64,000 nt of DNA, taken from Cordylochernes scorpioides. Its lineage: Eukaryota; Arthropoda; Arachnida; Pseudoscorpiones; Chernetidae. The stretch lies in assembly GCA_030710605.1 (NCBI GenBank), contig CP092877.1:74056187-74120186 (forward strand). The letters are read 5' to 3'. Below, piece after piece: positions 1 through 64,000 of the stretch. Below the pieces are notes generated by a model, which had not been told where the DNA came from, did not search any database, and saw only the letters and a program-made list of their open reading frames with translations. Positions within the stretch are counted from its first letter, which is position 1. Each line of letters opens with the position of its first letter. Made by a program: the position numbers and the translations under genes.

Positions 1-660
1 CATCAGTGGTGAACCCTCCCAGCGGTTTCGCCAGTTTAATCTACCATACCGCTGTTATATTGCATTTTTTGGAACTTCCTTTTATAGTGATACTAATGCT
101 TGACTCTTCGAATGGGTATTTTAGATTAACTATGTACATAAGCTTTTAAGACAGCAGAATTACATATAATAATAAATATATAATATGCTTCGAGCAATCG
201 TTCTTCCGCATATATCAATTTGTGTCTTTTATTCAAACATTTATTTTACAATGCACTAGCGCGCCATCTGTTATCAAAGTACAAAACTATTCTAGACGCG
301 TAATATTCTTTTTAACACTTTCGACCCGAGGGACGTGATTTCGCATCCTTGCCGATTTTGCCTCAAGCCCGAAGGACGTGAATTCGCGTCCTCGATTTTC
401 AAAATTAAATATAAAATCGTCGGCGGCTGACACGAATTCACACCCACCAGGATCTTGTTCCATACCTTCTTGCCTATCTATCAGTAGGTTGGGGGGATGT
501 CAGCTGACCTAATATACCTGTAAAACTTTACGTGAGATCGTCATTCCATCAGCCCCTATTGCCTCCTATACAACTGAAGAATCGTCAGTCCTCAAAGTGT
601 TAAAAAAAAAAAAACAATTTATATTGCCCTTACTTGGCGCGTAAAACTTAGCTTTGGATG
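1..660. mobile_element. Family G fold-back arm, cut by the window edge and by a MITE
   Basis: The first bases match the CCCTCCC / GCGGTTTCGCC core that recurs at 900-1300, 16.9, 47.1, 59.2 and 62.8 kb. The arm continues through a GCGCCATCTGTTATC block (about 261-275) and an ACGCGTAATATTC block. It is interrupted at 312 and resumes after 603 with a CAATTT...CCCTTACT block that is contiguous in the copies at 16.8 and 59.0 kb. No coding capacity is seen. The left end lies outside the window. Confidence 0.6.
312..603. mobile_element. piggyBac-like MITE (TTAA target duplication)
   Basis: The 292-bp segment is bounded by TTAA at 312-315 and 600-603. Short inverted ends lie just inside them: CACTTT at 316-321 and AAAGTG at 594-599. 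TTAA duplication is the hallmark of piggyBac transposons. It splits a family G arm whose uninterrupted form exists elsewhere in the window, so the insertion is visible as such. The interior is GC-richer than the flanks and codes for nothing. The inverted ends are short, so the superfamily call is inferred mainly from TTAA. Confidence 0.55.
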
Positions 661-823
661 CATTATTGATTTTATTAAATCTATATTCTGATATATAAAG
701 AGTAATTAAAGTGAACATATCAGGCTCATCTAGGAATAAAAAAGAAACTTATACCTGGAAGACTGATGTTTTATCTTAATATTGACATAAAGGATCAATA
801 AATAGCAATAACGCGCCATCTAT

Positions 824-1493
824 ATGATAAAAATGAAAACACCAAAACGCGAATTTTTCTTTTCACAAATAAATCAAATTTGGACTGTTTTTATTGCGAT
901 GAAAAAATATTGGGAGGGCTTGGCTCATCAGGGATGAACCCTCCCAACGGTTTCGCCAATTTAATCTACCCGACCGCTTCTTCAGAGCTCTAATACTCTT
1001 TTGAATCATCCTACTTTTATATGCAACACTGAAGGGTGGAATCTTAGAAATGGTATTTAAGCAAACTATGTACATAAGCATTTAGGACAGTAGAATTACA
1101 TTTAAATATTTGCATCGAGTAATTATCTTCCTCTTCTTCTACTATCCTAAAAGCATATGTCCATAGTTTGCTTAAATACCATTTCTAAGATTCCACCCTT
1201 CAGATTTGCCTATAAAAGCAGAATGGTTCAATACAGTATTAGAGCTCTAAAGAAGCGGTCTGGTAGATTAAATTAGCGATACCGTTGGGAGGGTTCACCA
1301 CTGATGAGCCAACCCCTCTCATTATTTTTTCATCGCAATAAGGACAGTAGAAGTTTTCAAAATTCGAAACTATTATAGACGCGTATGATTATTTTGTAAA
1401 TTACACAATTTCTACTGCCCTTACTGCAATGGAAAAATTAATGGGAATTTGTTCTATTTGTGAAAAGAAAGATTCGCGTTTTGGTGTTTTTAT
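824..1493. mobile_element. Family G fold-back element, nearly complete
   Basis: Two long inverted arms (about 870-1080 and 1145-1355) flank a short centre near 1110. Outer arms match too: an AAACACCAAAACGCG block near 836 is mirrored near 1475-1490. Each arm holds the core GGGAGGG / CTCATCAG / CCCTCCC hairpin and a GCGGTTTCGCC-like block. A single-arm block at 1365-1445 lies between the inner and outer right arms. It is non-coding. The class is uncertain: it could be a fold-back DNA element or a PLE-derived inverted repeat. Confidence 0.65.
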
Positions 1494-1728
1494 TTGTAAT
1501 ATAAGGGATTATTTTTATCGAAATCTCTTTTTTGTTTTCTATACATAGTTTTATTCTCATTTTTCCTTAGAATGTTTAACCTCTTACATATAATTTTTTC
1601 CCTTTATTTTAATAAAAATGAAAAATGAACTAATTGTTGTAAATATATTTAATGCCACTTTTTTTTTTCTTTCTCCTTGTTATTATCATATGACTATACT
1701 TTACTGCTTAAAATTACTGTAAATATAC

Positions 1729-1878
1729 GGGGCTCTGGCACATTTGTAAGTGCAAAGTCGAACTGCTTTCACATGTGTAGACATGTGGGGCGCTTACAGT
1801 AAAAAGCAGTCGCTAACTACCCACCATAAATATCATGGACTGTACCACGTGTACTAGGGATAAGCAAAAAAAAAAACT
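1729..1878 (+). mobile_element. tRNA-derived SINE, 5'-truncated 3' half
   Basis: It carries the body and tail of the SINE defined at 20265-20578, from the GGGCTCTGGCACA block through GTACCACGTGTACTAGGGAT to a poly(A) tail. The tRNA-like head is missing, as expected for 5' truncation during reverse transcription. Confidence 0.75.
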
Positions 1879-1914
1879 GTAAATATGTATAGACAAATGT
1901 AAAAAAAAATACAT

Positions 1915-1980
1915 GTATGACAGCGCAAGTGTCCCTAAAGGGATAATCATGCTTTAAATTGAAATAAAATAAATCTAGAT
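1915..1980 (+). mobile_element. Probable LINE 3'-end remnant
   Basis: The block GCGCAAGTGTCCCT followed by GAAATAAAATAAAT matches a second copy near 60097-60155. The shared block ends in an AATAAA-rich tail, typical of a retrotransposon 3' end. No coding part is left. Confidence 0.35.
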
Positions 1981-2535
1981 TTAAATAGGTAACGTTTCCT
2001 ATTTATAAATAAGAGATAATCACAATACTTTGTGTTTTAATATTTAATTTAATTATATAAAAAGGTTAACCATAATATTTTTAACCACATAACCATAATA
2101 CCCTAATATATAAACAAACCAAACTTATGCAAATTTAGAGAAAGAAAGAGAAAGTACAGTGTTGCCGACTACCTAACTATGTTATAAAATCAATGAATAA
2201 TTAAATATTTTACATAAATAAATAAAATATCGAGAACTATTCGCAATTTTATAATAGTAAATCGCAATTTATCCTATATCTGAACATAAATAAATACAAA
2301 GCATGTTATAAGATATAAAAATTTATTTGAAATTTTAAGGTGAATACTGTGATTCATCATTGATATGAAAATACGATGTAAATAATCATTTTTGTAAAGA
2401 AAAACATAAAAGCTGTACACATCTCAAGTTTTGGTATCATCTAAATTAGGCTTAGTAAGTCCATCTGGCAAAAAGCTTTTTGTAATAATTACAATGATTC
2501 ATTCATGGTACTGCGAGGACCATTACGAAATGAGA
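1981..2535. other. AT-rich DNA, no feature recognised
   Basis: Only AT-rich sequence with short A/T runs is seen. No ORF, repeat copy or palindrome can be supported. Confidence 0.5.
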
Positions 2536-3592
2536 GTGTGGATTTACCTAGGCCTAATTCTATTTTTAGCAAATTGAAAATTACTGCCATCTATTGGACA
2601 TTTTGGGTACTATCTTATATAATGTGAATAAACCCATTTTAACACTATATTCTTTATTTGAAATCACAAAAGTTACGACATATATATATTTATTCAGTAT
2701 AGAATTTATTTTATTAATGTGTGGATTTACCTAGGCCTAATTCTATTTTTAGATAATTGAAAATTACTGCCATCTATCGGACATTTTGGGTACTATCTTA
2801 TATAATGTGAATAAACACATTTTAACACTATTTTATTTATTTGAAATCACAAAGGTTACGACATATATATATTTATTTATTCAGCATAGAATTTATTTTT
2901 TGAGAGTAATGTGTGGATTTACCTAGGCCTAATTCTATTTTTGGATATTTGAAAATTACTGCCATCTATCGGACATTTTTGATAATATCTTATATATATA
3001 TATATATATATTTGCTTATCCCTAGTACACGTGGTACAGGCCATGATAATCATGGTGGGTAGTTAGCGACTACTTTTTACTGTAAGCGCACCACATATCT
3101 ACACATGTGAAAAGCAGTTAGACTTTGCACTTACAAATGCCAGAGCCCCGTTTGGTTACTTGCACTCGCTGGTGGGGTTGGACTTTTGCAAGAATCGGGG
3201 GCCATTGGAGCATTTTTTTTTTTAAAACAGAAAAAAGTGTCCAATGCGGGAATCGAACCCGGGTACTAGTGGTCGAAAACCAAACGGTTTAACCAGCCTT
3301 CCACCGACCCCCCAATATCTTATATAATGTGAATAAACCCATTTTAACGCTATTTTATTTATTTAATATCACAAAAGTTACGACATATATATATTTAATT
3401 AACATAGAATGAGAGTAATGTGTGGATTTACCTAGGCCTATTCTATTTAGATAATTGAAAATTACTGCCATCTATCGGACAGTTTTGATACTATCTTATA
3501 TAATGTTAATAAACACATTTTAACGATATTTTATTTATTTGATATCACAAAGGTTACGACATATATATATTTATTTATTCAGCATAGAATAA
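2536..3592. repeat. Tandem repeat, four ~190-bp units
   Basis: Units start at the block GTGTGGATTTACCTAGGCC at 2536, 2719, 2911 and 3420. The third unit is lengthened by a SINE insertion. Each unit holds ACTGCCATCTATCGGACAT, an AATAAAC block and a TTACGACATATATATATTTA block. Units are 183-196 bp without the SINE and differ by small indels. Confidence 0.9.
3012..3313 (-). mobile_element. Full-length tRNA-derived SINE inserted in the satellite
   Basis: On the minus strand the element starts with a tRNA-like head that has a B-box-like GGTTCGATTCC, then runs to the GTACTAGGGATAAGCA end. A 13-bp duplication, AATATCTTATATA, lies at 2984-2996 and 3314-3326. The satellite unit reads through on both sides. 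This is direct evidence of insertion by LINE-type target-primed reverse transcription after the array formed. Confidence 0.88.
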
Positions 3593-3599
3593 TTTCTTA

Positions 3600-3612
3600 A
3601 ATAATTGGGATA
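3600..3612. repeat. Left target-site duplication of the LINE
   Basis: AATAATTGGGATA here is identical to 9413-9425, on either side of the LINE. Thirteen bases is a usual length for LINE duplications. Part of the right copy (TTGGGATA) also belongs to family A, so the match is strong but not fully independent. Confidence 0.6.
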
Positions 3613-4381
3613 GAGAAAATATCTTTATTTTACGGGGCTGCTAACCAAAATGAATGATTTTTGAGCCCCGATGGACGCATAAAGCGGAATATATACAAAG
3701 CATAGTTGGAGGGGCCTGGGGATGGGTGGCCAGGGATCATCGCCAGGTGAGGCCAGGAGAGCCGGGATGTAGAGGAGGACCGGGGGGGAGCAGGGTGGTG
3801 ATCCGCGGAGTTCAGGGGGTGGCAGAGACGGGTTCAATGGTGTTGAAGCAGGCGTAGCAGGTTTGTAGCAGGCAGACAAGCCGCAATGCACGATGTAAAG
3901 TATCAAGGTGCTGCACGCAACCAAGGCTGTTCAAAAAGGTTAGATTCCCCAGGCCAGGGAAAATAAAAGAAAGACAACTGTTGTTTAAATAAGAATATTA
4001 GATAAAGCGAGAATGATTCAGCAACTGATGGGAAAAGATAGATTATTATTTTATTTATTTATTATTATTATTATTATTATTTTTTTTTTTGTAAAAATGA
4101 ATATATTAAAGTTTTGGATAAGAATACTGGTGGGGTACCAGTGCTAAGACGACCAACCAGAAAAGTACACCATGGATTGCATAGCGCGTTCAAATGGGTC
4201 GCTGCGTAAGTCGATTTCTCGAGCAGCCCGCGCCGTCGAATCGCCAAACCATTTGCCCTCTGTCCTTGGGTTACAGAGACAGCGTCAGGGGCGATCACAT
4301 ACGCAGGGCAGGTCGCGAAACCGATCTTAAACAGCGGCACATGCCAGAGTTACGTCTACGAGCGGCCGCCAATGACCGGTG
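3613..4381 (-). other. LINE 3' untranslated region
   Basis: It follows the ORF2 stop. The GC-rich blocks (3640-3960, 4100-4381) match the element's composition rather than the flanks. An ATT/T-rich microsatellite splits it at 4040-4092. It ends against the duplicated AATAATTGGGATA. Confidence 0.55.
4040..4092. repeat. ATT/T microsatellite inside the LINE 3' region
   Basis: Repeated TTA/TTTA units are followed by a T run. On the LINE strand this reads as poly(A) followed by TAA repeats, so it may mark an internal or alternative 3' end. TAA-repeat tails are known for I-type elements. Confidence 0.7.
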
Positions 4382-7300
4382 TTAACCATGAGGTGAGGAG
4401 TCCGAGTCACTTAGGTGATCGGAATCCTCCGCGCGGACGCGTGGCTTAAGTCTATCAGAGGCCTTTAGGAACTCCAGGCAGGCTCGCCAAGTGCTCCTGT
4501 TGAAAATAAAGTCTTTGAGTGACCGCGGAGTGTACCCTAATTCTTCTGCACAGGTGGAAAGAAGGGGGAATCTAAGGGCATCAAGACTGCTGCACTCAAG
4601 CACGATGTGAGACAGAGTTTCTTCCCTGTCGGCGTCGCAGTAAGGGCAGGAAGGATCGTCAATGACGCCTATCCTGTGGGCGAAACTGTCCGTCCACGTG
4701 TGTCCCGTTAGCAGGCCTACCACAATGTGCTCGCTAGGGACGATGTACGCATACCTTTTGTCTAAAAGACTCATTGGAGTAAGGCCAAAGCGGGTGTGGA
4801 TAGAAGGAGCTAGAGAGAGGAATCTGCTTTCCCATGCTTCACGCGCCCGGCCGTAGATTGCCGATTTTACAAACGACAAAGGAGCGAGTTTGTAACAGCT
4901 TGGGTCAGCAGACTCAGCACCCCGCTTTGCGAGTGTGTCCGCAATGTCATTACCCACGTTCCCACTGTGGCCCTTGATCCATTGTATGGTGCATCTGTTC
5001 CCGTTGCGATTCAATCGCGAAATCAGTAGCAGAGCTCTGTCAATAAGGTAATTACCAGTCTTAGAGTTCAGAACTGACTTCACGACTGAGAGGTTGTCCA
5101 GGAAGAATCCTAAGGTTAGATGATTAGGTAAAGTGGTTGCGTTTTCAAGAGCCTTAACCAATCCAAGGGCTTCCGCCTGAAAGACAGAACAATGAGGGGA
5201 CAGAACATGAGATTCACGTATTTCAGGTGCACAATCGAGACAAGAGAACCTGTACACGCCGGCGCCAACTCCATCTCTGGTTTTGGAACCATCTGTATAG
5301 TATGCCACGTGGAAGAAAAGAGCAGGAATATTACTGGGAGCGGAGTAATAGGGGGGGTAGGGGAGAGGATGTGGAAAGGGAGGAGGCTCGAGTGGAATTT
5401 CAGCGTCAACCAATCCATACTTTTTAAGGTATAGCTCAGTTTTAGCCAAGATTTCCAGATCGAGAGGAAGGACTCTGGAGAGGGAGATTAGAGCAGCGTT
5501 GCTGGTTGATCTGAAAGCTCTACAAGCTCTCACTAGGAAAGGCCTTTGAGCACTCAGTAGAACATTCAAGGAGCGTTGAGAAAGATTAGGAAACCAAACC
5601 GCCGAGGCATAGGCAATGGCCGGAACAACCACTTGCAGATACAGAGTTCTCAAGGCGCGGTAACCAAAACCAAAGTTGAGATTAGCGGCTGCGGTCAAAC
5701 GCGGCAACATGCCGCGGACCTTGGCGCAGACTTCAACTACGTGCTGGTAGAAAGATAGACGTTGATCAAATCTCACTCCCAGCACCTTAATTGAGTCGCA
5801 CCATTGGATTGGCCGTCCGTGGATAACCAGATCCCGGCGCGGTTCAGGCAGTCTCCCGTGTGGTCTGAGGAGAACCATAGCCTGGCACTTCCCCACGCTG
5901 AGTTCCAGTTTATGCAAACTGCACCACCTAGCGATCATATCTATGGTGTGTTGGGCCGCGGGAAGTTGACTAGGTCGGCATCCCGAGACCACCACGACCA
6001 GATCATCCGCGTAGGCTTGCGGGAAAACATTATTCCTGTAGTCCAGCGTGAGGAGTTCATCAAAGACAATATTCCAAAGGAATGGGCCGAGAACTGAACC
6101 CTGGGGACATCCTTTGGAAATTCGTCTCGACACAGTACAACCATTCATAGATAGTCTCACAACACGGTTACATAGAAACGAGTTTATCAGGTGATAAATG
6201 TTTCTGGGACAGACGCTTTTGTGCAACGCTCTCAAGATACTGGAGTGGAGCACGTTGTCAAAAGCGCCTTTAACATCAAAAGAAAGAAGAAGACAAGATT
6301 TCCTATTTTTAATCGTCCGGGTTATAGTAGATTTTAGATTTAAGAGTGCGGCTGTAGTAGATCTACAAGGCTTAAATCCGAACTGGTTTGGAGGCGCTTT
6401 ACACATCCTATCGGCCATCCACGACAGCCTAGCAAGAATTAGACGCTCAAGGATCTTGCCCAAACCAGGCAGCATCGTGATTGGACGGTGTGATGCGAGA
6501 AAGTCCTCCCCACTTCGCTTGGGGACGAGAACGACGTCCCCCAGCTTCCATGTAGATGGAAAGTGGCCAGTGGTTAAACACATGTTGAAAATACTTAGAA
6601 AAAACGTCCGAAAATGTTTAACTAGTTTTACGATAAGAAGAGGTGGCATGCCATCACTACCAGGAGAAGAAGATAAGTTTACCTTATCCGCTGTCAACAA
6701 CAACTCGTTATCTGTAAACAAAGGGTCGTTATCAGATGACGATGCGATGACTTTGCTTAAATCTTTGTGTTCTAACATGGTATCGGCCGGGACGCGGCCG
6801 AAATAGTAATCTAATACGTGATTTAATGTGTCCCGCGGACCTTCAGTGAAGCCGCTACCAACTGGGAGAGCTGAGAGGGGTTTGCGCTTAAAATTTCCCT
6901 TGATGAAACTGTAGATTCCACCCCAAGGGCTGATTTCGCAACGCGAGCAGGCTGCCCTCCATGCTTCTTTCTTAGCCAGTCTCCTCGCACGGCGATATCT
7001 TGCCTTCAGTCTTTTGTAAAAGACCTCCAGCACACCCTTAACGACACCGCGTGCCTTTATAAAGGCCCGCTGTGCCTTTTGAGTGGCTCTTTTGAGAGGA
7101 TTCAAATCAGATTTCCACCAAGAGATGGACTTGAGGTATTTATCACTTCTGGGACGGGATGGAATGGTGTTTAGACATGTGTGAAAAATCTCTTCGCCGA
7201 GTAAATTAATTACATCGTCGAGGGAGGATGAGTCACGCACATTTTCTAAAAAAAGATTAATATTTTCTATTTTTTGGCTGAAATGTTCAAAAACTCTATC

Positions 7301-8062
7301 CCAGTCAGCGCGACCAAAGCTGAAGTATATTTCGCTAAATTTGTTTAATTTAAATCTGGTGTTGTCCTGTGAAGAGGGAGCAAAATTGAGGTTAAAGACG
7401 AGGCGTTTGTGGTCAGACAACTCCTGGTACTCAGGATGCCAATCGGTAACGCTATTTACAAGGCCAGCACTACAGCAAGTGACGTCGATGGAAGAAGAGC
7501 GGTTGCCCTCCTCCCACGTCACCGCGCCGTGAGTGTTGAGCACATGCAAATAGTTGGCATCAATAAAGTTTTCAACTAGATCTCTCTTAGGTGAGTGATG
7601 CCTGAGGAGCAGAGGTTTATCCGACCACCTAATAGATTCAACATTTAGATCGCCGCAAAAAATGACCTCGTCATAGTTCAGAGAATTAAGGCTAAAATTT
7701 ATCTTATCGAGAAGAGGGGAGGGATCACATGATGGCGGAAGGTAAACATTACAAAGAAGAATACTTTTACCACTCAATTCACACATGACAAACACGACAT
7801 TAACACTGGACAAATGAGACAAATGGACAAATTTAAGGCTAGGATTTACTACAATGACCATAGCTCCCAACCTAGAGTTTGTAATAGGGCCATAGCAAAC
7901 TCTGTTAGATGGGATTGGCAGCGATGGGATTTTGCCGCGCGCGGCTGGGAGCTCTTGTAAAAGTAGTAAATCTATGTTCTCCTCACGACAATCATTCAAT
8001 ACTGAATACAAACAAGGCTGAGAGCGTCTTATATTGATTTGTAGGCACTTGAAAACAATCAT
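4382..8062 (-). CDS. LINE ORF2: endonuclease / reverse transcriptase / RNase H polyprotein
   Basis: Intact 1226-aa ORF of an R1/I-type retrotransposon that nicks the target and reverse-transcribes the element RNA. An AP-type endonuclease spans residues 1-225 (N9, E37 in LLLQE, GDLNV 137-141, SDH 216-218). The RT spans about 450-740: motif A FDVKGAFD with D596, motif B GCPQGSVLGP 651-660, catalytic YADD 684-687. RNase H follows at about 918-1045 with all four acidic residues (D924, E964, D989, D1039) and GHSGN 1031-1035. A C-terminal CX2CX9HX4C finger uses C1139, C1142, H1152 and C1157. No stop or frameshift is seen. The start ATG overlaps the ORF1 TGA as ATGA, implying coupled reinitiation as described for the R1-clade element SART1. 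Catalytic residues look intact; activity is unproven, and this copy's ORF1 is broken. Confidence 0.93.
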   Translation of the reverse strand: MIVFKCLQINIRRSQPCLYSVLNDCREENIDLLLLQELPAARGKIPSLPIPSNRVCYGPITNSRLGAMVIVVNPSLKFVHLSHLSSVNVVFVMCELSGKSILLCNVYLPPSCDPSPLLDKINFSLNSLNYDEVIFCGDLNVESIRWSDKPLLLRHHSPKRDLVENFIDANYLHVLNTHGAVTWEEGNRSSSIDVTCCSAGLVNSVTDWHPEYQELSDHKRLVFNLNFAPSSQDNTRFKLNKFSEIYFSFGRADWDRVFEHFSQKIENINLFLENVRDSSSLDDVINLLGEEIFHTCLNTIPSRPRSDKYLKSISWWKSDLNPLKRATQKAQRAFIKARGVVKGVLEVFYKRLKARYRRARRLAKKEAWRAACSRCEISPWGGIYSFIKGNFKRKPLSALPVGSGFTEGPRDTLNHVLDYYFGRVPADTMLEHKDLSKVIASSSDNDPLFTDNELLLTADKVNLSSSPGSDGMPPLLIVKLVKHFRTFFLSIFNMCLTTGHFPSTWKLGDVVLVPKRSGEDFLASHRPITMLPGLGKILERLILARLSWMADRMCKAPPNQFGFKPCRSTTAALLNLKSTITRTIKNRKSCLLLSFDVKGAFDNVLHSSILRALHKSVCPRNIYHLINSFLCNRVVRLSMNGCTVSRRISKGCPQGSVLGPFLWNIVFDELLTLDYRNNVFPQAYADDLVVVVSGCRPSQLPAAQHTIDMIARWCSLHKLELSVGKCQAMVLLRPHGRLPEPRRDLVIHGRPIQWCDSIKVLGVRFDQRLSFYQHVVEVCAKVRGMLPRLTAAANLNFGFGYRALRTLYLQVVVPAIAYASAVWFPNLSQRSLNVLLSAQRPFLVRACRAFRSTSNAALISLSRVLPLDLEILAKTELYLKKYGLVDAEIPLEPPPFPHPLPYPPYYSAPSNIPALFFHVAYYTDGSKTRDGVGAGVYRFSCLDCAPEIRESHVLSPHCSVFQAEALGLVKALENATTLPNHLTLGFFLDNLSVVKSVLNSKTGNYLIDRALLLISRLNRNGNRCTIQWIKGHSGNVGNDIADTLAKRGAESADPSCYKLAPLSFVKSAIYGRAREAWESRFLSLAPSIHTRFGLTPMSLLDKRYAYIVPSEHIVVGLLTGHTWTDSFAHRIGVIDDPSCPYCDADREETLSHIVLECSSLDALRFPLLSTCAEELGYTPRSLKDFIFNRSTWRACLEFLKASDRLKPRVRAEDSDHLSDSDSSPHG

Positions 8063-9321
8063 TTGACTATCGACTTATTGAACTGATCCTGGGCATCTCG
8101 CATGTGCTTGCACATCATGGAGTTGGCATTGTGCTTGTCACCGCACCTGTGACACTTAAGCGCGCTTTTATTTTCACAGGCAGTGGTAAGATGTGCACCT
8201 GCACAATTGGCGCACTTGGGCGCATTGGTGCACTTTTTACCATCAGTGTGCGTCCTGTGAGAGAGGCTACCGCAGATACCACATGGGAAGACGCGTTTCG
8301 CCTGGGCGAGCCTGAGGGACAGGAAGTCAACAGTGACGCGGCCGCGTGCAAGGAGAGCTTCCTCGATACCCTTATTGACCTCTATGATAGCGGTGGAAGG
8401 CAAACCTTCCTTCCTAATCAATTTAACCAGCTTCAAGCCGCCGCTGTTATTAATTAACTGCGGGGCTATCACAGGGTTTTCCATCAGATCAGACACCAGA
8501 TCAGATTCAGATTTTTCGACAGGGATGCCGAAAATTGCCAACCTGGGCCTGAATGTCGGGTTTGGTAGGACTTTAAGTCCGTCAATGTTGGCGGTCTTAA
8601 ATCCGTCCACAAACCGCTTTGATTATGCAGAATTGGGAAAGTGAAGGACAAGTTTTTTGTCCTTCCCAGTTACCGCCGTCACATCACAACTCTTCAACTG
8701 TGGAGTCTTGGCAATTTTGGCTCTGATGGCCTCGAAAGATAAGGTGTCTGAGCCAATTTTTACATGGTTTACACTGTTCTTTAACGTCTGCGCGTAGGTT
8801 GAACGCGCTGGCACTCTAGGGTGTACAGTTGTGGGTTGGTTGGACCTAATTTGGATAGCAGAAGTATCAGGTTGGGGGATCATTTTAACGGGGTTAGGAG
8901 GAGAGGGAGGCTTGGCCAACCTTTTCCTAAGTTGGATGACCTCATTTTCAACTATTTTTACATTTTTTTTGAAGATTCTTAACACTTCAGTTTGTAAAGC
9001 GTTAAAAATACGCCTTACATCGTCTTTCACTGAGTCAGATAACCCAGTGCGGGTGGTAGCAGGAAGGTTAGAGGCAGCGATATCCGCTACCTCATGAAAA
9101 TTTTTGTTGAAAAGAGAATCTATCTCTTCCCAGCAGTCAGAGGATCCAGAATGGGTACAGGAAGGAATGGAAGTAGGGGCCTGGGGGATCTTACCTTGGG
9201 CAGTCCTATTAATAGGAGCGGAGACCTCTTCGGCCACGGTCCCAGGACTTGTGGAGGGCTCCAAAGGTGGGAATGGGTCGTCAGCTGACATGGCCCGCGT
9301 CTGCCGGCGAGTAAAGACCAT
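8059..9321 (-). pseudogene. LINE ORF1 (gag-like, three zinc knuckles), one in-frame stop
   Basis: RNA-binding protein of the same LINE; it should coat the element RNA. Translation starts at 9321 (MVFTRRQTR) and runs 232 aa to TAA at 8623-8625. The same frame then continues without shift for 187 more codons to TGA at 8061-8059. The second part holds an RNA-recognition-like stretch and three CCHC knuckles: C110/C113/H118/C127 (irregular), C133/C136/H140/C145 and C153/C156/H160/C167, numbered from codon 8610. The N-terminal part is Ser/Thr/Pro-rich and low complexity. The total of about 419 codons is normal for R1/I ORF1. One point change explains the break, so the inactivation looks recent. A sequencing error or stop readthrough cannot be excluded. 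Confidence 0.85.
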
Positions 9322-9360
9322 CTTGTATCTTGTCTCTTCGTGGTTGTTATGGTAGTCAGT

Positions 9361-9412
9361 CGTTGTAAAAAAAAAAAAAAAAATTATATATATATATATA
9401 TTTTTTTAGGCT
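9361..9412. repeat. Low-complexity A-run and TA-repeat at the LINE 5' edge
   Basis: An A run at about 9367-9383 and a TA repeat lie between the LINE 5' region and the right duplication. They may be extra bases added at 5' integration or pre-existing simple sequence. Confidence 0.6.
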
Positions 9413-9535
9413 AATAATTGGGATAAAACAACAACGAGTTTTTATAGGGGAAGAGCGACCTCTCGCGGTCGATTTAACAGAGTATTTGAATCTATGAAAT
9501 TATAATTTAAAATAAAATAATATTTTTATATAACA
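9413..9535 (+). mobile_element. Family A repeat, 3' third
   Basis: It matches 53.9 and 54.8 kb from TTGGGATAAAACAACAACGA through GTCGATTTAACAGAGTATTTGAA to the terminal TATATAACA at 9535. The LINE replaces the upstream two thirds. Its first bases form the right copy of the LINE target duplication (9413-9425). Confidence 0.75.
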
Positions 9536-10286
9536 TATATATTGTTTCATATTCAATTTATAATAAAAGAAAATATCTCCTAGAGTGGATACATAATATA
9601 TTATTTGCTAATACTTATGTCTATATTTATTGATTCTTCATTTTTGCGAGCTCTTTAAAAAGTAAAACGCTATGTATTAAAAAGCAAAAGATAATTTTCT
9701 ATAGTATCTTTTGGAATTATTTCCACAAATATATACTCGAATTGAATATTTAAAATGTAATATCACGTGAATTTCAAATCCATTATCTTCCCATTCTCTC
9801 AAATTGATATAAAAAAACTGTTTGAATTGCAGCCATTATTTCAGAGCGAGAGATATTAAAGTGATATCTTTTGATCAATAAAATAATATTTTGTCCATTT
9901 TACTTCCATATTGATTATAAATTAATACATCACACTTAACAAGATACTTCATTGACATGCTTAAGAAACTGTGAATATTGGAATTGATTTTTATTGCTTT
10001 GTGTTGATACTTAACTTAAGAATCTGTGAATATTGGAATTGATTTTATATGCTAATTATAAAGAGAGAATAAATATTTAAAATATAATTTTTTCTAATAA
10101 AATTCCATACGATATGTCACATTGTATCCTTAAATATTTAGACAAGATATCAGGCATTCAACCACGGTGTTATCTATTTTTTACATGTCATTTAATATAA
10201 ATATGGTCTGTTGACAATAGATAACTTCTGCCATAAAAACGCTATCCAAATCGTAATAGTATTATAATAGATTTATATTATATAAA
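9536..10286. other. AT-rich spacer between inverted A copies
   Basis: A duplicated AATCTGTGAATATTGGAATTG block lies near 9968 and 10020. No ORF or known repeat is seen. The flanking A copies face each other, so this could be the centre of a larger inverted element. Confidence 0.4.
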
Positions 10287-10677
10287 TGTTATATAAAAAT
10301 ATTATTTTATTTTAAATTATAATTTTATGGATTCAAATGCTCTGCTGAATTGACCGCCAGAGGTCACTCTTACCCTATAAAAACTCGTTGTTGTTTTATC
10401 CCAATGGCCGGCTCAAAACTTTTGTACATTATGTAAATAATCTTTTGTTTTCCTTATTCTACTCGCCTTAAGCCAGGCGGTATTTTTACCAAATTATATT
10501 TATTTTATTTATTCCATTTGTTCAAATAAAGCAATCAATGATCAAAACTCTTTTAATATTCCCGCGACTGCAAAGAACAATATCGTAACATACTCATGGA
10601 TACAAAAACCAAGCATCAATTAATAATTCAATATAAATCTCATTCTAAAATACAACAGAAATCTTTTATTTATAACA
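10287..10677 (-). mobile_element. Family A repeat, near full length (391 bp)
   Basis: Read on the plus strand it runs from TGTTATATAA to TATAACA. That places TG...CA ends on the element, as in long terminal repeats. Internal landmarks shared with 53.7-54.9 kb include CCTATAAAAACTCGTTGTTG, GGCCGGCTCAAA and TTAAGCCAGGCGGTA. It is non-coding. Confidence 0.75.
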
Positions 10678-10725
10678 TATAAACGGTTTTAAAATGTATA
10701 AAATAAATTTTAGCACATATATATA

Positions 10726-11068
10726 TGTTATATTAAATTATATTATTTTATTTGAAAAATTATATATTTCATAGATGCAAATACTCTGCTAAATCGACCC
10801 CCAGAGGTCACTCTTCCCCTATAAAAACTCGTTGTTGTTCTTCCCCGTTGGTCGGCTCAAACATGTTTGTAATTATGTAAATAAAATTTTGTTTTATTTA
10901 TTCTTACGCCTTAAGCCAGGCAGTACTTTAATCAAATTATGTTCTTATATATTACTTTAGCTCAAATAAAACAATCTTTGATCAAAATCTTTTTTGTTAT
11001 CATACTTTCAAGATTTTAGCCACGACTGCACCACCATAGCATAGTCATCAAGATGATCAAAACCAACA

Positions 11069-11070
<2 letters not shown>
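10726..11070 (-). mobile_element. Family A repeat, 5' end eroded
   Basis: It starts at TGTTATATTAAA and keeps CCTATAAAAACTCGTTGTTG, TTAAGCCAGGCAGTA and ACGACTGCA. It runs into an AT microsatellite instead of the expected TATAACA end. Confidence 0.72.

Positions 11071-11102
<32 letters not shown>
11071..11102. repeat. AT dinucleotide microsatellite
   Basis: An uninterrupted TA/AT run. Confidence 0.9.
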
Positions 11103-11105
<3 letters not shown>

Positions 11106-11759
11106 TGTATATAAATTCGGCGTGTTATAATTGGCTAGAATTTGTACTTCTGGATCTCTATGTAGAAGGGCATGTTAGCCTAAAATCTCGAGCTATAAAA
11201 GAAATAAGAAAATGATCATTTGTATAAAAATAGTATTAATCATTAATATATTAAGTAATAATCCTGTTGAAGGACTGACATATGTTAAAGTGATAATCGT
11301 GTTGAAGGACTGACAAGTCCGAAAGCTTGAAAATAAAGGTTACACAAGAAACGTAATTATATCTGTTTAATTTAGTTCGAATATTTATGTTTATATAAAG
11401 GTTTAATATAATTTTTCAATGATTGTTTAAATATTCATTGAATTTATCATCATCACCTTTTTTGTTTACAAAAATGTTATATGAAAAATAAAGTAATGTA
11501 ATTGAGCGAAATGGTTGCCCTCATGTTTACTGATCCAATGTTTTAATAATCTAAGGTTTATGTTGTAAGAAAATTATACATTGAGAAGAACTAAACAATA
11601 TCCAAAGACCTTAAACCATGATTGACATGTCTTAAGCTAGGGGGGAACAGGGTTGAAACAAATAATCTACTGTTTCAATATGATTTAATAGTTCAAACTC
11701 ATTGAAATAAGCAAATTTCTATCTATTTATATATATAATTGGCATCTATCCATAAAATG
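11103..11759. other. AT-rich DNA with decayed hairpin motifs
   Basis: A GTAGAAGGGC motif near 11163 and two GTTGAAGGACTGACA motifs near 11267 and 11300, the second followed by CCGAAAGCTTG, resemble the stem-loop of the PLE terminal repeat at 26.2 and 28.4 kb. Nothing else is recognised. Confidence 0.35.
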
Positions 11760-11965
11760 TGTAACAAATAAATTTACTGTGTTTCTTTTCAATATAATAA
11801 TCAAATATTATCTCTACAGAGACCTTACTGCAATGATATATGTTATTGAATGAAAGGGATTGGCTCATTCAAAAACTTATATCATTGCAGTAAGGTCTGC
11901 AGAGATAATATTTGATGATTTTATTGAAAAGGAACACATTGCCATTAAATTTATTTGTTACACAA
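11760..11965. mobile_element. Small fold-back related to family G
   Basis: An inverted repeat centred near 11855 pairs the block ending TCTCTACAGAGACCTTACTGCAATGA with its mirror near 11890-11915. The same AATATTATCTCTACA end and CATTGCAATAAGGTCTGTAGAGAT mirror occur at 17545-17998. Confidence 0.55.
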
Positions 11966-12091
11966 AATTATACCTGTTAAATATTTATTTTTACTTATAT
12001 TTTTTGGGAATAGATCAATCCATAAATAAATCTTTGATTAAAAAGGCATATATTGGATCAAAATATCATTGGTTGTTGACACACATTAATA

Positions 12092-12350
12092 TTATGAAAA
12101 AGGCATCTCCTTATCGTGCAACTGAAAGTTGCTGATGGCTTCCGAAGCGCGTCCGTGGTTAGCTTTTATTAATTAATCAAGAATGGGTATTTGGCCAATT
12201 CTGGAATAATTAAAAATCAACGAGAATCGTTGATATTCCGATAGATGGCGCAAGCCATCAGAAACTTTCAGTTGCAGGATAAGAAGATGCCTTTTTCATA
12301 ATTTATGCATCTTATCCCAGTACAATATCACATTTGTACTATTTTTCACA
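12092..12350 (+). mobile_element. Family D hammerhead repeat, internally deleted
   Basis: It begins GAAAAAGGCATCTCCTTATC and jumps into the 3' side of the ribozyme (GCGTCCGTGGTTAG near 12148). It ends with GATGCCTTTTTCATAA and a CAGTACAATATCACATTTG tail. The deletion removes the 5' core of the hammerhead, so this copy cannot self-cleave. Confidence 0.7.
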
Positions 12351-12450
12351 CATTAATATGTTATAATACCTTGAAGAAGGTTGGCGTTCAGTCAACTGAA
12401 ATATTAGTAAAATAATGATATTTTGATCCAATATATGCCTTTTTAATTAA
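12350..12450 (+). mobile_element. Family E hairpin repeat, partial
   Basis: It has CTTGAAGAAGGTTGGCGTTC, then CAACTGAAATATT and GATCCAATATATGCCTTTTT, all shared with the other E copies. Confidence 0.7.
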
Positions 12451-12924
12451 TGACTTATATTATGTCTTTAATTAATATCAAGAACTGAATAAAGCTTTTT
12501 CTCGGAGTAAAATAAGGAATTGGATCTTCCTTTCGTAGCATTTTCCTCATTTTCGATTCAACACAGTTATTTATTTAGATTTCTACGGATATAATAATAT
12601 TGGATAAATCATATTTGACCATGGATAATTGAATTATCGCTATCTTTTATTATAATCAAACGTATTCGGGGATATATATATGGTTGTAGATTGGTGCTAA
12701 ATATGGAAGCAGAAGACTCAAGGTAGGAAAGCCGATAAGATGCTTTTGGCGGGAAAGGTGTAGTAATAAGACTTGGCCACACTGCTATCTTTTTTTATCT
12801 GGCACCGCTTCATCAATCGTCCGCATCCTCGTTAATCAAAATATTTTCTCTTTGGCTTCTTATTGGCTGATAACCCCAAATTTACCTCTTTATGGTTGTA
12901 CCGCGAATTGTTACTACATATATA
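12451..12924. other. No feature recognised
   Basis: AT-rich DNA with one GC-richer patch near 12770-12840. No repeat match or ORF can be supported. Confidence 0.4.
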
Positions 12925-13147
12925 TGTTATATTAAAATATAATTTTATTTTAAAAGATATTTTATAGATTCAAATATTCGGTTTAAATCTACCACCAGAT
13001 GTCGGGACTTTCTCTATATAAAACCGATTGTTGTTGTTTCTCGTTGGCCGGCTCAAAACTTATGTACATTATGTAAATAAGTTTTTCATTTTTTAGATTA
13101 TTACGCCTTAAGCCAGGCATTACTTCTATCAAATTATGGTTTTTTAT
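12925..13147 (-). mobile_element. Family A repeat, 3' two thirds
   Basis: It starts at TGTTATATTAAA and carries TTGTTGTTGTTTCTCGTTGG, CGGCTCAAAACTTATGTACA and TTAAGCCAGGCATTA. It is diverged from the 54-kb copies and cut off by a family J element. Confidence 0.68.
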
Positions 13148-13265
13148 ATACGAAATTTTTTTTACGAAAATTCGCGTTGTATAAATAAATTTGTCGCAAT
13201 TTTTTTTATCGCGTTGTACGAAATCGCTTGGTAAAAACTCGCGTTATAGGAGAGTCTACTGTATA
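13148..13265. mobile_element. Family J MITE, right end
   Basis: Repeated blocks TTCGCGTTGTATAA, CGCGTTGTACGAAATCGC and GCGTTATAGGAGAGTCTACT end at a TGTA/TA border. The same end occurs at 49672-49684. Confidence 0.55.
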
Positions 13266-13495
13266 AGTATTATATGATAGTGTGTTGAGATAGATTTTAT
13301 TAGTTAGCTTTTGTGGATACATGAGTATTTATGTATTGTTAATTGCATTCGTGGTAATATTAATACACAATAGTTTAGATAAGAATAAACTTTCAATTGA
13401 GCGCTTATGGTATATAAAATACATATTTTGAATAAAGTACTATCTGACTTAAGGCGAGTAGAATAAAGAATATAAAATATTACATATTTACATAT

Positions 13496-13834
13496 AGATG
13501 GAAATTTTGCCGGGAGGATAAATATCTAAAGAGACAAGGGTCGCCTCTCCCGTCAAAATAGACATCAAAAACCTGACGCCATCTATTGACCGTCGCCGCA
13601 AACTAGCGGCCTCGGGTCGGTGACAAAGCCACAACACCAGGTTTGGCAAACTGAAAAGCTTCGAGGGCCATTAGCCCGAAACCATGGTCTCTAGGTGGAC
13701 GCTTTTCAGTTTGCCAAAGCTGGTGTTGTTGCTTTGTCACCGACCTGAGGCCGCTAGTTTGCGGCGACGGTCAATAGATGGCGTCTAGTGTTTGACGTTT
13801 ATTTTGACGAGAGAGGCGACCGTTGAATCTTTAG
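13496..13834. mobile_element. Family H fold-back element with 12-bp target duplication
   Basis: The 339-bp element has GC-rich inverted arms: CTCCCGTCAAAATAGAC with GCCTCGGGTCGGTGACAAAG on the left, mirrored on the right. ATATTTACATAT at 13484-13495 and 13835-13846 flanks it. The apex holds a hammerhead-like core. With CGCCATCTATTGACC in the arm it resembles the hammerhead families C and D more than a DNA transposon. It has no ORF. Confidence 0.8.
13651..13709 (+). ncRNA. Decayed hammerhead ribozyme at the apex of element H
   Basis: A closing stem CTGAAAAG / CTTTTCAG (13651-13658, 13702-13709) encloses stem II GGGC-CATTA-GCCC (13665-13677), the conserved GAAA (13678-13681) and a stem III ACC-AT-GGT followed by C (13682-13689), a valid cleavage triplet. 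The CUGANGA box reads CTTCGA and is broken. The copy near 32.8 kb keeps CTGAAGA, so the ancestor probably had a complete core. This copy should not be active. Confidence 0.55.
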
Positions 13835-13955
13835 ATATTTACATATCTACAGAAAGATTTGAGCCGGCCAACGGGAAAAACAACAACAAGTGTTTATAAA
13901 GGGAAAACTGCGACATCTGGCTGTCGTCTTTACAGAGTATTTTGATCTATTATCA

Positions 13956-14518
13956 TTTATGATTATCATTTGTATCGCTCTGAATATAAAGCAATCCATA
14001 TTTAAATATTTAGATAATAAAAAGGTATATATTAGGTAGAATAAAAGATTTATTTGTTAACATTTCTGTTGTCTGAACGCCAAAATCCGAAAATTTAAAT
14101 GTACAGTTCCTGAGCGTAATGTTAGAGGTTATTGATCTAATTTAGAATACAAATTAAGGAACAGATTGTTAATTAGGCGATATAGAGAAAGTAAGAATAA
14201 GCATAACGGTTACACAAGTCTCATGTCAGAGTTTTATAAAAAAAGAAAAGAGTCAATTGTAATATCTTTCTTGAAGACATGGCACTTATCTGTTCCATAA
14301 TGAGCGGGTTGATTCTCTCCTTCAGAATCTCCTTTGTGAAATGCCACTTAAGACTTTCTCAAATGACAGATATCCTCTTATAAATGGTATTTCAACTTAC
14401 ATGGGGTAAGTTAATGACTTCAAAACTATCGGTGGTTTGTTGGATTAGAATATTGGAATAACCTTTTATAGAAACCTCTCATTTAGTACGGTTAAACTAT
14501 TCATTGATTTGTTTGTTC
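13956..14518. other. No feature recognised
   Basis: AT-rich unique-looking sequence with a GAAAGTAAGAATAAGC block but no supported gene or repeat. Confidence 0.4.
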
Positions 14519-14806
14519 AAATCTAAAAGCTTGAGGGATGAGTTTCTTTTGCGAATAAATTTATTTCGAGCTTTCGGGCAACGCCCTTCTACAGGAAAAT
14601 TAAAAATAAAGTCAATTAAATTATATTACACTGAGATTAAGCGAGGAAAATGTATAACAAACTATAGAAAATAAATATCAGAATTTAAATTAAAATTTAA
14701 TTTACTTTATTTTTAATTTTCATGTAGAAGGGCGTTGCCCGAAAGCTCGAAATAAATTTATTTGCAAAAGAAACTCATCCCTCAAGCTTATAGATTTGAA
14801 CATTCT
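14519..14806. mobile_element. Fold-back element with PLE-type stem-loops
   Basis: Inverted arms 14519-14605 and 14705-14806 share CTTGAGGGATGAGTTTCTTT, TTCGAGCTTTCGGGC and CCTTCTAC. The sense GTAGAAGGGC...GCCCGAAAGCTCG closely matches the terminal repeats of the PLE at 26.2 and 28.4 kb, including the GAAACTCATCC edge. It is probably a non-autonomous relative of that PLE. Confidence 0.65.
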
Positions 14807-14975
14807 ATTAAGGGATTAGCCTATTAATTATTCATTGATTTGTAGAAATTGAGAAGATCAATATAAAAACTGATATACGTATATTCTATACGTATATTCG
14901 TATATCCTTTCTTTAAATTTTGATCAATTTAAATATAAATAAAAGATAAATGTTGTGTATTTGATCCGTGTAGTT

Positions 14976-15805
14976 GTACATTCTTGAATAAAACTTAAGG
15001 AAGTGCAAGGTATTTGATATCGCCTTCGTTTGTTTTTTAAGGAGACAGAGGCAATTTTTTCACACTTGGTTATCTCGTGTGTCTTCAATAAAGATCACTG
15101 TAATATCTTTCAGAATTATTGTCTGAATCCCGATATATATGCTAAAAGGTACAACTTCCTTAAGTTTTGTCAAAGGCAATGTTGTTCACACTTGGTTATC
15201 TCGTGTGTCTTCAATAAAGATCACTGTAATATCTTTCAGAGTTATTGTCTGAATCCCGATATACATGCTAAAAGGTACAACTTCCTTAAGTTTTGTCCAA
15301 GGCAATGTTGTTCACACTTGGTTATCTCGTGTGTCTTCAATAAAGATCACTGTAATATCTTTCAGAGTTATTGTCTGAATCCCGATATACATGCTAAAAG
15401 GTACAACTTCCTTAAGTTTTGTCCAAGGCAATGTTGTTCACACTTGGTTATCTCGTGTGTCTTCAATAAAGGTCACTGTAATATCTTTCAGAGTTATTGT
15501 CTGAATCCCGATATACATGCTAAAAGGTACAACTTCCTTAAGTTTTGTCTATGAGTGTATATACACTTGGTTATCTCGTGTGTCTTCAATAAAGATCACT
15601 GTAATATCTTTCAGAGTTGTTGTCTGAATCCCGATATACATGCTGAAAGGTACAACTTCCCTTAAGTTTGGTCCATGAGTGTATATACACTTGGTTATCT
15701 CGTGTGTCTTCAATAAATGTCACTGTAATATCTTACAGAGTTATCGTCTGAATCCCGATATATATTCTAAAAGGTACAACTTCCTTAAGTTTTGTCTATG
15801 AGTGT
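14976..15805. mobile_element. Family F MITE (Tc1/mariner-like ends) with internal tandem repeats
   Basis: The left end (AAAACTTAAGGAAGTGCAAGG near 14989) is the reverse complement of the right end (CTTCCTTAAGTTTTGTC near 15780). In other copies the outermost block reads ACACTCATGGACAAAACTTA, resembling Tc1/mariner terminal repeats. Six 126-bp units lie inside. It has no transposase. Confidence 0.6.
15061..15805. repeat. Six 123-126-bp tandem units inside the F element
   Basis: Units begin at CACACTTGGTTATCTCGTGT at 15061, 15187, 15313 and 15439, and with a slightly different junction near 15562 and 15686. The first four are exactly 126 bp apart and nearly identical. Since 126 is a multiple of three, one frame stays open (15030-15554) as a 42-aa repeat. 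I read that frame as a by-product, not a gene. Confidence 0.9.
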
Positions 15806-16251
15806 AAACATTCTAATTCATTATTCTATTTCAATATATAAGGGTTAACCAACCTTGGTGATATATTTTAGATAAATATTTTGCTCTTTTATGAGAATGT
15901 TCGAACAAAAAAGTATTTATTTGATATATTTATATTGTAATAATCCCAAGTAAACATAGTACGGACCATGATAATCATAGTGGTGTGTTAACAACTGCAT
16001 TTTACTCTAACAGACTACATGTCTACCCATATAGAAAAAAGATGTCAGTAGATGGCACATACTTTTATTTTGATGCGTCACCTTTCTTTTATTGATAAAA
16101 TAAGAGAGGTACTTCACACAGCACATGAGAAAACACACATCTAAGAAACCTAAATGAACGATATCCATGTCAATATTTTTTCCCTCGTGATCTTATTTAC
16201 TTTTATTATTTACATACTATAACGCAATATGTAGAGATTGTATGTATATAT
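15806..16251. other. AT-rich DNA with a decayed SINE tail
   Basis: Near 15945-16035 the minus strand keeps a worn SINE 3' part (GACCATGATAATCATAGTGG in the plus direction). The rest has no recognised feature. Confidence 0.4.
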
Positions 16252-16545
16252 ATATTTAAAGAGGCAAGGGTCGCCTCTCCCGTCAAAACAGACGTCTAAA
16301 TCCAGACGCCAGCTATGGACCGTCGCCGCAACTAGCGGCCTCGGGTCGGTGACAAATCCACAACACCAGCTTTGGCAAACTGAAAAGTGTCCACCTAGAG
16401 CTGGTGTTGTGGCTTTGTCACCGACCCGAGGCCGCTAGTTGCGGCGACGGTCAATAGATGGCGTCTGGATTTAGACGTCTGTTTTGACGGGAGAGGCGAC
16501 CCTTGCCTCTTTAGATCAATTTCCTCCCGGCAAAATTTCCATATA
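16252..16545. mobile_element. Family H fold-back, near-perfect hairpin
   Basis: Arms of ~115 bp pair almost perfectly around a loop near 16390 (AAAGAGGCAAGGGTCGCCTC at the left, its mirror at 16480-16515). The right end adds the GGCAAAATTTCC terminus. The apex seen at 13.66 kb, with the hammerhead-like core, is deleted here. Confidence 0.8.
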
Positions 16546-16782
16546 TATATATATCTTTACACTAAATTAATAAACTTACCTTTACATGGTACAATGATAC
16601 TACTAGTGATGAGAGTTTTCACATTGAAGACTTACCTACACACACCAAATTAGACATTTAGCGATTGATAATTGCGTTAGAAAGATACAAATTTATAAAA
16701 ATCGAATATTTGACGATGCCATAACACCGACTTTATAAATGATGAGGTACAATTTAAACACATTTCACTGATATATTACGAA

Positions 16783-17000
16783 AAACTATCGCGCCATCTG
16801 TTATGAAAATTAGAAACTATTCTAGACGCGTAAGATTCTTTTTGAAATTAAACAATTACCACTGTCCTTACTACAATGGAAAAATTAAAGGGAGGACCTG
16901 GATCATCAGTGGTAAACCCTCCTAGCGGTTTCGCCAGTTTAATCTACCATACTGCTGTTATATTGCATTTTTTTATCTTCCTTTTATAGGGAAACTGTTT
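16783..17000. mobile_element. Family G single arm
   Basis: It matches 1-311 and 58.96-59.37 kb: GCGCCATCTGTTATGAA, CTATTCTAGACGCGTAA, then the CATCAGTGGT / CCCTCC / GCGGTTTCGCCAG core and ACTGCTGTTATATTGCATTT. It shows the uninterrupted sequence at the site of the piggyBac-like insertion at 312. Confidence 0.7.
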
Positions 17001-17193
17001 CTACACTCTTGGAACTAATTCACTGAGTTATTTATCAGATATATGAGGCCATAGAAGTCCCAAGCTACTCTGTGTGGAGTTATATGGGGGCAAATTGTCT
17101 CCTTTTTCCCCTCAAGAGTTTGTAGTCACTGAAGAAGGCCCTGCAGCGAAAACGACCGAAGAATAAAACCCTGCTGTGAATTCTATCATCTAA

Positions 17194-17526
17194 ACACCCA
17201 TGGACAAAATTTAAGGAATTTGTAAGTCTTTGATGTAGCCTGTGTCTTCTTTTTTTAAGGAGACAGGCAATTTTGTTCACACTTGACTATCTCGTGTGTC
17301 TTCAATAAAGGTCTCTGTGTATCAAATATCTTTCAGTCTTATTGTCTGAATCCCGACATACATGCTAACAGGTACAACTTCCTTAAATTTTGTCTATGAG
17401 TGTATATCACTTTGGTTATCTCGTATGTCTTCAATAAAGGTCACTGTAATATCTTTCAGAGTTATTGTCTCAATTCCGATATACATGCTAAAAGGTACAA
17501 CTTCCTTAAGTTTTGTCTATGAGCGA
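17194..17526. mobile_element. Family F MITE, two internal units
   Basis: The left end CACCCATGGACAAAATTTAA mirrors the right end AACTTCCTTAAGTTTTGTCT. Inside are two diverged copies of the 126-bp unit (about 17280 and 17405). Confidence 0.65.
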
Positions 17527-17544
17527 ATATTATCCAATATTATC

Positions 17545-17998
17545 TCTACAAACATCTCTGCAATTATATAGATTATTGATTGAGAAAGGGCTTGTCTCAT
17601 CAATGACGAACCCTCTCAGCAGTTTCGCCAAATAAATATTTGATCTTATCGATAAATCCCAATGGAATTTATAAATGTAATTTACTAATAAATTGCTTTA
17701 ATATAAAACCATATTTGTGGAATAGCATTTCTCGATGTAATTTATTGTAATTTTATGTATATGCAACTATACAGACCTATAAACTTATGTCCATAGGTTC
17801 CCTAAACACCCCTAAGCTGTCTTCCATAGTGAATATAGTAAATTCAGTGTATATAAGAAAAACCAATTCAATACAATAGTAGAGCGGTCTAGAGGTTAAT
17901 TTGACGAAACCGCTGAGAGAGTTCACCAATGACGAGCCAAACCCTCTTATTCAATAACCTTTATCATTGCAATAAGGTCTGTAGAGATATTATTTAAT
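17545..17998. mobile_element. Family G-variant fold-back
   Basis: Left arm TTATCTCTACAAACATCTC with CATCAATGACGAACCCTCTC is mirrored on the right by GAGAGAGTTCACCAATGACG and GGTCTGTAGAGATATTATTT. It is a diverged subtype: CTCATCAG of other G copies is CATCAATGACG here. Confidence 0.65.
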
Positions 17999-18210
17999 GC
18001 TATTTGTCAAACGAAACATACATTACCAAAGTAGTATAACAAATTTTATAGAAACTTATATAATGACAATATAATGGTAGATTAAACTGGCGAAACCGCT
18101 GGAAGGGTTCACCACTGATGAGCCAGGTCCTCCCATTAATTTTTCCATTGCAGTAAGGGCAGTAGAAATTGGTTAATTTCAAAAAGAATCTTACGCCTTT
18201 AAAATAGTTT
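17999..18210. mobile_element. Family G arm, adjacent copy
   Basis: It carries GGTAGATTAAACTGGCGAAA, GAAGGGTTCACCACTGATGA and GCAGTAAGGGCAGTAGAAAT, as at 59.25 and 1.25 kb. Confidence 0.65.
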
Positions 18211-19000
18211 CGATTTTTGATTTAAAAAATAGTATATTTTTTATTGCTAAAAAAAGGCACCCTCGAGAACAGATATTTGAAATTGAATGTTTAATTATCA
18301 CACAATATAAAAACAAGATATAAACTCTATATATAGATATATTAAGATCTTATGGTTCTCTCTCTTTTTTTTACAATTCCAGAAATTAATTATCATTATT
18401 ATGATTTCATAAGAGTTTCTATGACGTCATATTGAATTAAACATTTTTTAATCAAAGACATTTTTGATAAGTAAAAATATCGATACATATGAAATAAATA
18501 TTCATATCAAAACGCTAAATAAAACATTCATAAGATTTTCTATACATTTTGAAATTGTGTTGTCTTTTATATATAATTATTAGCTTTATATATACTGAAT
18601 GTAATATTTAAATCAAAGATACAATTCTTTCATTGGCCTTGTAGAACGAGAGTGGTGTACGCGTTCTCGCATGTTTTAGTAAAAAACACAAACATCCTCG
18701 ATAAAGAGAGGCAAGTTGCCTCTCGAAATATTGGAACAACAAAATAATTATAAATCCAATATATGCATCTTTGTTGAATACATACATATATGATACATTT
18801 TGAATGATAGAATGTAAATTTTATTTTTTTTCTAAAGATTTAACTAAATGGTGTATGTAAATTTTGTTTTGTTTAAAAAGATTTGAAAAAAATAAAGAGA
18901 TGATTATTGAAGTGGAGACGGCCACAAACGACTGCTAATTCTTTTCACACATCTAGAATAGAAATATATCATATATATATATATTTATATTAAAAACAAA
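18211..19000. other. AT-rich DNA with one PLE-type hairpin
   Basis: At about 18693-18735, GATAAAGAGAGGC...GCCTCTCGAAATATT forms a strong stem-loop like those in family E and the PLE terminal repeat. The rest shows no supported feature. Confidence 0.35.
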
Positions 19001-19450
19001 TATGGCATATCCTGACCAGGCTCACATGAGCATTTCTAGATGGCAGAGCGCCATTCTATATACAGTTACGAGCGTCATTCCTCATCGGCCTCTGTCACCG
19101 TTTGCTTTTTTTTTTGGAATGGCGCCCTCCTATTGGTTGGCTACGATCACGCCACCTTTGCCCCCCCCCCCACTCGCTTTTTCGTTTTTGTAACTATTGT
19201 GTTGGAGCGGGTCGCTCTTTAAACAAATGCATATATTAGTTAATAACTAAATGTAATCCTCTCTTTCCTTTTCCCAGTAAGAGACGCCTACGGAAGCCAA
19301 CAGTACATAGACAGATAAAGCACATAGGCTTTAGTTATTAACTAATATATGCATTTATTAAAGGCGCCAAATTTATAATTGTAACAAATAGTATTTGAAT
19401 AAAAACATTCAATCGGGTAAAACACGGGCGTTGCCCGGGTCATTCGGCTA
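19001..19450. mobile_element. Family L repeat, copy 1
   Basis: Homologous in inverted orientation to 36122-36546. An inner inverted repeat of TGCATATATTAGTTAATAAC lies near 19227 and 19338. The left end starts with ATGGCATATCCTGACCAGG and GGCAGAGCGCCA, the head of family C. The right end has GGGCGTTGCCCGGGTCATTC, the head of RTE-type elements at 33.1 and 54.9 kb, so it looks composite. Confidence 0.6.
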
Positions 19451-20252
19451 GTTTAAATACATATTACAGGATTTCCATCTGTGCTTCCTTTCTTTTACTG
19501 TGGCGAATATGTATAAGACCGTTGGTCATAATAAATCTGTGTGTGTGTATATATAACACATGTAATTTATATAAAAACATATATGTGAGAGAGATGAGGA
19601 TGAGATGTAGAATTTATATACTTGATTAAAAATATATATAATAAATATCTTTAAAATATAAAAGCATCTCCTCTGATTGTTCAACTGAATTTTAATGACG
19701 ATTTACGCGCCATCTAGCGAAATTTTAATCAACTAATTGCATATTTAGAAATTGAATCGTGGTTTGTTGTTGTTATTAATGTCTCCTTCAACTTATGGAC
19801 AAATATTCTTCAATTTAATCTGTTAGTGTCCATTATTCACAGCCCATCTAGTGACCTTCTGGTAGCTTTCTTGACCTCTTCTAGCCAGTTTATTGCAGGT
19901 TTTCCTCTCTTCCTTCAATTATTTCCAACATCAATGTCTTTTATAATCCATTTTCTCTTATTATATGTTCGAAATAGGTTAGTCTTTGTTTACATAATTC
20001 GGATTCTAGGGATCTACCAGGATGACCTTTATTTAAGATTGAAACATGTGGTATTCCACTTTACACGAATGAGTTTAAGTAACAATGAGACGATTCTAAT
20101 CAGTAGAAACTCTAACTTTATTATATTCTCTTCACCTATATATATACATCGCGCTACTCGCGGACATGCAAATATATTCACCTATCATAAGAAACAACAT
20201 GTAAAATATATAAAACAAAACAATACTATGCAAATATGTCGAGGTATGCGAC
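19451..20252. other. No feature recognised
   Basis: AT-rich DNA; ACGCGCCATCTAGCG near 19706 is the motif shared by many families here. The open frame 19826-20263 has no recognisable domain. Confidence 0.4.
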
Positions 20253-20264
20253 AAAACATTTGAA

Positions 20265-20578
20265 CTAGGTGTTGGTGGAAGGATGGTCTAAACCGTTGGT
20301 TTTCGACCGCTATGACCCGGGATCGAATCCTGCATTGGATACTTTTTTCTGATTTAAAAAAAATGCTCTAATGGTCCCCGATTCTTACAAAAGTCCAACC
20401 CCACCAGCAAGTGCAAGTAACCAAAACGGGACTCTGGCTCAATTTGTAAGTGCAAAGTCGAACTGCTTTTCACATATGTAAACATGTGGTGCACCTACAG
20501 TTAAAGTAGTCGCCTACTTCTACCCACCATGATTATCATGGCCTGTACCACGTGTACTAGGGATAAGCGAACAAAAAA
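20265..20578 (+). mobile_element. Full-length tRNA-derived SINE (reference copy)
   Basis: A ~314-bp element: tRNA-like head (GTGTTGGTGGAAGGATGGTC, A-box-like TGGTCTAAACCG, B-box-like GGGATCGAATCC), a body with AAGTGCAAAGTCGAACTGC, then GTACCACGTGTACTAGGGAT and poly(A). A 12-bp duplication AAAACATTTGAA lies at 20253-20264 and 20579-20590. RNA polymerase III transcription and mobilisation by a LINE are inferred from family knowledge. Confidence 0.88.
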
Positions 20579-20639
20579 AAAACATTTGAAGTTTTACCCG
20601 GCATGACACTCTGAGTAGTATTCTCCATGTCTACAATAT

Positions 20640-20722
20640 AAAAGTATTGTATTGAGTTATTGTCTGAATCCCGATATACATGCTAAAAGTAAAGCTTAAT
20701 TAAGTTTTGTTCATGAGTGTAT
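20640..20722 (+). mobile_element. Family F fragment (right end)
   Basis: It keeps GAGTTATTGTCTGAATCCCG, ATACATGCTAAAAG and AATTAAGTTTTGTTCATGAG. Confidence 0.65.
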
Positions 20723-20724
20723 AT

Positions 20725-20935
20725 GTGTGTTATATAAGAATTATTAAATTTAAAATTATCATTTCTAGAATAAACTACTCTGTTAAGAAGACCACCAGTT
20801 GTCGCCGCTTTCCCTATATAAACCCATTGTTGTTGTTTCCTGTTGGCCGGCTCAAATCTTTTTGAACATATGTAAATATGTAATACTTTATCTTCTTCTT
20901 TACGCCTCAAATCAGGTATTTCTTCCATAGTTATT
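20725..20935 (-). mobile_element. Family A repeat, diverged
   Basis: It starts TGTGTTATATAAG and carries CCTATATAAACCCATTGTTG, TTGGCCGGCTCAAATC and TTACGCCTCAAATCAGG. It is a divergent subfamily. Confidence 0.6.
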
Positions 20936-21068
20936 TTACTCCACTAAATTAAAACAAAGTGTGATTTAAACTTAATTTTACAAGATGACCCGACTACAAT
21001 ACCATTAAGTACTCATGTATCATTTAACAACCTAAGAAAATCTTTTTATAATATATATATAAATAGTA

Positions 21069-21483
21069 TATGACTATTTTTTTCCCCGAGGATATCACGG
21101 GATTTTGGAACAGCGACCCTTCAAATTGCTACTTCTGCAATGCCGTCATCCAAGACAATTTGGTCCATTATCTATTCCATTGCCCATTTCTACAGGAAAA
21201 GAGACTGGAAATTCACGAAATTTCGAGGCTAACTCACTATAGTGAACAACATGTATATAAAATATTTACTACTCTTCTGCTGGTTAAAACATTTGTTTAT
21301 AAATATTTAAAAAATTTCAAGGCGATTGATAAAATGAGGGAAAAAGTGCTCAACTCCACAGACAACGGCTGATTGCTCCCCCTCCCCTCTAAATTGTTTT
21401 TCCTCCTCACTCATGTTCATATATAACCTTTTAGGGTAATCCTCTTGTAAGACAATAGTGTCTTAATAAAGGTTTTGTTGTTG
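21069..21483 (+). pseudogene. 5'-truncated LINE 3' end with 13-bp target duplication
   Basis: An open frame at 21070-21372 encodes ~100 aa with CYFCNAVIQDNLVHYLFHC, a CX2CX8HX4C finger like that near the end of many LINE ORF2 proteins. A short 3' tail follows with AATAAAGG and GTTGTTG repeats. The segment is flanked by TATATAAATAGTA at 21056-21068 and 21484-21496. It is a dead-on-arrival insertion. The tail resembles a fragment near 46055-46085. The LINE clade is not resolved; it is not the same subfamily as the 3.6-9.4 kb element. Confidence 0.75.
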
Positions 21484-21529
21484 TATATAAATAGTAATAC
21501 AGAAATGTGTATTTCCGTGATAGAATCAA

Positions 21530-21840
21530 TTTTTTTTTTTAATTATCCCTAGTACACGTGGTACAGACCATGATAATCATGATGGGTAGTTAGCGACTGC
21601 TTTTACTGTAAGTGCACCACATGTCTACACATGTGAAAAGCAGTTCGACTTTGCACTTACAAATGTGCCAGAGCCCTGTTTGGTTACTTGTACTCGCTGG
21701 TGGGGTTGAACTTTTGCAAAAATCGGGAGCCATTGGAGCATTTTTTTTTTAAACAGAAAAAAAGTGTCCAATGCGGGAATCGAACCCGGGTCGTAGTGGT
21801 CGAAAACCAAACGGTTTAACCAGCCTTCCACCGATCCCCC
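21530..21840 (-). mobile_element. Full-length tRNA-derived SINE
   Basis: The element runs from its tRNA-like head at 21840 down to a T run at 21530. ATAGAATCAA at 21520-21529 and 21841-21850 is the target duplication. It is highly similar to the copies at 3.0 and 36.6 kb. Confidence 0.87.
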
Positions 21841-21850
21841 ATAGAATCAA

Positions 21851-22162
21851 CTAAAAGTTGAGAGAGAGTTCAAGCAAATACATTCCCAGGATTGATATCT
21901 CCGTCTGAGAGTCAAGAACAACATATCCAACATATATTTTACTACGAGCGGGGTATTCTATAGCACGGCTATAGCCCCAGGCCTAGCTGAAAATTGCCCC
22001 TTCAAATTTTAAATGTAATTTCTTACGGGGAAGTTGCCGATATGGAATATAGCTATAAAAAGTTAAATTGAACTTTATATATAACGGTCATTTCAACATT
22101 TTATACCTTTATTTCAGTTCGATAATTCACGTGAAAAATTATCTTTCAATATATACAAGTAA

Positions 22163-22194
<32 letters not shown>

Positions 22195-22308
22195 ACCAAA
22201 TCCACTTGATATGATTTATCATTCTTATCAGTTTGCTCCTTGAGTTTTAAATGTGGAATCACTGTTATATTTTTGTTATATAGTTTTTACACTATATATA
22301 TATATATA
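21851..22308. other. No feature recognised; TA microsatellites
   Basis: AT-rich DNA with TA runs at about 22164-22188 and 22292-22308, the second adjoining the hammerhead array. Confidence 0.45.
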
Positions 22309-22509
22309 TTAAAAAACGAAATAAAAAATAAAAGATAAAAAGATCAGGTGTTAAAATCAATATAAAAAAATGGCATATCCTGACCAGGAGCACATGTGCT
22401 TTACAGAAGGCAGAGCGCCATCTGGTGGAACAGAAATCAACTAAACATTGATTTAGCCTGTTCCCTGATATTTGGCCAACCCAATTTCTTGATAAATCAA
22501 GAAAAGCCA

Positions 22510-22552
22510 TCCACGAACGCGTTTCGCGCTTTTTGGCGCTCGTCAGCGTGGA
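22510..22552 (-). ncRNA. Hammerhead ribozyme, type I (unit 1)
   Basis: Minus-strand order: stem I 5' strand TCCACG, core CTGACGA (CUGANGA), stem II GCGC-CAAAAA-GCGC, core GAAA, two-base-pair stem III AC-GC-GT, cleavage base T, then stem I 3' strand CGTGGA. All core positions fit the hammerhead consensus and every stem pairs. Predicted cleavage lies between 22516 and 22515. The very short stem III is typical of PLE/retrozyme hammerheads, which may work better as dimers. Confidence 0.9.
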
Positions 22553-22860
22553 GTAGGCTGAACCATTGAGACCAAAAAAGATTTTTTGATCCCAATGGCT
22601 TCCCGAAAAACCAAGAAATGGGTATTTATGGCCAAACTTGCGTTAATACGCTTAGCACATTAAAAAACGAAATAAAAAAATAAAAGATAAAAAGATCAGG
22701 TGTTAAAATCAATATAAAAAATGGCATATCCTGACCAGGAGCACATGTGCTTTACAGAAGGCAGAGCGCCATCTGGTGGAACAGAAATCAACTAAACATT
22801 GATTTAGCCTGTTCCCTGATATTTGGCCAACCCAATTTCTTGATAAATCAAGAAAAGCCA

Positions 22861-22903
22861 TCCACGAACGCGTTTCGCGCTTTTTGGCGCTCGTCAGCGT
22901 GGA
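22861..22903 (-). ncRNA. Hammerhead ribozyme, type I (unit 2)
   Basis: Identical in layout to the 22510-22552 motif and exactly 351 bp downstream. Predicted cleavage lies between 22867 and 22866, so cleavage at units 1 and 2 would release a 351-nt RNA. Confidence 0.9.
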
Positions 22904-23211
22904 GTAGGCTGAACCATTGAGACCAAAAAAGATTTTTTGATCCCAATGGCTTCCCGAAAAACCAAGAAATGGGTATTTATGGCCAAACTTGCGTTAATAC
23001 GCTTAGCACATTAAAAAACGAAATAAAAAAATAAAAGATAAAAAGATCAGGTGTTAAAATCAATATAAAAAATGGCATATCCTGACCAGGAGCACATGTG
23101 CTTTACAGAAGGCAGAGCGCCATCTGGTGGAACAGAAATCAACTAAACATTGATTTAGCCTGTTCCCTGATATTTGGCCAACCCAATTTCTTGATAAATC
23201 AAGAAAAGCCA

Positions 23212-23254
23212 TCCACGAACGCGTTTCGCGCTTTTTGGCGCTCGTCAGCGTGGA
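23212..23254 (-). ncRNA. Hammerhead ribozyme, type I (unit 3)
   Basis: Third copy at the same 351-bp spacing, with core CTGACGA...GAAA intact and stem I of six pairs. Predicted cleavage lies between 23218 and 23217. Confidence 0.9.
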
Positions 23255-23449
23255 GTAGGCTGAACCATTGAGACCAAAAAAGATTTTTTGATCCCAATGG
23301 CTTCCCGAAAAACCAAGAAATGGGTATTTATGGCCAAACTTGCGTTAATACGCTTAGCACATTAAAAAACGAAATAAAAAAATAAAAGATAAAAAGATCA
23401 GGTGTTAAAATCAATATAAAAAATGGCATATCCTGACCAGGAGCACATA

Positions 23450-24001
23450 TATGAAAAAATAATAGAAAAAATAAAAGATAAGTGGGTCAGATGTTGATAT
23501 TAAAAATAAAAAAGGCATCTCCTGACCACGAGCACATGTGCTTTTTAGATGGCAGAGCGCCATCTAGTGGAGCAAAAATAAACTAAACGTTTATTTAGCT
23601 TGCTCCGTGATATTTGGCCAACCCAATTTCTTAATAAATCAAGAAAAGTCATCCACGAATTTACGCAAATTTGGCCTTAAATACCCATTTCTTGATTTCT
23701 CGGGAAGCCATTGGGACCAAAAAATATTTTTGGTCGCAGTGGTTACAGCCTTCTCCACGCTGACGAGCGCCAACAGCGCGAAACGCGTTCGTGGATGACT
23801 TTTCTTGATTTATCAAGAAATTGGGTTGGCCAAATATCACGGAGCAAGCTAAATAAACGTTTAGTTTATTCTTGCTCCACTAAATGACGCTCTGCTATCT
23901 AAAAAGCACATGTGCTCGTGGTCAGGAGATGCCTTCTTTATTTTTAATATCAACACCTGACCCACTTATCTTTTATTTTGTTTCTATTGTTTTTTCATAT
24001 G
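23450..24001. mobile_element. Family C fold-back element (diverged subfamily)
   Basis: Inverted arms 23450-23655 and about 23795-24001 share GCATCTCCTGACCACGAGCA, GGCAGAGCGCCATCTAGTGG and AATTTCTTAATAAATCAAGA. The centre (23660-23790) holds one arm-specific segment with a single hammerhead on the plus strand. It abuts the 351-bp array directly. It looks like a head-to-head C dimer in which only one ribozyme was kept. This inverted organisation is common for PLE terminal repeats. Confidence 0.8.
23754..23795 (+). ncRNA. Hammerhead ribozyme, type I (fold-back copy)
   Basis: TCCACG, CTGACGA, stem II GCGC-CAACA-GCGC, GAAAC, stem III AC-GC-GT, cleavage base T, CGTGGA. The stem II loop differs from the tandem units (five bases instead of six) while all paired and core positions are kept. 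It is a complete hammerhead by consensus. Confidence 0.88.
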
Positions 24002-24109
24002 TATATATGTTATAAAATAAAAGAATTTTAATAAATACTATTTAAAATATTTTAGAATTTAAATTGTTAATATAGTATATATATGAGAAATGGAAGCATA
24101 AAACAAACT

Positions 24110-24195
24110 TCTAATAATCTTACATCGATGAAAAATATTCGGGAGGGTTGGCTCATCAGTGGTAAACCCTCTATTGGTAAACCCACCAACCTTTC
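24110..24195. mobile_element. Family G fragment
   Basis: It retains GATGAAAAATATTCGGGAGG, GGCTCATCAGTGGTAAACCC and a truncated end. Confidence 0.6.
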
Positions 24196-25790
24196 ATTGC
24201 TATCTCTTTTTTAAACTCTTCTATATCATAGATATAGTCATTAAATAAGAGAGTTGAAAGGATGTACAGTATTTATATTATTTTCGTGTCATATATACAA
24301 ATCAATATATATCTTGCACAATCTCCCATAGGAGACATTTTATGTTTACATCTAAAACAACTAAATAAAGACATTGTGGATAATTGAAAATAAACAGAAG
24401 AGATAAAGAAAAAAGTTGATATTTCTTTTAAACACTGGAGTGGACGATGCAAAAGGAATTTGTTAAATTACCAGCAAAGGAGCGATTTATTTGAATTAAA
24501 ATACTCTGAGAAATTCACTGAAGCGAAAGAAAAAAAAAAAAACAATTTTTACTCCCCTACCATCAGCGAATAAGGAGAAAAAGAAATTTGACCCATGACT
24601 TATAATTTGGCGCCGAATATTTTGCAAGCTGAGTGGGTGGTAATTTTGTGAAAAATGTGATTTTGGCTAAACATTAATTATGGTTTAGGAAGGAAAATTT
24701 TGTTTTTTAAAAACTCTTTCATCTTATTTTTTCCATTCTCAAATTTCTTTTACTAAGTTTTATTTTTGAAACTGTGAGAGATTATCGTTCGTAAACAACT
24801 CTGTTAAAATGGTAAAAACAAAATAGGCGTATTTTAAAATTCATTCACAACTTTGTCGGAATAGATAAATGATAAATTATCTGAAAATTCTGAGAGAGAG
24901 AGAGAGAGAGAGAGAGATTGAGATTGAAACTGATTTATTATAACGTCCATATAAGAATATATAAGGTTAAATACATAAAATGAATAAATAAGATTAACAA
25001 TGATAGATATATGAATAAATAGATATAAATAGATAAAATAGATGATGAATATACATATATATATACAAGGTCTTCATTGGCGGAGATTCAGAGAGAGAGA
25101 GAGAGATTGAAAAAAGATAAAAATAGTTTGATATTATATGAAATCATATTTATGTTCACACACACAGTTCTTTATTATTATAATTAGTAATAACCATTTA
25201 CTCGTATATATTAGCAAGAAATTTATCCTCGGAGGCTGTTTTCATTATTGCGCACATTTCAGAGGCTTCTATCTTTCGTATTTATATATTATTTTACTTA
25301 AGTCTAGTCATCTACGGACAATGACTTTCCAGAATGGTTGCAAGGTTTTCCCACTATGTACTAAGTGTCAACCTGTAACCCCAAAACACAACATGGCTCA
25401 TCCATTGATGAGCCATCCCTAGCAGACACCATCAACATGGTCTACAAACTTGATACCCTAATATACAACTATAACAACAGATTGTTAACTCCAGCAAAAC
25501 GAAAGCATGTTGGCCATAGATCTTGACCGGCACAACACAAGTGAGTAATTATTAAAAAAAAACAACCTCAAATATCTTGGGCTTCGACACATCAACAATA
25601 CATCTACAACATAAATTTAACCAACACACACAACCTAACCACAACACGACCAGAACACTCTAAACCAAACTATATAAAACTTTGTATATATATTATATCC
25701 TGATTTCTCCTGTAAAAGGAATTTCAAGCACGGAATCAGGAGATTTGAATACATTTAAATTATCTCTGTTTTCCTTATGTATATACCTTA
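24196..25790. other. AT-rich DNA, no gene; GA and TA microsatellites
   Basis: GA repeats lie at about 24893-24916 and 25089-25105. A CCCTAGCAGACACCATCAAC block near 25418 matches part of family M (37.83 kb). No supported coding region. Confidence 0.45.
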
Positions 25791-25794
25791 ATAA

Positions 25795-26052
25795 CTATCG
25801 ACACTCATAGACAAATTTTAGGGAACAAATAAGTATTTGATGTCGCCGGTCGTCAGTTTTTTATTATTATTATTATATCTAGGAAGATGAAGAAGAAGAA
25901 GAAGAATAAAACAGAGATAAATTTTGTTCACACTTGGTTATCTCGTGTGTCTTCAATTAAGGCCGCTGTAATATCTTTCAGAGTTATTGTCTGAATCCTG
26001 ATATTGATGCTAAGAGGTATAACTTCCTTGAGATTTGTTCATGAGTATATAA
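25795..26052. mobile_element. Family F MITE, one internal unit
   Basis: Left end ACACTCATAGACAAATTTTA and right end AACTTCCTTGAGATTTGTTC are inverted. One copy of the 126-bp unit lies at 25926-26040. An ATT/GAA-rich microsatellite (25858-25905) has expanded inside. Confidence 0.65.
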
Positions 26053-26054
26053 CC

Positions 26055-26140
26055 CAACCACGACCACAATACATTGAAAAATAAACCACGATCACAACGT
26101 AAACACTAATTTAACTATAATTCAAACATAATTTAACCAC
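26055..26140. repeat. Left part of the AACCAC-rich minisatellite
   Basis: ACCACGACCACAA and TTCAAACATAATTTAACCAC match units at 28.5-29.3 kb. The PLE insertion separates this part from the main array. Confidence 0.7.
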
Positions 26141-26171
26141 TTTTTGATTTAAGACGAATAATCCTTTCAAT

Positions 26172-26491
26172 AATTATAATAATGAATAGATTCAAAAGGA
26201 TGAGTTTCTTTATTTGAAAAATTAATTCGAGCTTTCGGGCGCAAGCTGCCCTTCTACAGGAATAATGGTTACAATTTCAAGTAATCATGTATTTACAGTT
26301 ATATATATTTTATTTAAATGGTTCCTCGCTTTGGTCTTGTATAGCGTGAGTGGATCACATGCCCGCGTGATTTAGCCTAAATCAAAGAAAAGCCCTGATA
26401 AAGAGAGGCGTGTTGCTCCTAGAAACACTAGCTGATTAACAATTTATATCCAGTATATGCTATATATCTATTTATACATATATATAAGCTA
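26172..26491. repeat. Left inverted terminal repeat of the PLE
   Basis: It starts AATTATAATAATGAATAG and runs through GAGCTTTCGGGCGCAAGC, GATCACATGCCCGCGTGATT and GATAAAGAGAGGCGTGTTGC to a TATATATAAGCT inner end. It is nearly identical to the right arm, suggesting both come from one retrotransposition event. Confidence 0.85.
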
Positions 26492-26631
26492 TTTTTTGCA
26501 TATTTAGGATTTTTTATGAAGTTTTATATTTTATTATTTAAGTAAAATTATTGCTATGTAAATTAGTCAATTGGTTCATATTATTATATGCAAAATTATT
26601 AAGTGGTGTGGTTAAGAGAAATCGGATAATT

Positions 26632-28158
26632 CTATTTTAGTTTTTGGACCAGCCTATCATATGTCTCTGGAATATCTATGTGTCTATTTATGCTATTATA
26701 TTTTGATGAAATCAGTGCTTCCAGTATTAATCTTTTGTATTTACTATTTATGTTTGTATAGTGAATATTAGGGTTTGCTAGGTTGAAATCGTGATCTGTG
26801 TTTCTGATATGTTGCACTATTAGAGATTTGGGGTCTTTGTTTTTAATATTTCTTCTATGTTCGTCTATTCTGTCTTTAATATGTCTGCCTGTTTCACCTA
26901 CATATACATTATTACATTGGTTGCATGGTATGGAATATACGGCTTTGCTATTGTATAGTTTTGTTATAGGAATACTGTTTCTTGTAATGGGGTTTCTTAT
27001 TATGGTTGCTATACTCGGGTTGCTTTCATAATATGTTCTTATACCGTGTTTGCTTAAAATTCTGGCTATATTGGTACTACTATGGGAATAGGGAAATATA
27101 CATATTGATTTATAAACATGGTTATTTCTTATAAGAGAGGGATTATGGAAATGTCTTAATATAAAGTTTTTCGGATAACCACTAGAAGTGAGTTTATTGA
27201 TCAAAAATTGGGTTTCTGTATCTTTTGAGAGTTGGGTGGAACAATGTGTATATATTCGTTTTGAGAGGGTTTTTACAGTGTTGATCTTGTGACTGAGGGG
27301 GCAATAAGAGGAAAAGTGTATATAATCTGGAGTGGAGTTTGGTTTATGGTATATTTCTGTTGTATATTGGTTTTGTGTTTTTAGTATAAGTACATCTAGA
27401 AATGGTAAGGTCTTATTGTTTTCTGTTTCTATGGTAAAATCAATATCATTATGTATGGACTTTAGTTGGGTAAAAATGGTATCTATTTTGGTAGAGTTGG
27501 CTATACAAAAGATGTCGTCTATGTATCTCTGCCAGATGATGATATCTGTGGGAAAAAGGTTGGTTATTGTTTTATCTATTTTTCTCATTACTATTTCTGC
27601 CAAAGGTGAAGAGAGGGGACTTCCCATGGGGGAGCCCTTGGTTTGTCTATAAAAATTACTATTGAAGGAGAATATGTTGTATTGTAGGCTGAGCTTAACT
27701 AATGAAATAATTTTAGAAGAGGTATCTGGAGGAATATTGTTTAATGCTAAAAATTCTATTGTGTTATCTATTATTAGACGGTGTGGTAGGCTTGGGTACA
27801 TATTAACTACGTCAAAAGATATCATGGTGCTGTTAGGAGAGGGGGGGAGGCTGTGTATATTTTCTATAAATTTTGGTATGGATGTGATGGATGTGGTGGT
27901 AGGATTATCTTTTAGAATGGGGATATGGAAGTTTGCTAGGAACTTAGCTAAGGGGGCTATAGGAGACATATGATAGGCTATGATAGGGCGAATAGGAATA
28001 CCTGGTTTATGGGTCTTGGGTTGGCCGTAAATATAAGCGGTACTTTTTATGTTTTCTAGGAACGATTTTAATTGAATTTTATTCTTTTATTCTGAGGGTT
28101 GGTGGTATAAAATTGTGGACTTCACAAATCCTATTAAATATGAGATGCTTTCTCCAGC
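26632..28158 (-). pseudogene. PLE reverse transcriptase with GIY-YIG endonuclease, 5'-truncated
   Basis: Single polyprotein of a Penelope-like retroelement: RT plus a GIY-YIG nuclease that nicks the target. The longest clean ORF (27969-26632) is 445 aa. The frame continues upstream to 28158 with one TAA at 28087-28089 and contains the PLE-typical YGQPKTHKPGIPIRPI block. Within the 445 aa: RT motif A SFDVVNMYPSLP (D53), motif B GSPMGSPLSSPLAE (112-125), catalytic YIDD (149-152), PFLDV (189-193). The nuclease domain starts at about 342: AVYSIPC, C349/C352, YVGETGR (356-362), E370/H371, then H387 and H393. The N-terminal part of a normal PLE protein is missing where the right inverted repeat begins, so this copy cannot encode a full enzyme. 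RT and nuclease catalytic residues look intact. Confidence 0.9.
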
Positions 28159-28468
28159 TTATATATATGTATAAATAGATATATAGCATATACTGGATAT
28201 AAATTGTTAATCAGCTAGTGTTTCTAGGAGCAACACGCCTCTCTTTATCAGGGCTTTTCTTTGATTTAGGCTAAATCACGCGGGCATGTGATCCACTCAC
28301 GCTATGCAAGACCAAAGCGAGGAACCATTTAAATAAAATATATATAACTGTAAATACATGATTACTTGAAATTGTAACCATTATTCCTGTAGAAGGGCAG
28401 CTTGCGCCCGAAAGCTCGAATTAATTTTTCAAATAAAGAAACTCATCCTTTTGAATCTATTCATTATT
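28155..28468. repeat. Right inverted terminal repeat of the PLE
   Basis: Mirror copy of 26172-26491. Here the GTAGAAGGGC...CCCGAAAGCTCG stem-loop is on the plus strand at about 28388-28420. The arm joins the coding frame abruptly at 28158, marking the 5' truncation point. Confidence 0.85.
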
Positions 28469-29290
28469 ATAATTTAACCACAATATAAGCACAATGTAAC
28501 TACAACCACAACATAGTGTAACCACAATATAAGCACAATGTAACTACAACCACAACATAATGTAACCACGACCATAACAAAATGTAACCGAAACCACAAA
28601 AAACACCAATATAACTATAATACAACTATAAAACTATAATTCAAACATAATTCAACCACAATATAAGCACAATGTAACCACGACCATAACAAAATGTAAC
28701 CAAAACCACAAAACAAACACCAATTTACCTATAATACAACTATAAAACTATAATTCAAACATAATTCAACCACAATATAAGCACAATGTAACCACGACCA
28801 CAGCACAATGTAACCACGACCACAAACCAAACACCAATTTAACTATAATACAACTATAAAACTATACTTCAAACATAATTTAACCACAATATAAGTACAA
28901 TGTAACCACGACCACAACACAATGTAACCACGACCACAAAACAAACACCAATATAACTATAATACAACTATAAATCTATATTTCAAACATAATTCAACCA
29001 CAATATAAGCACAATGTAACCACGACCATAACAAAATGTAACCACGACCACAAACCAAACTCCAATTTAACTATAATACAACTATGAAACTATAATTCAA
29101 ACATAATTTAACCACAATATAAGCACAATGTAACCACGACCACAACACAGAGTAACCCCCCACGACCACAAACCAAACTCCAATTTAACTATAATACAAC
29201 TATGAAACTATAATTCAAACATAATTTAACCACAATATAAGCACTATGTAACCACGACCACAACACAATGTAACCACGACCACAACACAG
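28469..29290. repeat. AACCAC-rich minisatellite, ~110-bp units
   Basis: About seven units built of AACCACAATATAAGCACAAT, GTAACCACGACCACAACA, CCAATTTAACTATAATACAA and CTATAATTCAAACATAATT. Units vary by internal duplications of the GTAACCACGACCAC block. Strong C/A strand bias. Confidence 0.85.
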
Positions 29291-29558
29291 AGTAACCACG
29301 ACACAAACACAATCTACCCACGACCCAAACCCGACGACCAGCCGGAAGTGGCGATCCAAGAAAGAAAGGATAACGAGCAGCCGTAAAATCGCCCGAGTCC
29401 GTGCAGGTTCCCCGAGGTTGCTAGGAGACCGGGAGACCCAGAATAGTAACAATCAATGGACGAGAGATTAAAAATAGATGGCGGCCCAGTGCTCCTACAT
29501 CCCCCACACCGGGGTCATACAGCTACGAGGCCGAGTAACCGCTGTTACGTCTTCCTTG
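29291..29558. other. GC-rich unique stretch between two minisatellites
   Basis: GC-rich compared with the surroundings (CGACCAGCCGGAAGTGGCG near 29334). No ORF of note. It could be the edge of a larger GC-rich element now reduced to the 59-bp array. Confidence 0.4.
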
Positions 29559-30076
29559 CAGCTACAGCGCGGTATAACCGCCCCTACATCCCCGCTATAG
29601 ACACAGCAGCGGCCGTACAGCTACAGCGCGGTATAACCGCCCCTACATCCCCGCTACAGACACGGCAGCGGGAGCACAGCTACAGTGCGGTATAACCGCC
29701 CCTACATCCCCGCTACAGACACGGCAGCGGCCGTACAGATACAGTGCGGTATAACCGCCCCTACATCCCCGCTACAGACACGGCAGCGGCCGCACAGCTA
29801 CAGCGCGGTATAACCGCCCCTACATCCACGATACAGACACGGCAGCGGCCGCACAGCTACAGTGCGGTATAACAGCCCCTACATCCCCGCTACAGACACG
29901 GCAGCGGCCGCACAGCTACAGTGCGGTATAACCGCCCCTACATCTACGATACAGACACGGCAGCGGCCACACAGCTACAGTGCGGTATAACCGCCCCTAC
30001 ATCCCCGCTACAGACACGGCAGCGGCCGCACAGATACAGCGCGGTATAACCGCCCCTACATCCACGATACAGACAG
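29559..30076. repeat. GC-rich 59-bp minisatellite, nearly nine units
   Basis: The landmark CGGTATAAC recurs at 29570, 29629, 29688, 29747, 29806, 29865, 29924, 29983 and 30042, always 59 bp apart. Units read CCGCCCCTACATCCCCGCTA, CAGACACGGCAGCGGCCG, CACAGCTACAG. A CCACGATACAG variant appears in three units. GC content is far above the rest of the window. Confidence 0.93.
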
Positions 30077-31060
30077 TGCAAATAAACCTCTGGCACCTTG
30101 CAAAGTCGAACTTCTACAACCTAGAGACATGTTGTGAACTCACGGCGACATGTAATTCATATGGAAATCAAAAGGTAAATTTTACCATGTTCGTCTAGTT
30201 TGATGAAGTGGGTTATAATGAGCTTTTATCATTGTCCATACGATACCGACAGAATACTGGACAACATTTTATTAACCACTTGACAAAAGGCCCAGAATTC
30301 GCCTAGAAATATGCAATACAAATGGGGTATGCAAATTATCCTGTTATCGTACTTATATGCATATATCACGGCTGAAACTTCTCTCTTACAGACCTATCCC
30401 TGTATTTGGTTAAATGCCCTTCTTCTCTTCACTTATCGCTCAATTTTCAGAGAGATATGTCTTTCTTTAAAGATATATCTTAAAGAGATCACTTCGAAGA
30501 TATTTCAAGGTTTCATCTAATTGATAATTTATAAAATCGGTTAGGTCCAATCCGAGTTAGAAGGATATCTGTGAATATATATTTGTCAGAAAAGCGATTT
30601 TCTCCTATATAACTTTGAATTAATTTAGGGAAAAGTTTATTATTGTGGGAGATGTGACACCGAGTAATTGACCATCACTAAAGACATTTCAAACTAATTA
30701 AACAAATTTAAAACATTTAATCTTTAGTAAATTAAAATGTAATTTTGCAAATCTTTCAAATTATGTTCACCAGTTTCGATAAAATAATCCCTTGAATCTA
30801 TTTCATGGATGCTTAAATGTTCTTATTTTAAAAAGTCCACCAGTGTTGGAAAGGTGGAAGTGATATGCAAATATGTAATGGCGCGGCTAACACCTACTAG
30901 TTCCTGCCGCCACCACGAGAGGGAGCCACAGTTTAGTTTAGACAATTGACAATTAAAATAATTTTATTGACATCTTGTCAATACATACAAAGTGCACAGT
31001 CTGTACTATTTAAAAAAAAAAGATAATATGGATTATATACACTATGTACAATAAATATAG
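30077..31060. other. No gene recognised
   Basis: AT-rich DNA. ATTGACAATTAAAATAATTT and GACATCTTGTCAATAC near 30946-30985 resemble a segment at 39565-39605, suggesting a low-copy repeat family. Confidence 0.4.
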
Positions 31061-31098
31061 CGCCTCTGCCAGCGCTGCAGAGTTTGGTAGAGAATCAC

Positions 31099-31205
31099 CA
31101 GTGGGTCTCCAGCGACACCACGTATTTCGCGATTTACGAAGAATACGTAGATCGCGTACTTCGCCGCTGAGGAGATGGTGATGGCGTGGTCCTCGAGACC
31201 ACTGG
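31099..31205. repeat. GC-rich inverted repeat
   Basis: ACCAGTGGGTCTCCAGCG at the left is mirrored by CGTGGTCCTCGAGACCACTG at the right. Between them are paired TACG/CGTA blocks (CGTATTTCGCGATTTACG, TACGTAGATCGCGTACTTCG). Function unknown. Confidence 0.6.
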
Positions 31206-32600
31206 TTTAGTTTAGATTAACGATCAGAGTCAGTTTTACCTTTGTCTACTGTACATAATTCTTGTAAACAAATCCTCTTAAAAAAAAAACCTTTCCTCTT
31301 CATATTAAATAACTTTTTATTGATATATATTACTATTTGATTATTTGAAATATCCAAAAAACTAGTTTTGAAGTTATAGGAGACTCAGATTTTAATTTTA
31401 ATGGTGTACCTCTTCACCCTTCTATCTAGTTCTGGAATATCTTGAAGCTGAAAATATTGAAACGAATAGAAACCTTAAACAAGAGAAACAAAAAAGTCAA
31501 ATTTCTTCTATCATATAATGTATCTAAATAGATTATAAAGATCCGTGTTTTTACATAGAATTTTATAAGAATTCTATTATATATTTAAGGTATTATATAT
31601 TGCGCGAATTATATAAAAGGCAATTATACTGTGTGAGTGGTCTTGAATAAATAAAATATAAATAAATGTTTGAATAGAAATTTAAATGTCGGATAATGGA
31701 CTCTTCTAGATAAGGGTGCGTTTCCTGGAATAAATAGATAAATAGAGTGAGATGGGAAGAGATAAAAGAAAACGAGAATTAGTTGCGTAATATCTCAATG
31801 AGATTACGTAATCAAATCCAAGTAGAATAAGTGCTGCCATCTCTCGCCCAGTTTTGTAACTATTCATAATTTTTTTCTAATTTTTGCATTAATTGACAAA
31901 AATTTACATTTTAAAAAAATTAATTTTGAGATATATATTATTTTTAAAAAATTGAATACAAAATTAACTACTTTTAAAAAAATTATAGTATTGTTTCAAA
32001 ACTTTTGTTAAAAAGATAGCCTGTGAGACATATACTGCCATCTATGAACACTTTTAACAACTATTTATATGAAAGTAACAATTTTAAGCTAAATTAGTCT
32101 TAAGCTATGGTTATATTCGATCTATATTTTAATTAAAGTTTTTAAAGTTTGATTTAGAGAAATAAAATATATAAATTAGTTTTTTTATTATATATTTTAA
32201 AGAAATTTCTGGCATAAAAATAACCCTAAACGAAACACTATTTAAAAAAAAAGTGAAGCGATTGTTAAAAGTTAACAGACGATGCATGGAGAGAATATAA
32301 AAACAGAGTAAAATTTAATATAAATTAATAAAGGAAAACTTCAAGCGTGAACTTGAAAGGAAAGAATCTCTCGCTAAGAAATAATTATTTTGTTAAGTAA
32401 TTTAAAATACATTTTTAAAATGAGCAATATATTTTTGAAATTGTTTTCTTTTAATTATTCTGAAGCACAAATATTTGTATTTTTTCAATAACAATTTAAT
32501 ATTTTATAAATGTTATGTTTTTATCAAATTGAGATATTTAATAAAACAGATATTTTAAATCGATATTGTCAAATTTTTTAATAGAATATCCCCATTACTT
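31206..32600. other. AT-rich DNA, no feature recognised
   Basis: Only isolated GCCATCT motifs (near 31832 and 32038) are seen. No ORF, palindrome or repeat copy can be supported. Confidence 0.45.
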
Positions 32601-32602
32601 TT

Positions 32603-33013
32603 ATATGGAATTTTTTTCCGGAAAGAAATTGATCTATAAAATTAAATAGTGCCTCTCCCGTCAAAATAGACACTAAAACTAAACGCCATCTATTTATCGT
32701 CTTTGCAAACTAGCGGACTCAGGTCGTTGACAAAGCCACAACACCAGCTTTGGTAAATTGAGAAGCGTCCACCTAGAGAAAATTGTTTCGGGCTAATGGC
32801 CCTCTTCAGTACAGGCAGGACTTTATCTAATGATATTCACAAGGGATCAGATGAAAAAAATCTTCATATTCTGCCAAAAAGGTGTTTAGCTTGTAGAGTG
32901 AGCTTGTTTGCGGAGACGTTCAATAGATAGCGCTTAATTATAGTGTCTATTTTGACGGGAGAGGCGCTATTTAATTTTATGATTCAATTTCTTTCCGGAA
33001 AAAATTTCCATAT
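32603..33013. mobile_element. Family H fold-back, with apex
   Basis: Ends ATATGGAATTTTTTTCCGG and CCGGAAAAAATTTCCATAT are inverted; inner arms carry GCCTCTCCCGTCAAAATAG and its mirror at 32950-32972. The apex (32760-32900) includes a hammerhead-like core and about 90 bp not seen in other copies. The right arm has lost part of its sequence, so the fold is unequal. Confidence 0.75.
32773..32823 (-). ncRNA. Hammerhead-like core in element H (decayed)
   Basis: On the minus strand CTGAAGA (a valid CUGANGA, plus-strand 32813-32819) precedes stem II GGGC-CATTA-GCCC and GAAAC. Downstream, AATTTTC replaces the stem III and GUH segment seen at 13682-13689, so cleavage is unlikely. This copy and the 13.66-kb copy are damaged at different places. 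Confidence 0.55.
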
Positions 33014-33062
33014 AAAAGTGAATATTTTATTATAAAATTTGACAATATCGTTTTGAAAATCT

Positions 33063-33113
33063 GTTTTATTAAATGTCCCAATTTTAGCGTCTATTATGAC
33101 GGGAGAGGTGCCC
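33063..33113. mobile_element. Family H fragment
   Basis: GCGTCTATTATGACGGGAGAGG matches the inner right arm of H; nothing else of the element is present. Confidence 0.5.
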
Positions 33114-33126
33114 ATTATATTTATAT

Positions 33127-34242
33127 ACTAGCGGACGTACCCGGCTTCGCCCGAGGTTTTACCCGAGTAAAGGTTTGTCTAACGAACATTTGCCCGTGTT
33201 TTACCCGAGTAAAGGTTTGTCTAACGAATCTCTCGATAAAGTGAACATTTTTTCCCGGTCCCTTGAAAAAGACTCGATAAGTTGAATAAATTCAATATTA
33301 ATCGGTACCCGAGTAAAGGTCTGTCTAACGAACATTTGTTAAAACAATTCTCTATAGACTTATAAAAAGAAATAGATATATTTTGATAATTTGAAACTGA
33401 TAAAGTGATCATTTTTTCCCGGTCCCTGTGTGCCGTGTCATTCTGAATTTTGTCTTTCCTAATTTTCTACATTACAAAATCATCGTTTTATCTAGTGAAC
33501 ATTTTTTTCCCGGTCCCTTGAAAAATACTCGATAAGGTTGAATAAATTCATGGTCGTTTATGGAAGATGGACGAAGTGCCCGGAGGTCATCTTGGGCAAG
33601 CTCCCGCGAGGCTTTTTTTCTTGTCTACTTGGCATAGCTGTGTCACCAACTCTGCCCTGATTGGTCGGTGGGTACTTTGACTGTCGGCCGGCGGCCGGGC
33701 GAATCCATTCTCGCACGGGGTCTGCCCCACTCCAAACTTTTGGCAAAGCACTTTCTAATATTAAAGATTATTGTCTTAAATAATCTTTAAGAACAAAAAG
33801 TATAATAATTGAACGATAGGAAATTATAGTAAATAATTATACTAAACTAAATGATGTAAAAATAATTATACATGAAATTTGAAATAAGTTTTAGAAAAGT
33901 AAGTCCACGGGAAAAGATGTAGCCAAAACAAATAGGTTTTTAACAGTGACACGTGAGCACCCGCCTCGAGACGCGCTCCTCTCTTCTAACATTACTCCCC
34001 CTCTTGAAAAAGCCTATCTCCGTCTCAATGGTGGCGCTGCTTGCGAGTTAAAGCTACAAATCTGCAAATACCTCTAAGGATATTCAAGATATTAAAGAAA
34101 TTATTTTTCGTAAACCTTTCCGGGGATATACCTAATAATATCCCAAAATTTCACGGCGATTGGATGTATGGTTTTTGAATCCATAGAGGACACACACACA
34201 GACAGACAGACACACAGACATTCATTTATATATATATAGATT
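33127..34242 (+). mobile_element. RTE-type non-autonomous retroelement
   Basis: The head ACTAGCGGACGTACCCGGCT with CTTCGCCCG and the tail AAAATTTCACGGCGATTGGA, ACACACAGACAGACAGACAC, ATTCATTTATATATATATAG match the ends common on RTE-like LINEs and their SINE-like derivatives. An ACCCGAGTAAAGGT / TTTTTTCCCGGTCC segment is repeated three times between 33150 and 33540. A GC-rich block (33560-33740) gives short open frames without recognised domains. No RT is present. Confidence 0.6.
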
Positions 34243-34619
34243 TACTTTTATGGCCATCTGAAGTAGGAGGTAATTGGATATTATGGGGAAAGAGACTAAA
34301 CAAAATTCACGATATTCTCTCCAATCATCTATATGTGGAATTGTTATTTTCCTAACACAGGAACTTCTCTGATGTTTCCTAGTGTTACAGAGTTATGGGA
34401 CACCAAGCAACTTACACAGGGTGTGGGTATAAGGTGTTTAAAGACATGTGCTTGTACCGCCCATGGCCCAAAGTGTTTATTCGCTGCTTTTATGTCTTTT
34501 GTAGGTAGCTTCTATGGCAGAAATAATTTCAACACAATAGTGGAATCAGCATGCTGCTATCGTTACGATTTTCATAAACCTACCGATATGGAAATATGGA
34601 AATTTTATTGATTTCGATC
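34243..34619. other. Unrecognised sequence with a short open frame
   Basis: The 92-codon frame at 34333-34611 has no known motif. No promoter or partner exon can be assigned. Confidence 0.35.
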
Positions 34620-34915
34620 ATTTGCTAATTAGGTTCTTTATCTTTCTTATCTCCACTCAGTGATATCAGGGTATCAAGCCTGTAGATCTCCATAATTATT
34701 GGGTGAAGTAAAATGTGTCTGTATTTGTCATTAAGACTGAGAGCACTACTCAGTGGCAGGCTGACTTAGCTCCAATATGAAATGGCCACCTTTGACATGA
34801 GGAACAGACACCATGTGCAACCGCTCCTAACATGGAGTACAGACTCATCCTGTATCCCTGGATCAGGAGCCCTTACAGGGTACTATTAACCGGACCAGAT
34901 AAGCCCAAGGTTTTT
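34620..34915. repeat. Family M repeat, copy 1 (inverted partner at 37.6 kb)
   Basis: TTTCTTATCTCCACTCAGTG, GGAACAGACACCATGTGCA, ACATGGAGTACAGACTCATC and GAGCCCTTACAGGGTACTA recur in reverse order at 37560-37890. Composition is less AT-rich than the surroundings. It may be an exon-poor duplicated segment or an old transposon. Confidence 0.65.
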
Positions 34916-35550
34916 AGCAATCTTGTTATTGCTCCCCTTCCTCCTTTTTCAACTGAGCTTTGGACCGGTAACTGCGAAGTTCGCTAATTAGGTGTGGAAG
35001 GAGATGGAGGCAGGGAGACCTGTGGCAAGGCTTATATAAAACAAACATCGCTATAACATCATAAGGATTTCCTATTGCCTTGTAGCAGGTTAAAGAGATG
35101 GTTAACGAGAATCCTGGAACTTCCATGCAAGCCAGATATCTACAAGTGTTCTTGGGAACAATCCAGAATGTAGTTAATGTAAACTAACTGTATAAGTACT
35201 ACGCCATGAAATAAAAGGTCAGCCTATGTCAGCACAAACTCAGCAATTATAGCTAATCCTCGGTAAACGCACTTTCAGCAATGATTAGTTCTTCTACAAC
35301 AACAATTAGAGACATTACATAGATAAAGAGAAAATAAATTAGTATAATAATCATTTATTTCGCTAAGAAAAGTTCTAATTATGTAAATATTTACCTGTAT
35401 ATAAATATTATCTTTCAGTTTCTTGAAAAGTCGCCTGTCGAAGGTGGTAAAAAGTCCAAAAACTTGCCGAATTTACAGCATTAATAAAAGAAATTCGTTG
35501 CCGTTAATTTTCGTTCCTTCTTCAGCAACAAAGATTTAAGCCAGGATCAG

Positions 35551-35895
35551 AGGTTTAACAGGAGACACTGTAGATTGCCGGCTTCCAATCCTTCTAATGT
35601 CCATCGTGTCATGCAGAGAAGAATCACGGCAAAGGCTTGGTCCTAGGGATCTTAAATAACGAAGGTTATGTGTAATATGCCTTTCTAATATCTTTACTCA
35701 TGGCCTTCGAGTAAATGCCAAAGGTTTAACAGGAGACACTGTAGATTGCTGGCTTCCAATCTTGCTAATGTCAATCGTGTCATACACAGAAGATTCACCA
35801 CAAAGTCTTGTGGTCCGAGGGATCTTAAATAACGAAGGTTATGTGTGATATGCCTTTCTAATATCTTTGCTCATGGCCTTTGAGTAAATGCCTAA
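35551..35895 (+). repeat. Tandem duplication, 171-bp unit
   Basis: AGGTTTAACAGGAGACACTG starts at 35551 and again at 35722. The two units run in parallel through GGCTTCCAATC, GATCTTAAATAACGAAGGTT and CTCATGGCCTT with about 8% difference. Confidence 0.85.
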
Positions 35896-36121
35896 GTTTG
35901 CGTCGGAGAGTGATATGGCAGCAGACCTTGCAACAGGTTTCCACACAGATCCATTGTGACATAGACTGGACAGCGGCCAATCTACATGACCATATCACAC
36001 CAAACAAACGGCCACCTAGCTTTTTAGCTTATTCCTTTCTCAGGACTATTGCCTGTGGGCATTCTAAACTTACAGACATCCGCAATATTGACGCATTAAA
36101 GGTTATACCAACATCTCTTTA

Positions 36122-36546
36122 ATATATATATACTAGCCGAATGACCCGGGCAACGCCCGTGTTTTACCCGATTGAATGTTTTGATTCAAATACTATTTGT
36201 TACAATTATAAATTGGCGCCTTAAATAAATGCCTATATTAGTTAATAACTATAGCTATGTGCTTTATCTGTCTATGTACTGTTGGCTTCCGTAGGCGTCT
36301 CTTACTGGGAATAAGAAAGAGAGGATTCCATTTAGTTATTAACTAATATATGCATTTATTAAAGGAGCGACCCGCTCCAACACAATAGTTACAAAAACCA
36401 AAAAGCGAGTGGGGGCAAAGTCAAAAACAAAGTGTCTCGCGTATTGGCGGCGCCATCGTAGCCAACCAATAGGAGAGCGCCATTCCAAAAAAAAAGCAAA
36501 CGTTGACAGAGATGATGCATGACGCTCGTAACTGTATATAGAAATT
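36122..36546. mobile_element. Family L repeat, copy 2, cut by a SINE
   Basis: Reverse-oriented relative of 19001-19450. It starts ACTAGCCGAATGACCCGGGC, contains the TTAGTTATTAACTAATATAT inverted pair and GGAGCGACCCGCTCCAACAC, and stops at CTGTATATAGAAA where a SINE begins. Confidence 0.65.
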
Positions 36547-36549
36547 TTT

Positions 36550-36850
36550 CACTTATCCCTAAGTACACGTGGTACAGGCCATGATAATAATGGTGGGTAG
36601 TTAGCGACTGCTTTTACTGTAAGTGCATCACATGTCTACACATGTGAAAAGCAGTTCGACGTTACACTTACAAATGTGCCAGAACCCCCGTTTGGTTACT
36701 TGCACTCGCTGGTGGGGTTGGACTTTTGTAAGAATCGGGGGCGATTGGAGCTTTTTTTTTAATCAGAAAAAGAGTGTTCAATGCGGGAATCGAAACCCGG
36801 TCGTAGTGATCGAAAACCAAACGGTTTAACCAGCCTTCCACCGACCCCCC
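36550..36850 (-). mobile_element. Full-length tRNA-derived SINE
   Basis: tRNA-like head at 36850 and 3' end at 36550, on the minus strand. Close to the 21.5-kb copy, with a few changes in the B-box-like block. A clear target duplication is not seen. Confidence 0.83.
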
Positions 36851-37550
36851 TATCTTTAATATACAATTATAATAAAGACCATTTAATTGCGGTATTCTAT
36901 TCTCAATCACGTATTGAAGTCTTCATTGAAGCAGATGAGGGTTACTTCGAATAAATATATTATATTTATATGCCTTTATATTGACACAAAGTAATGACTA
37001 ACGTTTGTGAGTTGAAAGATAAGAATGTTTTTCACTTTCACATTACACTGTTCTCAAATATGTGTATCGTGGGCTTTAAAAAAATGTATGCGCACAGTGG
37101 TAAATTTGTAAAAATTGAACGCTAAAGGTTTCAAAGAAAGATTAGAGATACTTTTTGAGATATAGTGATTCAAATAAGAAACACTTATAAGAAACTTTAT
37201 AAGTAAATGAACAAGTAAAAATATCTTTAGTAATTCTGTAGGTAGAGGCAAATCTGTCTCCTTAACCTGCTGTATGCGGCCAACATCATATGGTGGTTTA
37301 GTACTTAGGTTAGGCGTTCATTTTGTCTCTGTTCCCGGAGTGATTTCTAGTCAGGTTTTACTATATCTCACAACTCATCTTTCTATCATCACCACCATAC
37401 ACCATTATACCTTGACCAGACTTTAACTGAGGACATTCAACAAGAATCTGCATTGTTCCCTTCTGTAAATAACAACAGCCATAACTCCGCCCTTGCCGGT
37501 CCCAAGCCCGGATGAAAAAGAAGGAGGGGGAGCAGTAACAAGCTCACTAA
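36851..37550. other. No feature recognised
   Basis: AT-rich to moderate composition without a supported gene or repeat copy. Confidence 0.4.
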
Positions 37551-37559
37551 AAAAACTGG

Positions 37560-37890
37560 GCTCAGCTGGCCCGGCTGATAGTATCCTGTAAGGGCTCCTA
37601 ATCCAAGTATACAGGATGAGCAGCGTTTGTACTCCATGTTAGGAGAAGCTGCACATGGCGTCTGTTCCTCATGTCAGAGGTGGCCATTTCTTTCTGAGCT
37701 AAGTCGGCCTGCCACTAAGTAGTGCTCCCAGTCTTAATGACAAAGGAAGATGCATTCTACTTCACCCAGTCATGATGGTTGTCAAATTGTATTGACTCAT
37801 CTATTTATGAGCTCTACTCATCCCTGGCAGACACCATCAAAAGTCTCAAGCTTTACAAGCTTGATACCCTAATATGATTGAGTGGAGATA
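37560..37890. repeat. Family M repeat, copy 2
   Basis: Inverted relative of 34620-34915, with TGTAAGGGCTCCTAATCC, GTACTCCATGTTAGGAG, TCTGTTCCTCATGTCAGAGG and GATTGAGTGGAGATAAGAAA. The two copies lie about 3 kb apart. Confidence 0.65.
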
Positions 37891-38937
37891 AGAAAGAAGA
37901 AGAAGACCACCATGGATTGACCAGACTTCAACTGAGGACCTGCATTGTTCCCTCCTGTAAATAACAAAAGCCATCATTCATCAAACCACCATCACCTAAC
38001 TTCCAATGAGGACCTTTAACCAAAATCTGCACTGTTTTTTCAAGAAAAAAAAAATAAAATCTAGATAAATATAACGATACTTAGTATCTGATTAGAATAC
38101 TTTGAGAGATTCCTCCATTATTCTTCCTCGCAAACACACATAGTTAATCCACCCTGTTCCTCACAGGCAGAGAAGGGAAGAATATTGTTCAAGTTCAAGT
38201 CCAGAGAGATATCTAGACTGGAAATGACGTCACCCACCGGAAATCCAAACTTTCCCATTACCTAGCACGGTGACACCGCTTGTAGAGTGATTTAGGAATA
38301 AGGCTTAGTGTGCAGCAATTAAACAACCATTGTCTTATATTGCCTTTTTCTTGATAGGATTTTGATGTGTCATTTAAGAAAATGGAATTTGAATTTCAAA
38401 TAAAAATTGTATATGTTTACAGTATATCTATTTATTTATTTAGGAATCAATGGGTCAATTTGGATTCATAACTGAATGTTTCACATATGAATAAATGGAT
38501 AGGATAGAAAATTTCAACACAATTTTGGCATGTCCCTTAGTGAATATTTATACATCGTATGTTTATATGAATTGAGGACAACCCATTGGCCGACTTAGTC
38601 CATATATGAATTTTTAATATATTGCCATGTGGAAAATTAGGGAAGACAAAAACTTCAGGAGGAGGCAAAAATGTATTTCAGGCAAGGACAAACTATGAAT
38701 TGTAAACAAAAGATAAGCCACGAGGGAAATTTACAGAGTCGCAAGATATAAACATAAAAAAATGACCACTCTGTTAATAAAAATAATAAAATTAATAAAT
38801 ACTATGTTACATAAATAAGATTAATAAATTCTATGTTACAAAATGATTTCGTTTTTGAGAGTTATATTTCCCAAATATTAATAATAATAAATATTATTTT
38901 GGAGAAAAAGGTTACAAGTTTTTCTTTTAAAAGTGTA
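37891..38937. other. No gene; old repeat segment near 38560-38800
   Basis: ATTGCCATGTGGAAAATTAG, ATAAGCCACGAGGGAAATTT and CTCTGTTAATAAAAATAATA match 56895-57770, where elements D and E are inserted between the same blocks. This copy is therefore a natural uninserted relative. Confidence 0.5.
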
Positions 38938-39037
38938 NNNNNNNNNNNNNNNNNNNNNNNNNNNNNNNNNNNNNNNNNNNNNNNNNNNNNNNNNNNNNNN
39001 NNNNNNNNNNNNNNNNNNNNNNNNNNNNNNNNNNNNN
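38938..39037. other. Assembly gap (100 N)
   Basis: Exactly 100 ambiguous bases, a conventional gap of unknown size. Open frames crossing it are meaningless. Confidence 0.98.
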
Positions 39038-39970
39038 CACGTTTTTATCTTTGAAAAAATATACAGTTTTTTTTTTATTTATTGGAGACAAACTGTATTG
39101 AATGCTTGGGGCGACTCACTCGATACCGGCCTGGCTAACAACAGGCGCTTCGATAGCTAAAAGAATTGCCGGACAGTAAAAAACCCCATCTTCCCTTGGT
39201 TTGAACCCAATTTTCTCTAGATGAACCGCCATCTATTTCTAATGAGCTCCATCTGACCCGAACTTTTAGCTTTAGGCGTTCCAAACTCGCTTTATCTAAT
39301 AGCGTCTTTATGGTCTATGTGGTTTTTTTATAGGGTCAATGGTGCCGTACATTGTCCCACCACACTCTGATGATCCTATCATGTCATATCATGTCTAGCC
39401 ATTTGTCATAGCTATCAATGTGCAAATATACTCATATTGCTGTTAACTTTTATATTTGTTCCTAATACCTCCTTGATTTATTCATATAGGTTCGTTATAT
39501 ATACACGTATATGACATTTTATTTGGATACTCAACCACAGTTATTTCAATTCTGGTGAATAAGTGACAAATGACAATTAAAAATAGTCTATTGACATCCA
39601 GTCAACAGTAGGGAGATAGGTTACAGTTTAAAATATTCACATGAAAAAGATCAGCCAGGTGTTCTTCCCTACCGCGATAGAGTCCTCCTCTAGGCGATGA
39701 CGGGGTCCTCGATGGTCTGGCCCAACCCGACCTGGACGAAGTATCGGTTGATTCTCGATTTTGCCAATGTAGGTGAATGAGTGGTCTGAACCCTTTTTCA
39801 GAACGATACAATGTTTATCACGCTAGTAAAACACCTTACAAGTGATGATAAAGAATCAGCCACTACACCATACTACATCAGCCAGTACATCAGACAAAAA
39901 AGGCCATTCTGTATACCTGTATATTATATATACCTCTCTCTTTAATTAGGCATTTGAACTATACACTAAA
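39038..39970. other. No gene recognised
   Basis: A patch near 39565-39640 (GACAATTAAAAATAGTCTAT) resembles 30946-30985. A GC-richer patch follows at 39650-39740. No supported ORF. Confidence 0.4.
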
Positions 39971-39972
39971 TT

Positions 39973-41395
39973 GACATGGACCCAGAGCAGCAGCTTTACA
40001 CACCCAAGATAGTGGACATTGCTGTGATAGAGATGTATGGAGACATCTGAGGCTCTTCATTGGACACAACAACAACAACAGAAAATTGACATGGACCCAG
40101 AACAGAAGCTTTATACACCCAAGATAGAGGACATTGCTGCTGCTGTGATAGAGATGTATGGAGACATCTGAGGCTCTTCATTGGACACGACCAAAACAAC
40201 AGAAAAAGACATGGACCCAGAACAGCAGCTTTACACATCCAAGATAGAAAACATTGCGACTGCTGTGATAGAGATGTATGGAGACATCTGAGGCTCTTTA
40301 TTGGACACGACAATAACAACAGAAAATTGACATGGACCCAGAACAGCAGCTTTACACACCCAAGATGGTGGATATTGCTGACTGCTGTGATAGAGATATA
40401 TGGAGACATCTGAGGTTCTTCATTGGACACAACAACAGAAAATTGACATGGACCCAGAACAGCAGCTTTACACACCCAAGATGGTGGATATTGCTGACTG
40501 ATGTGATAGAGATGTATGGAGACATCTGAGGTTCTTCATTGGACACGACAACAACAACAGAAAATTGACATGGACCCAGAACAGCAGCTTTAGACACCCA
40601 AGATGGTGGATATTGCTGACTGCTGTGATGGAGATGCATGGAGACATCTGAGGTTCTTCATTGGACACAACAACAACAGAAAATTGACATGGACCCAGAA
40701 AAGCAGCTTTAGACACCCAAGATGGTGGATATTGCTGACTGCTGTGATAGAGATGTATGGAGACATCTGAGGTTCTTCATTGGACACAACAACAGAAAAT
40801 TGACATAGACCCAGAACAGCAGCTTTACACATCCAAGATAGTGGACATTGCTGCTGTTGTGATAGAGATGTACGGAGACATCTGAGGCTCTTTATTGGAC
40901 ACGACAACAACAGAAAATTGACATGGACCCAGAACAGCAGTTTTACACACCCAAGATAGTGGACATTGTAACTGCCGTGATAGAGATGTATGGAGACATC
41001 TGAGGCTCTTCATTGGACACGACAACAACAACAGAAAAAGACATGGACCCAAAACAACAGCTTTACACACCCAAGATAGAGAACGACTGCTGTGATAGAG
41101 ATTCATGGAGACATCTGAGGCTCTTCATTGGACACGACAACAACAACAGAAAATGGACATGGACCCAGAACAGCAGCTTTACACACCCAATATAGTGGAC
41201 CTTGCTGCTACTGTGATAGAGAAGTATGGATACATCTGAGGCTTTTCATTGGACACAACAACAACAACAGAAAATTGACATGGATCCAGAACAGCAGCTT
41301 TACCCACCCAAGATAGAGAACATTGCTGTGATAGAGAAGTATGGAGACATCTGAGGCTCTTCATTGGACACGACAACAACAACAACAACGATGCA
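39973..41395. repeat. Minisatellite of twelve 115-122-bp units
   Basis: Units begin at GACATGGACCCAGAACAGCA near 39973, 40088, 40208, 40329, 40445, 40567, 40686, 40802, 40920, 41040, 41156 and 41277. Each ends in ATTGGACACGACAACAACAA; length changes come mostly from the number of CAA triplets. Few stops arise, so overlapping open frames exist on both strands; none looks like a real gene. Confidence 0.92.
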
Positions 41396-41666
41396 CTGTT
41401 TATCACGTTAGTAAAAGACTTTACAAATGATGATAAATAATAAGCCACAAAACCAGTTTTAGAACATTCAGACAAAAAGGTCAATCTGCATACCTGTATA
41501 TTTGTCTGAATTTGACAGAACTGTTGTTGTCGCTCATTCTTTGTCGTCAATAGTAAAGTTTTTTACTAGATTGATGAACAGTGCATTGTGCTGATACATA
41601 ATTAAAGAGAGAGGTGTTTCTTTTGATACATGAATATCATTCCCGCAATACTTTATGTTATATATA

Positions 41667-42003
41667 TATATGAAAAAACAATAGAAAAAAATAAAAGATA
41701 AGTGGGTCAGGTGTTGATATTAAAAATAAAAAAGGCATCTCCTGACCACGAGCACATGTGCTTTTTAGATGGCAGAGCGCCATCTAGTGGAGCAAAAATA
41801 AACTAAACGTTCATTTAGCTTGCTCCGTTATATTTTGCCAACCCAATTTCTTGATTTATCAAGAAAAGCCATCCACGGGTTGGCCAAATATCACGGAGCA
41901 AGCTAAATAAACGTTTAGTTTATTTTTGCTCCACTAGATGGCGCTCTGCCATCTAAAAAGCACATGTGCTCGTGGTCAGGAGATGCCTTTTTTATTTTTA
42001 ATA
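41667..42003. mobile_element. Family C fold-back without ribozyme
   Basis: Arms 41667-41878 and 41879-42003 are inverted (GCATCTCCTGACCACGAGCA, GGCAGAGCGCCATCTAGTGG). The left arm runs to GAAAAGCCATCCACGG and joins the right arm at GGTTGGCCAAATATC, so the segment that holds the hammerhead at 23.75 kb is deleted. It is a short version of the 23450-24001 element. Confidence 0.8.
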
Positions 42004-42208
42004 TATATATATATATACAGGAATCAGGATAATAAAGAATCATATATACAGTACAGATATTTATCAACCGAAAAGGTATTTATAAAAAATTACCAATATT
42101 TAAAATTTATGCATCAATTCATCCATCTAAATATATAAATAGTTAATGTAGATTATAAATTATAAATAAATATTTGATGAATACTATTGAATCGATAAGC
42201 AAATGTCA

Positions 42209-42517
42209 GGGGATCGGTGGAAGGATGGTCTAAACCGTTGGTTTTTGACCACTACGACCCAGGTTCGATTCCCGCATTGGACACTTTTTTTCTAAAGATA
42301 AAATGCTCCAATGGCCATCGATTCTTGCAAAAGTCCAACCCCACCTGCGAGTGCAAGTAACTAAACGCGGCTCTGGCACATTCGTAAGTGCAAAGTCGAA
42401 CTGCTTTTCTCATGTGTAGACATGTGGTGTACTTACAGTAAAAGCAGTCGTCTTCTTCTACCCACCATGATTATCATGGCCTGTACCACGTGTACTAAGG
42501 ATGAGCAAAAAAAAAAA
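42209..42517 (+). mobile_element. Full-length tRNA-derived SINE
   Basis: Head GGATCGGTGGAAGGATGGTC, exact B-box GGTTCGATTCC (42262-42272), body, and an ACGTGTACTAAGGATGAGCA plus poly(A) end. It has the best-preserved B box in the window. The target duplication is not clear. Confidence 0.85.
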
Positions 42518-43005
42518 GTATTTTTTTTTTACCATTTGAACACTTTTGAAATATTTACTATTATTTATTTTACAAAGCAGAAGACTATAAATACTTAATG
42601 AAGTTTGATTAAATGTATCAATTTATTTATGTTAATTGAGAATATCTGAAAAATGTCAGGTGGTGTGTAATTCTGATTTCTTCCCCCACTAATTAAAAAC
42701 AAATGGAATTTAAAAGAAACAAATTTCAAAATATCGTTGTTTGTTTTTTACAACTTAAAACCAATTCTTTTGTGTAATTCTTTAATCCAATTTCTAATAG
42801 AAGTTTAATTATTTCTAAATTTATTTTCCACGGATTACAATAATGGTAAATTATTATTTTGTTTCAAATTATTGTTATTGTATCTTTCAACGGATCTCAT
42901 TTAGAAAATACTCTATAAATTGTTTCTATTAAAGTATTTTTATCCATTAAATATAAATAGCAAATTAGGTTTTAATCCATTTTACTGATTTTGTAAAAAA
43001 ATGTC
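42518..43005. other. No feature recognised
   Basis: AT-rich DNA between two SINE copies. Confidence 0.45.
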
Positions 43006-43006
43006 T

Positions 43007-43297
43007 AAAAACTGTAGGATATTGCCCGCTACGACACGGGATCAAACCCCGCAATTGTCACTTTTTTTATAATTAAAAACATATGTTCCAACATGGCCTC
43101 CAATTCTTGAAAAAGTCAAATCCCACCAGTGAGTGGAATTAACTAAACGGAGATCTGGAACATTTGTAAGTGCAAAGGTGGACTGATTTTCATATGTTTA
43201 GACATGTGGAGAACTTACAGTAAAAGAAGTCGCCAACTTCTACCCATCGTGATTATCATGGCCTATACGACATGTACTAGGGATAATAAAAAAAATC
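43007..43297 (+). mobile_element. Old, diverged tRNA-derived SINE
   Basis: The head is damaged (CCCGCTACGACACGGGATCA), but GTAAGTGCAAAGGTGGACTG, GATTATCATGGCCTATACGA and TGTACTAGGGATAA follow in the family order. Confidence 0.72.
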
Positions 43298-43384
43298 GAA
43301 AATGAAATGAAACAAAGTAGGCATAAGATACAAGTATACTTGTACTAAAATATACTCTTGTATTATATATATATATATATTAGA

Positions 43385-43705
43385 TAGGAAAAAGGCATAA
43401 ATCGGATCGAATAAAATATTTATTGCCAAAATTTCGGTTGGCTGAATGCCAACCTTTATCGATACATTACATTTTTTATATACAAACTCAGCGCCGCATA
43501 GTGTTATAATATCACAGTTATAATAATATTTTCATGCACAAATTTCCCCCTTTGTATTTTAAATTATTTCAACTGTGATATTACAACACTATGCGGCGCT
43601 GAGTAAGTGTATACAAAAATGTAAAGCCTTGATAAAGGTTGGCGTTCAGCTAACCGAAATATTGGCAAATAAATATTTTATTCAATCCAATATATGTCTT
43701 TTTAC
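43385..43705. mobile_element. Family E fold-back
   Basis: The arms carry GGCATAAATCGGATCGAATA, TTTCGGTTGGCTGAATGCCA and AACCTTTATCGA, mirrored by TTGATAAAGGTTGGCGTTCA and GAAATATTGGCAAATAAATA. The centre holds an inverted AACTCAGCGCCGCATAGTGT block. It is non-coding. Confidence 0.75.
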
Positions 43706-43974
43706 TATTTAATGATTTAAGTGCGGATTGCTCTATTTTCAGAACATATATATTTTAGAATACCAATTAATTAAATTATAATATTTAAAATATTAAAATT
43801 GTACTGAGTTGAGTTTGTTTGAATTGGGATATGTCTTTTTAAAGTAGGTTATTTTTGGTTGAAATGAACTATTTTTGATTATAAAAGCTATTTTTGATTG
43901 GAATATTTGCATATTTGAATTTGAAAAATTTTGCTTTTGGCATATTGAACAAACAGGTAAATATCCTGTCGGCT

Positions 43975-44225
43975 ATTCTTATATAAAGAAAGAAATGATT
44001 TTCTGCTTGTATTTAATTATCTTGAGGATTATACTATGTTAGTTATTTGCTGGTTCTTTTTAGGACTAAATGGTATTGGTGATGCAGTCGTGGTTAAATT
44101 CTTGATAGAATAATAATAAAAATGGTTTTGATCAGTAATTGCTTTTATTGTGCTAAAGGAATATATTAAAACATAATTTGGTAAAAAGTACTGCCTGGCT
44201 TAAGGCGAGTAGAATAAGGAAAATA
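43975..44225 (+). mobile_element. Family A repeat, 5' two thirds
   Basis: It keeps TTTTCTGCTTGTATTTAATT, ATGCAGTCGTGGTTAAATTC, GTACTGCCTGGCTTAAGGCG and GAATAAGGAAA, the 5' part of the copies at 53.66 and 54.55 kb. An E element follows instead of its 3' third. Confidence 0.68.
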
Positions 44226-44267
44226 TATACCTTTTGAAAATAGAGCAATCCATACTTAATTCATTAG

Positions 44268-44455
44268 ATAATAAAAGGCATATATTGGATTTAATAAAAT
44301 ATTTATTTTGCCAATATTTCGGCTGGCTGAACGCCAACCTTTATCGAGGCATTACATTTTTAAACATGTTTTACATGTTTACATTTTTAAATATTTCGAA
44401 ATATTGGCAAAATAAATATTTTATTAAATCCAATATATGCCTTTTATTATCTAAT
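44268..44455. mobile_element. Family E short fold-back
   Basis: The arms begin GATAATAAAAGGCATATATT and end with the mirror. The left arm holds TTTCGGCTGGCTGAACGCCA and AACCTTTATCGAGGCATTAC; the right arm is a shortened copy. Confidence 0.72.
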
Positions 44456-44961
44456 ATGTGGTTGTGTGTGTGTGTGTATAAAAGCGTTTCCCGATGCAAA
44501 TATTTACATATAATTCTGCTGTCCTAAAAGCTTATGTCCATAGTTGAATAAAACTACGATCCTTTATTGTCAATGTATAACCAGAATCATTAAACAATTA
44601 AAAAAAGCTAAAGACACACTGAATGATAAAAAAAATATGGTATTTCCACTGATTATATAGCGGTATAGAGAGTGGATTCATCAAGTTGCTATATTTTGAT
44701 CAACAAAGTACGTATCTATAGCTGGGGTATAGGGATTAGGAGGATTTGTCTGAATGGAGCTGTTAGAAGGAATTAGTTGTCTCCAATCTAGCCTATATTG
44801 ACTGGACCCTTGCTCTAACATCAATGAAATATTGATTCTCTATATTTATATACTATCTAATATTGTGTGTAGGCGGTGTTTGATAGAAAGTTAAAGTTGG
44901 TATGAATTCACCCAGAAAACCCTTTTTTTATCCAATACCTTTTGGTTTTATCAAGATATTA
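44456..44961. other. No feature recognised
   Basis: AT-rich DNA with a short GT run near 44465. No gene. Confidence 0.4.
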
Positions 44962-45700
44962 AGAATTTTTTGTTCCACTAGATGGCGCTCTACCATCTAA
45001 AATGTTCATATGAGCGGTCAGGAAATGCCAATTTTGTTTTAATATCAACACCTGACCTTTTTTCTATTTTTTTTCTTGGTTTTTAACATATTTATGTATC
45101 AAAAATAAAATGGCATATCCTGACCAGGAGCACATGTGCTTTACAGAAGGCAGAGCGCCATCTGGTGGAAGAGAAATCAACTAAACATTGATTTAGCCTG
45201 TTCCCTGATATTTGGCCAACCCAATTTCTTGATAAATCACTGTAAAGCACATGTGCTCCTGGTCAGGATATGCAATTTTTATTTTTGATTTCAACACCTG
45301 ATCTTTTTATCTTTTATTTTTTTCTTTCGTTTTTTCATGTGTTAAGCGTATTTACGCAAGTTTGGCCTTAAATACCCATTTCTTGGTTTTTCAAGAAGCT
45401 ACTGGGACCAAAAAATATTTTTGGCCGCAGTGGTACGGCCTAGTCCACGCTGACGAGCGCCAAAAAGCGCGAAACGCGTTCATGGTTGGCTTTTCTTGAT
45501 TTATCAAGAAATTGGGTTGGCCAAATATCAGGGAACAGGCTAAATCAATGTTTAGTTGATTTCTGTTCCACCAGATGGCGCTCTGCCTTCTGTAAAGCAC
45601 ATGTGCTCCTGGTCAGGGTATGCCATTTTTATTTTTAATATCAACACCTGACCTTTTTCTATTTTTTTTTTCTTGGTTTTTAACATATTTATGTATATAT
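44962..45700. mobile_element. Family C copies, one with hammerhead (composite)
   Basis: A diverged C tail (44962-45097: GTTCCACTAGATGGCGCTCT) is followed by an inverted head (45110-45240) and a full-length plus-strand unit (about 45243-45690) resembling the 351-bp tandem unit. The inverted head joins the unit through GATAAATCACTGTAAAGCAC. This is a partial inverted dimer, again typical of PLE-like terminal repeats. Confidence 0.78.
45445..45485 (+). ncRNA. Hammerhead ribozyme with one stem I mismatch
   Basis: CCACG, CTGACGA, stem II GCGC-CAAAAA-GCGC, GAAAC, GC, GTT, CATGG. The core is intact. Stem I has one substitution (CATGG for CGTGG), weakening the helix next to the cleavage site. Confidence 0.8.
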
Positions 45701-46497
45701 AACAACTCTGTTGGATCGTTTTTGAAGACAACTCTCAGATTTATAAAATTAATTTATTAAACTTTAAACATTTTTAGATATAGAGAGAGTTAATTACCTC
45801 GTATTTAAGGCAACAAAAGAATCATCTAATTTACATACATCGTTCTAACCCAACTTGTGCAAAACAGACGACAAAGAAAATAAACAAATTAATGGTAGAG
45901 GGTAAGTTCCTATTTTTTACAAACTTTCACACTCAAAAAATAATCATTTTCTTGCTTCAATCTCTCTCTCTCATATCATAAACCCTTAATCATGTGAATA
46001 TTTGGTTTAATTTTTCCTTTTTATTTATTTTTCTTTATATGGCGAATCATTACAAAACGGAATGACTTAATAAAGCTTTTGATGTTGTTGTATATACAAT
46101 ATCTTAAGAAATCCCGGCCCATATCTATTACAATATTAATACAATGTTTTTCATAACGGCAATGTGTAAATAAGAAAGAGGTTGACAGCGTGACTTAATC
46201 CTTGCTGTATCCCTAACAAAGCAGCTCTCTCCCAGTGGAAACCAACATATTGAGGACTAAGTGGAACACAATCCAGTAAGTCTCAGTTGTGCTAAGTCCG
46301 GTGGACTTTCTATTGTTTCCTCCCAACAAAGGATCTGTCGTTTAATTAAGAGTCCTTCGCGGATTGTTGTCGAGCTTGTTATACTCCGCATAGAACTGGC
46401 CTTCCTTTCTCTAAACTGGAACTCTCCTTGTTTCCTCACTTCTCTTTAATAACTATTTTAAACATACCTACTAAAATAGAACACCTAAATCTATATA
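45701..46497. other. No gene; LINE tail remnant near 46040-46090
   Basis: GGCGAATCATTACAAAACGG, CTTAATAAAGCTTTTGATGT and TGTTG resemble the LINE tail at 21450-21483. The rest is unassigned. Confidence 0.4.
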
Positions 46498-46645
46498 TGG
46501 ATGCAATTGGATCAAAATATCATTTATTTTAACAATATTCTAGTTGGCTGAACGCCATGTTATAACCCCTTGATAAAGGTTGGCGTTCAGCCAACTGAAA
46601 TATTCGTAAAATAAATGATATTTTGATCCAATATATGCCTTTTTA
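46498..46645. mobile_element. Family E short fold-back
   Basis: It contains GGATCAAAATATCATTTATT, GTTGGCTGAACGCCA, then CTTGATAAAGGTTGGCGTTC, CAACTGAAATATTCG and ATCCAATATATGCC. Confidence 0.72.
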
Positions 46646-47044
46646 ATTAAAGATTAATTTATGGATTGCTCTATTTTCAAATATATATATATATTTAACC
46701 ATAAATATTTTATTATTTTCAAATGAACTTTTAAAAAGAAAATGTGTAAACCAAAGAATATATTTAAACTGTTTTTATTCTCACAAATTATTAATGTATA
46801 TTATCTTTATAGCAATTACTATATGACTGATGGTATTTAAATATTTCAATTTTGCCTGTTCAAAATGAAATTTGATCATTGATGCTCCTTAAGTCAGAGG
46901 TAGTGAGTTGAGAAGTTTTATCAAATTATGCTCCAATACTCTCAGTTCAGATTTCAGTTTGCCTCTTCGTTCATTAGCAACCTTTATATCTTCTGCATAT
47001 TCCGGATTTGCGCATATATTAAACAATATTTTATATATTTAACA
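46646..47044. other. No feature recognised
   Basis: AT-rich DNA beginning with the E-flank block GATTGCTCTATTTTCAAATA. No gene. Confidence 0.4.
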
Positions 47045-47465
47045 AATATATAATTAACAAATGAAAACATTAAGAAGCGAATGTTTCTTTTCACTAATAA
47101 ACCAAACTTCTACTGTCCTTACTGCAATGAAAAGATATTGGGAGGGCTTGACTCATCAGTGGTGAACACTCCCAGCGGTTTCGCTAATTTAATCTACCAG
47201 ACCGCTTCTTTAGGGCTCTAATACTGTATTGGATCATTCTGTTTTTATTTTCTACACTGAAAGGTGGCATCTTAGAAATGTTATTTAAGAAAACTATGAG
47301 CATAAGCTTTTATGACAGTAGAATTACATTCAAATATTTGAATCAAGCAATGATCTTCCGCAAACAACAAGGACAAGGCCAGTTTGATTTATTTGTGAAA
47401 AGAAACATTCGCGTCTTAATATTTTTATTTGTTATATATAGATGGCGCGTTATTGCTGTGTATTA
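47045..47465. mobile_element. Family G element
   Basis: Outer ends AAGCGAATGTTTCTTTTCAC and GAAAAGAAACATTCGCGTCT are inverted. Inside are GGGAGGGCTTGACTCATCAG, CTCCCAGCGGTTTCGC and CCGCTTCTTTAGGGCTCTAA. It ends ATAGATGGCGCGTTATTGC. Confidence 0.7.
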
Positions 47466-47475
47466 ATGTATACAT

Positions 47476-47712
47476 TTATAGATGGAAATTTTGCCGATAG
47501 GTGAATTGATCTGTAGAAACAAAGGACGCCTCTCCTGTCAGAGAAATTGCCAAAAATAGACGCCAGGTGGACGCTTCTAAGTTTTCCAAAGATGGTGTTG
47601 TGGCTTTGTCACCGACCCGAGGCCGCTAGTTTACGCCAACGGTCAATAAATGGCGTCTAGTTTTGATGTTTAATTTGAAGGAAAATTCGACCTTTGCTTC
47701 TATGTACATTTA
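47476..47712. mobile_element. Family H element, short
   Basis: It starts ATGGAAATTTTGCCG, keeps CGCCTCTCCTGTCAGAG and GTCACCGACCCGAGGCCGCT, and ends near GACCTTTGCTTCTATG. The apex and most of the left inner arm are deleted. Confidence 0.7.
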
Positions 47713-47829
47713 TTTATATTGTATTTATAGCAATACACGGATTTATACTTTCAATACAAGCGACCCAGATTAAATTTCAAAACTTTTTACAAAATAAATT
47801 AAAAATTTAACAACCTATATATTTTTTTA

Positions 47830-48020
47830 TTAGAAAAACGAACTTGTGCGATCAAAAAGGCCCTTCTACTGCCTTAACAATGTCAAGTAAAGAAATACAA
47901 ACTGTTTTTTTTAAACAAAATTTCACCTGCACACGTTATTTTTTACAAACAGTTTGTATTTATCCACTTATCATTGTTAAGCCAGTAGAAAAGCTTCGTC
48001 GCTCGAAAGCCGCTTTTCTA
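47830..48020. repeat. Short inverted repeat
   Basis: CTTCTACTGCCTTAACAATG near 47863 is mirrored by TTGTTAAGCCAGTAGAA near 47975, and AAATACAAACTGTTT near 47892 by AAACAGTTTGTATTT near 47947. It is a small fold-back of unknown family. Confidence 0.55.
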
Positions 48021-48059
48021 ATAAAAAAAAAGAAGTTACATAGTGTAAAATCGTTTTGA

Positions 48060-48275
48060 TAATAGAGCAATCCATAGATAAATCTTTAATTAAAAAGGCA
48101 TATATTGGATCAAAATATCTTTTATTTTACCAATATTTCAGTTGGCTGAATGCCAACCTTTATCAAGGAGACACACTTTAAAATGTTATAATACCTTGAT
48201 AAAGGTTGGCGTTCAGACAACTGAAATATTGGTAAAATAAATTATATTTTGATCCAATATATGCCTTTTAAAATA
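48060..48275. mobile_element. Family E fold-back
   Basis: It starts at AATAGAGCAATCCATAG, then has AAAGGCATATATTGGATCAA, GTTGGCTGAATGCCAACCTT, CTTGATAAAGGTTGGCGTTC and ATCCAATATATGCC. The loop is short. Confidence 0.75.
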
Positions 48276-48796
48276 ATTATAGTGTAAAATTTCCAATTAA
48301 TTTTTAAATAACTTTCAACAATTTTACATAATAAATTCTACATTTTATAGACATACGACAAGCAATACGGACGTCGGAATATCAATGAGGTATTGGGTAT
48401 AAAAACTCACAAATGTCTACCTCTCTTGCCAGAAAAAAATTGAAGAGTGATCAAAAGTTGTATAGCGGAGACACATATGTGTGTGCAAATGAAAATTATT
48501 TAAATTAGTAAATTTTTAAAATTTATGTTTTCTTTGTTATGTAAATTAGTTTGAAATGATATGTAAATGAGTAAGAATATAAAAAGACAAAGATTGTCAT
48601 TGATAAGGTTTATTTTAGCGGGTGCATTGTTTCTTCGCGAGTCTTTTATTCCCTCCAGGTTCTAGAAGCTCCAAGCCCCACTGAGCTTGGATATGAAAAT
48701 AAAAGTCAGCATCAACTTTTTATAAAAATAGGAATAGAATTCCCAACAGTTTTAAGATAATTATTCAAAATAATATTATTTTTATTATGATATTAT
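48276..48796. other. No feature recognised
   Basis: AT-rich DNA; a GTTCTAGAAGCTCCAAGC patch near 48660 has no match I recognise. Confidence 0.4.
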
Positions 48797-48868
48797 ATAC
48801 CATGGTAAACTCTCCTATAACGCAATTTATGTATTCCGTGTTGTATGAAATCGCGTTATAGGAATTAA
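48797..48868. mobile_element. Family J short palindromic MITE fragment
   Basis: GGTAAACTCTCCTATAACGC is mirrored by AAATCGCGTTATAGGAATTA. The same terminal sequence is found near 13250 and 49675. Confidence 0.5.
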
Positions 48869-49299
48869 AGTTTATTCACTACGTAATTTGTTTTTTTTAT
48901 ATACATTTGCATATAAAATAATATAACATTTAGTTTTGTTTTAGTATATAATTATTTTTCCTATATACATCATTTTATACAATACATTTTTACATGATAC
49001 AGTATATCCTTTTCAATTTTTATTTTTTTCCAACTTATTAATCATGCCTGAGGAGCAAGTTTCGTAATTTTTTTATATTTGCCAAATATTTACATGTAAA
49101 TTCTAATTTAATACCTTATATGCGTTGAAAATATTATTTTAAGCTTTAAAACTCAATTTAACGCGATTTAAAAAATTTTACTTACAGAAACACATGTGCA
49201 ATTAAATTGACAAAGTATACAACACTACTTCGTTCAAAAACAAAAAAATTGAAAAACGCGTGTGCATAAAAATTAAATGCATTGTACAGTTGTCAATAT

Positions 49300-49684
49300 G
49301 GGAATTTCCGCATTTTATTTTATAACGCGTTATACGAAAATTCGCGTTGTATATATAATTTTTTTTTTTTTTTTTTATAGGTAAACTCCGTATAATTGTT
49401 ACAATTGCACAACGAATCACAAGTTTTACGAAGGAGCTTCTTTATTTATACTTGAGCTAGCTTTCGAACCTTTCGGTTCTTCGACAGGCGTGGCTAGTAT
49501 GACTATACTAACCCCTATAGTCATACTAGCCACGCCTGTCGAAGAACCGAAAGGTTCGAAAGCTAGCTCAAGTATAAATAAAGAAGCTCCTTCGTAAAAC
49601 TTATGATTCGTTGTGCAAATATAAATTTGTCGCAATTTTTTTATCGCGTTGTACGAAATCGCGTTATAGGAGAGTCTACTGTAT
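49300..49684. mobile_element. Family J MITE carrying an inserted palindrome
   Basis: TTATACGAAAATTCGCGTTG at the left and AAATTTGTCGCAATTTTTTT, CGCGTTGTACGAAATCGCGT, AGGAGAGTCTACTGTA at the right are contiguous at 13160-13265. Here a 214-bp palindrome and AT-rich bases separate them. Confidence 0.6.
49405..49618. mobile_element. Near-perfect 214-bp palindrome with PLE-type stem-loops
   Basis: Arms of ~100 bp pair almost completely around a centre at about 49507-49514 (AACCCC). The right arm holds CCTGTCGAAGAACCGAAAGG then TTCGAAAGCTAGC; the left arm is its mirror. A similar GTAGAAGAACCGAAAGGTTC lies at 62547. The CTGTCGAAG...CGAAAGC layout resembles the decayed hammerheads in the PLE arms. 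Confidence 0.72.
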
Positions 49685-49699
49685 AGTATTCGCTCATGA

Positions 49700-49850
49700 G
49701 AAACTGTGGTTAAGTTCTCATGTCCATCCGATCCAAATACCAATTTCATGGTTTTTCAGGACGCCTCCAAGATCAGCTTTTTTGGTCATTGAGGTACAGC
49801 TTGTACCACACTGACAAAGGCCAATAGACCGAAACGCGTACTTGGATTCT
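49700..49850 (+). mobile_element. Family D-related fragment with decayed hammerhead
   Basis: TTTCATGGTTTTTCAGGACG, GGTCATTGAGGTACAGCTTG and ACCGAAACGCGTACTTGG match the centre of family D. The core reads CTGACAA (expected CUGANGA) at 49811-49817 and stem I pairs poorly, so the ribozyme is dead. GAAAC-GC-GTA is kept at 49831-49840. Confidence 0.65.
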
Positions 49851-50659
49851 TTCCCCCCCTCTTTTTCGTGTTTTCCTACACTCTATCCTCTCTGGGACTG
49901 AATAATCAAGGGTGGATAGCTACCGAGAGTCCATAGAATCCGAATGAAAGTCCTAATTACAACCTTTTTTTTATAACATTTTATTTTATTATTACAGAAG
50001 CATGAAGTCTATCAGACTATTGTGCTATATTAGAATTATTTACATATATCTTTAATTATTTACACGATGAATTAGTAGTGATTTATAAATCTGTGTACAA
50101 ATTGCTCTAAACTTGCAAAGTTTTCATAAGATTGAGTATATACAGAAAGATGGCATTATGTCAAAGTAAACAAGTACAATTTGGTTAGTCAGAGGACAAG
50201 CCAACAAAAGATGGTGTTTCAACATCTAGACAGCATTCACATGTTGGATCATTTATAACTCTCAAGTCAAAGAGAAAACTTAAAAGGGTCCTTTGCCTGT
50301 GAAGAAAAAAAGTAGTGTATTTATCAATTAACATGGTAGTATGTTTTTATCACCAATCTTCACCATAACTATCATGAACTTTCTTTCAATCTTAGTGAAC
50401 TTAAATCAATATATTTGATTTAAAACTTTAAAAAAGAACTTTAAAATACTTTTTTTATATCTTTAAGAATATCCATCACCTTTTCTTGAAAGAAAATTGC
50501 TGATTTTAATGCGAAGCATCATCTTAATAACTTTCGCGCATCTTATTTTTTCTGTTGTGTAAACCAAACCTATAAAAAATGAACTTTAAAACTTCAAACT
50601 TAGTAAAAAAGTCCAACAAATCGATTTATTCTAAAGTTTTAGTAATTTTATATTTAAAT
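49851..50659. other. No feature recognised
   Basis: AT-rich DNA without supported gene or repeat. Confidence 0.45.
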
Positions 50660-50925
50660 ATATTTTGAAAATAGAGAAATCCATGAATATATCTTTAATT
50701 AAAAAGGTATATATTGGATCAAAATATAATTTATTTTACCAATATTTCAGTTGGCTGAACGCCAACCTTTATCAAGGTGTTATTACATGTTTATGTGGCG
50801 CTGAGTTTGTTGTTGACAGACATTAAATATGTTATAACACCTTGATAAAGGTTGGCGTTCAGCCAATTGAAATATTGGTAAAATAAATGATATTTTGATC
50901 TAATATATGCCTTTTTAATTGAAGA
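50660..50925. mobile_element. Family E fold-back
   Basis: It starts TTGAAAATAGAGAAATCCAT, includes GTTGGCTGAACGCCAACCTT, a TGTGGCGCTGAGTTTGTTG loop block, CTTGATAAAGGTTGGCGTTC and ATATATGCCTTTTTAATTGA. Confidence 0.75.
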
Positions 50926-50931
50926 TTTTAA

Positions 50932-51180
50932 TACACCTATCCCCCGATTTACACGGTTTTCCAAATAAGTTTTTTTTTGTTTTTATCGCACTATACTAAA
51001 TGCTACTGTGATTGAACACATGCGCTGTGTATACATCTCACAAGGAATCCCGAGCTTATGTGCTGACTACATATTTTAACCTGTCAATGCATTTTATTTT
51101 TATTTCTGTGTACACCTATCCCCCGATTTACACGTTTTTCTCAGGAACGTATCTACCGTGTAAATCGGGAGATAGGTGTA
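50932..51180. mobile_element. MITE with 26-bp terminal inverted repeats
   Basis: TACACCTATCCCCCGATTTA at 50932 continues to CACGGT and is mirrored at 51155-51180 (ending GGGAGATAGGTGTA). An internal direct copy lies at 51113-51136. The ends abut TA, consistent with a Tc1/mariner/pogo-type TA duplication. It is non-coding. Confidence 0.75.
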
Positions 51181-51364
51181 TATGTTATAAAAAAAATTTG
51201 AGATAGGAATTATATTATTTTGAATTATTATGTCAATGGTATGCAGAAACCTTTGGAAGAAAATACAAAAGAATTACGTTTAGATCACTATTTGATTTAA
51301 TGATACTGATAGAATAATTTGAGGATGAAATCCTAACTTGAAACGTGAATAAATAAAACAAAAT

Positions 51365-51500
51365 ATTTGATCACGTATTTACATATTTACATAAGTTTTT
51401 TTTTTGCCAGCCAAAGAAAACAACAACAATGTATTTATGTAGTATTAAGCCACGCTATCTGACGGTCGACTTTACAGAATTTTTTCTAGAACATATACAT
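51365..51500 (+). mobile_element. Family A fragment, diverged
   Basis: GCCAGCCAAAGAAAACAACA, ACAATGTATTTATG, CTATCTGACGGTCGACTTTA and CAGAATTTTT follow the order of the A 3' third with many changes. Confidence 0.5.
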
Positions 51501-51544
51501 TTCAATTGATATAACATTTTCTAAATATATAAATATGATCGTGC

Positions 51545-52230
51545 TACTAAAAGTTGCTGATGGCTTGCGCCACCTATCGGAATTATTATATCAAATAATC
51601 GTTGATTTTTTAAAATATAGTCTAGAATTGGGAAATAAACATTCGCGTCTTAATGTTTTCATTTATCATATATAGATGGCGCGTTATTGCTTTGTATAAA
51701 TTAATCTAGAATTGGAAAAAATACCCATTCTTGATTAAACAAGAAGAACAAAATACGTTTCGGGATGTTGGCCTTTATGAAAGAATTTTTAGTTAATGAA
51801 GGAGTTTTTTAATTAATGATTTTATTTAATCATACAAATATTACAATTATAACCTAATAGAAAGAAAAAATAATGGGAAATACAGCAATCAAATTATATA
51901 TGTGCTATCGAACAAAAAAACAACAACATCAGAGTGGTCAAATATCAATAAAATGTCATCAATGATAATAAGCTTGGAAATTAAATACAACACTTTATCA
52001 GCGTGGTACAAGCTGTACCTAAACAACCCAAAAAAACTGGTCTTTCAGATATCCTGAAAAATCATGAAACGAGTAGTTAAGCCCAGAATTGTGTGAGAAC
52101 TCTAAAAAATGTGAAAAAATAGTACAAAAATGAAATTGTACTGTGATCAGGTTGATAAATTAAGAAAAAGGCATCTCCTGATCATGTAAGGAAAAGTTTC
52201 TGATGACTTGCACAATAATCCTATCCTGTC
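51545..52230. mobile_element. Family D copy broken by two insertions
   Basis: D head AAAGTTGCTGATGGCTTGCG (51550) and D tail (CAGCGTGGTACAAGCTGTAC at about 51999, then AATAGTACAAAAATGAAATT) frame two inserts. A 73-bp family G fragment (51632-51704) is flanked by TCTAGAATTGG. A ~215-bp AT-rich insert after 51778 has CTTTAT on both sides and splits the hammerhead between its two halves. Confidence 0.65.
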
Positions 52231-52919
52231 CTTTATTTAAACCTCCCACATGTTTATTTCAATAGCCCTAATCATGCGCCGTCTCGTGGTATCAGACTGC
52301 AGATTTAATATTTACTTTTTATCAAAAATCGGTCTTCTGTTAATATTAACACACATATATAAATAGTTTAAAACTTTCATTTTTCATATATATATATTCC
52401 TTCCTACCATTTGTACTATAGTCTTTATAAGTCGCGCTTCGTTTCTCGCCTGTTGAAGGGTTTTTACTCGAAAGCTTGCACCTATGCATCAATAAAAGAA
52501 ACTCGTCTTCCTTCACCATGTTTTTTCGTTTAATAATAAAAATCATTTATCGAAATACATTTTCAATAATCTACCTAATAAAACTAGTTCAATGTATGGT
52601 GTTAGTCTTCAAAATAATGTTACTATGATAAAAACACGATAAAAGAATTTATTTATAAAAAATGAAGTTATAAGGGTGACGGTGAGATGATCAAATGAGA
52701 TAGTGGTCAGATAACTGTCACTATCCAATTTTACTTTCCCATTATTGACATGTTGGACTGGAGAGTTCTATTTCCTGGTGGTGTATCGGTAACTTTGTCG
52801 CAGAAAGATTTCCAATTTGTAACATAAATCGGTATTTTGTTGGGAGTGAGAAGTGAAAAGTTGTCAGGCATAAACTCCTATATATAAACTTGAGTAATAT
52901 TGTACTTGAATAATATGCA
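52231..52919. other. No gene; PLE-type stem-loop near 52455
   Basis: CTGTTGAAGGGTTTTTACTC followed by GAAAGCTTG and a GAAACTCGTCTTCC edge resembles the PLE arm terminus. The open frame 52742-52987 has no domain I recognise. Confidence 0.35.
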
Positions 52920-53060
52920 TAAATTAAGAAAGAAAAAATAGGCATCTTCTTATCGTGAAATTGAAAGTTGCTGATGGCTTGCACCATCTATCGGTATAAT
53001 TATACAACTATTTGTTGATTTTTTAATTATTCCAATGGGTATTTAGCCATATTTAAACGT
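52920..53060. mobile_element. Family D head fragment
   Basis: GGCATCTTCTTATCGTGAAA, GTTGCTGATGGCTTGCACCA and CTATCGGTATAATTATACAA match D up to the ATGGGTATTTAGCC block. Confidence 0.65.
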
Positions 53061-53164
53061 TGATTAAACCTGTTTCTTGTGTGTGTGTGTGATATTTGTT
53101 TTTAATATAACACCTGACCTATTTTAAAATTTATTTTTCAATTATTTTTTAACACATACACATA

Positions 53165-53262
53165 TATTAGATAATAAAAGGCATATATTGGATTTTATAA
53201 AATATTTATTTTGCCAATATTTCGGCTGGCTGAACGCCAACCTTTATCGAGGCATTATATGT
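53165..53262. mobile_element. Family E single arm
   Basis: GATAATAAAAGGCATATATT, TTTCGGCTGGCTGAACGCCA and AACCTTTATCGAGGCATTAT, identical in order to the 44.27-kb copy. Confidence 0.7.
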
Positions 53263-53650
53263 ATGTATATTAAGAAAAAGACATCTCCTTATCGTGCAAC
53301 TGAAAGTTGCTGATGGCTTGCGCCATCTATCGGAATAAATATCAACTATTCTCGTTTATTTTTAATTATACAAGAATTGGCCAAATACCCATTCTTGATT
53401 AATCAAGAAAAGCTAACCACGGACGCGTTTAGAGCTGTTGGCCCTCATCAGCGTGGTACAAGCTGTATCTCAACGACCGAAAAATTGGTCATTCAGGCAT
53501 CCTGAAAAATCATGAAGCGGGTAGTTAAGGCCAGATAGATGGCGCAAGTTATCAGCAACTTTCAATTGCATGATAAGGAGATGCCTTTTTCTTAATTTAT
53601 GCAGCTTATCCCAGTACAATATCAAATTTGTACTATTTTTTAATATATAT
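53263..53650. mobile_element. Family D copy with inactivated hammerhead
   Basis: It reads through GACATCTCCTTATCGTGCAA, AAGTTGCTGATGGCTTGCGC, GGCCAAATACCCATTCTTGA, the ribozyme on the minus strand, a GGCATCCTGAAAAATCATGA block, then an inverted tail (GCAACTTTCAATTGCATGAT). It is another D fold-back. Confidence 0.78.
53417..53456 (-). ncRNA. Hammerhead ribozyme with a core mutation
   Basis: Minus strand: CCACG, CTGATGA, stem II GGGC-CAACA-GCTC (one wobble), TAAAC in place of GAAAC, GC, GTC, CGTGG. The G of the conserved GAAA box is lost, which should abolish cleavage; everything else is intact. This looks like a recent single inactivating change. Confidence 0.82.
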
Positions 53651-53659
53651 ATATATATA

Positions 53660-54027
53660 TGTTATAAATAAATAAATTGAATTTGATTTTCTGCTTGTAT
53701 GTAATTATCTTAAGGATTATACCATGTTAATGCAGTCGTGGTTAAAATCTTGAAAGTATAATTACAAAAATAGTTTTGATAAGAGATTGTTTTAATTGAG
53801 CTTTAAGATTTTATATAATAAACATAATTTGGTAAAGGTACTGCCTGGCTTAAGGCGTAAGAATAAAAAAGAAAAGCTTATTTACATAATGTACAAATGT
53901 TTTGAGCCGGCCATTGGGATAAAACAACGAGTTTTTATAGGGGAAGAGTGACCTCTGGCGGTCGATTTAACAGAGTAATTGAATCTATGAAATTATAATT
54001 AAAATAAAATAATATTTTTATATAACA
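53660..54027 (+). mobile_element. Family A repeat, full length (368 bp)
   Basis: It runs from TGTTATAAATAAATAAATTG to TTTTTATATAACA with TG...CA ends. Landmarks: ATGCAGTCGTGGTTAAAATC, GTACTGCCTGGCTTAAGGCG, GAGCCGGCCATTGGGATAAA, GAGTTTTTATAGGGGAAGAG, GTGACCTCTGGCGGTCGATT. TG...CA ends and a TATA-like centre are compatible with a solo LTR; no internal region of an LTR element is seen in the window. Confidence 0.78.
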
Positions 54028-54547
54028 TACAGCCATGCTGAAATTAAAGTGATTATGTATTTATGTATATTACCAGATATATTTGCATATGATTAAAATA
54101 ATTATATTGCTGTTCTATGCACACAGATATATCATTATAATTCCCACAAAAAAAGGTTATAATGGTTTTAATGATATGTGTCTTCACAGAGTATAATGGA
54201 GCTTTACTTAATTGTAGTCATATTTTGTGAGATAATTTATTTTATGTAAATTAGGTTAGAGAGAAGGAGAGAATCACAATTAAGTCTCTTCTAATTGAAT
54301 TTACAGGTTAATTATAAATATAGAAATAATTATGAGAGACATTTTTCTCTCTGCCAACAGAAAAATGACGCATTTCATAAATATACCAAAGGAATGATGA
54401 TAAACCTTCTGTGAATTTTGAAATTGTTTCTGAGAAGATGTATTAGAATATTATTTCAATTTGGGATTTTCCCTCAGAGTGCGATTTTATCCTGTCTTTA
54501 TAATATTATGTTTGATAAAAAGATTTAAAAATTCGGAATTTTATATA
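54028..54547. other. No feature recognised
   Basis: AT-rich spacer between two direct family A copies. It carries no gag, pol or primer-binding site that would make the pair a retroelement. Confidence 0.45.
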
Positions 54548-54919
54548 TGTTATAAATAAAGATGAATGGGGATTTTCTGCTTGTATTTAGATCATGTTGA
54601 GGATTATGGTAATGGAAATGCAGTCGTGGTTGAAATCTTTACAGTATAATAATGAAAAATAGTTTTGATCAGCAATTTAATTGAGTTAAAGGAATATATA
54701 AAAAAAGACATAATTTGATAAAAGTAATGCCTGGCTTAATGCGAGTAGAATAAGGAAAACAAAAGATTATTTACATAATGTACAAAGATTTGAGCCGGCC
54801 ATTGGGATAAAACAACAATGAGTTTTTATAGGGGAAGAGTGACCTCTGGCGGTTGATTTAGCAGAGTATTTGAATCTATGAGATTATAATTTGAAATAAA
54901 ATAATATTTTCATATAACA
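54548..54919 (+). mobile_element. Family A repeat, full length (372 bp)
   Basis: Same order as the 53.66-kb copy, from TGTTATAAATAAAGATGAAT to TTTCATATAACA. It is followed at once by an RTE-type head. Confidence 0.8.
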
Positions 54920-54920
54920 T

Positions 54921-55442
54921 ACTAGACGAATGACCCGGGCAACGCCCGGGTTTACACGATTAAATGTATTATTCAAATACATAAAACATAGGAAAATAAA
55001 AAATAGCAAATATAGCAAGAGCCGTTATTTTAAACGGCGAATTAGATCAGTTATTGCAAAAAATGAAAATATTTATGTAAATATGTGAAATAGTTATTAA
55101 TTAGAAAACCTGTAAATATAGGTAAGGCTTGCATTGTAATTAAGAAAAAGCTTCTCTTCTAGAACGCTCAGGCGACCTGCCGGCAGCCAACGGGCGCGCG
55201 CCGCCGGCAGGTCGCCTGAGCGTTCTAGAGGGCGCTGCTCGTGAGCTAAGTAGAATAATTTGAATATATAGTTTTTTAATAATTAATTTATAAAAAAAAA
55301 AAATTAAATTAGCCTATCGTCATCCCAGTTATTTTTTACCTATGTATGGAGATTTTGGTTTGAATTAGTGAACTACTGCGAATTTGTATACCGGACATAC
55401 AAACTAACAAACATACAAACATTCATTTTTATATATATAGAT
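54921..55442 (+). mobile_element. RTE-type non-autonomous retroelement
   Basis: Head ACTAGACGAATGACCCGGGC with AACGCCCGGG, tail ACATACAAACTAACAAACAT, ACATTCATTTTTATATATAT. Same head and tail types as 33127-34242, with a different interior that includes a GC-rich hairpin. Confidence 0.6.
55157..55231. repeat. GC-rich hairpin (28-bp perfect arms)
   Basis: CTAGAACGCTCAGGCGACCT continuing to GCCGGC is exactly mirrored after an 18-base spacer that includes GGGCGCGCGCC. It lies in an otherwise AT-rich element. Confidence 0.85.
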
Positions 55443-55484
55443 ATATATATATACTCATTAGCTGGAAGTCATACATGTAGTTCT

Positions 55485-55560
55485 TCTGTTGAAGGGCATG
55501 TGAAACCGAAAGCTAGGGATATAAAAATAGTAGAAGAAACTTAACCCTGGATTTCTTGTT
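55485..55560 (+). mobile_element. PLE-type arm fragment
   Basis: TCTGTTGAAGGGCATGTGAA, ACCGAAAGCTAGGGATATAA and GAAGAAACTTAACCC resemble the GTAGAAGGGC...CGAAAGCTCG...GAAACTCATCC end of the PLE. Confidence 0.4.
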
Positions 55561-55665
55561 TATTTTAATAAATATACACTCATGGACAAAACTTAAGGAA
55601 GTGGAAAGTCTTTAGTATCGCCGGTCATCTGTTTTTTTGAAGAAGACAGAGACAATTTTGTTTAA
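55561..55665. mobile_element. Family F left end
   Basis: TACACTCATGGACAAAACTT and AAGGAAGTGG with the GTATCGCCGGTCATCTG block; the internal unit is replaced by AT-rich tandem DNA. The best-preserved F terminus in the window. Confidence 0.6.
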
Positions 55666-56170
55666 TTAATTGATTTAGTTAATTGAATTAGTTTATTTAA
55701 TAGATTATATATAATAGTATTTTGATTGATTAATATCATTTTGTTTGATTGATAAAATGTTGATTTATTAATGGTAAATTTGATTGATTAATATCATTCT
55801 GATTGATTGATAAAATGTTTATTTATTAATAGTAATTTGATTAATTAATATCATTTCAATTGATTAATAGTAATTTGATTAATTAATATAATTCTGATTG
55901 ATTGAGAGATAAATTGTTGATTTATTAATAGTAATTTGATTGATTAATATCATTTTGTTTGATTGATAAAATGTTGATTTATTAATGGTAAATTTGATTG
56001 ATTAATATCATTCTGATTGATTGATAAAATGTTTATTTATTAATAGTAATTTGATTAATTAATATCATTTCAATTGATTAATAGTAATTTGATTAATTAA
56101 TATAATTCTGATTGATTGATAAATTGTTGATTTATTAATAGTAATTTGATTGATTAATATCATTCTGATT
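55666..56170. repeat. AT-rich tandem repeat, ~214-bp higher-order unit
   Basis: Short GATTGATTAATATCATT / TTTATTAATAGTAATTTG motifs form a longer unit; TGATTTATTAATGGTAAATT recurs at 55761 and 55975. Confidence 0.8.
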
Positions 56171-56490
56171 TATTGATAGTATTTCGATTGGTTATAATTG
56201 TATTTCGATGTACCACGTAGAAATAACTATATAAATATTATAGGTTTAATGGTTTAATCTGTTATAGTATGCCTCTGGAGAGAGAGAATCATATAAATCC
56301 CTTTATTTTATAAATTCTATAGACAGCCATATAAATAGAAGAATATATGCCGCATGCAATTATTTTTCCATAAAACTGATTTCTTTGGGACAATCGTAAA
56401 CTTTACGATTTTTTTACTACAGCCATAACACAACGTTCATACAAGCACTTGAGTGATTTTGCATTTTAAATCTCTATTTCCACTTTGTAT

Positions 56491-56890
56491 AATGAATTTT
56501 TAACTTGAATGTTTGGGGAGAACAAGATGCTGCTTTTATATCGGTTTTATAGTTCACTGAAAGTTTGACTGAAAAGTTCCATGAAGGTTAGAGGAACATA
56601 CTGAAATGAATAGTTCACAGTCTGTTTTTACTTAATTAAAGCTTGTTTGTAAACAAAATATCGTGATAATATTGGGACAAACATTGGGTAATGAATTTTT
56701 AACTTGGATGTTTGGGGAGAACAAGCTGCTTCCTTTATATCGGTTTTATAGTTCACTGAAAGTTTGACTGAAAATTTCCATGAAGGTTAGAGGAACATTC
56801 TGAGCTGAATAGTTCACAGTCTGTTTTTACTTAATTAAAGCTTGTTTGTAAACAAAATATCGTGATAATATTGAGACAAATATTGGGAAA
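56491..56890 (+). repeat. Tandem duplication, 199-bp unit
   Basis: AATGAATTTTTAACTTG starts at 56491 and 56690. The units run together through GGGGAGAACAAG, TATCGGTTTTATAGTTCACT and AAACAAAATATCGTGATAAT with few differences. Confidence 0.88.
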
Positions 56891-56979
56891 GGAATTTTTA
56901 ATATTGCCACACGTGGAAAATTAGAAAAGACAAAATTCTCAGGATGACACCGCAATTTATTTGAGACAAGTATAAACTA

Positions 56980-57464
56980 AGAAAAAGGCATCTACTTATC
57001 GTGCAACTGAAAGTTGCTGATGGCTTGCGCCATCTATCGGAATAAATATCAACTATTCTCGTTGATTTTTATTTATTCATGCACCTTATCCCAGTACAAT
57101 ATCACATTTGTACTATTTCTTTCAGATTGTGTAGCGTTCTCACGCAATTCTGGCCTTAACTACCCGTTTCATGATTTTTCAGGATGCCTTAATGACCAAT
57201 TTATTTGGTCGTTGAGGTACAGCTTGCACCACGCTGATGAGGGCCAACAGCCCGAAACACGTCCGTGGTTAGCTTTTCTTGATTAATCAATAATGGGTAT
57301 TTAGCCAATTCTGGAATAATTAAAAATCAACGAGAATAGTTTATATTTATTCCGATAGATGGCGCAATCATCAGCAACTTTCAGTTGCACGATAAGGAGA
57401 TGCCTTTTTCTTAATATATGCACCTTATCCCAGTACAATATCACATTTGTACTATTTTTTCACA
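56980..57464 (+). mobile_element. Family D: retrozyme-like hammerhead repeat with 12-bp target duplication
   Basis: The 485-bp element is flanked by AAGTATAAACTA at 56968-56979 and 57465-57476. It starts with an inverted head (GGCATCTACTTATCGTGCAA, TTGCTGATGGCTTGCGCCAT), then one complete unit with a hammerhead, then the mirror of the head. The tail block TTATCCCAGTACAATATCAC occurs twice, 340 bp apart, so the monomer is ~340 nt and this copy is more than one unit long. An inverted partial copy plus a full unit is the known organisation of PLE terminal repeats. The homologous segment at 38.6-38.8 kb lacks the insertion. No ORF. Confidence 0.85.
57229..57268 (+). ncRNA. Hammerhead ribozyme, type I (family D)
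   Basis: CCACG (stem I), CTGATGA (57234-57240), stem II GGGC-CAACA-GCCC, GAAA (57254-57257), stem III AC-AC-GT, cleavage base C57263, CGTGG (stem I). An A-T pair extends stem I by one. The core is complete and the GTC triplet is the most efficient class. Predicted cleavage lies between 57263 and 57264. Confidence 0.92.
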
Positions 57465-57484
57465 AAGTATAAACTATTTTTTTT

Positions 57485-57615
57485 TTAATAAAAAGGCATA
57501 TTGGATCAAAATATCATTTATTTTACCAATATTTCAGTTGGCTGAACGCCAACCTTTATCAAGGTATTAAAGCATTTTAAAGTGTGTCAACAACAAACTC
57601 AGCGCCACATAACAT
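57485..57615. mobile_element. Family E arm inserted beside D
   Basis: AAAGGCATATTGGATCAAAA, GTTGGCTGAACGCCAACCTT, TATCAAGG and an AACTCAGCGCCACATAA block. With D it separates two halves of the older repeat segment seen intact at 38.6-38.8 kb. Confidence 0.7.
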
Positions 57616-57791
57616 CAATAGAATTAAGTTTTAAAATATTTTTGTTTATATTCATTTTCAAAAAGAATAAACTATGATTGATTAAAAAAGATAAGCAATT
57701 AGGGAAGTTTACAGAGTAACAAAAATAAAAACATCAAAAATTATACTCTGTTAATAAAATAATAAATATAATACACTGCGGCTTGTGATTG

Positions 57792-58042
57792 TAAAACAAC
57801 ACTTGAAGTTACACCGCATGAGTTTCTTTTCAATGAAAAATCAAAATTTATTTCAAGGTGAAATATTGACTATTTCTAACCTTTTTGGATGAGGTATTTT
57901 CCGTTCATCATTACTCTTCATAATTCACCCATTCATACCTCATCCAAAAAGGTTAGAAATAGTCAATATTCCACCTTGAAATAAATTTTGATTTTTCGTT
58001 GAAAAGAAACTCATGCGGTGTAACTTCAAGTGTTGTTTTTAA
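57792..58042. mobile_element. Fold-back element with ~105-bp arms
   Basis: ACTTGAAGTTACACCGCATG, AGTTTCTTTTCAATGAAAAA and CCTTTTTGGATGAGGTA are mirrored by TACCTCATCCAAAAAGG, TTCGTTGAAAAGAAACTCAT and TGTAACTTCAAGTGTTG. The centre near 57915 is short. The GAAACTCATGCGG edge resembles the edge of the PLE arm. Confidence 0.75.
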
Positions 58043-58552
58043 AATAATAAATGCATTATTAATTGAAAATATGTATTTAGCTCTATTAAATATTACACTA
58101 GTACTTATTAACCAGTATGTTATCTCCAATACCCGACATCTACTCTTTGATTCTGTTAGTTTGAAGTGATCCGATATTTTGTATGTTCGAACATATCTAC
58201 ATGTGTGTAAATGTGCTCTCATAATTCTAATTATACAAAGTTTTGTCTTGTTTATTGAAACCTAATATTCCATGAACCTATTTCTTAAGGTATATAAAAT
58301 CGTCTTTTTCTAAATGTTTTGTAGAGGCTCCCATATATTAACTTTTCATATTTACATTATAAGTTTTAATTTGTTTAACAACTATTTAATTCAAATATTC
58401 ATCTTATAAATTTATAATGCCCATAAAATATACTTTATTAAAATTATATAAATTAACATTAATATCACATTATTTGTTGTTGTTATAATAATATAATAAA
58501 AATAATTATACATCATTCAAAATATAAAAATCATATATTATATCAATGAATT
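58043..58552. other. No feature recognised
   Basis: AT-rich DNA; a minus-strand open frame (58222-57953) lies partly in the fold-back and has no domain. Confidence 0.4.
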
Positions 58553-58755
58553 ATCAATGATTTATCAAGAAATTGGGTTGGCCAAATATCAGGGAACAGG
58601 CTAAATCAATGTTTAGTTGATTTCTGTTCCACCAGATGGCGCTCTGCCTTCTGTAAAGCACATGTGCTCCTGGTCAGGATATGCCATTTTTAATATTGAT
58701 TTCAACACCTGATCTTTTTATCTTTTATTTTTTATTTCGTTTTTAATTTTATAAT
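58553..58755 (+). mobile_element. Family C 3' part without ribozyme
   Basis: It begins just after the hammerhead segment (ATCAAGAAATTGGGTTGGCC) and continues through CCACCAGATGGCGCTCTGCC, GCACATGTGCTCCTGGTCAG and ATTTTTTATTTCGTTTTTAA. It is truncated on the ribozyme side. Confidence 0.78.
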
Positions 58756-58961
58756 ATATAAATATATTTGGTCACACTACAGATAAACACACATAAAAAG
58801 AACATAAACATGTAGTATACAACAATACTTCTGATAATTTGTATTAAATAAGTGTAATTAAAAGTTGATTTTACGATAAATAATTTGTTATCTAACTCCG
58901 TCTAGAATTCCATGCCGCCCACAGTTTTTTTTTTTTTTTTATTAAGTGATACTTGTATTCT

Positions 58962-59395
58962 GATGCATTAGCGCGCCATCTGTTATCAAAATTCGAAACT
59001 ATTATAGACACGTATGATTATTTTTAAAAATAAAACAATTTCTACTGTCCTTACTGCAATGGAAAAATTATATTTGCGGAAGAACGATTGCTCGAAGCAT
59101 ATTATATATTTATAATTATATGTAATTCTACTGTCCTCAAAGCATGTCCATAGTTAATCTAAAATACCCATGCCAAGAAGTCTAGCATCAGTATCACTAT
59201 AAAAGGAAGATAATAAAATGCAATATAGAGAGGTATGGTAGATTAAACTTGACAAACTCCTGGTAGGATTCACCACTAATGAGCCAGGCCCTCCCATTAA
59301 TTTTTCCATTGCAGTAAGGGCAGTAGAAATTGATTTATTTTTAAAAGAAGCATACGACTCTATAAAATCGTAAAGATATAGGCTGCCTAGCCGGC
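58962..59395. mobile_element. Family G element
   Basis: GCATTAGCGCGCCATCTGTT, GAAACTATTATAGACACGTA, CTGTCCTTACTGCAATGGAA, GGTATGGTAGATTAAACTTG, GATTCACCACTAATGAGCCA and GCAGTAAGGGCAGTAGAAAT. The copy has lost the GATGAG of the core. Confidence 0.7.
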
Positions 59396-59399
59396 ATCC

Positions 59400-59690
59400 A
59401 TATTTCTATGAAAAATAGACACATCGGCCAGTTAGAGTTTTATTATTTTTCTCAACGTCATAGTCTTTGACGAGTTTAATATTTGTTTTTGACTCGTGCT
59501 TTAGATGTTGTACTAAATTCGAAAAAATCACGTGAGAACGCCCTTGCAACCTCAGAACAATTTTTAACGCTTTGTCAAATGCTTTATTTTTATTTACTTC
59601 TCCTGACGAAGATTTTTGTCGAAATGTTAGGAAAAATAAAAAAAAAACTCTAACTGGCTGAAGTGTCTATTTTTCATAAACATACGTCTA
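59400..59690. mobile_element. Fold-back element inside family G
   Basis: ATGAAAAATAGACACATCGG and CCAGTTAGAGTTTTATTATT at the left are mirrored by AACTCTAACTGGCTGAAGTG and TCTATTTTTCAT at the right. CTGACGAAGATTTTTGTCGA then AATGTTAGG (59603-59632) looks like a weak hammerhead relative: CUGANGA and GAAA are present, but stem II is poor. Confidence 0.6.
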
Positions 59691-59699
59691 TTATAGTTT

Positions 59700-61092
59700 C
59701 AAATTCTCATAAGTGATACTTGTAGAAGAACTGTGGTTTGAAAGCTTGGGTTTTATCTCGTTATAATTAATAATGAAACAAGTTCTCTTTTAATTCTTCT
59801 TGTAAAATATCTAAAGAGATTATTACTCAACAAGCTGCGATGTCTTATCTTCCATTTTAGGTCTTTGATGTAACGATCTCAAGGAAATATTTAACATATT
59901 ATATGGTTATAAGCAATATATAGGTGTATGCGTGTATATGTGTGTATATATGTATATATTTTTAAATTTAATGATGTAACTGTAAATAAAATTCAAAAAA
60001 TATCTCTATATGTAAATAATATTTATGAATCTTTCTAAGTCGCTTTCTGTGTATCTTTCCATGTTGAATATTTTCTTTGTTATATTTGTATGTACATTTA
60101 GCGCAAGTGTCCCTAGGGGGACATAGCGTTATGAATTGAAATAAATAAATCTTCCATTTGAGTACCTATCGAAACCTTAAACATAAAATACAAGTCTTTA
60201 AGCCGCAATGCGAATATAAAAAAAAGAGTTAATTAACTACCATGAAAGTTAGTAAAAAACTATTACAAAATGTATATTCTAACTTTTAGCAAACTTTCAC
60301 AAAATCTTCTCAACTACTACACTAAAGTTTGACATACTTTATTATTAATCCTATTATCTAGAGGGAAGTTTGTGTCTGGCATTCCCAGACTTAAAGCACC
60401 ATATAATGTGGCCAACAACAAGGAATTAGATGCCAACATTAAACCACTAGATAAGTCAATACTAACCACACACACCCACGCAGACCCAATTGTTGGGGCA
60501 GCAGCTTTTAATTAATTCTTAACAAGAGTGGGACGTTGTTTAAGCCCAGAATTATCTGGAAACTCTATTGGAAGACTTGAGAAATGAGAATTATTGAGTT
60601 TGAGGGAAAAGTGTGGATGCTTGAAACTTTGGAATAATCCTGCGGCTATTCTATACCTTTTACATAAACGTTGGAATTTTAGGTCGGTTATTTTGATCTA
60701 TGAATGGTACCTTTTTATAATACAATATAATGCGGTTTATGATTGTAAAATGACTTTTGATACTTCTCTGAAGATAGAAATAGTTGTATTTCTTCTTTAA
60801 ATAAAAATGCGGTTTTAGGTTCAAAAGAAACATTTGAGGTAAAATTAGTCAAAATTTGTACCTTTATTAAACTCTTTTTTATTAATTTGGTAATTTGTGA
60901 TAAAGAATTAGGATTATAATTTTAGATTTATCAACTGATATTGTTTTACACCTTATTTTTGAAAAAAGATTTTATATATTCAAATATATTTACCCAAAGA
61001 TCATCTATTGGTTGGGAAGTCGATTAAGAAAAACTATATTCCATCTATGACCAAAATTTGACGCTTAGTTTCAACGTATATTTTGACGGATA
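59700..61092. other. No gene; LINE 3' remnant near 60097-60155
   Basis: GCGCAAGTGTCCCTAGGGGG, GCGTTATGAATTGAAATAAA match 1915-1980 as a retrotransposon tail. GACGCTTAGTTTCAACGTAT and TTTTGACGG near 61060 resemble worn H arm sequence. Confidence 0.4.
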
Positions 61093-61370
61093 TACAGTTA
61101 AACCTGTCTATAGCGCCCCCTTTTGGAACTCACTAAAATAGAGTGCTATAGAGAGGGGGTGCTATAGACAGGTCACTTTTAATGTAAACGCATCGTACTA
61201 CGTATTTAAAATCGGACGCTATAGAGAGGAAGGCGTATTTAGAGGGGGCGCTATAGAGAGGAAGGCGCTATTTAGAGGGAGTGCTATAGAGAGGAAGGCG
61301 CTATTTAGAGGGAGCGCTATAGAGAAGAAGGCGCTATTTAGAGGGGGCGCTATAGAGAGGTTTAACTGTA
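61093..61370. mobile_element. Family K MITE with internal repeats of its own end
   Basis: TACAGTTAAACCTGTCTATA at the left is mirrored by GGTTTAACTGTA at 61359-61370. Between 61208 and 61360, four ~33-bp units repeat GCGCTATTTAGAGGGGGCGC and TATAGAGAGGAAG, which is the terminal repeat sequence itself. Ends abut TA, as in pogo/Tigger-like elements. No ORF of a transposase. Confidence 0.78.
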
Positions 61371-61604
61371 TGTCATAAAATAAGATGCATTCAGCACGTG
61401 CCTGTTTGAAATCCAAATAACATCGTAAAAATTAACAACGTAGTATGGTAATAATAATTTTGAACTTAAAAACAAGTCTGATGCTAAAATAAAAAAACCT
61501 ATATATACACGCTCACAAACTTTAATTTCTTTTCTCTTTATTTTTACACAAAATATAGAAATTCTATCTTTTCAAAATATGTATTTGAATAATAGCTTTA
61601 AAAG

Positions 61605-61690
61605 CAGCCAAAACAATAGTCTGGTAGATTAAACTGCATAAGCTATTGTTAGAGCTTCACTATAAAGGTGAGCCATCTTCTCTTAAAATT
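61605..61690. mobile_element. Family G remnant
   Basis: GTCTGGTAGATTAAACTGCA and GAGCTTCACTATAAAGGTGA are worn forms of the G core. Confidence 0.45.
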
Positions 61691-62079
61691 CATTTATTCA
61701 AATTTTCAGTTATTAATCAAATTTATATGTAAATAAATATATCAATAAATAAAAATAAACCTATATTTAAATTTTATATATTCCTTTTTTTAATCTTAGA
61801 AAAAAAGAGGCTTTATATGAAGAAAAAAGGTAGGAATTTAGAGGTAAAAGCCATGGTGCCAATAATGTAAAGAATGATATCATGGAGAAGGCTATCAAAA
61901 AGTCCATGGGATCATAAGGCGTCTCTCGTATAATCCGAGGCTTTAGTCCTATGGGACTCTCTTCAGGGCTTCACAGCTCTCATACCATTGTTGCCATGGT
62001 GATATCTAGTCTCCTTAGATGGCCTGTACCTCTTTTAAACTTCCAGTTCTTTTTTCAACTCTTTGTCGAGTTTCTTATT
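61691..62079. other. No feature recognised
   Basis: A GC-moderate patch at 61850-62020 (AAGAGAGTCCCATAGGACTA on the minus strand) has no match that I recognise. Confidence 0.35.
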
Positions 62080-62270
62080 TAGAAGAAATCTTATTCTTAG
62101 AGAAATATATCAGTACCATTCTATTGTTATCGACTTTAACGTGGATTTGGCCTTTTAGAGATTCTTTATTATTTGCATATAAACTCTATTTGCATATATA
62201 TTTATATAGCGATCTATAGTCAGGTTTACCGTGTTTCTCTTTTACGAGACTTTGACCTTATAAAATAACA
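62080..62270. repeat. Family P direct repeat, copy 1
   Basis: CTTTTAGAGATTCTTTATTA, TTTGCATATAAACTCTATTT, GCATATATATTTATATAGC and TACGAGACTTTGACCTTATA recur near 63120-63243 and 63796-63890. Confidence 0.7.
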
Positions 62271-62540
62271 TACTTATAGTGTAAGATAACCCCCATAGTG
62301 TACCTGGTTGGAGGTACCCCTGCTTACCGTTCATTTCTAATTTTTAGCGTATATAAATGTATTTCCCGAATTTTTTCAAACTTTAAAAATGTTTCAATTT
62401 TATTTGCATAGTTTTATATTTTATAGTCATAATTCTTATTACTATTTTAATTATATTTGAAATATTGCTTCGTATGTAAATGTGTATGTTGTTTATAATG
62501 GCTCAAACGTGTATAAATCCCGTTAGTATATTCATACTAT

Positions 62541-62625
62541 CCATGCCTGTAGAAGAACCGAAAGGTTCGAAAGCTTGCAATAAATCGAAAAAGAAGCTCC
62601 TCATGTAATCTTTTATTCGTATATA
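62541..62625 (+). mobile_element. PLE-type stem-loop fragment
   Basis: CCTGTAGAAGAACCGAAAGG, TTCGAAAGCTTGCAATAAAT and AAAGAAGCTCCTCATGTAAT match the right arm of the palindrome at 49405-49618. Confidence 0.6.
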
Positions 62626-62679
62626 TTTAACCAAAATCTAGTGAGTTCATGTAGCCGAAAATACTTATAAAATGAAAGG

Positions 62680-63010
62680 ATATAGAAGCACGAATGTTTC
62701 TTTTATACATAATACAAACTTCTACTGCCCTTACTGCGATGAAAAATATATTGGGAGGGCTTGGCTCATCAGTGGTGAACCCTCCCAGCGGTTTCGCCAA
62801 TTTAATCCACCAGACCGCTTCTCAGAGCTCTAATACTGTATTGGACGATTCTGCTTATAAACGCAGCACTGAAAATTATTATTTATATTTTTTCATCGCA
62901 GTAAGGGCAGTAGAAGTTTGTATTATGTATAAAAGAAACATTCGTGCTTTTAAATCCTTTCATTTTATATGTATAGATGGCGCGTTATTACTCATTTGAA
63001 AAATGCATCA
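62680..63010. mobile_element. Family G element
   Basis: Ends GCACGAATGTTTCTTTTATA and TATAAAAGAAACATTCGTGC are inverted. The left arm keeps GGGAGGGCTTGGCTCATCAG, CTCCCAGCGGTTTCGCC and CCGCTTCTCAGAGCTCTAAT. It ends ATAGATGGCGCGTTATTAC. Confidence 0.72.
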
Positions 63011-63314
63011 TCATCACATTCATTTGTGCCTTTATGAATTTAGTATTTCTTATTTACATATTACCTAAAATTCTTTGGATTTTATTATTCTTTTATTCCA
63101 GGGTGTAGCGTTTCTGATTTAAGAGACTATGACCTTATTCTTGGGAAAAAAACGACACCATTCTATGTATTATTAAACATGATAACGTGAATTTAGCCTT
63201 TTAGAGATTCTTTATTATTTGCATATAAACTCTATTTGCATATGATAAGGCACAATTTAGATTATAGATTATAAACACAAGGTAATAAGACCAAATCCAA
63301 ATAAATAAATAGTG

Positions 63315-63354
63315 TGTGACGTTTCGGTAACAACGTTGTTACCATCTTCAGACA
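63315..63354 (-). ncRNA. Minimal hammerhead-like motif, left arm of O
   Basis: Minus strand: TGT, CTGAAGA (CUGANGA), stem II GGTAACA-ACGT-TGTTACC, GAAAC, GTC, ACA. Stem III is reduced to AC/GT with no loop, so a single copy cannot close it; such cores could only work as dimers. Stem I has three clear pairs. Confidence 0.62.
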
Positions 63355-63717
63355 AAAGTACTGAATGAGAAATTTTATCACAGCATGTTTTAAATAATTA
63401 TTGTTATCAAGTGTGTAAACAAGATAGCAGATAAGAATAAGATAGTTATCTGAGAAACACAGAATATTATTCTTAGAATTAAAAGTGGAAAAAAAAACAA
63501 TTTTTTTAAAAATATAATTTAAAGCATATCTATAAATATCATTTATATTTCCTCTTTCTTCCATTCTGTTAATTGGGGTTTTTCCATATTTAATTCTAAG
63601 AATAATATTTTGTGTTTCTCAGATAACTATATTCTTCTTATCTGTTATCTTGTTTACACACGTGATAACAGTAACTATTTAAAACATGCTGTGGTAAAAT
63701 TTCTCATTCAGTACTTT

Positions 63718-63757
63718 TGTCTGAAGATGGTAACAACGCTGTTACTGAAACGTCACA
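63718..63757 (+). ncRNA. Minimal hammerhead-like motif, right arm of O
   Basis: Same layout as the left arm. Stem II has one G-T wobble (GGTAACA / TGTTACT). CTGAAGA lies at 63721-63727, GAAA at 63747-63750 and GTC at 63752-63754. Confidence 0.62.
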
Positions 63758-64000
63758 CACTATTTATTTATTTGGATTTGGTCTTATTACCTTGTTCTAT
63801 TTGCATATATATTTATATAGCTCTCAATATTCTGATTCAGTGAATTTTTTCTTTTACGACATTTTGACCTGGTGTTTTCAGCATATAACAACATAATATT
63901 CATTTTTTAAATTGTCTATAATTATTTGGATTTTAGGATTTTTCATTCTAGTTTGTCTATACGTTTCTGATACAAGAAAGACTATGACCTTGGAGAGAAA

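What the first reader, a model, noticed from the sequence alone, without database searches (positions are those of the whole stretch)
22309..23449. Three head-to-tail 351-bp units, each with a complete hammerhead ribozyme
Spacing is exactly 351 bp at every landmark and units are almost identical. Each has stem I, CUGANGA, stem II, GAAA, a tiny stem III and a cleavage base in order on the minus strand. A transcript would self-cut into 351-nt RNAs. This is the architecture of animal retrozymes, small non-autonomous elements whose circular RNAs have been reported; the particular family may be undescribed. The 88-bp partial fourth unit fits reverse transcription running around a circular or multimeric template.
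Basis: partly seen in the sequence, partly recalled or inferred. Interest (0 to 1): 0.87.

Follow-up and report, generated by a model that had tools for sequence, protein, structure and literature searches.

The report
Self-cutting RNA repeat riding Penelope transposons
A short repeat whose RNA copy should cut itself out has spread through this genome in mirror-image arrays whose ends look like those left by Penelope retrotransposons, which points to the kind of enzyme that may move such elements in animals.

Summary
The array is real: 3.25 head-to-tail 351-bp units at 22308-23448, each with a type I hammerhead on the minus strand (Rfam HH9, 38 bits, E 2.3e-7, below the gathering score of 52; stems covary over 32 copies). 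The retrozyme reading is supported. The genome (2.62 Gb, unnamed) holds 2,734 exact copies of a 36-nt hammerhead core. The window array is one-armed. Most fetched arrays have two arms, head to head; in a list by position, 16 of 16 mixed-strand clusters have that order. Outer ends are fixed and unequal: in 25 of 27 two-armed arrays one arm starts near RNA position 155 and the other near 208; none has two alike. Targets are AT-rich with duplications of mostly 11-15 bp. Units are near-identical within and between arms of one insertion (median 0 substitutions), not between loci (median 5). Penelope-like elements (PLEs) here show the same order, one-sided tail and 12-14 bp duplication. Best explanation: a PLE enzyme cuts both strands and copies one self-cleaved RNA, probably a circle, from two internal start sites. 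PLEs were proposed as helpers in print; I found no report of this signature. Stem III is a palindrome, predicting a dimeric hammerhead.

The parts
22308..23448 (-). One-armed retrozyme array, 3.25 units of 351 bp; RNA 3' end U208 at 22308 next to (AT)n, RNA 5' end U121 at 23448
22496..22562 (-). Type I hammerhead, unit 1; predicted cut between 22516 and 22515
   Evidence: HH9 38 bits, E 2.3e-7; covariation
22847..22913 (-). Type I hammerhead, unit 2; predicted cut between 22867 and 22866
23198..23264 (-). Type I hammerhead, unit 3; predicted cut between 23218 and 23217
22694..22736 (-). RT-start hairpin (U131-U173) in unit 2: stem GGTCAGG/CCTGATC; start site 1 (U155) lies in its loop, start site 2 (U208) lies 3' of it
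   Evidence: end positions; stem covariation
22516..22866 (-). One complete RNA unit as it would be released (U1-U351)
   Evidence: fold -119.6 kcal/mol, z -6.93, 0 of 100 shuffles as stable
23451..24001 (.). Older (about 82-89% identical) head-to-head copy of the family with a hammerhead at 23744-23809 (+); both outer ends are of the U208 type, an exception to the 155/208 rule
41670..41998 (.). Older head-to-head copy; left arm U1-U208 begins at the predicted cut site, right arm ends at U156
44967..45683 (.). Cluster of copies in both orientations, hammerhead at 45450 (+)
57133..57298 (+). Second retrozyme subfamily (73.6% identical here), hammerhead with stem II GGGC/GCCC at 57234; RT-start hairpin GATAAGG/CCTTATC from 57391
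58558..58744 (+). Partial copy, U17-U204
26148..28473 (-). Penelope-like element (RT + GIY-YIG, ORF 26632-28086) with inverted termini, a one-sided tail and 13-bp duplication ATAATTTAACCAC; shown as a model of the insertion mode, not shown to be the helper

Best explanation
The array is a copy of a non-autonomous animal retrozyme moved by a Penelope-type reverse transcriptase. Shown by sequence: the family, its fixed ends, head-to-head arms, target duplications, and near-identity of units in both arms. Inferred: a multimeric transcript is cut by its hammerheads (probably as dimers, through the self-complementary ACGCGU) into 351-nt RNAs that are ligated into circles; a PLE protein, likely a dimer, binds the RT-start hairpin, makes a staggered cut of roughly 12-15 bp in AT-rich DNA, and uses both target 3' ends as primers on the same RNA, one at U155 in the hairpin loop and one at U208 just 3' of it. 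Both cDNAs run round the circle for a variable number of turns and are joined inside, giving two tandem arrays head to head. Some arms stop near the hammerhead cut site. One-armed arrays such as the window's are incomplete versions.
For: Two-armed arrays with both outer ends in the fetched region: 27; 25 have one end at U148-165 and one at U203-217 (classes set after seeing the ends), none has two alike, 2 unassigned. A list by position, not by similarity: the first 100 listed sites of the 36-nt core, all on contig C1, form 33 clusters, 16 mixed-strand, 16 of 16 (-)n(+)m. Duplications: 8 of the 25 targets are pure (AT)n and unreadable; in the other 17 the shared stretch is 9-19 bp, 11-15 in 13 of them, mean 13.8 against 8.5 for flanks paired across loci; in 7 of least repetitive sequence, chosen by eye, mean 12.6 against 6.5, with 11 bp or more in 2 of 42 mismatched pairs. 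161 full units: substitutions within an arm mean 0.84 (median 0, n=300 pairs), between arms of one locus 0.75 (median 0, n=185), between loci 4.71 (median 5, n=12,395); unit spacing agrees in both arms at 3 C1 loci where both can be read free of irregular values (343/343, 350/350, 350/350). Inner ends at U347-U3: 10 of 63, 1.4 expected, binomial P 1.6e-6, range chosen after seeing them. Hammerhead stems: 93.1% of cells paired, covariation score 0.140 against 0.079 shuffled, 0 of 500. RT-start stem: 90.2% paired, score 0.286 against 0.184, 0 of 500. PLEs: 9 of 9 neighbouring opposite-strand pairs among 88 listed copies are (-)(+); five read copies have a one-sided tail (26 and 27 bp where measured by self-comparison) and a 12-14 bp duplication. 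PMC11167929 (main text parts 1-2): a PLE protein cleaves and extends both strands, prefers AT-rich DNA, and starts at two internal sites that explain the tail.
Against: No RNA data: cleavage, circles and expression are untested. A multimeric linear transcript of a homogeneous array would also give identical units, so the circle is inferred. The PLE in the window shares no BLAST-detectable sequence with the retrozyme; the family with a matching start motif (ATGCCTTTTT) was seen only as short solo elements, and the one 4.5-kb stretch fetched had no ORF of 100 codons. One old copy (23451-24001) has two U208-type ends, and L044 has an outer end at U54. PMC11167929 saw no difference in start site between strands, whereas here the two arms do not start alike. 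53 of 63 inner ends are not at the cut site, and 7 of the 10 near it run 2-5 nt past it. Unit lengths vary by 1-3 nt within many arms, and some arms have units differing by up to 6 substitutions. Neighbours in tail-to-tail order exist (7, against 32 head to head), each involving at least one older or separate copy, 12-210 bp apart. No hammerhead match reaches an Rfam gathering score. RT-start hairpins alone are not more stable than shuffles. Half of the sequences in the hammerhead alignment (16 of 32) were found with a structure model, which leans towards paired stems. The four extra PLE loci were picked because one search listed them as opposite-strand pairs.
Confidence: 0.8

Rival explanations
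1. Same PLE-type two-ended insertion, but the template is an uncut or partly cut linear multimer transcribed from a homogeneous array, not a circle.
For: Source arrays are themselves homogeneous; multi-unit arms that end near the cut site (L026 2.6, L027 2.6, L028 3.5, L032 4.4 units) fit a linear multimer with a ribozyme-made 5' end.
Against: Arms of 9 to over 13 units (L022; L055, cut by the fetched region) would need as many intact hammerheads left uncut; both arms share the variants of one insertion; most inner ends are spread round the unit.
Confidence: 0.25
2. Self-primed fold-back: one cDNA folds on its 3' end and primes the second arm, as suggested for rotifer PLE palindromes (PMC3846280, passages seen).
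For: Head-to-head arms; L030 joins both arms at U158/U158; a palindrome lies near the RNA 5' end.
Against: A fold-back copy would repeat the first arm's start and turn at one position; 25 of 27 insertions have unequal outer starts, and L030 is the only junction whose two arms end at the same position.
Confidence: 0.05
3. Mobilised by a LINE (for instance the one at 4382-9405), not by a PLE.
For: A LINE with endonuclease, RT and RNase H domains is in the window; LINEs make duplications of similar length and twin-primed inversions (recalled).
Against: Twin priming gives one fixed 3' end, not two (recalled); the ends match the PLE tail and head-to-head pattern. A shared LINE tail was not searched for.
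Confidence: 0.07
4. Ordinary satellite DNA amplified by unequal crossing-over, with the hammerhead a passenger.
For: Tandem, homogeneous units.
Against: Dispersed insertions with target duplications, fixed outer ends and head-to-head order, and compensatory changes in the ribozyme stems.
Confidence: 0.02

Closest known systems
Metazoan non-LTR retrozymes (Cervera and de la Pena 2020, PMC7229834; read: everything up to the axolotl results, and the discussion; the last results section was not read)
   Same: Type I hammerhead in tandem units of about 170-400 nt, low GC, no LTR, duplications over 4 bp, many copies; PLEs named there as a strong candidate helper.
   Different: The main text has no occurrence of 'inverted', and the parts read describe tandem copies; here most fetched arrays are paired head to head with two fixed, unequal RNA 3' ends. 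Its supplements were not seen.
Penelope-like elements (PMC11167929, main text parts 1-2 of 4; PMC3846280, passages)
   Same: Head-to-head termini, optional tail on one side, internal RT start at two sites, AT-rich targets, short duplications, hammerhead upstream of the start sites.
   Different: The retrozyme has no RT or endonuclease, a 53-nt tail (30-40 bp in the papers, 26-27 in two PLE copies here), and concatemers of a 351-nt unit.
Amphibian satellite / axolotl HHR_Amex1 hammerheads (PMC7229834)
   Same: Very weak stem III with a palindromic sequence, which cuts better as a dimer.
   Different: Here the palindrome is ACGCGU with room for only a 2-nt loop; another hammerhead family in this genome has ACCAUGGU (L025:161-225).
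Schistosoma W-elements (PMC8490949, passages)
   Same: Satellite-like repeats with functional hammerheads, thought mobile, with possible target duplications.
   Different: In the passages seen, inverted repeats are internal to the element; the word retrozyme does not occur and no paired-array structure is described.
Plant LTR retrozymes (PMC4918200, search listing only; details from PMC7229834)
   Same: Self-cutting non-autonomous retroelement thought to move through circles.
   Different: Those have type III hammerheads and LTRs.

Membership tests
Metazoan non-LTR retrozyme | Type I hammerhead in every unit | tested here: met
   HH9 E 2.3e-7 in 3 of 3 units, below gathering; covariation
Metazoan non-LTR retrozyme | Tandem unit of about 150-450 bp, low GC | tested here: met
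   351 bp; unit GC 0.393
Metazoan non-LTR retrozyme | Many dispersed copies with duplications longer than 4 bp | tested here: met
   2,734 exact cores; 9-19 bp in 17 readable targets, with control
Metazoan non-LTR retrozyme | No helper gene, LTR, PBS or PPT | tested here: inconclusive
   Only a 116-codon stop-to-stop frame crosses a unit; LTR, PBS and PPT were not searched for as such
Metazoan non-LTR retrozyme | Self-cleaving RNA, linear and circular monomers in tissue | not testable with these tools
   No RNA or bench data
Penelope-like element | ORF with RT and GIY-YIG endonuclease | tested here: not met
   No such frame in the unit; the retrozyme is not a PLE
Penelope-like insertion mode | Head-to-head copies | tested here: met
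   16 of 16 mixed clusters; 27 two-armed arrays; PLEs of this genome 9 of 9 pairs
Penelope-like insertion mode | Tail at one end only, from two RT start sites | tested here: met
   25 of 27 have U155-type plus U208-type ends; old copy 23451-24001 does not
Penelope-like insertion mode | Short duplication in AT-rich target | tested here: met
   PLEs of this genome 12-14 bp at 5 of 5
Penelope-mobilised element | Sequence shared with an identified autonomous PLE | tested here: inconclusive
   None with the window PLE; a 10-nt start motif shared with solo elements whose ORF was not found
Dimeric (newt-type) hammerhead | Self-complementary stem III too weak to close alone | tested here: met
   ACGCGU in 29 of 32 aligned copies, counted by eye
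Dimeric (newt-type) hammerhead | Faster cleavage as a dimer | not testable with these tools
   Needs an in vitro assay
Plant LTR retrozyme | Type III hammerhead | tested here: not met
   Type I topology: stem I is the open helix

The most novel reading that the evidence does not exclude
Animal retrozymes are parasites of Penelope elements, and each insertion is a double rolling-circle reaction: one RNA circle is copied at the same time from both strands of a staggered cut, by two reverse transcriptase subunits that take different start sites on the same RNA hairpin, leaving a palindromic concatemer.
Probability: 0.6. Interest if true: 0.85.

Novelty: new variant of a known kind. Interest (0 to 1): 0.74.

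Why it matters
Which enzyme moves animal retrozymes is an open question; PLEs were proposed from co-occurrence, tandem copies and shared ribozymes (PMC7229834). The ends, duplications and paired arms here look like a genomic footprint of that mechanism, with near-nucleotide start sites that can be tested with a purified PLE protein. The family also gives a natural record of how often reverse transcription may go round a circular RNA and where it stops.

Tried and rejected
Rejected: assembly duplication (many loci, different junctions); satellite by crossing-over; LINE twin priming; cDNA fold-back as the main route. BLAST returned no hits, probably because of an invalid scoring setting, and was rerun. 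The copy count (176) and the 88 PLE copies are capped lower bounds. Cervera 2014 and Lunse 2017 are not held, so their content is not used.

Selection to note. L021-L060 came from the matches most similar to the window unit; L037-L041 duplicate other loci and were dropped, leaving 35 distinct places. Arms under 92% identity (in L022, L048, L051, L053, L054, L058) were left out of the end counts, with them included, 32 neighbour pairs are head to head and 7 tail to tail. One search also set aside 3 two-armed arrays cut by the fetched region (L049, L056, L059); its unassigned L054 entry is a parsing break in an array whose left arm ends at U155. One-armed: L031, L033, L034, L052 and the window array; L045 and L055 are cut and undecided. 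The position list is capped at 100 sites on C1; none of its 16 mixed clusters is among the fetched loci. Of 68 inner ends, I dropped 5 that are not insertion junctions (L031 first row, L042 first row, L045, two L054 rows). A1 used 32 of 48 distinct core matches; dropped were six cut through the 5' side of stem I, three of another hammerhead family, two that are not hammerheads, and five near-duplicates; 16 of the 32 came from the structure-model search. A2 used 19 of the 108 rows, chosen by eye as running past start site 1; two of its rows are misaligned on the 3' side and count as unpaired. The stems first listed were selected for pairing; one search was not. L061-L064 were chosen as opposite-strand PLE pairs; the left outer ends of L062 and L064 were set by comparison with L061 and L063.

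Full report
Observation. The window holds 3.25 units of 351 bp at 22308-23448, 100% identical over a 300-nt core. On the minus strand each has a type I hammerhead: HH9, 38 bits, E 2.3e-7, below the gathering score of 52. I number the RNA from the predicted cut: U1 is window base 22866, U351 is 22516. The released unit folds at -119.6 kcal/mol, z -6.93. In 32 aligned hammerheads of this family 93.1% of stem cells pair, with changes on both sides at 4 of 15 pairs (stem II: GCGC/GCGC, GTGC/GCAC, GCTC/GAGC, GGGC/GCCC); the covariation score is 0.140 against 0.079 in shuffles, 0 of 500 reaching it, while 10 of 500 reach the count of pairs changed on both sides. Half of these sequences were found with a structure model.

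Stem III. ACGCGU allows one A-U pair and, with a 2-nt loop, hardly more. It is self-complementary over six bases and kept in 29 of 32 copies (by eye). An unrelated hammerhead family in the same genome (L025:161-225) has ACCAUGGU, also self-complementary. In axolotl a weak palindromic stem III goes with better cleavage as a dimer (PMC7229834). I infer a dimeric ribozyme; untested.

Family. The window is part of a 2.62-Gb genome in 24 contigs, unnamed. An exact 36-nt core-plus-stem-I pattern occurs 2,734 times, reversed control 0. I fetched 40 regions, 35 distinct. Most are two tandem arrays head to head: minus-sense units, a variable junction, plus-sense units. In the position list (first 100 sites, contig C1) all 16 mixed-strand clusters of 33 have this order; 13 clusters are single sites and 4 are same-strand. 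With older arms included, the fetched loci show 32 head-to-head and 7 tail-to-tail neighbours; each of the 7 involves an older or separate copy at 12-210 bp, so new insertions often land beside old ones.

Ends. Of 27 two-armed arrays with both outer ends in the region, 25 have one arm whose RNA 3' end is at U148-165 and one at U203-217; none has two of a kind. L044 has one end at U54; the other unassigned entry is a parsing break in L054. If the ends were chosen independently and evenly, 25 of 25 unlike has probability 3e-8. Flanks are AT-rich. Eight of the 25 targets are pure (AT)n; in the other 17 the two sides share 9-19 bp, 11-15 in 13, mean 13.8 against 8.5 when flanks are paired across loci; in seven of least repetitive sequence mean 12.6 against 6.5. 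Examples: ATATACATTCATAT (L028), ATTTATAAGTAT (L036), TATTTTAAGATAT (L047), AATAAAGATATAT (L058). The older window copy 23451-24001 has two U208-type ends, against the rule; 41670-41998 obeys it. The finding's array is one-armed: U208 at 22308 beside (AT)n, U121 at 23448 beside ATATATG. L031, L033, L034 and L052 are also one-armed.

One template per insertion. Among 161 full units, pairs within an arm differ by 0.84 substitutions on average, pairs from opposite arms of one locus by 0.75, pairs from different loci by 4.71. One cross-arm pair with 19 differences (L054) joins two separate insertions; some arms hold units differing by up to 6. At C1:50887774 all five spacings on each side are 343 bp, and at two other C1 loci 350 bp on both sides; elsewhere unit lengths vary by 1-3 nt within arms. 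I infer that both arms were copied from RNA of one sequence. A circle is the simplest such template; a linear multimer from a homogeneous array is not excluded.

Inner ends. Of 63 RNA 5' ends, 10 lie at U347-U3 around the predicted cut (1.4 expected, P 1.6e-6, range chosen after seeing them); the rest are scattered, with U17 three times. Four stop at U350, two at U348 and one at U347, so cDNA ends near the cut are not sharp.

Start module. U155 lies in the loop of a hairpin (U131-137 with U167-173) and U208 lies 3' of it. The stem is kept in other subfamilies by compensating changes (GGTCAGG/CCTGATC, GGTCAGG/CCTGACC, GATCAGG/CCTGATC, GATAAGG/CCTTATC). In 19 sequences chosen by eye 90.2% of cells pair and the covariation score is 0.286 against 0.184, 0 of 500; three other measures are not exceptional (46, 151 and 196 of 500). 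The hairpin alone is no more stable than shuffles.

Penelope. The window has a PLE with RT and GIY-YIG domains, with at least 88 close copies; among these, 9 of 9 neighbouring opposite-strand pairs are head to head and 3 pairs are tandem at about 2.69 kb. Four such pairs, fetched for that reason, and the window copy have a tail on one side only and 12-14 bp duplications at 5 of 5. The start region is also a hairpin by prediction, after a hammerhead-like remnant; a second PLE-like terminus at 14579/14737 has different letters in that stem that still pair by eye. The PLE shares no BLAST match with the retrozyme. A family of short palindromic elements, 5,812 exact copies of its start motif, shares ATGCCTTTTT with retrozyme subfamily 2 at the same place and ends either just after it or after a closing stem; I take them for solo PLE termini (recalled resemblance), but found no ORF with them.

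Literature. PMC7229834 (parts named above) proposes PLEs as helper and does not contain 'inverted'. PMC7761336 (passages) and PMC11722881 (passages) repeat the proposal. PMC11167929 (main text parts 1-2) shows a lizard PLE protein cutting and extending both strands and starting at two internal sites, which it equates with the tail. PMC3846280 (passages) describes head-to-head pLTRs with a 31-bp tail and 8-10 bp duplications. I found no report of this insertion pattern in retrozymes in the listings of searches; the listings are capped (15-30 papers each, of 27 to 1,939), only open-licence PMC papers are held and supplements were not seen, so this is a limited negative.

Verdict. A new retrozyme family of a known kind, with a paired-array structure that I did not find described and that ties it to Penelope-type reverse transcription.

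Noticed in passing
window 26148-28473 (-): Penelope-like element with RT and GIY-YIG domains, inverted termini, one-sided tail and 13-bp duplication; at least 88 close copies genome-wide.
   Followed up: yes
window about 48048-48270, 44220-44455, 46.5k, 50.7k, 53.2k, 57.5k, 12.0-12.4k: Short palindromic elements with a start motif that, in one exact 31-nt form, has 5,812 copies in the genome; probably solo PLE termini; full-length partner not found.
   Followed up: partly
window 32759-32823 (-); L025:161-225; L050:5123-5186: An unrelated type I hammerhead-like family; the L025 member has self-complementary stem III ACCAUGGU, the window member looks decayed.
   Followed up: partly
window 22766-22779 (-), U88-U101: Box CCACCAGATGGCGC, close to the CTCF core and to YY1 sites (both recalled); AGATGGCG-like boxes recur downstream of other hammerhead-like motifs in the window (near 57.3k, 32.7k and 0.8k).
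   Followed up: no
window 63322 (-) and 63721 (+): Two head-to-head copies of a motif that looks like a minimal hammerhead without stem III (CTGAAGA, stem II, GAAACGTC).
   Followed up: no
window 4382-9405 (-): LINE with endonuclease, RT and RNase H domains in one 1,230-codon open frame and two further frames upstream, one with CCHC-like knuckles.
   Followed up: no
L022, L042, L048, L053, L054, L058: Younger arrays sit 12-210 bp from older copies of the same family in tail-to-tail order, as if the AT-rich ends of old copies are favoured targets.
   Followed up: partly
L034:150-225 and right flank: The array sits in (AT)n inside a longer inverted repeat (ATTATTGGAATTATAATCC and its complement).
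   Followed up: no
L045:400-2083: Array interrupted by a 1.7-kb insertion with a 14-nt duplication of the unit (U58-U71).
   Followed up: no
G000 C1:48800095-48808151: Large two-armed array: 4 listed cores left and 19 right.
   Followed up: no
window 29559-30075, 39968-41384, 15049-15796: Other tandem repeats (59-bp unit, units of about 121/241/357 bp, 126-bp unit); no core-pattern match falls in them.
   Followed up: no
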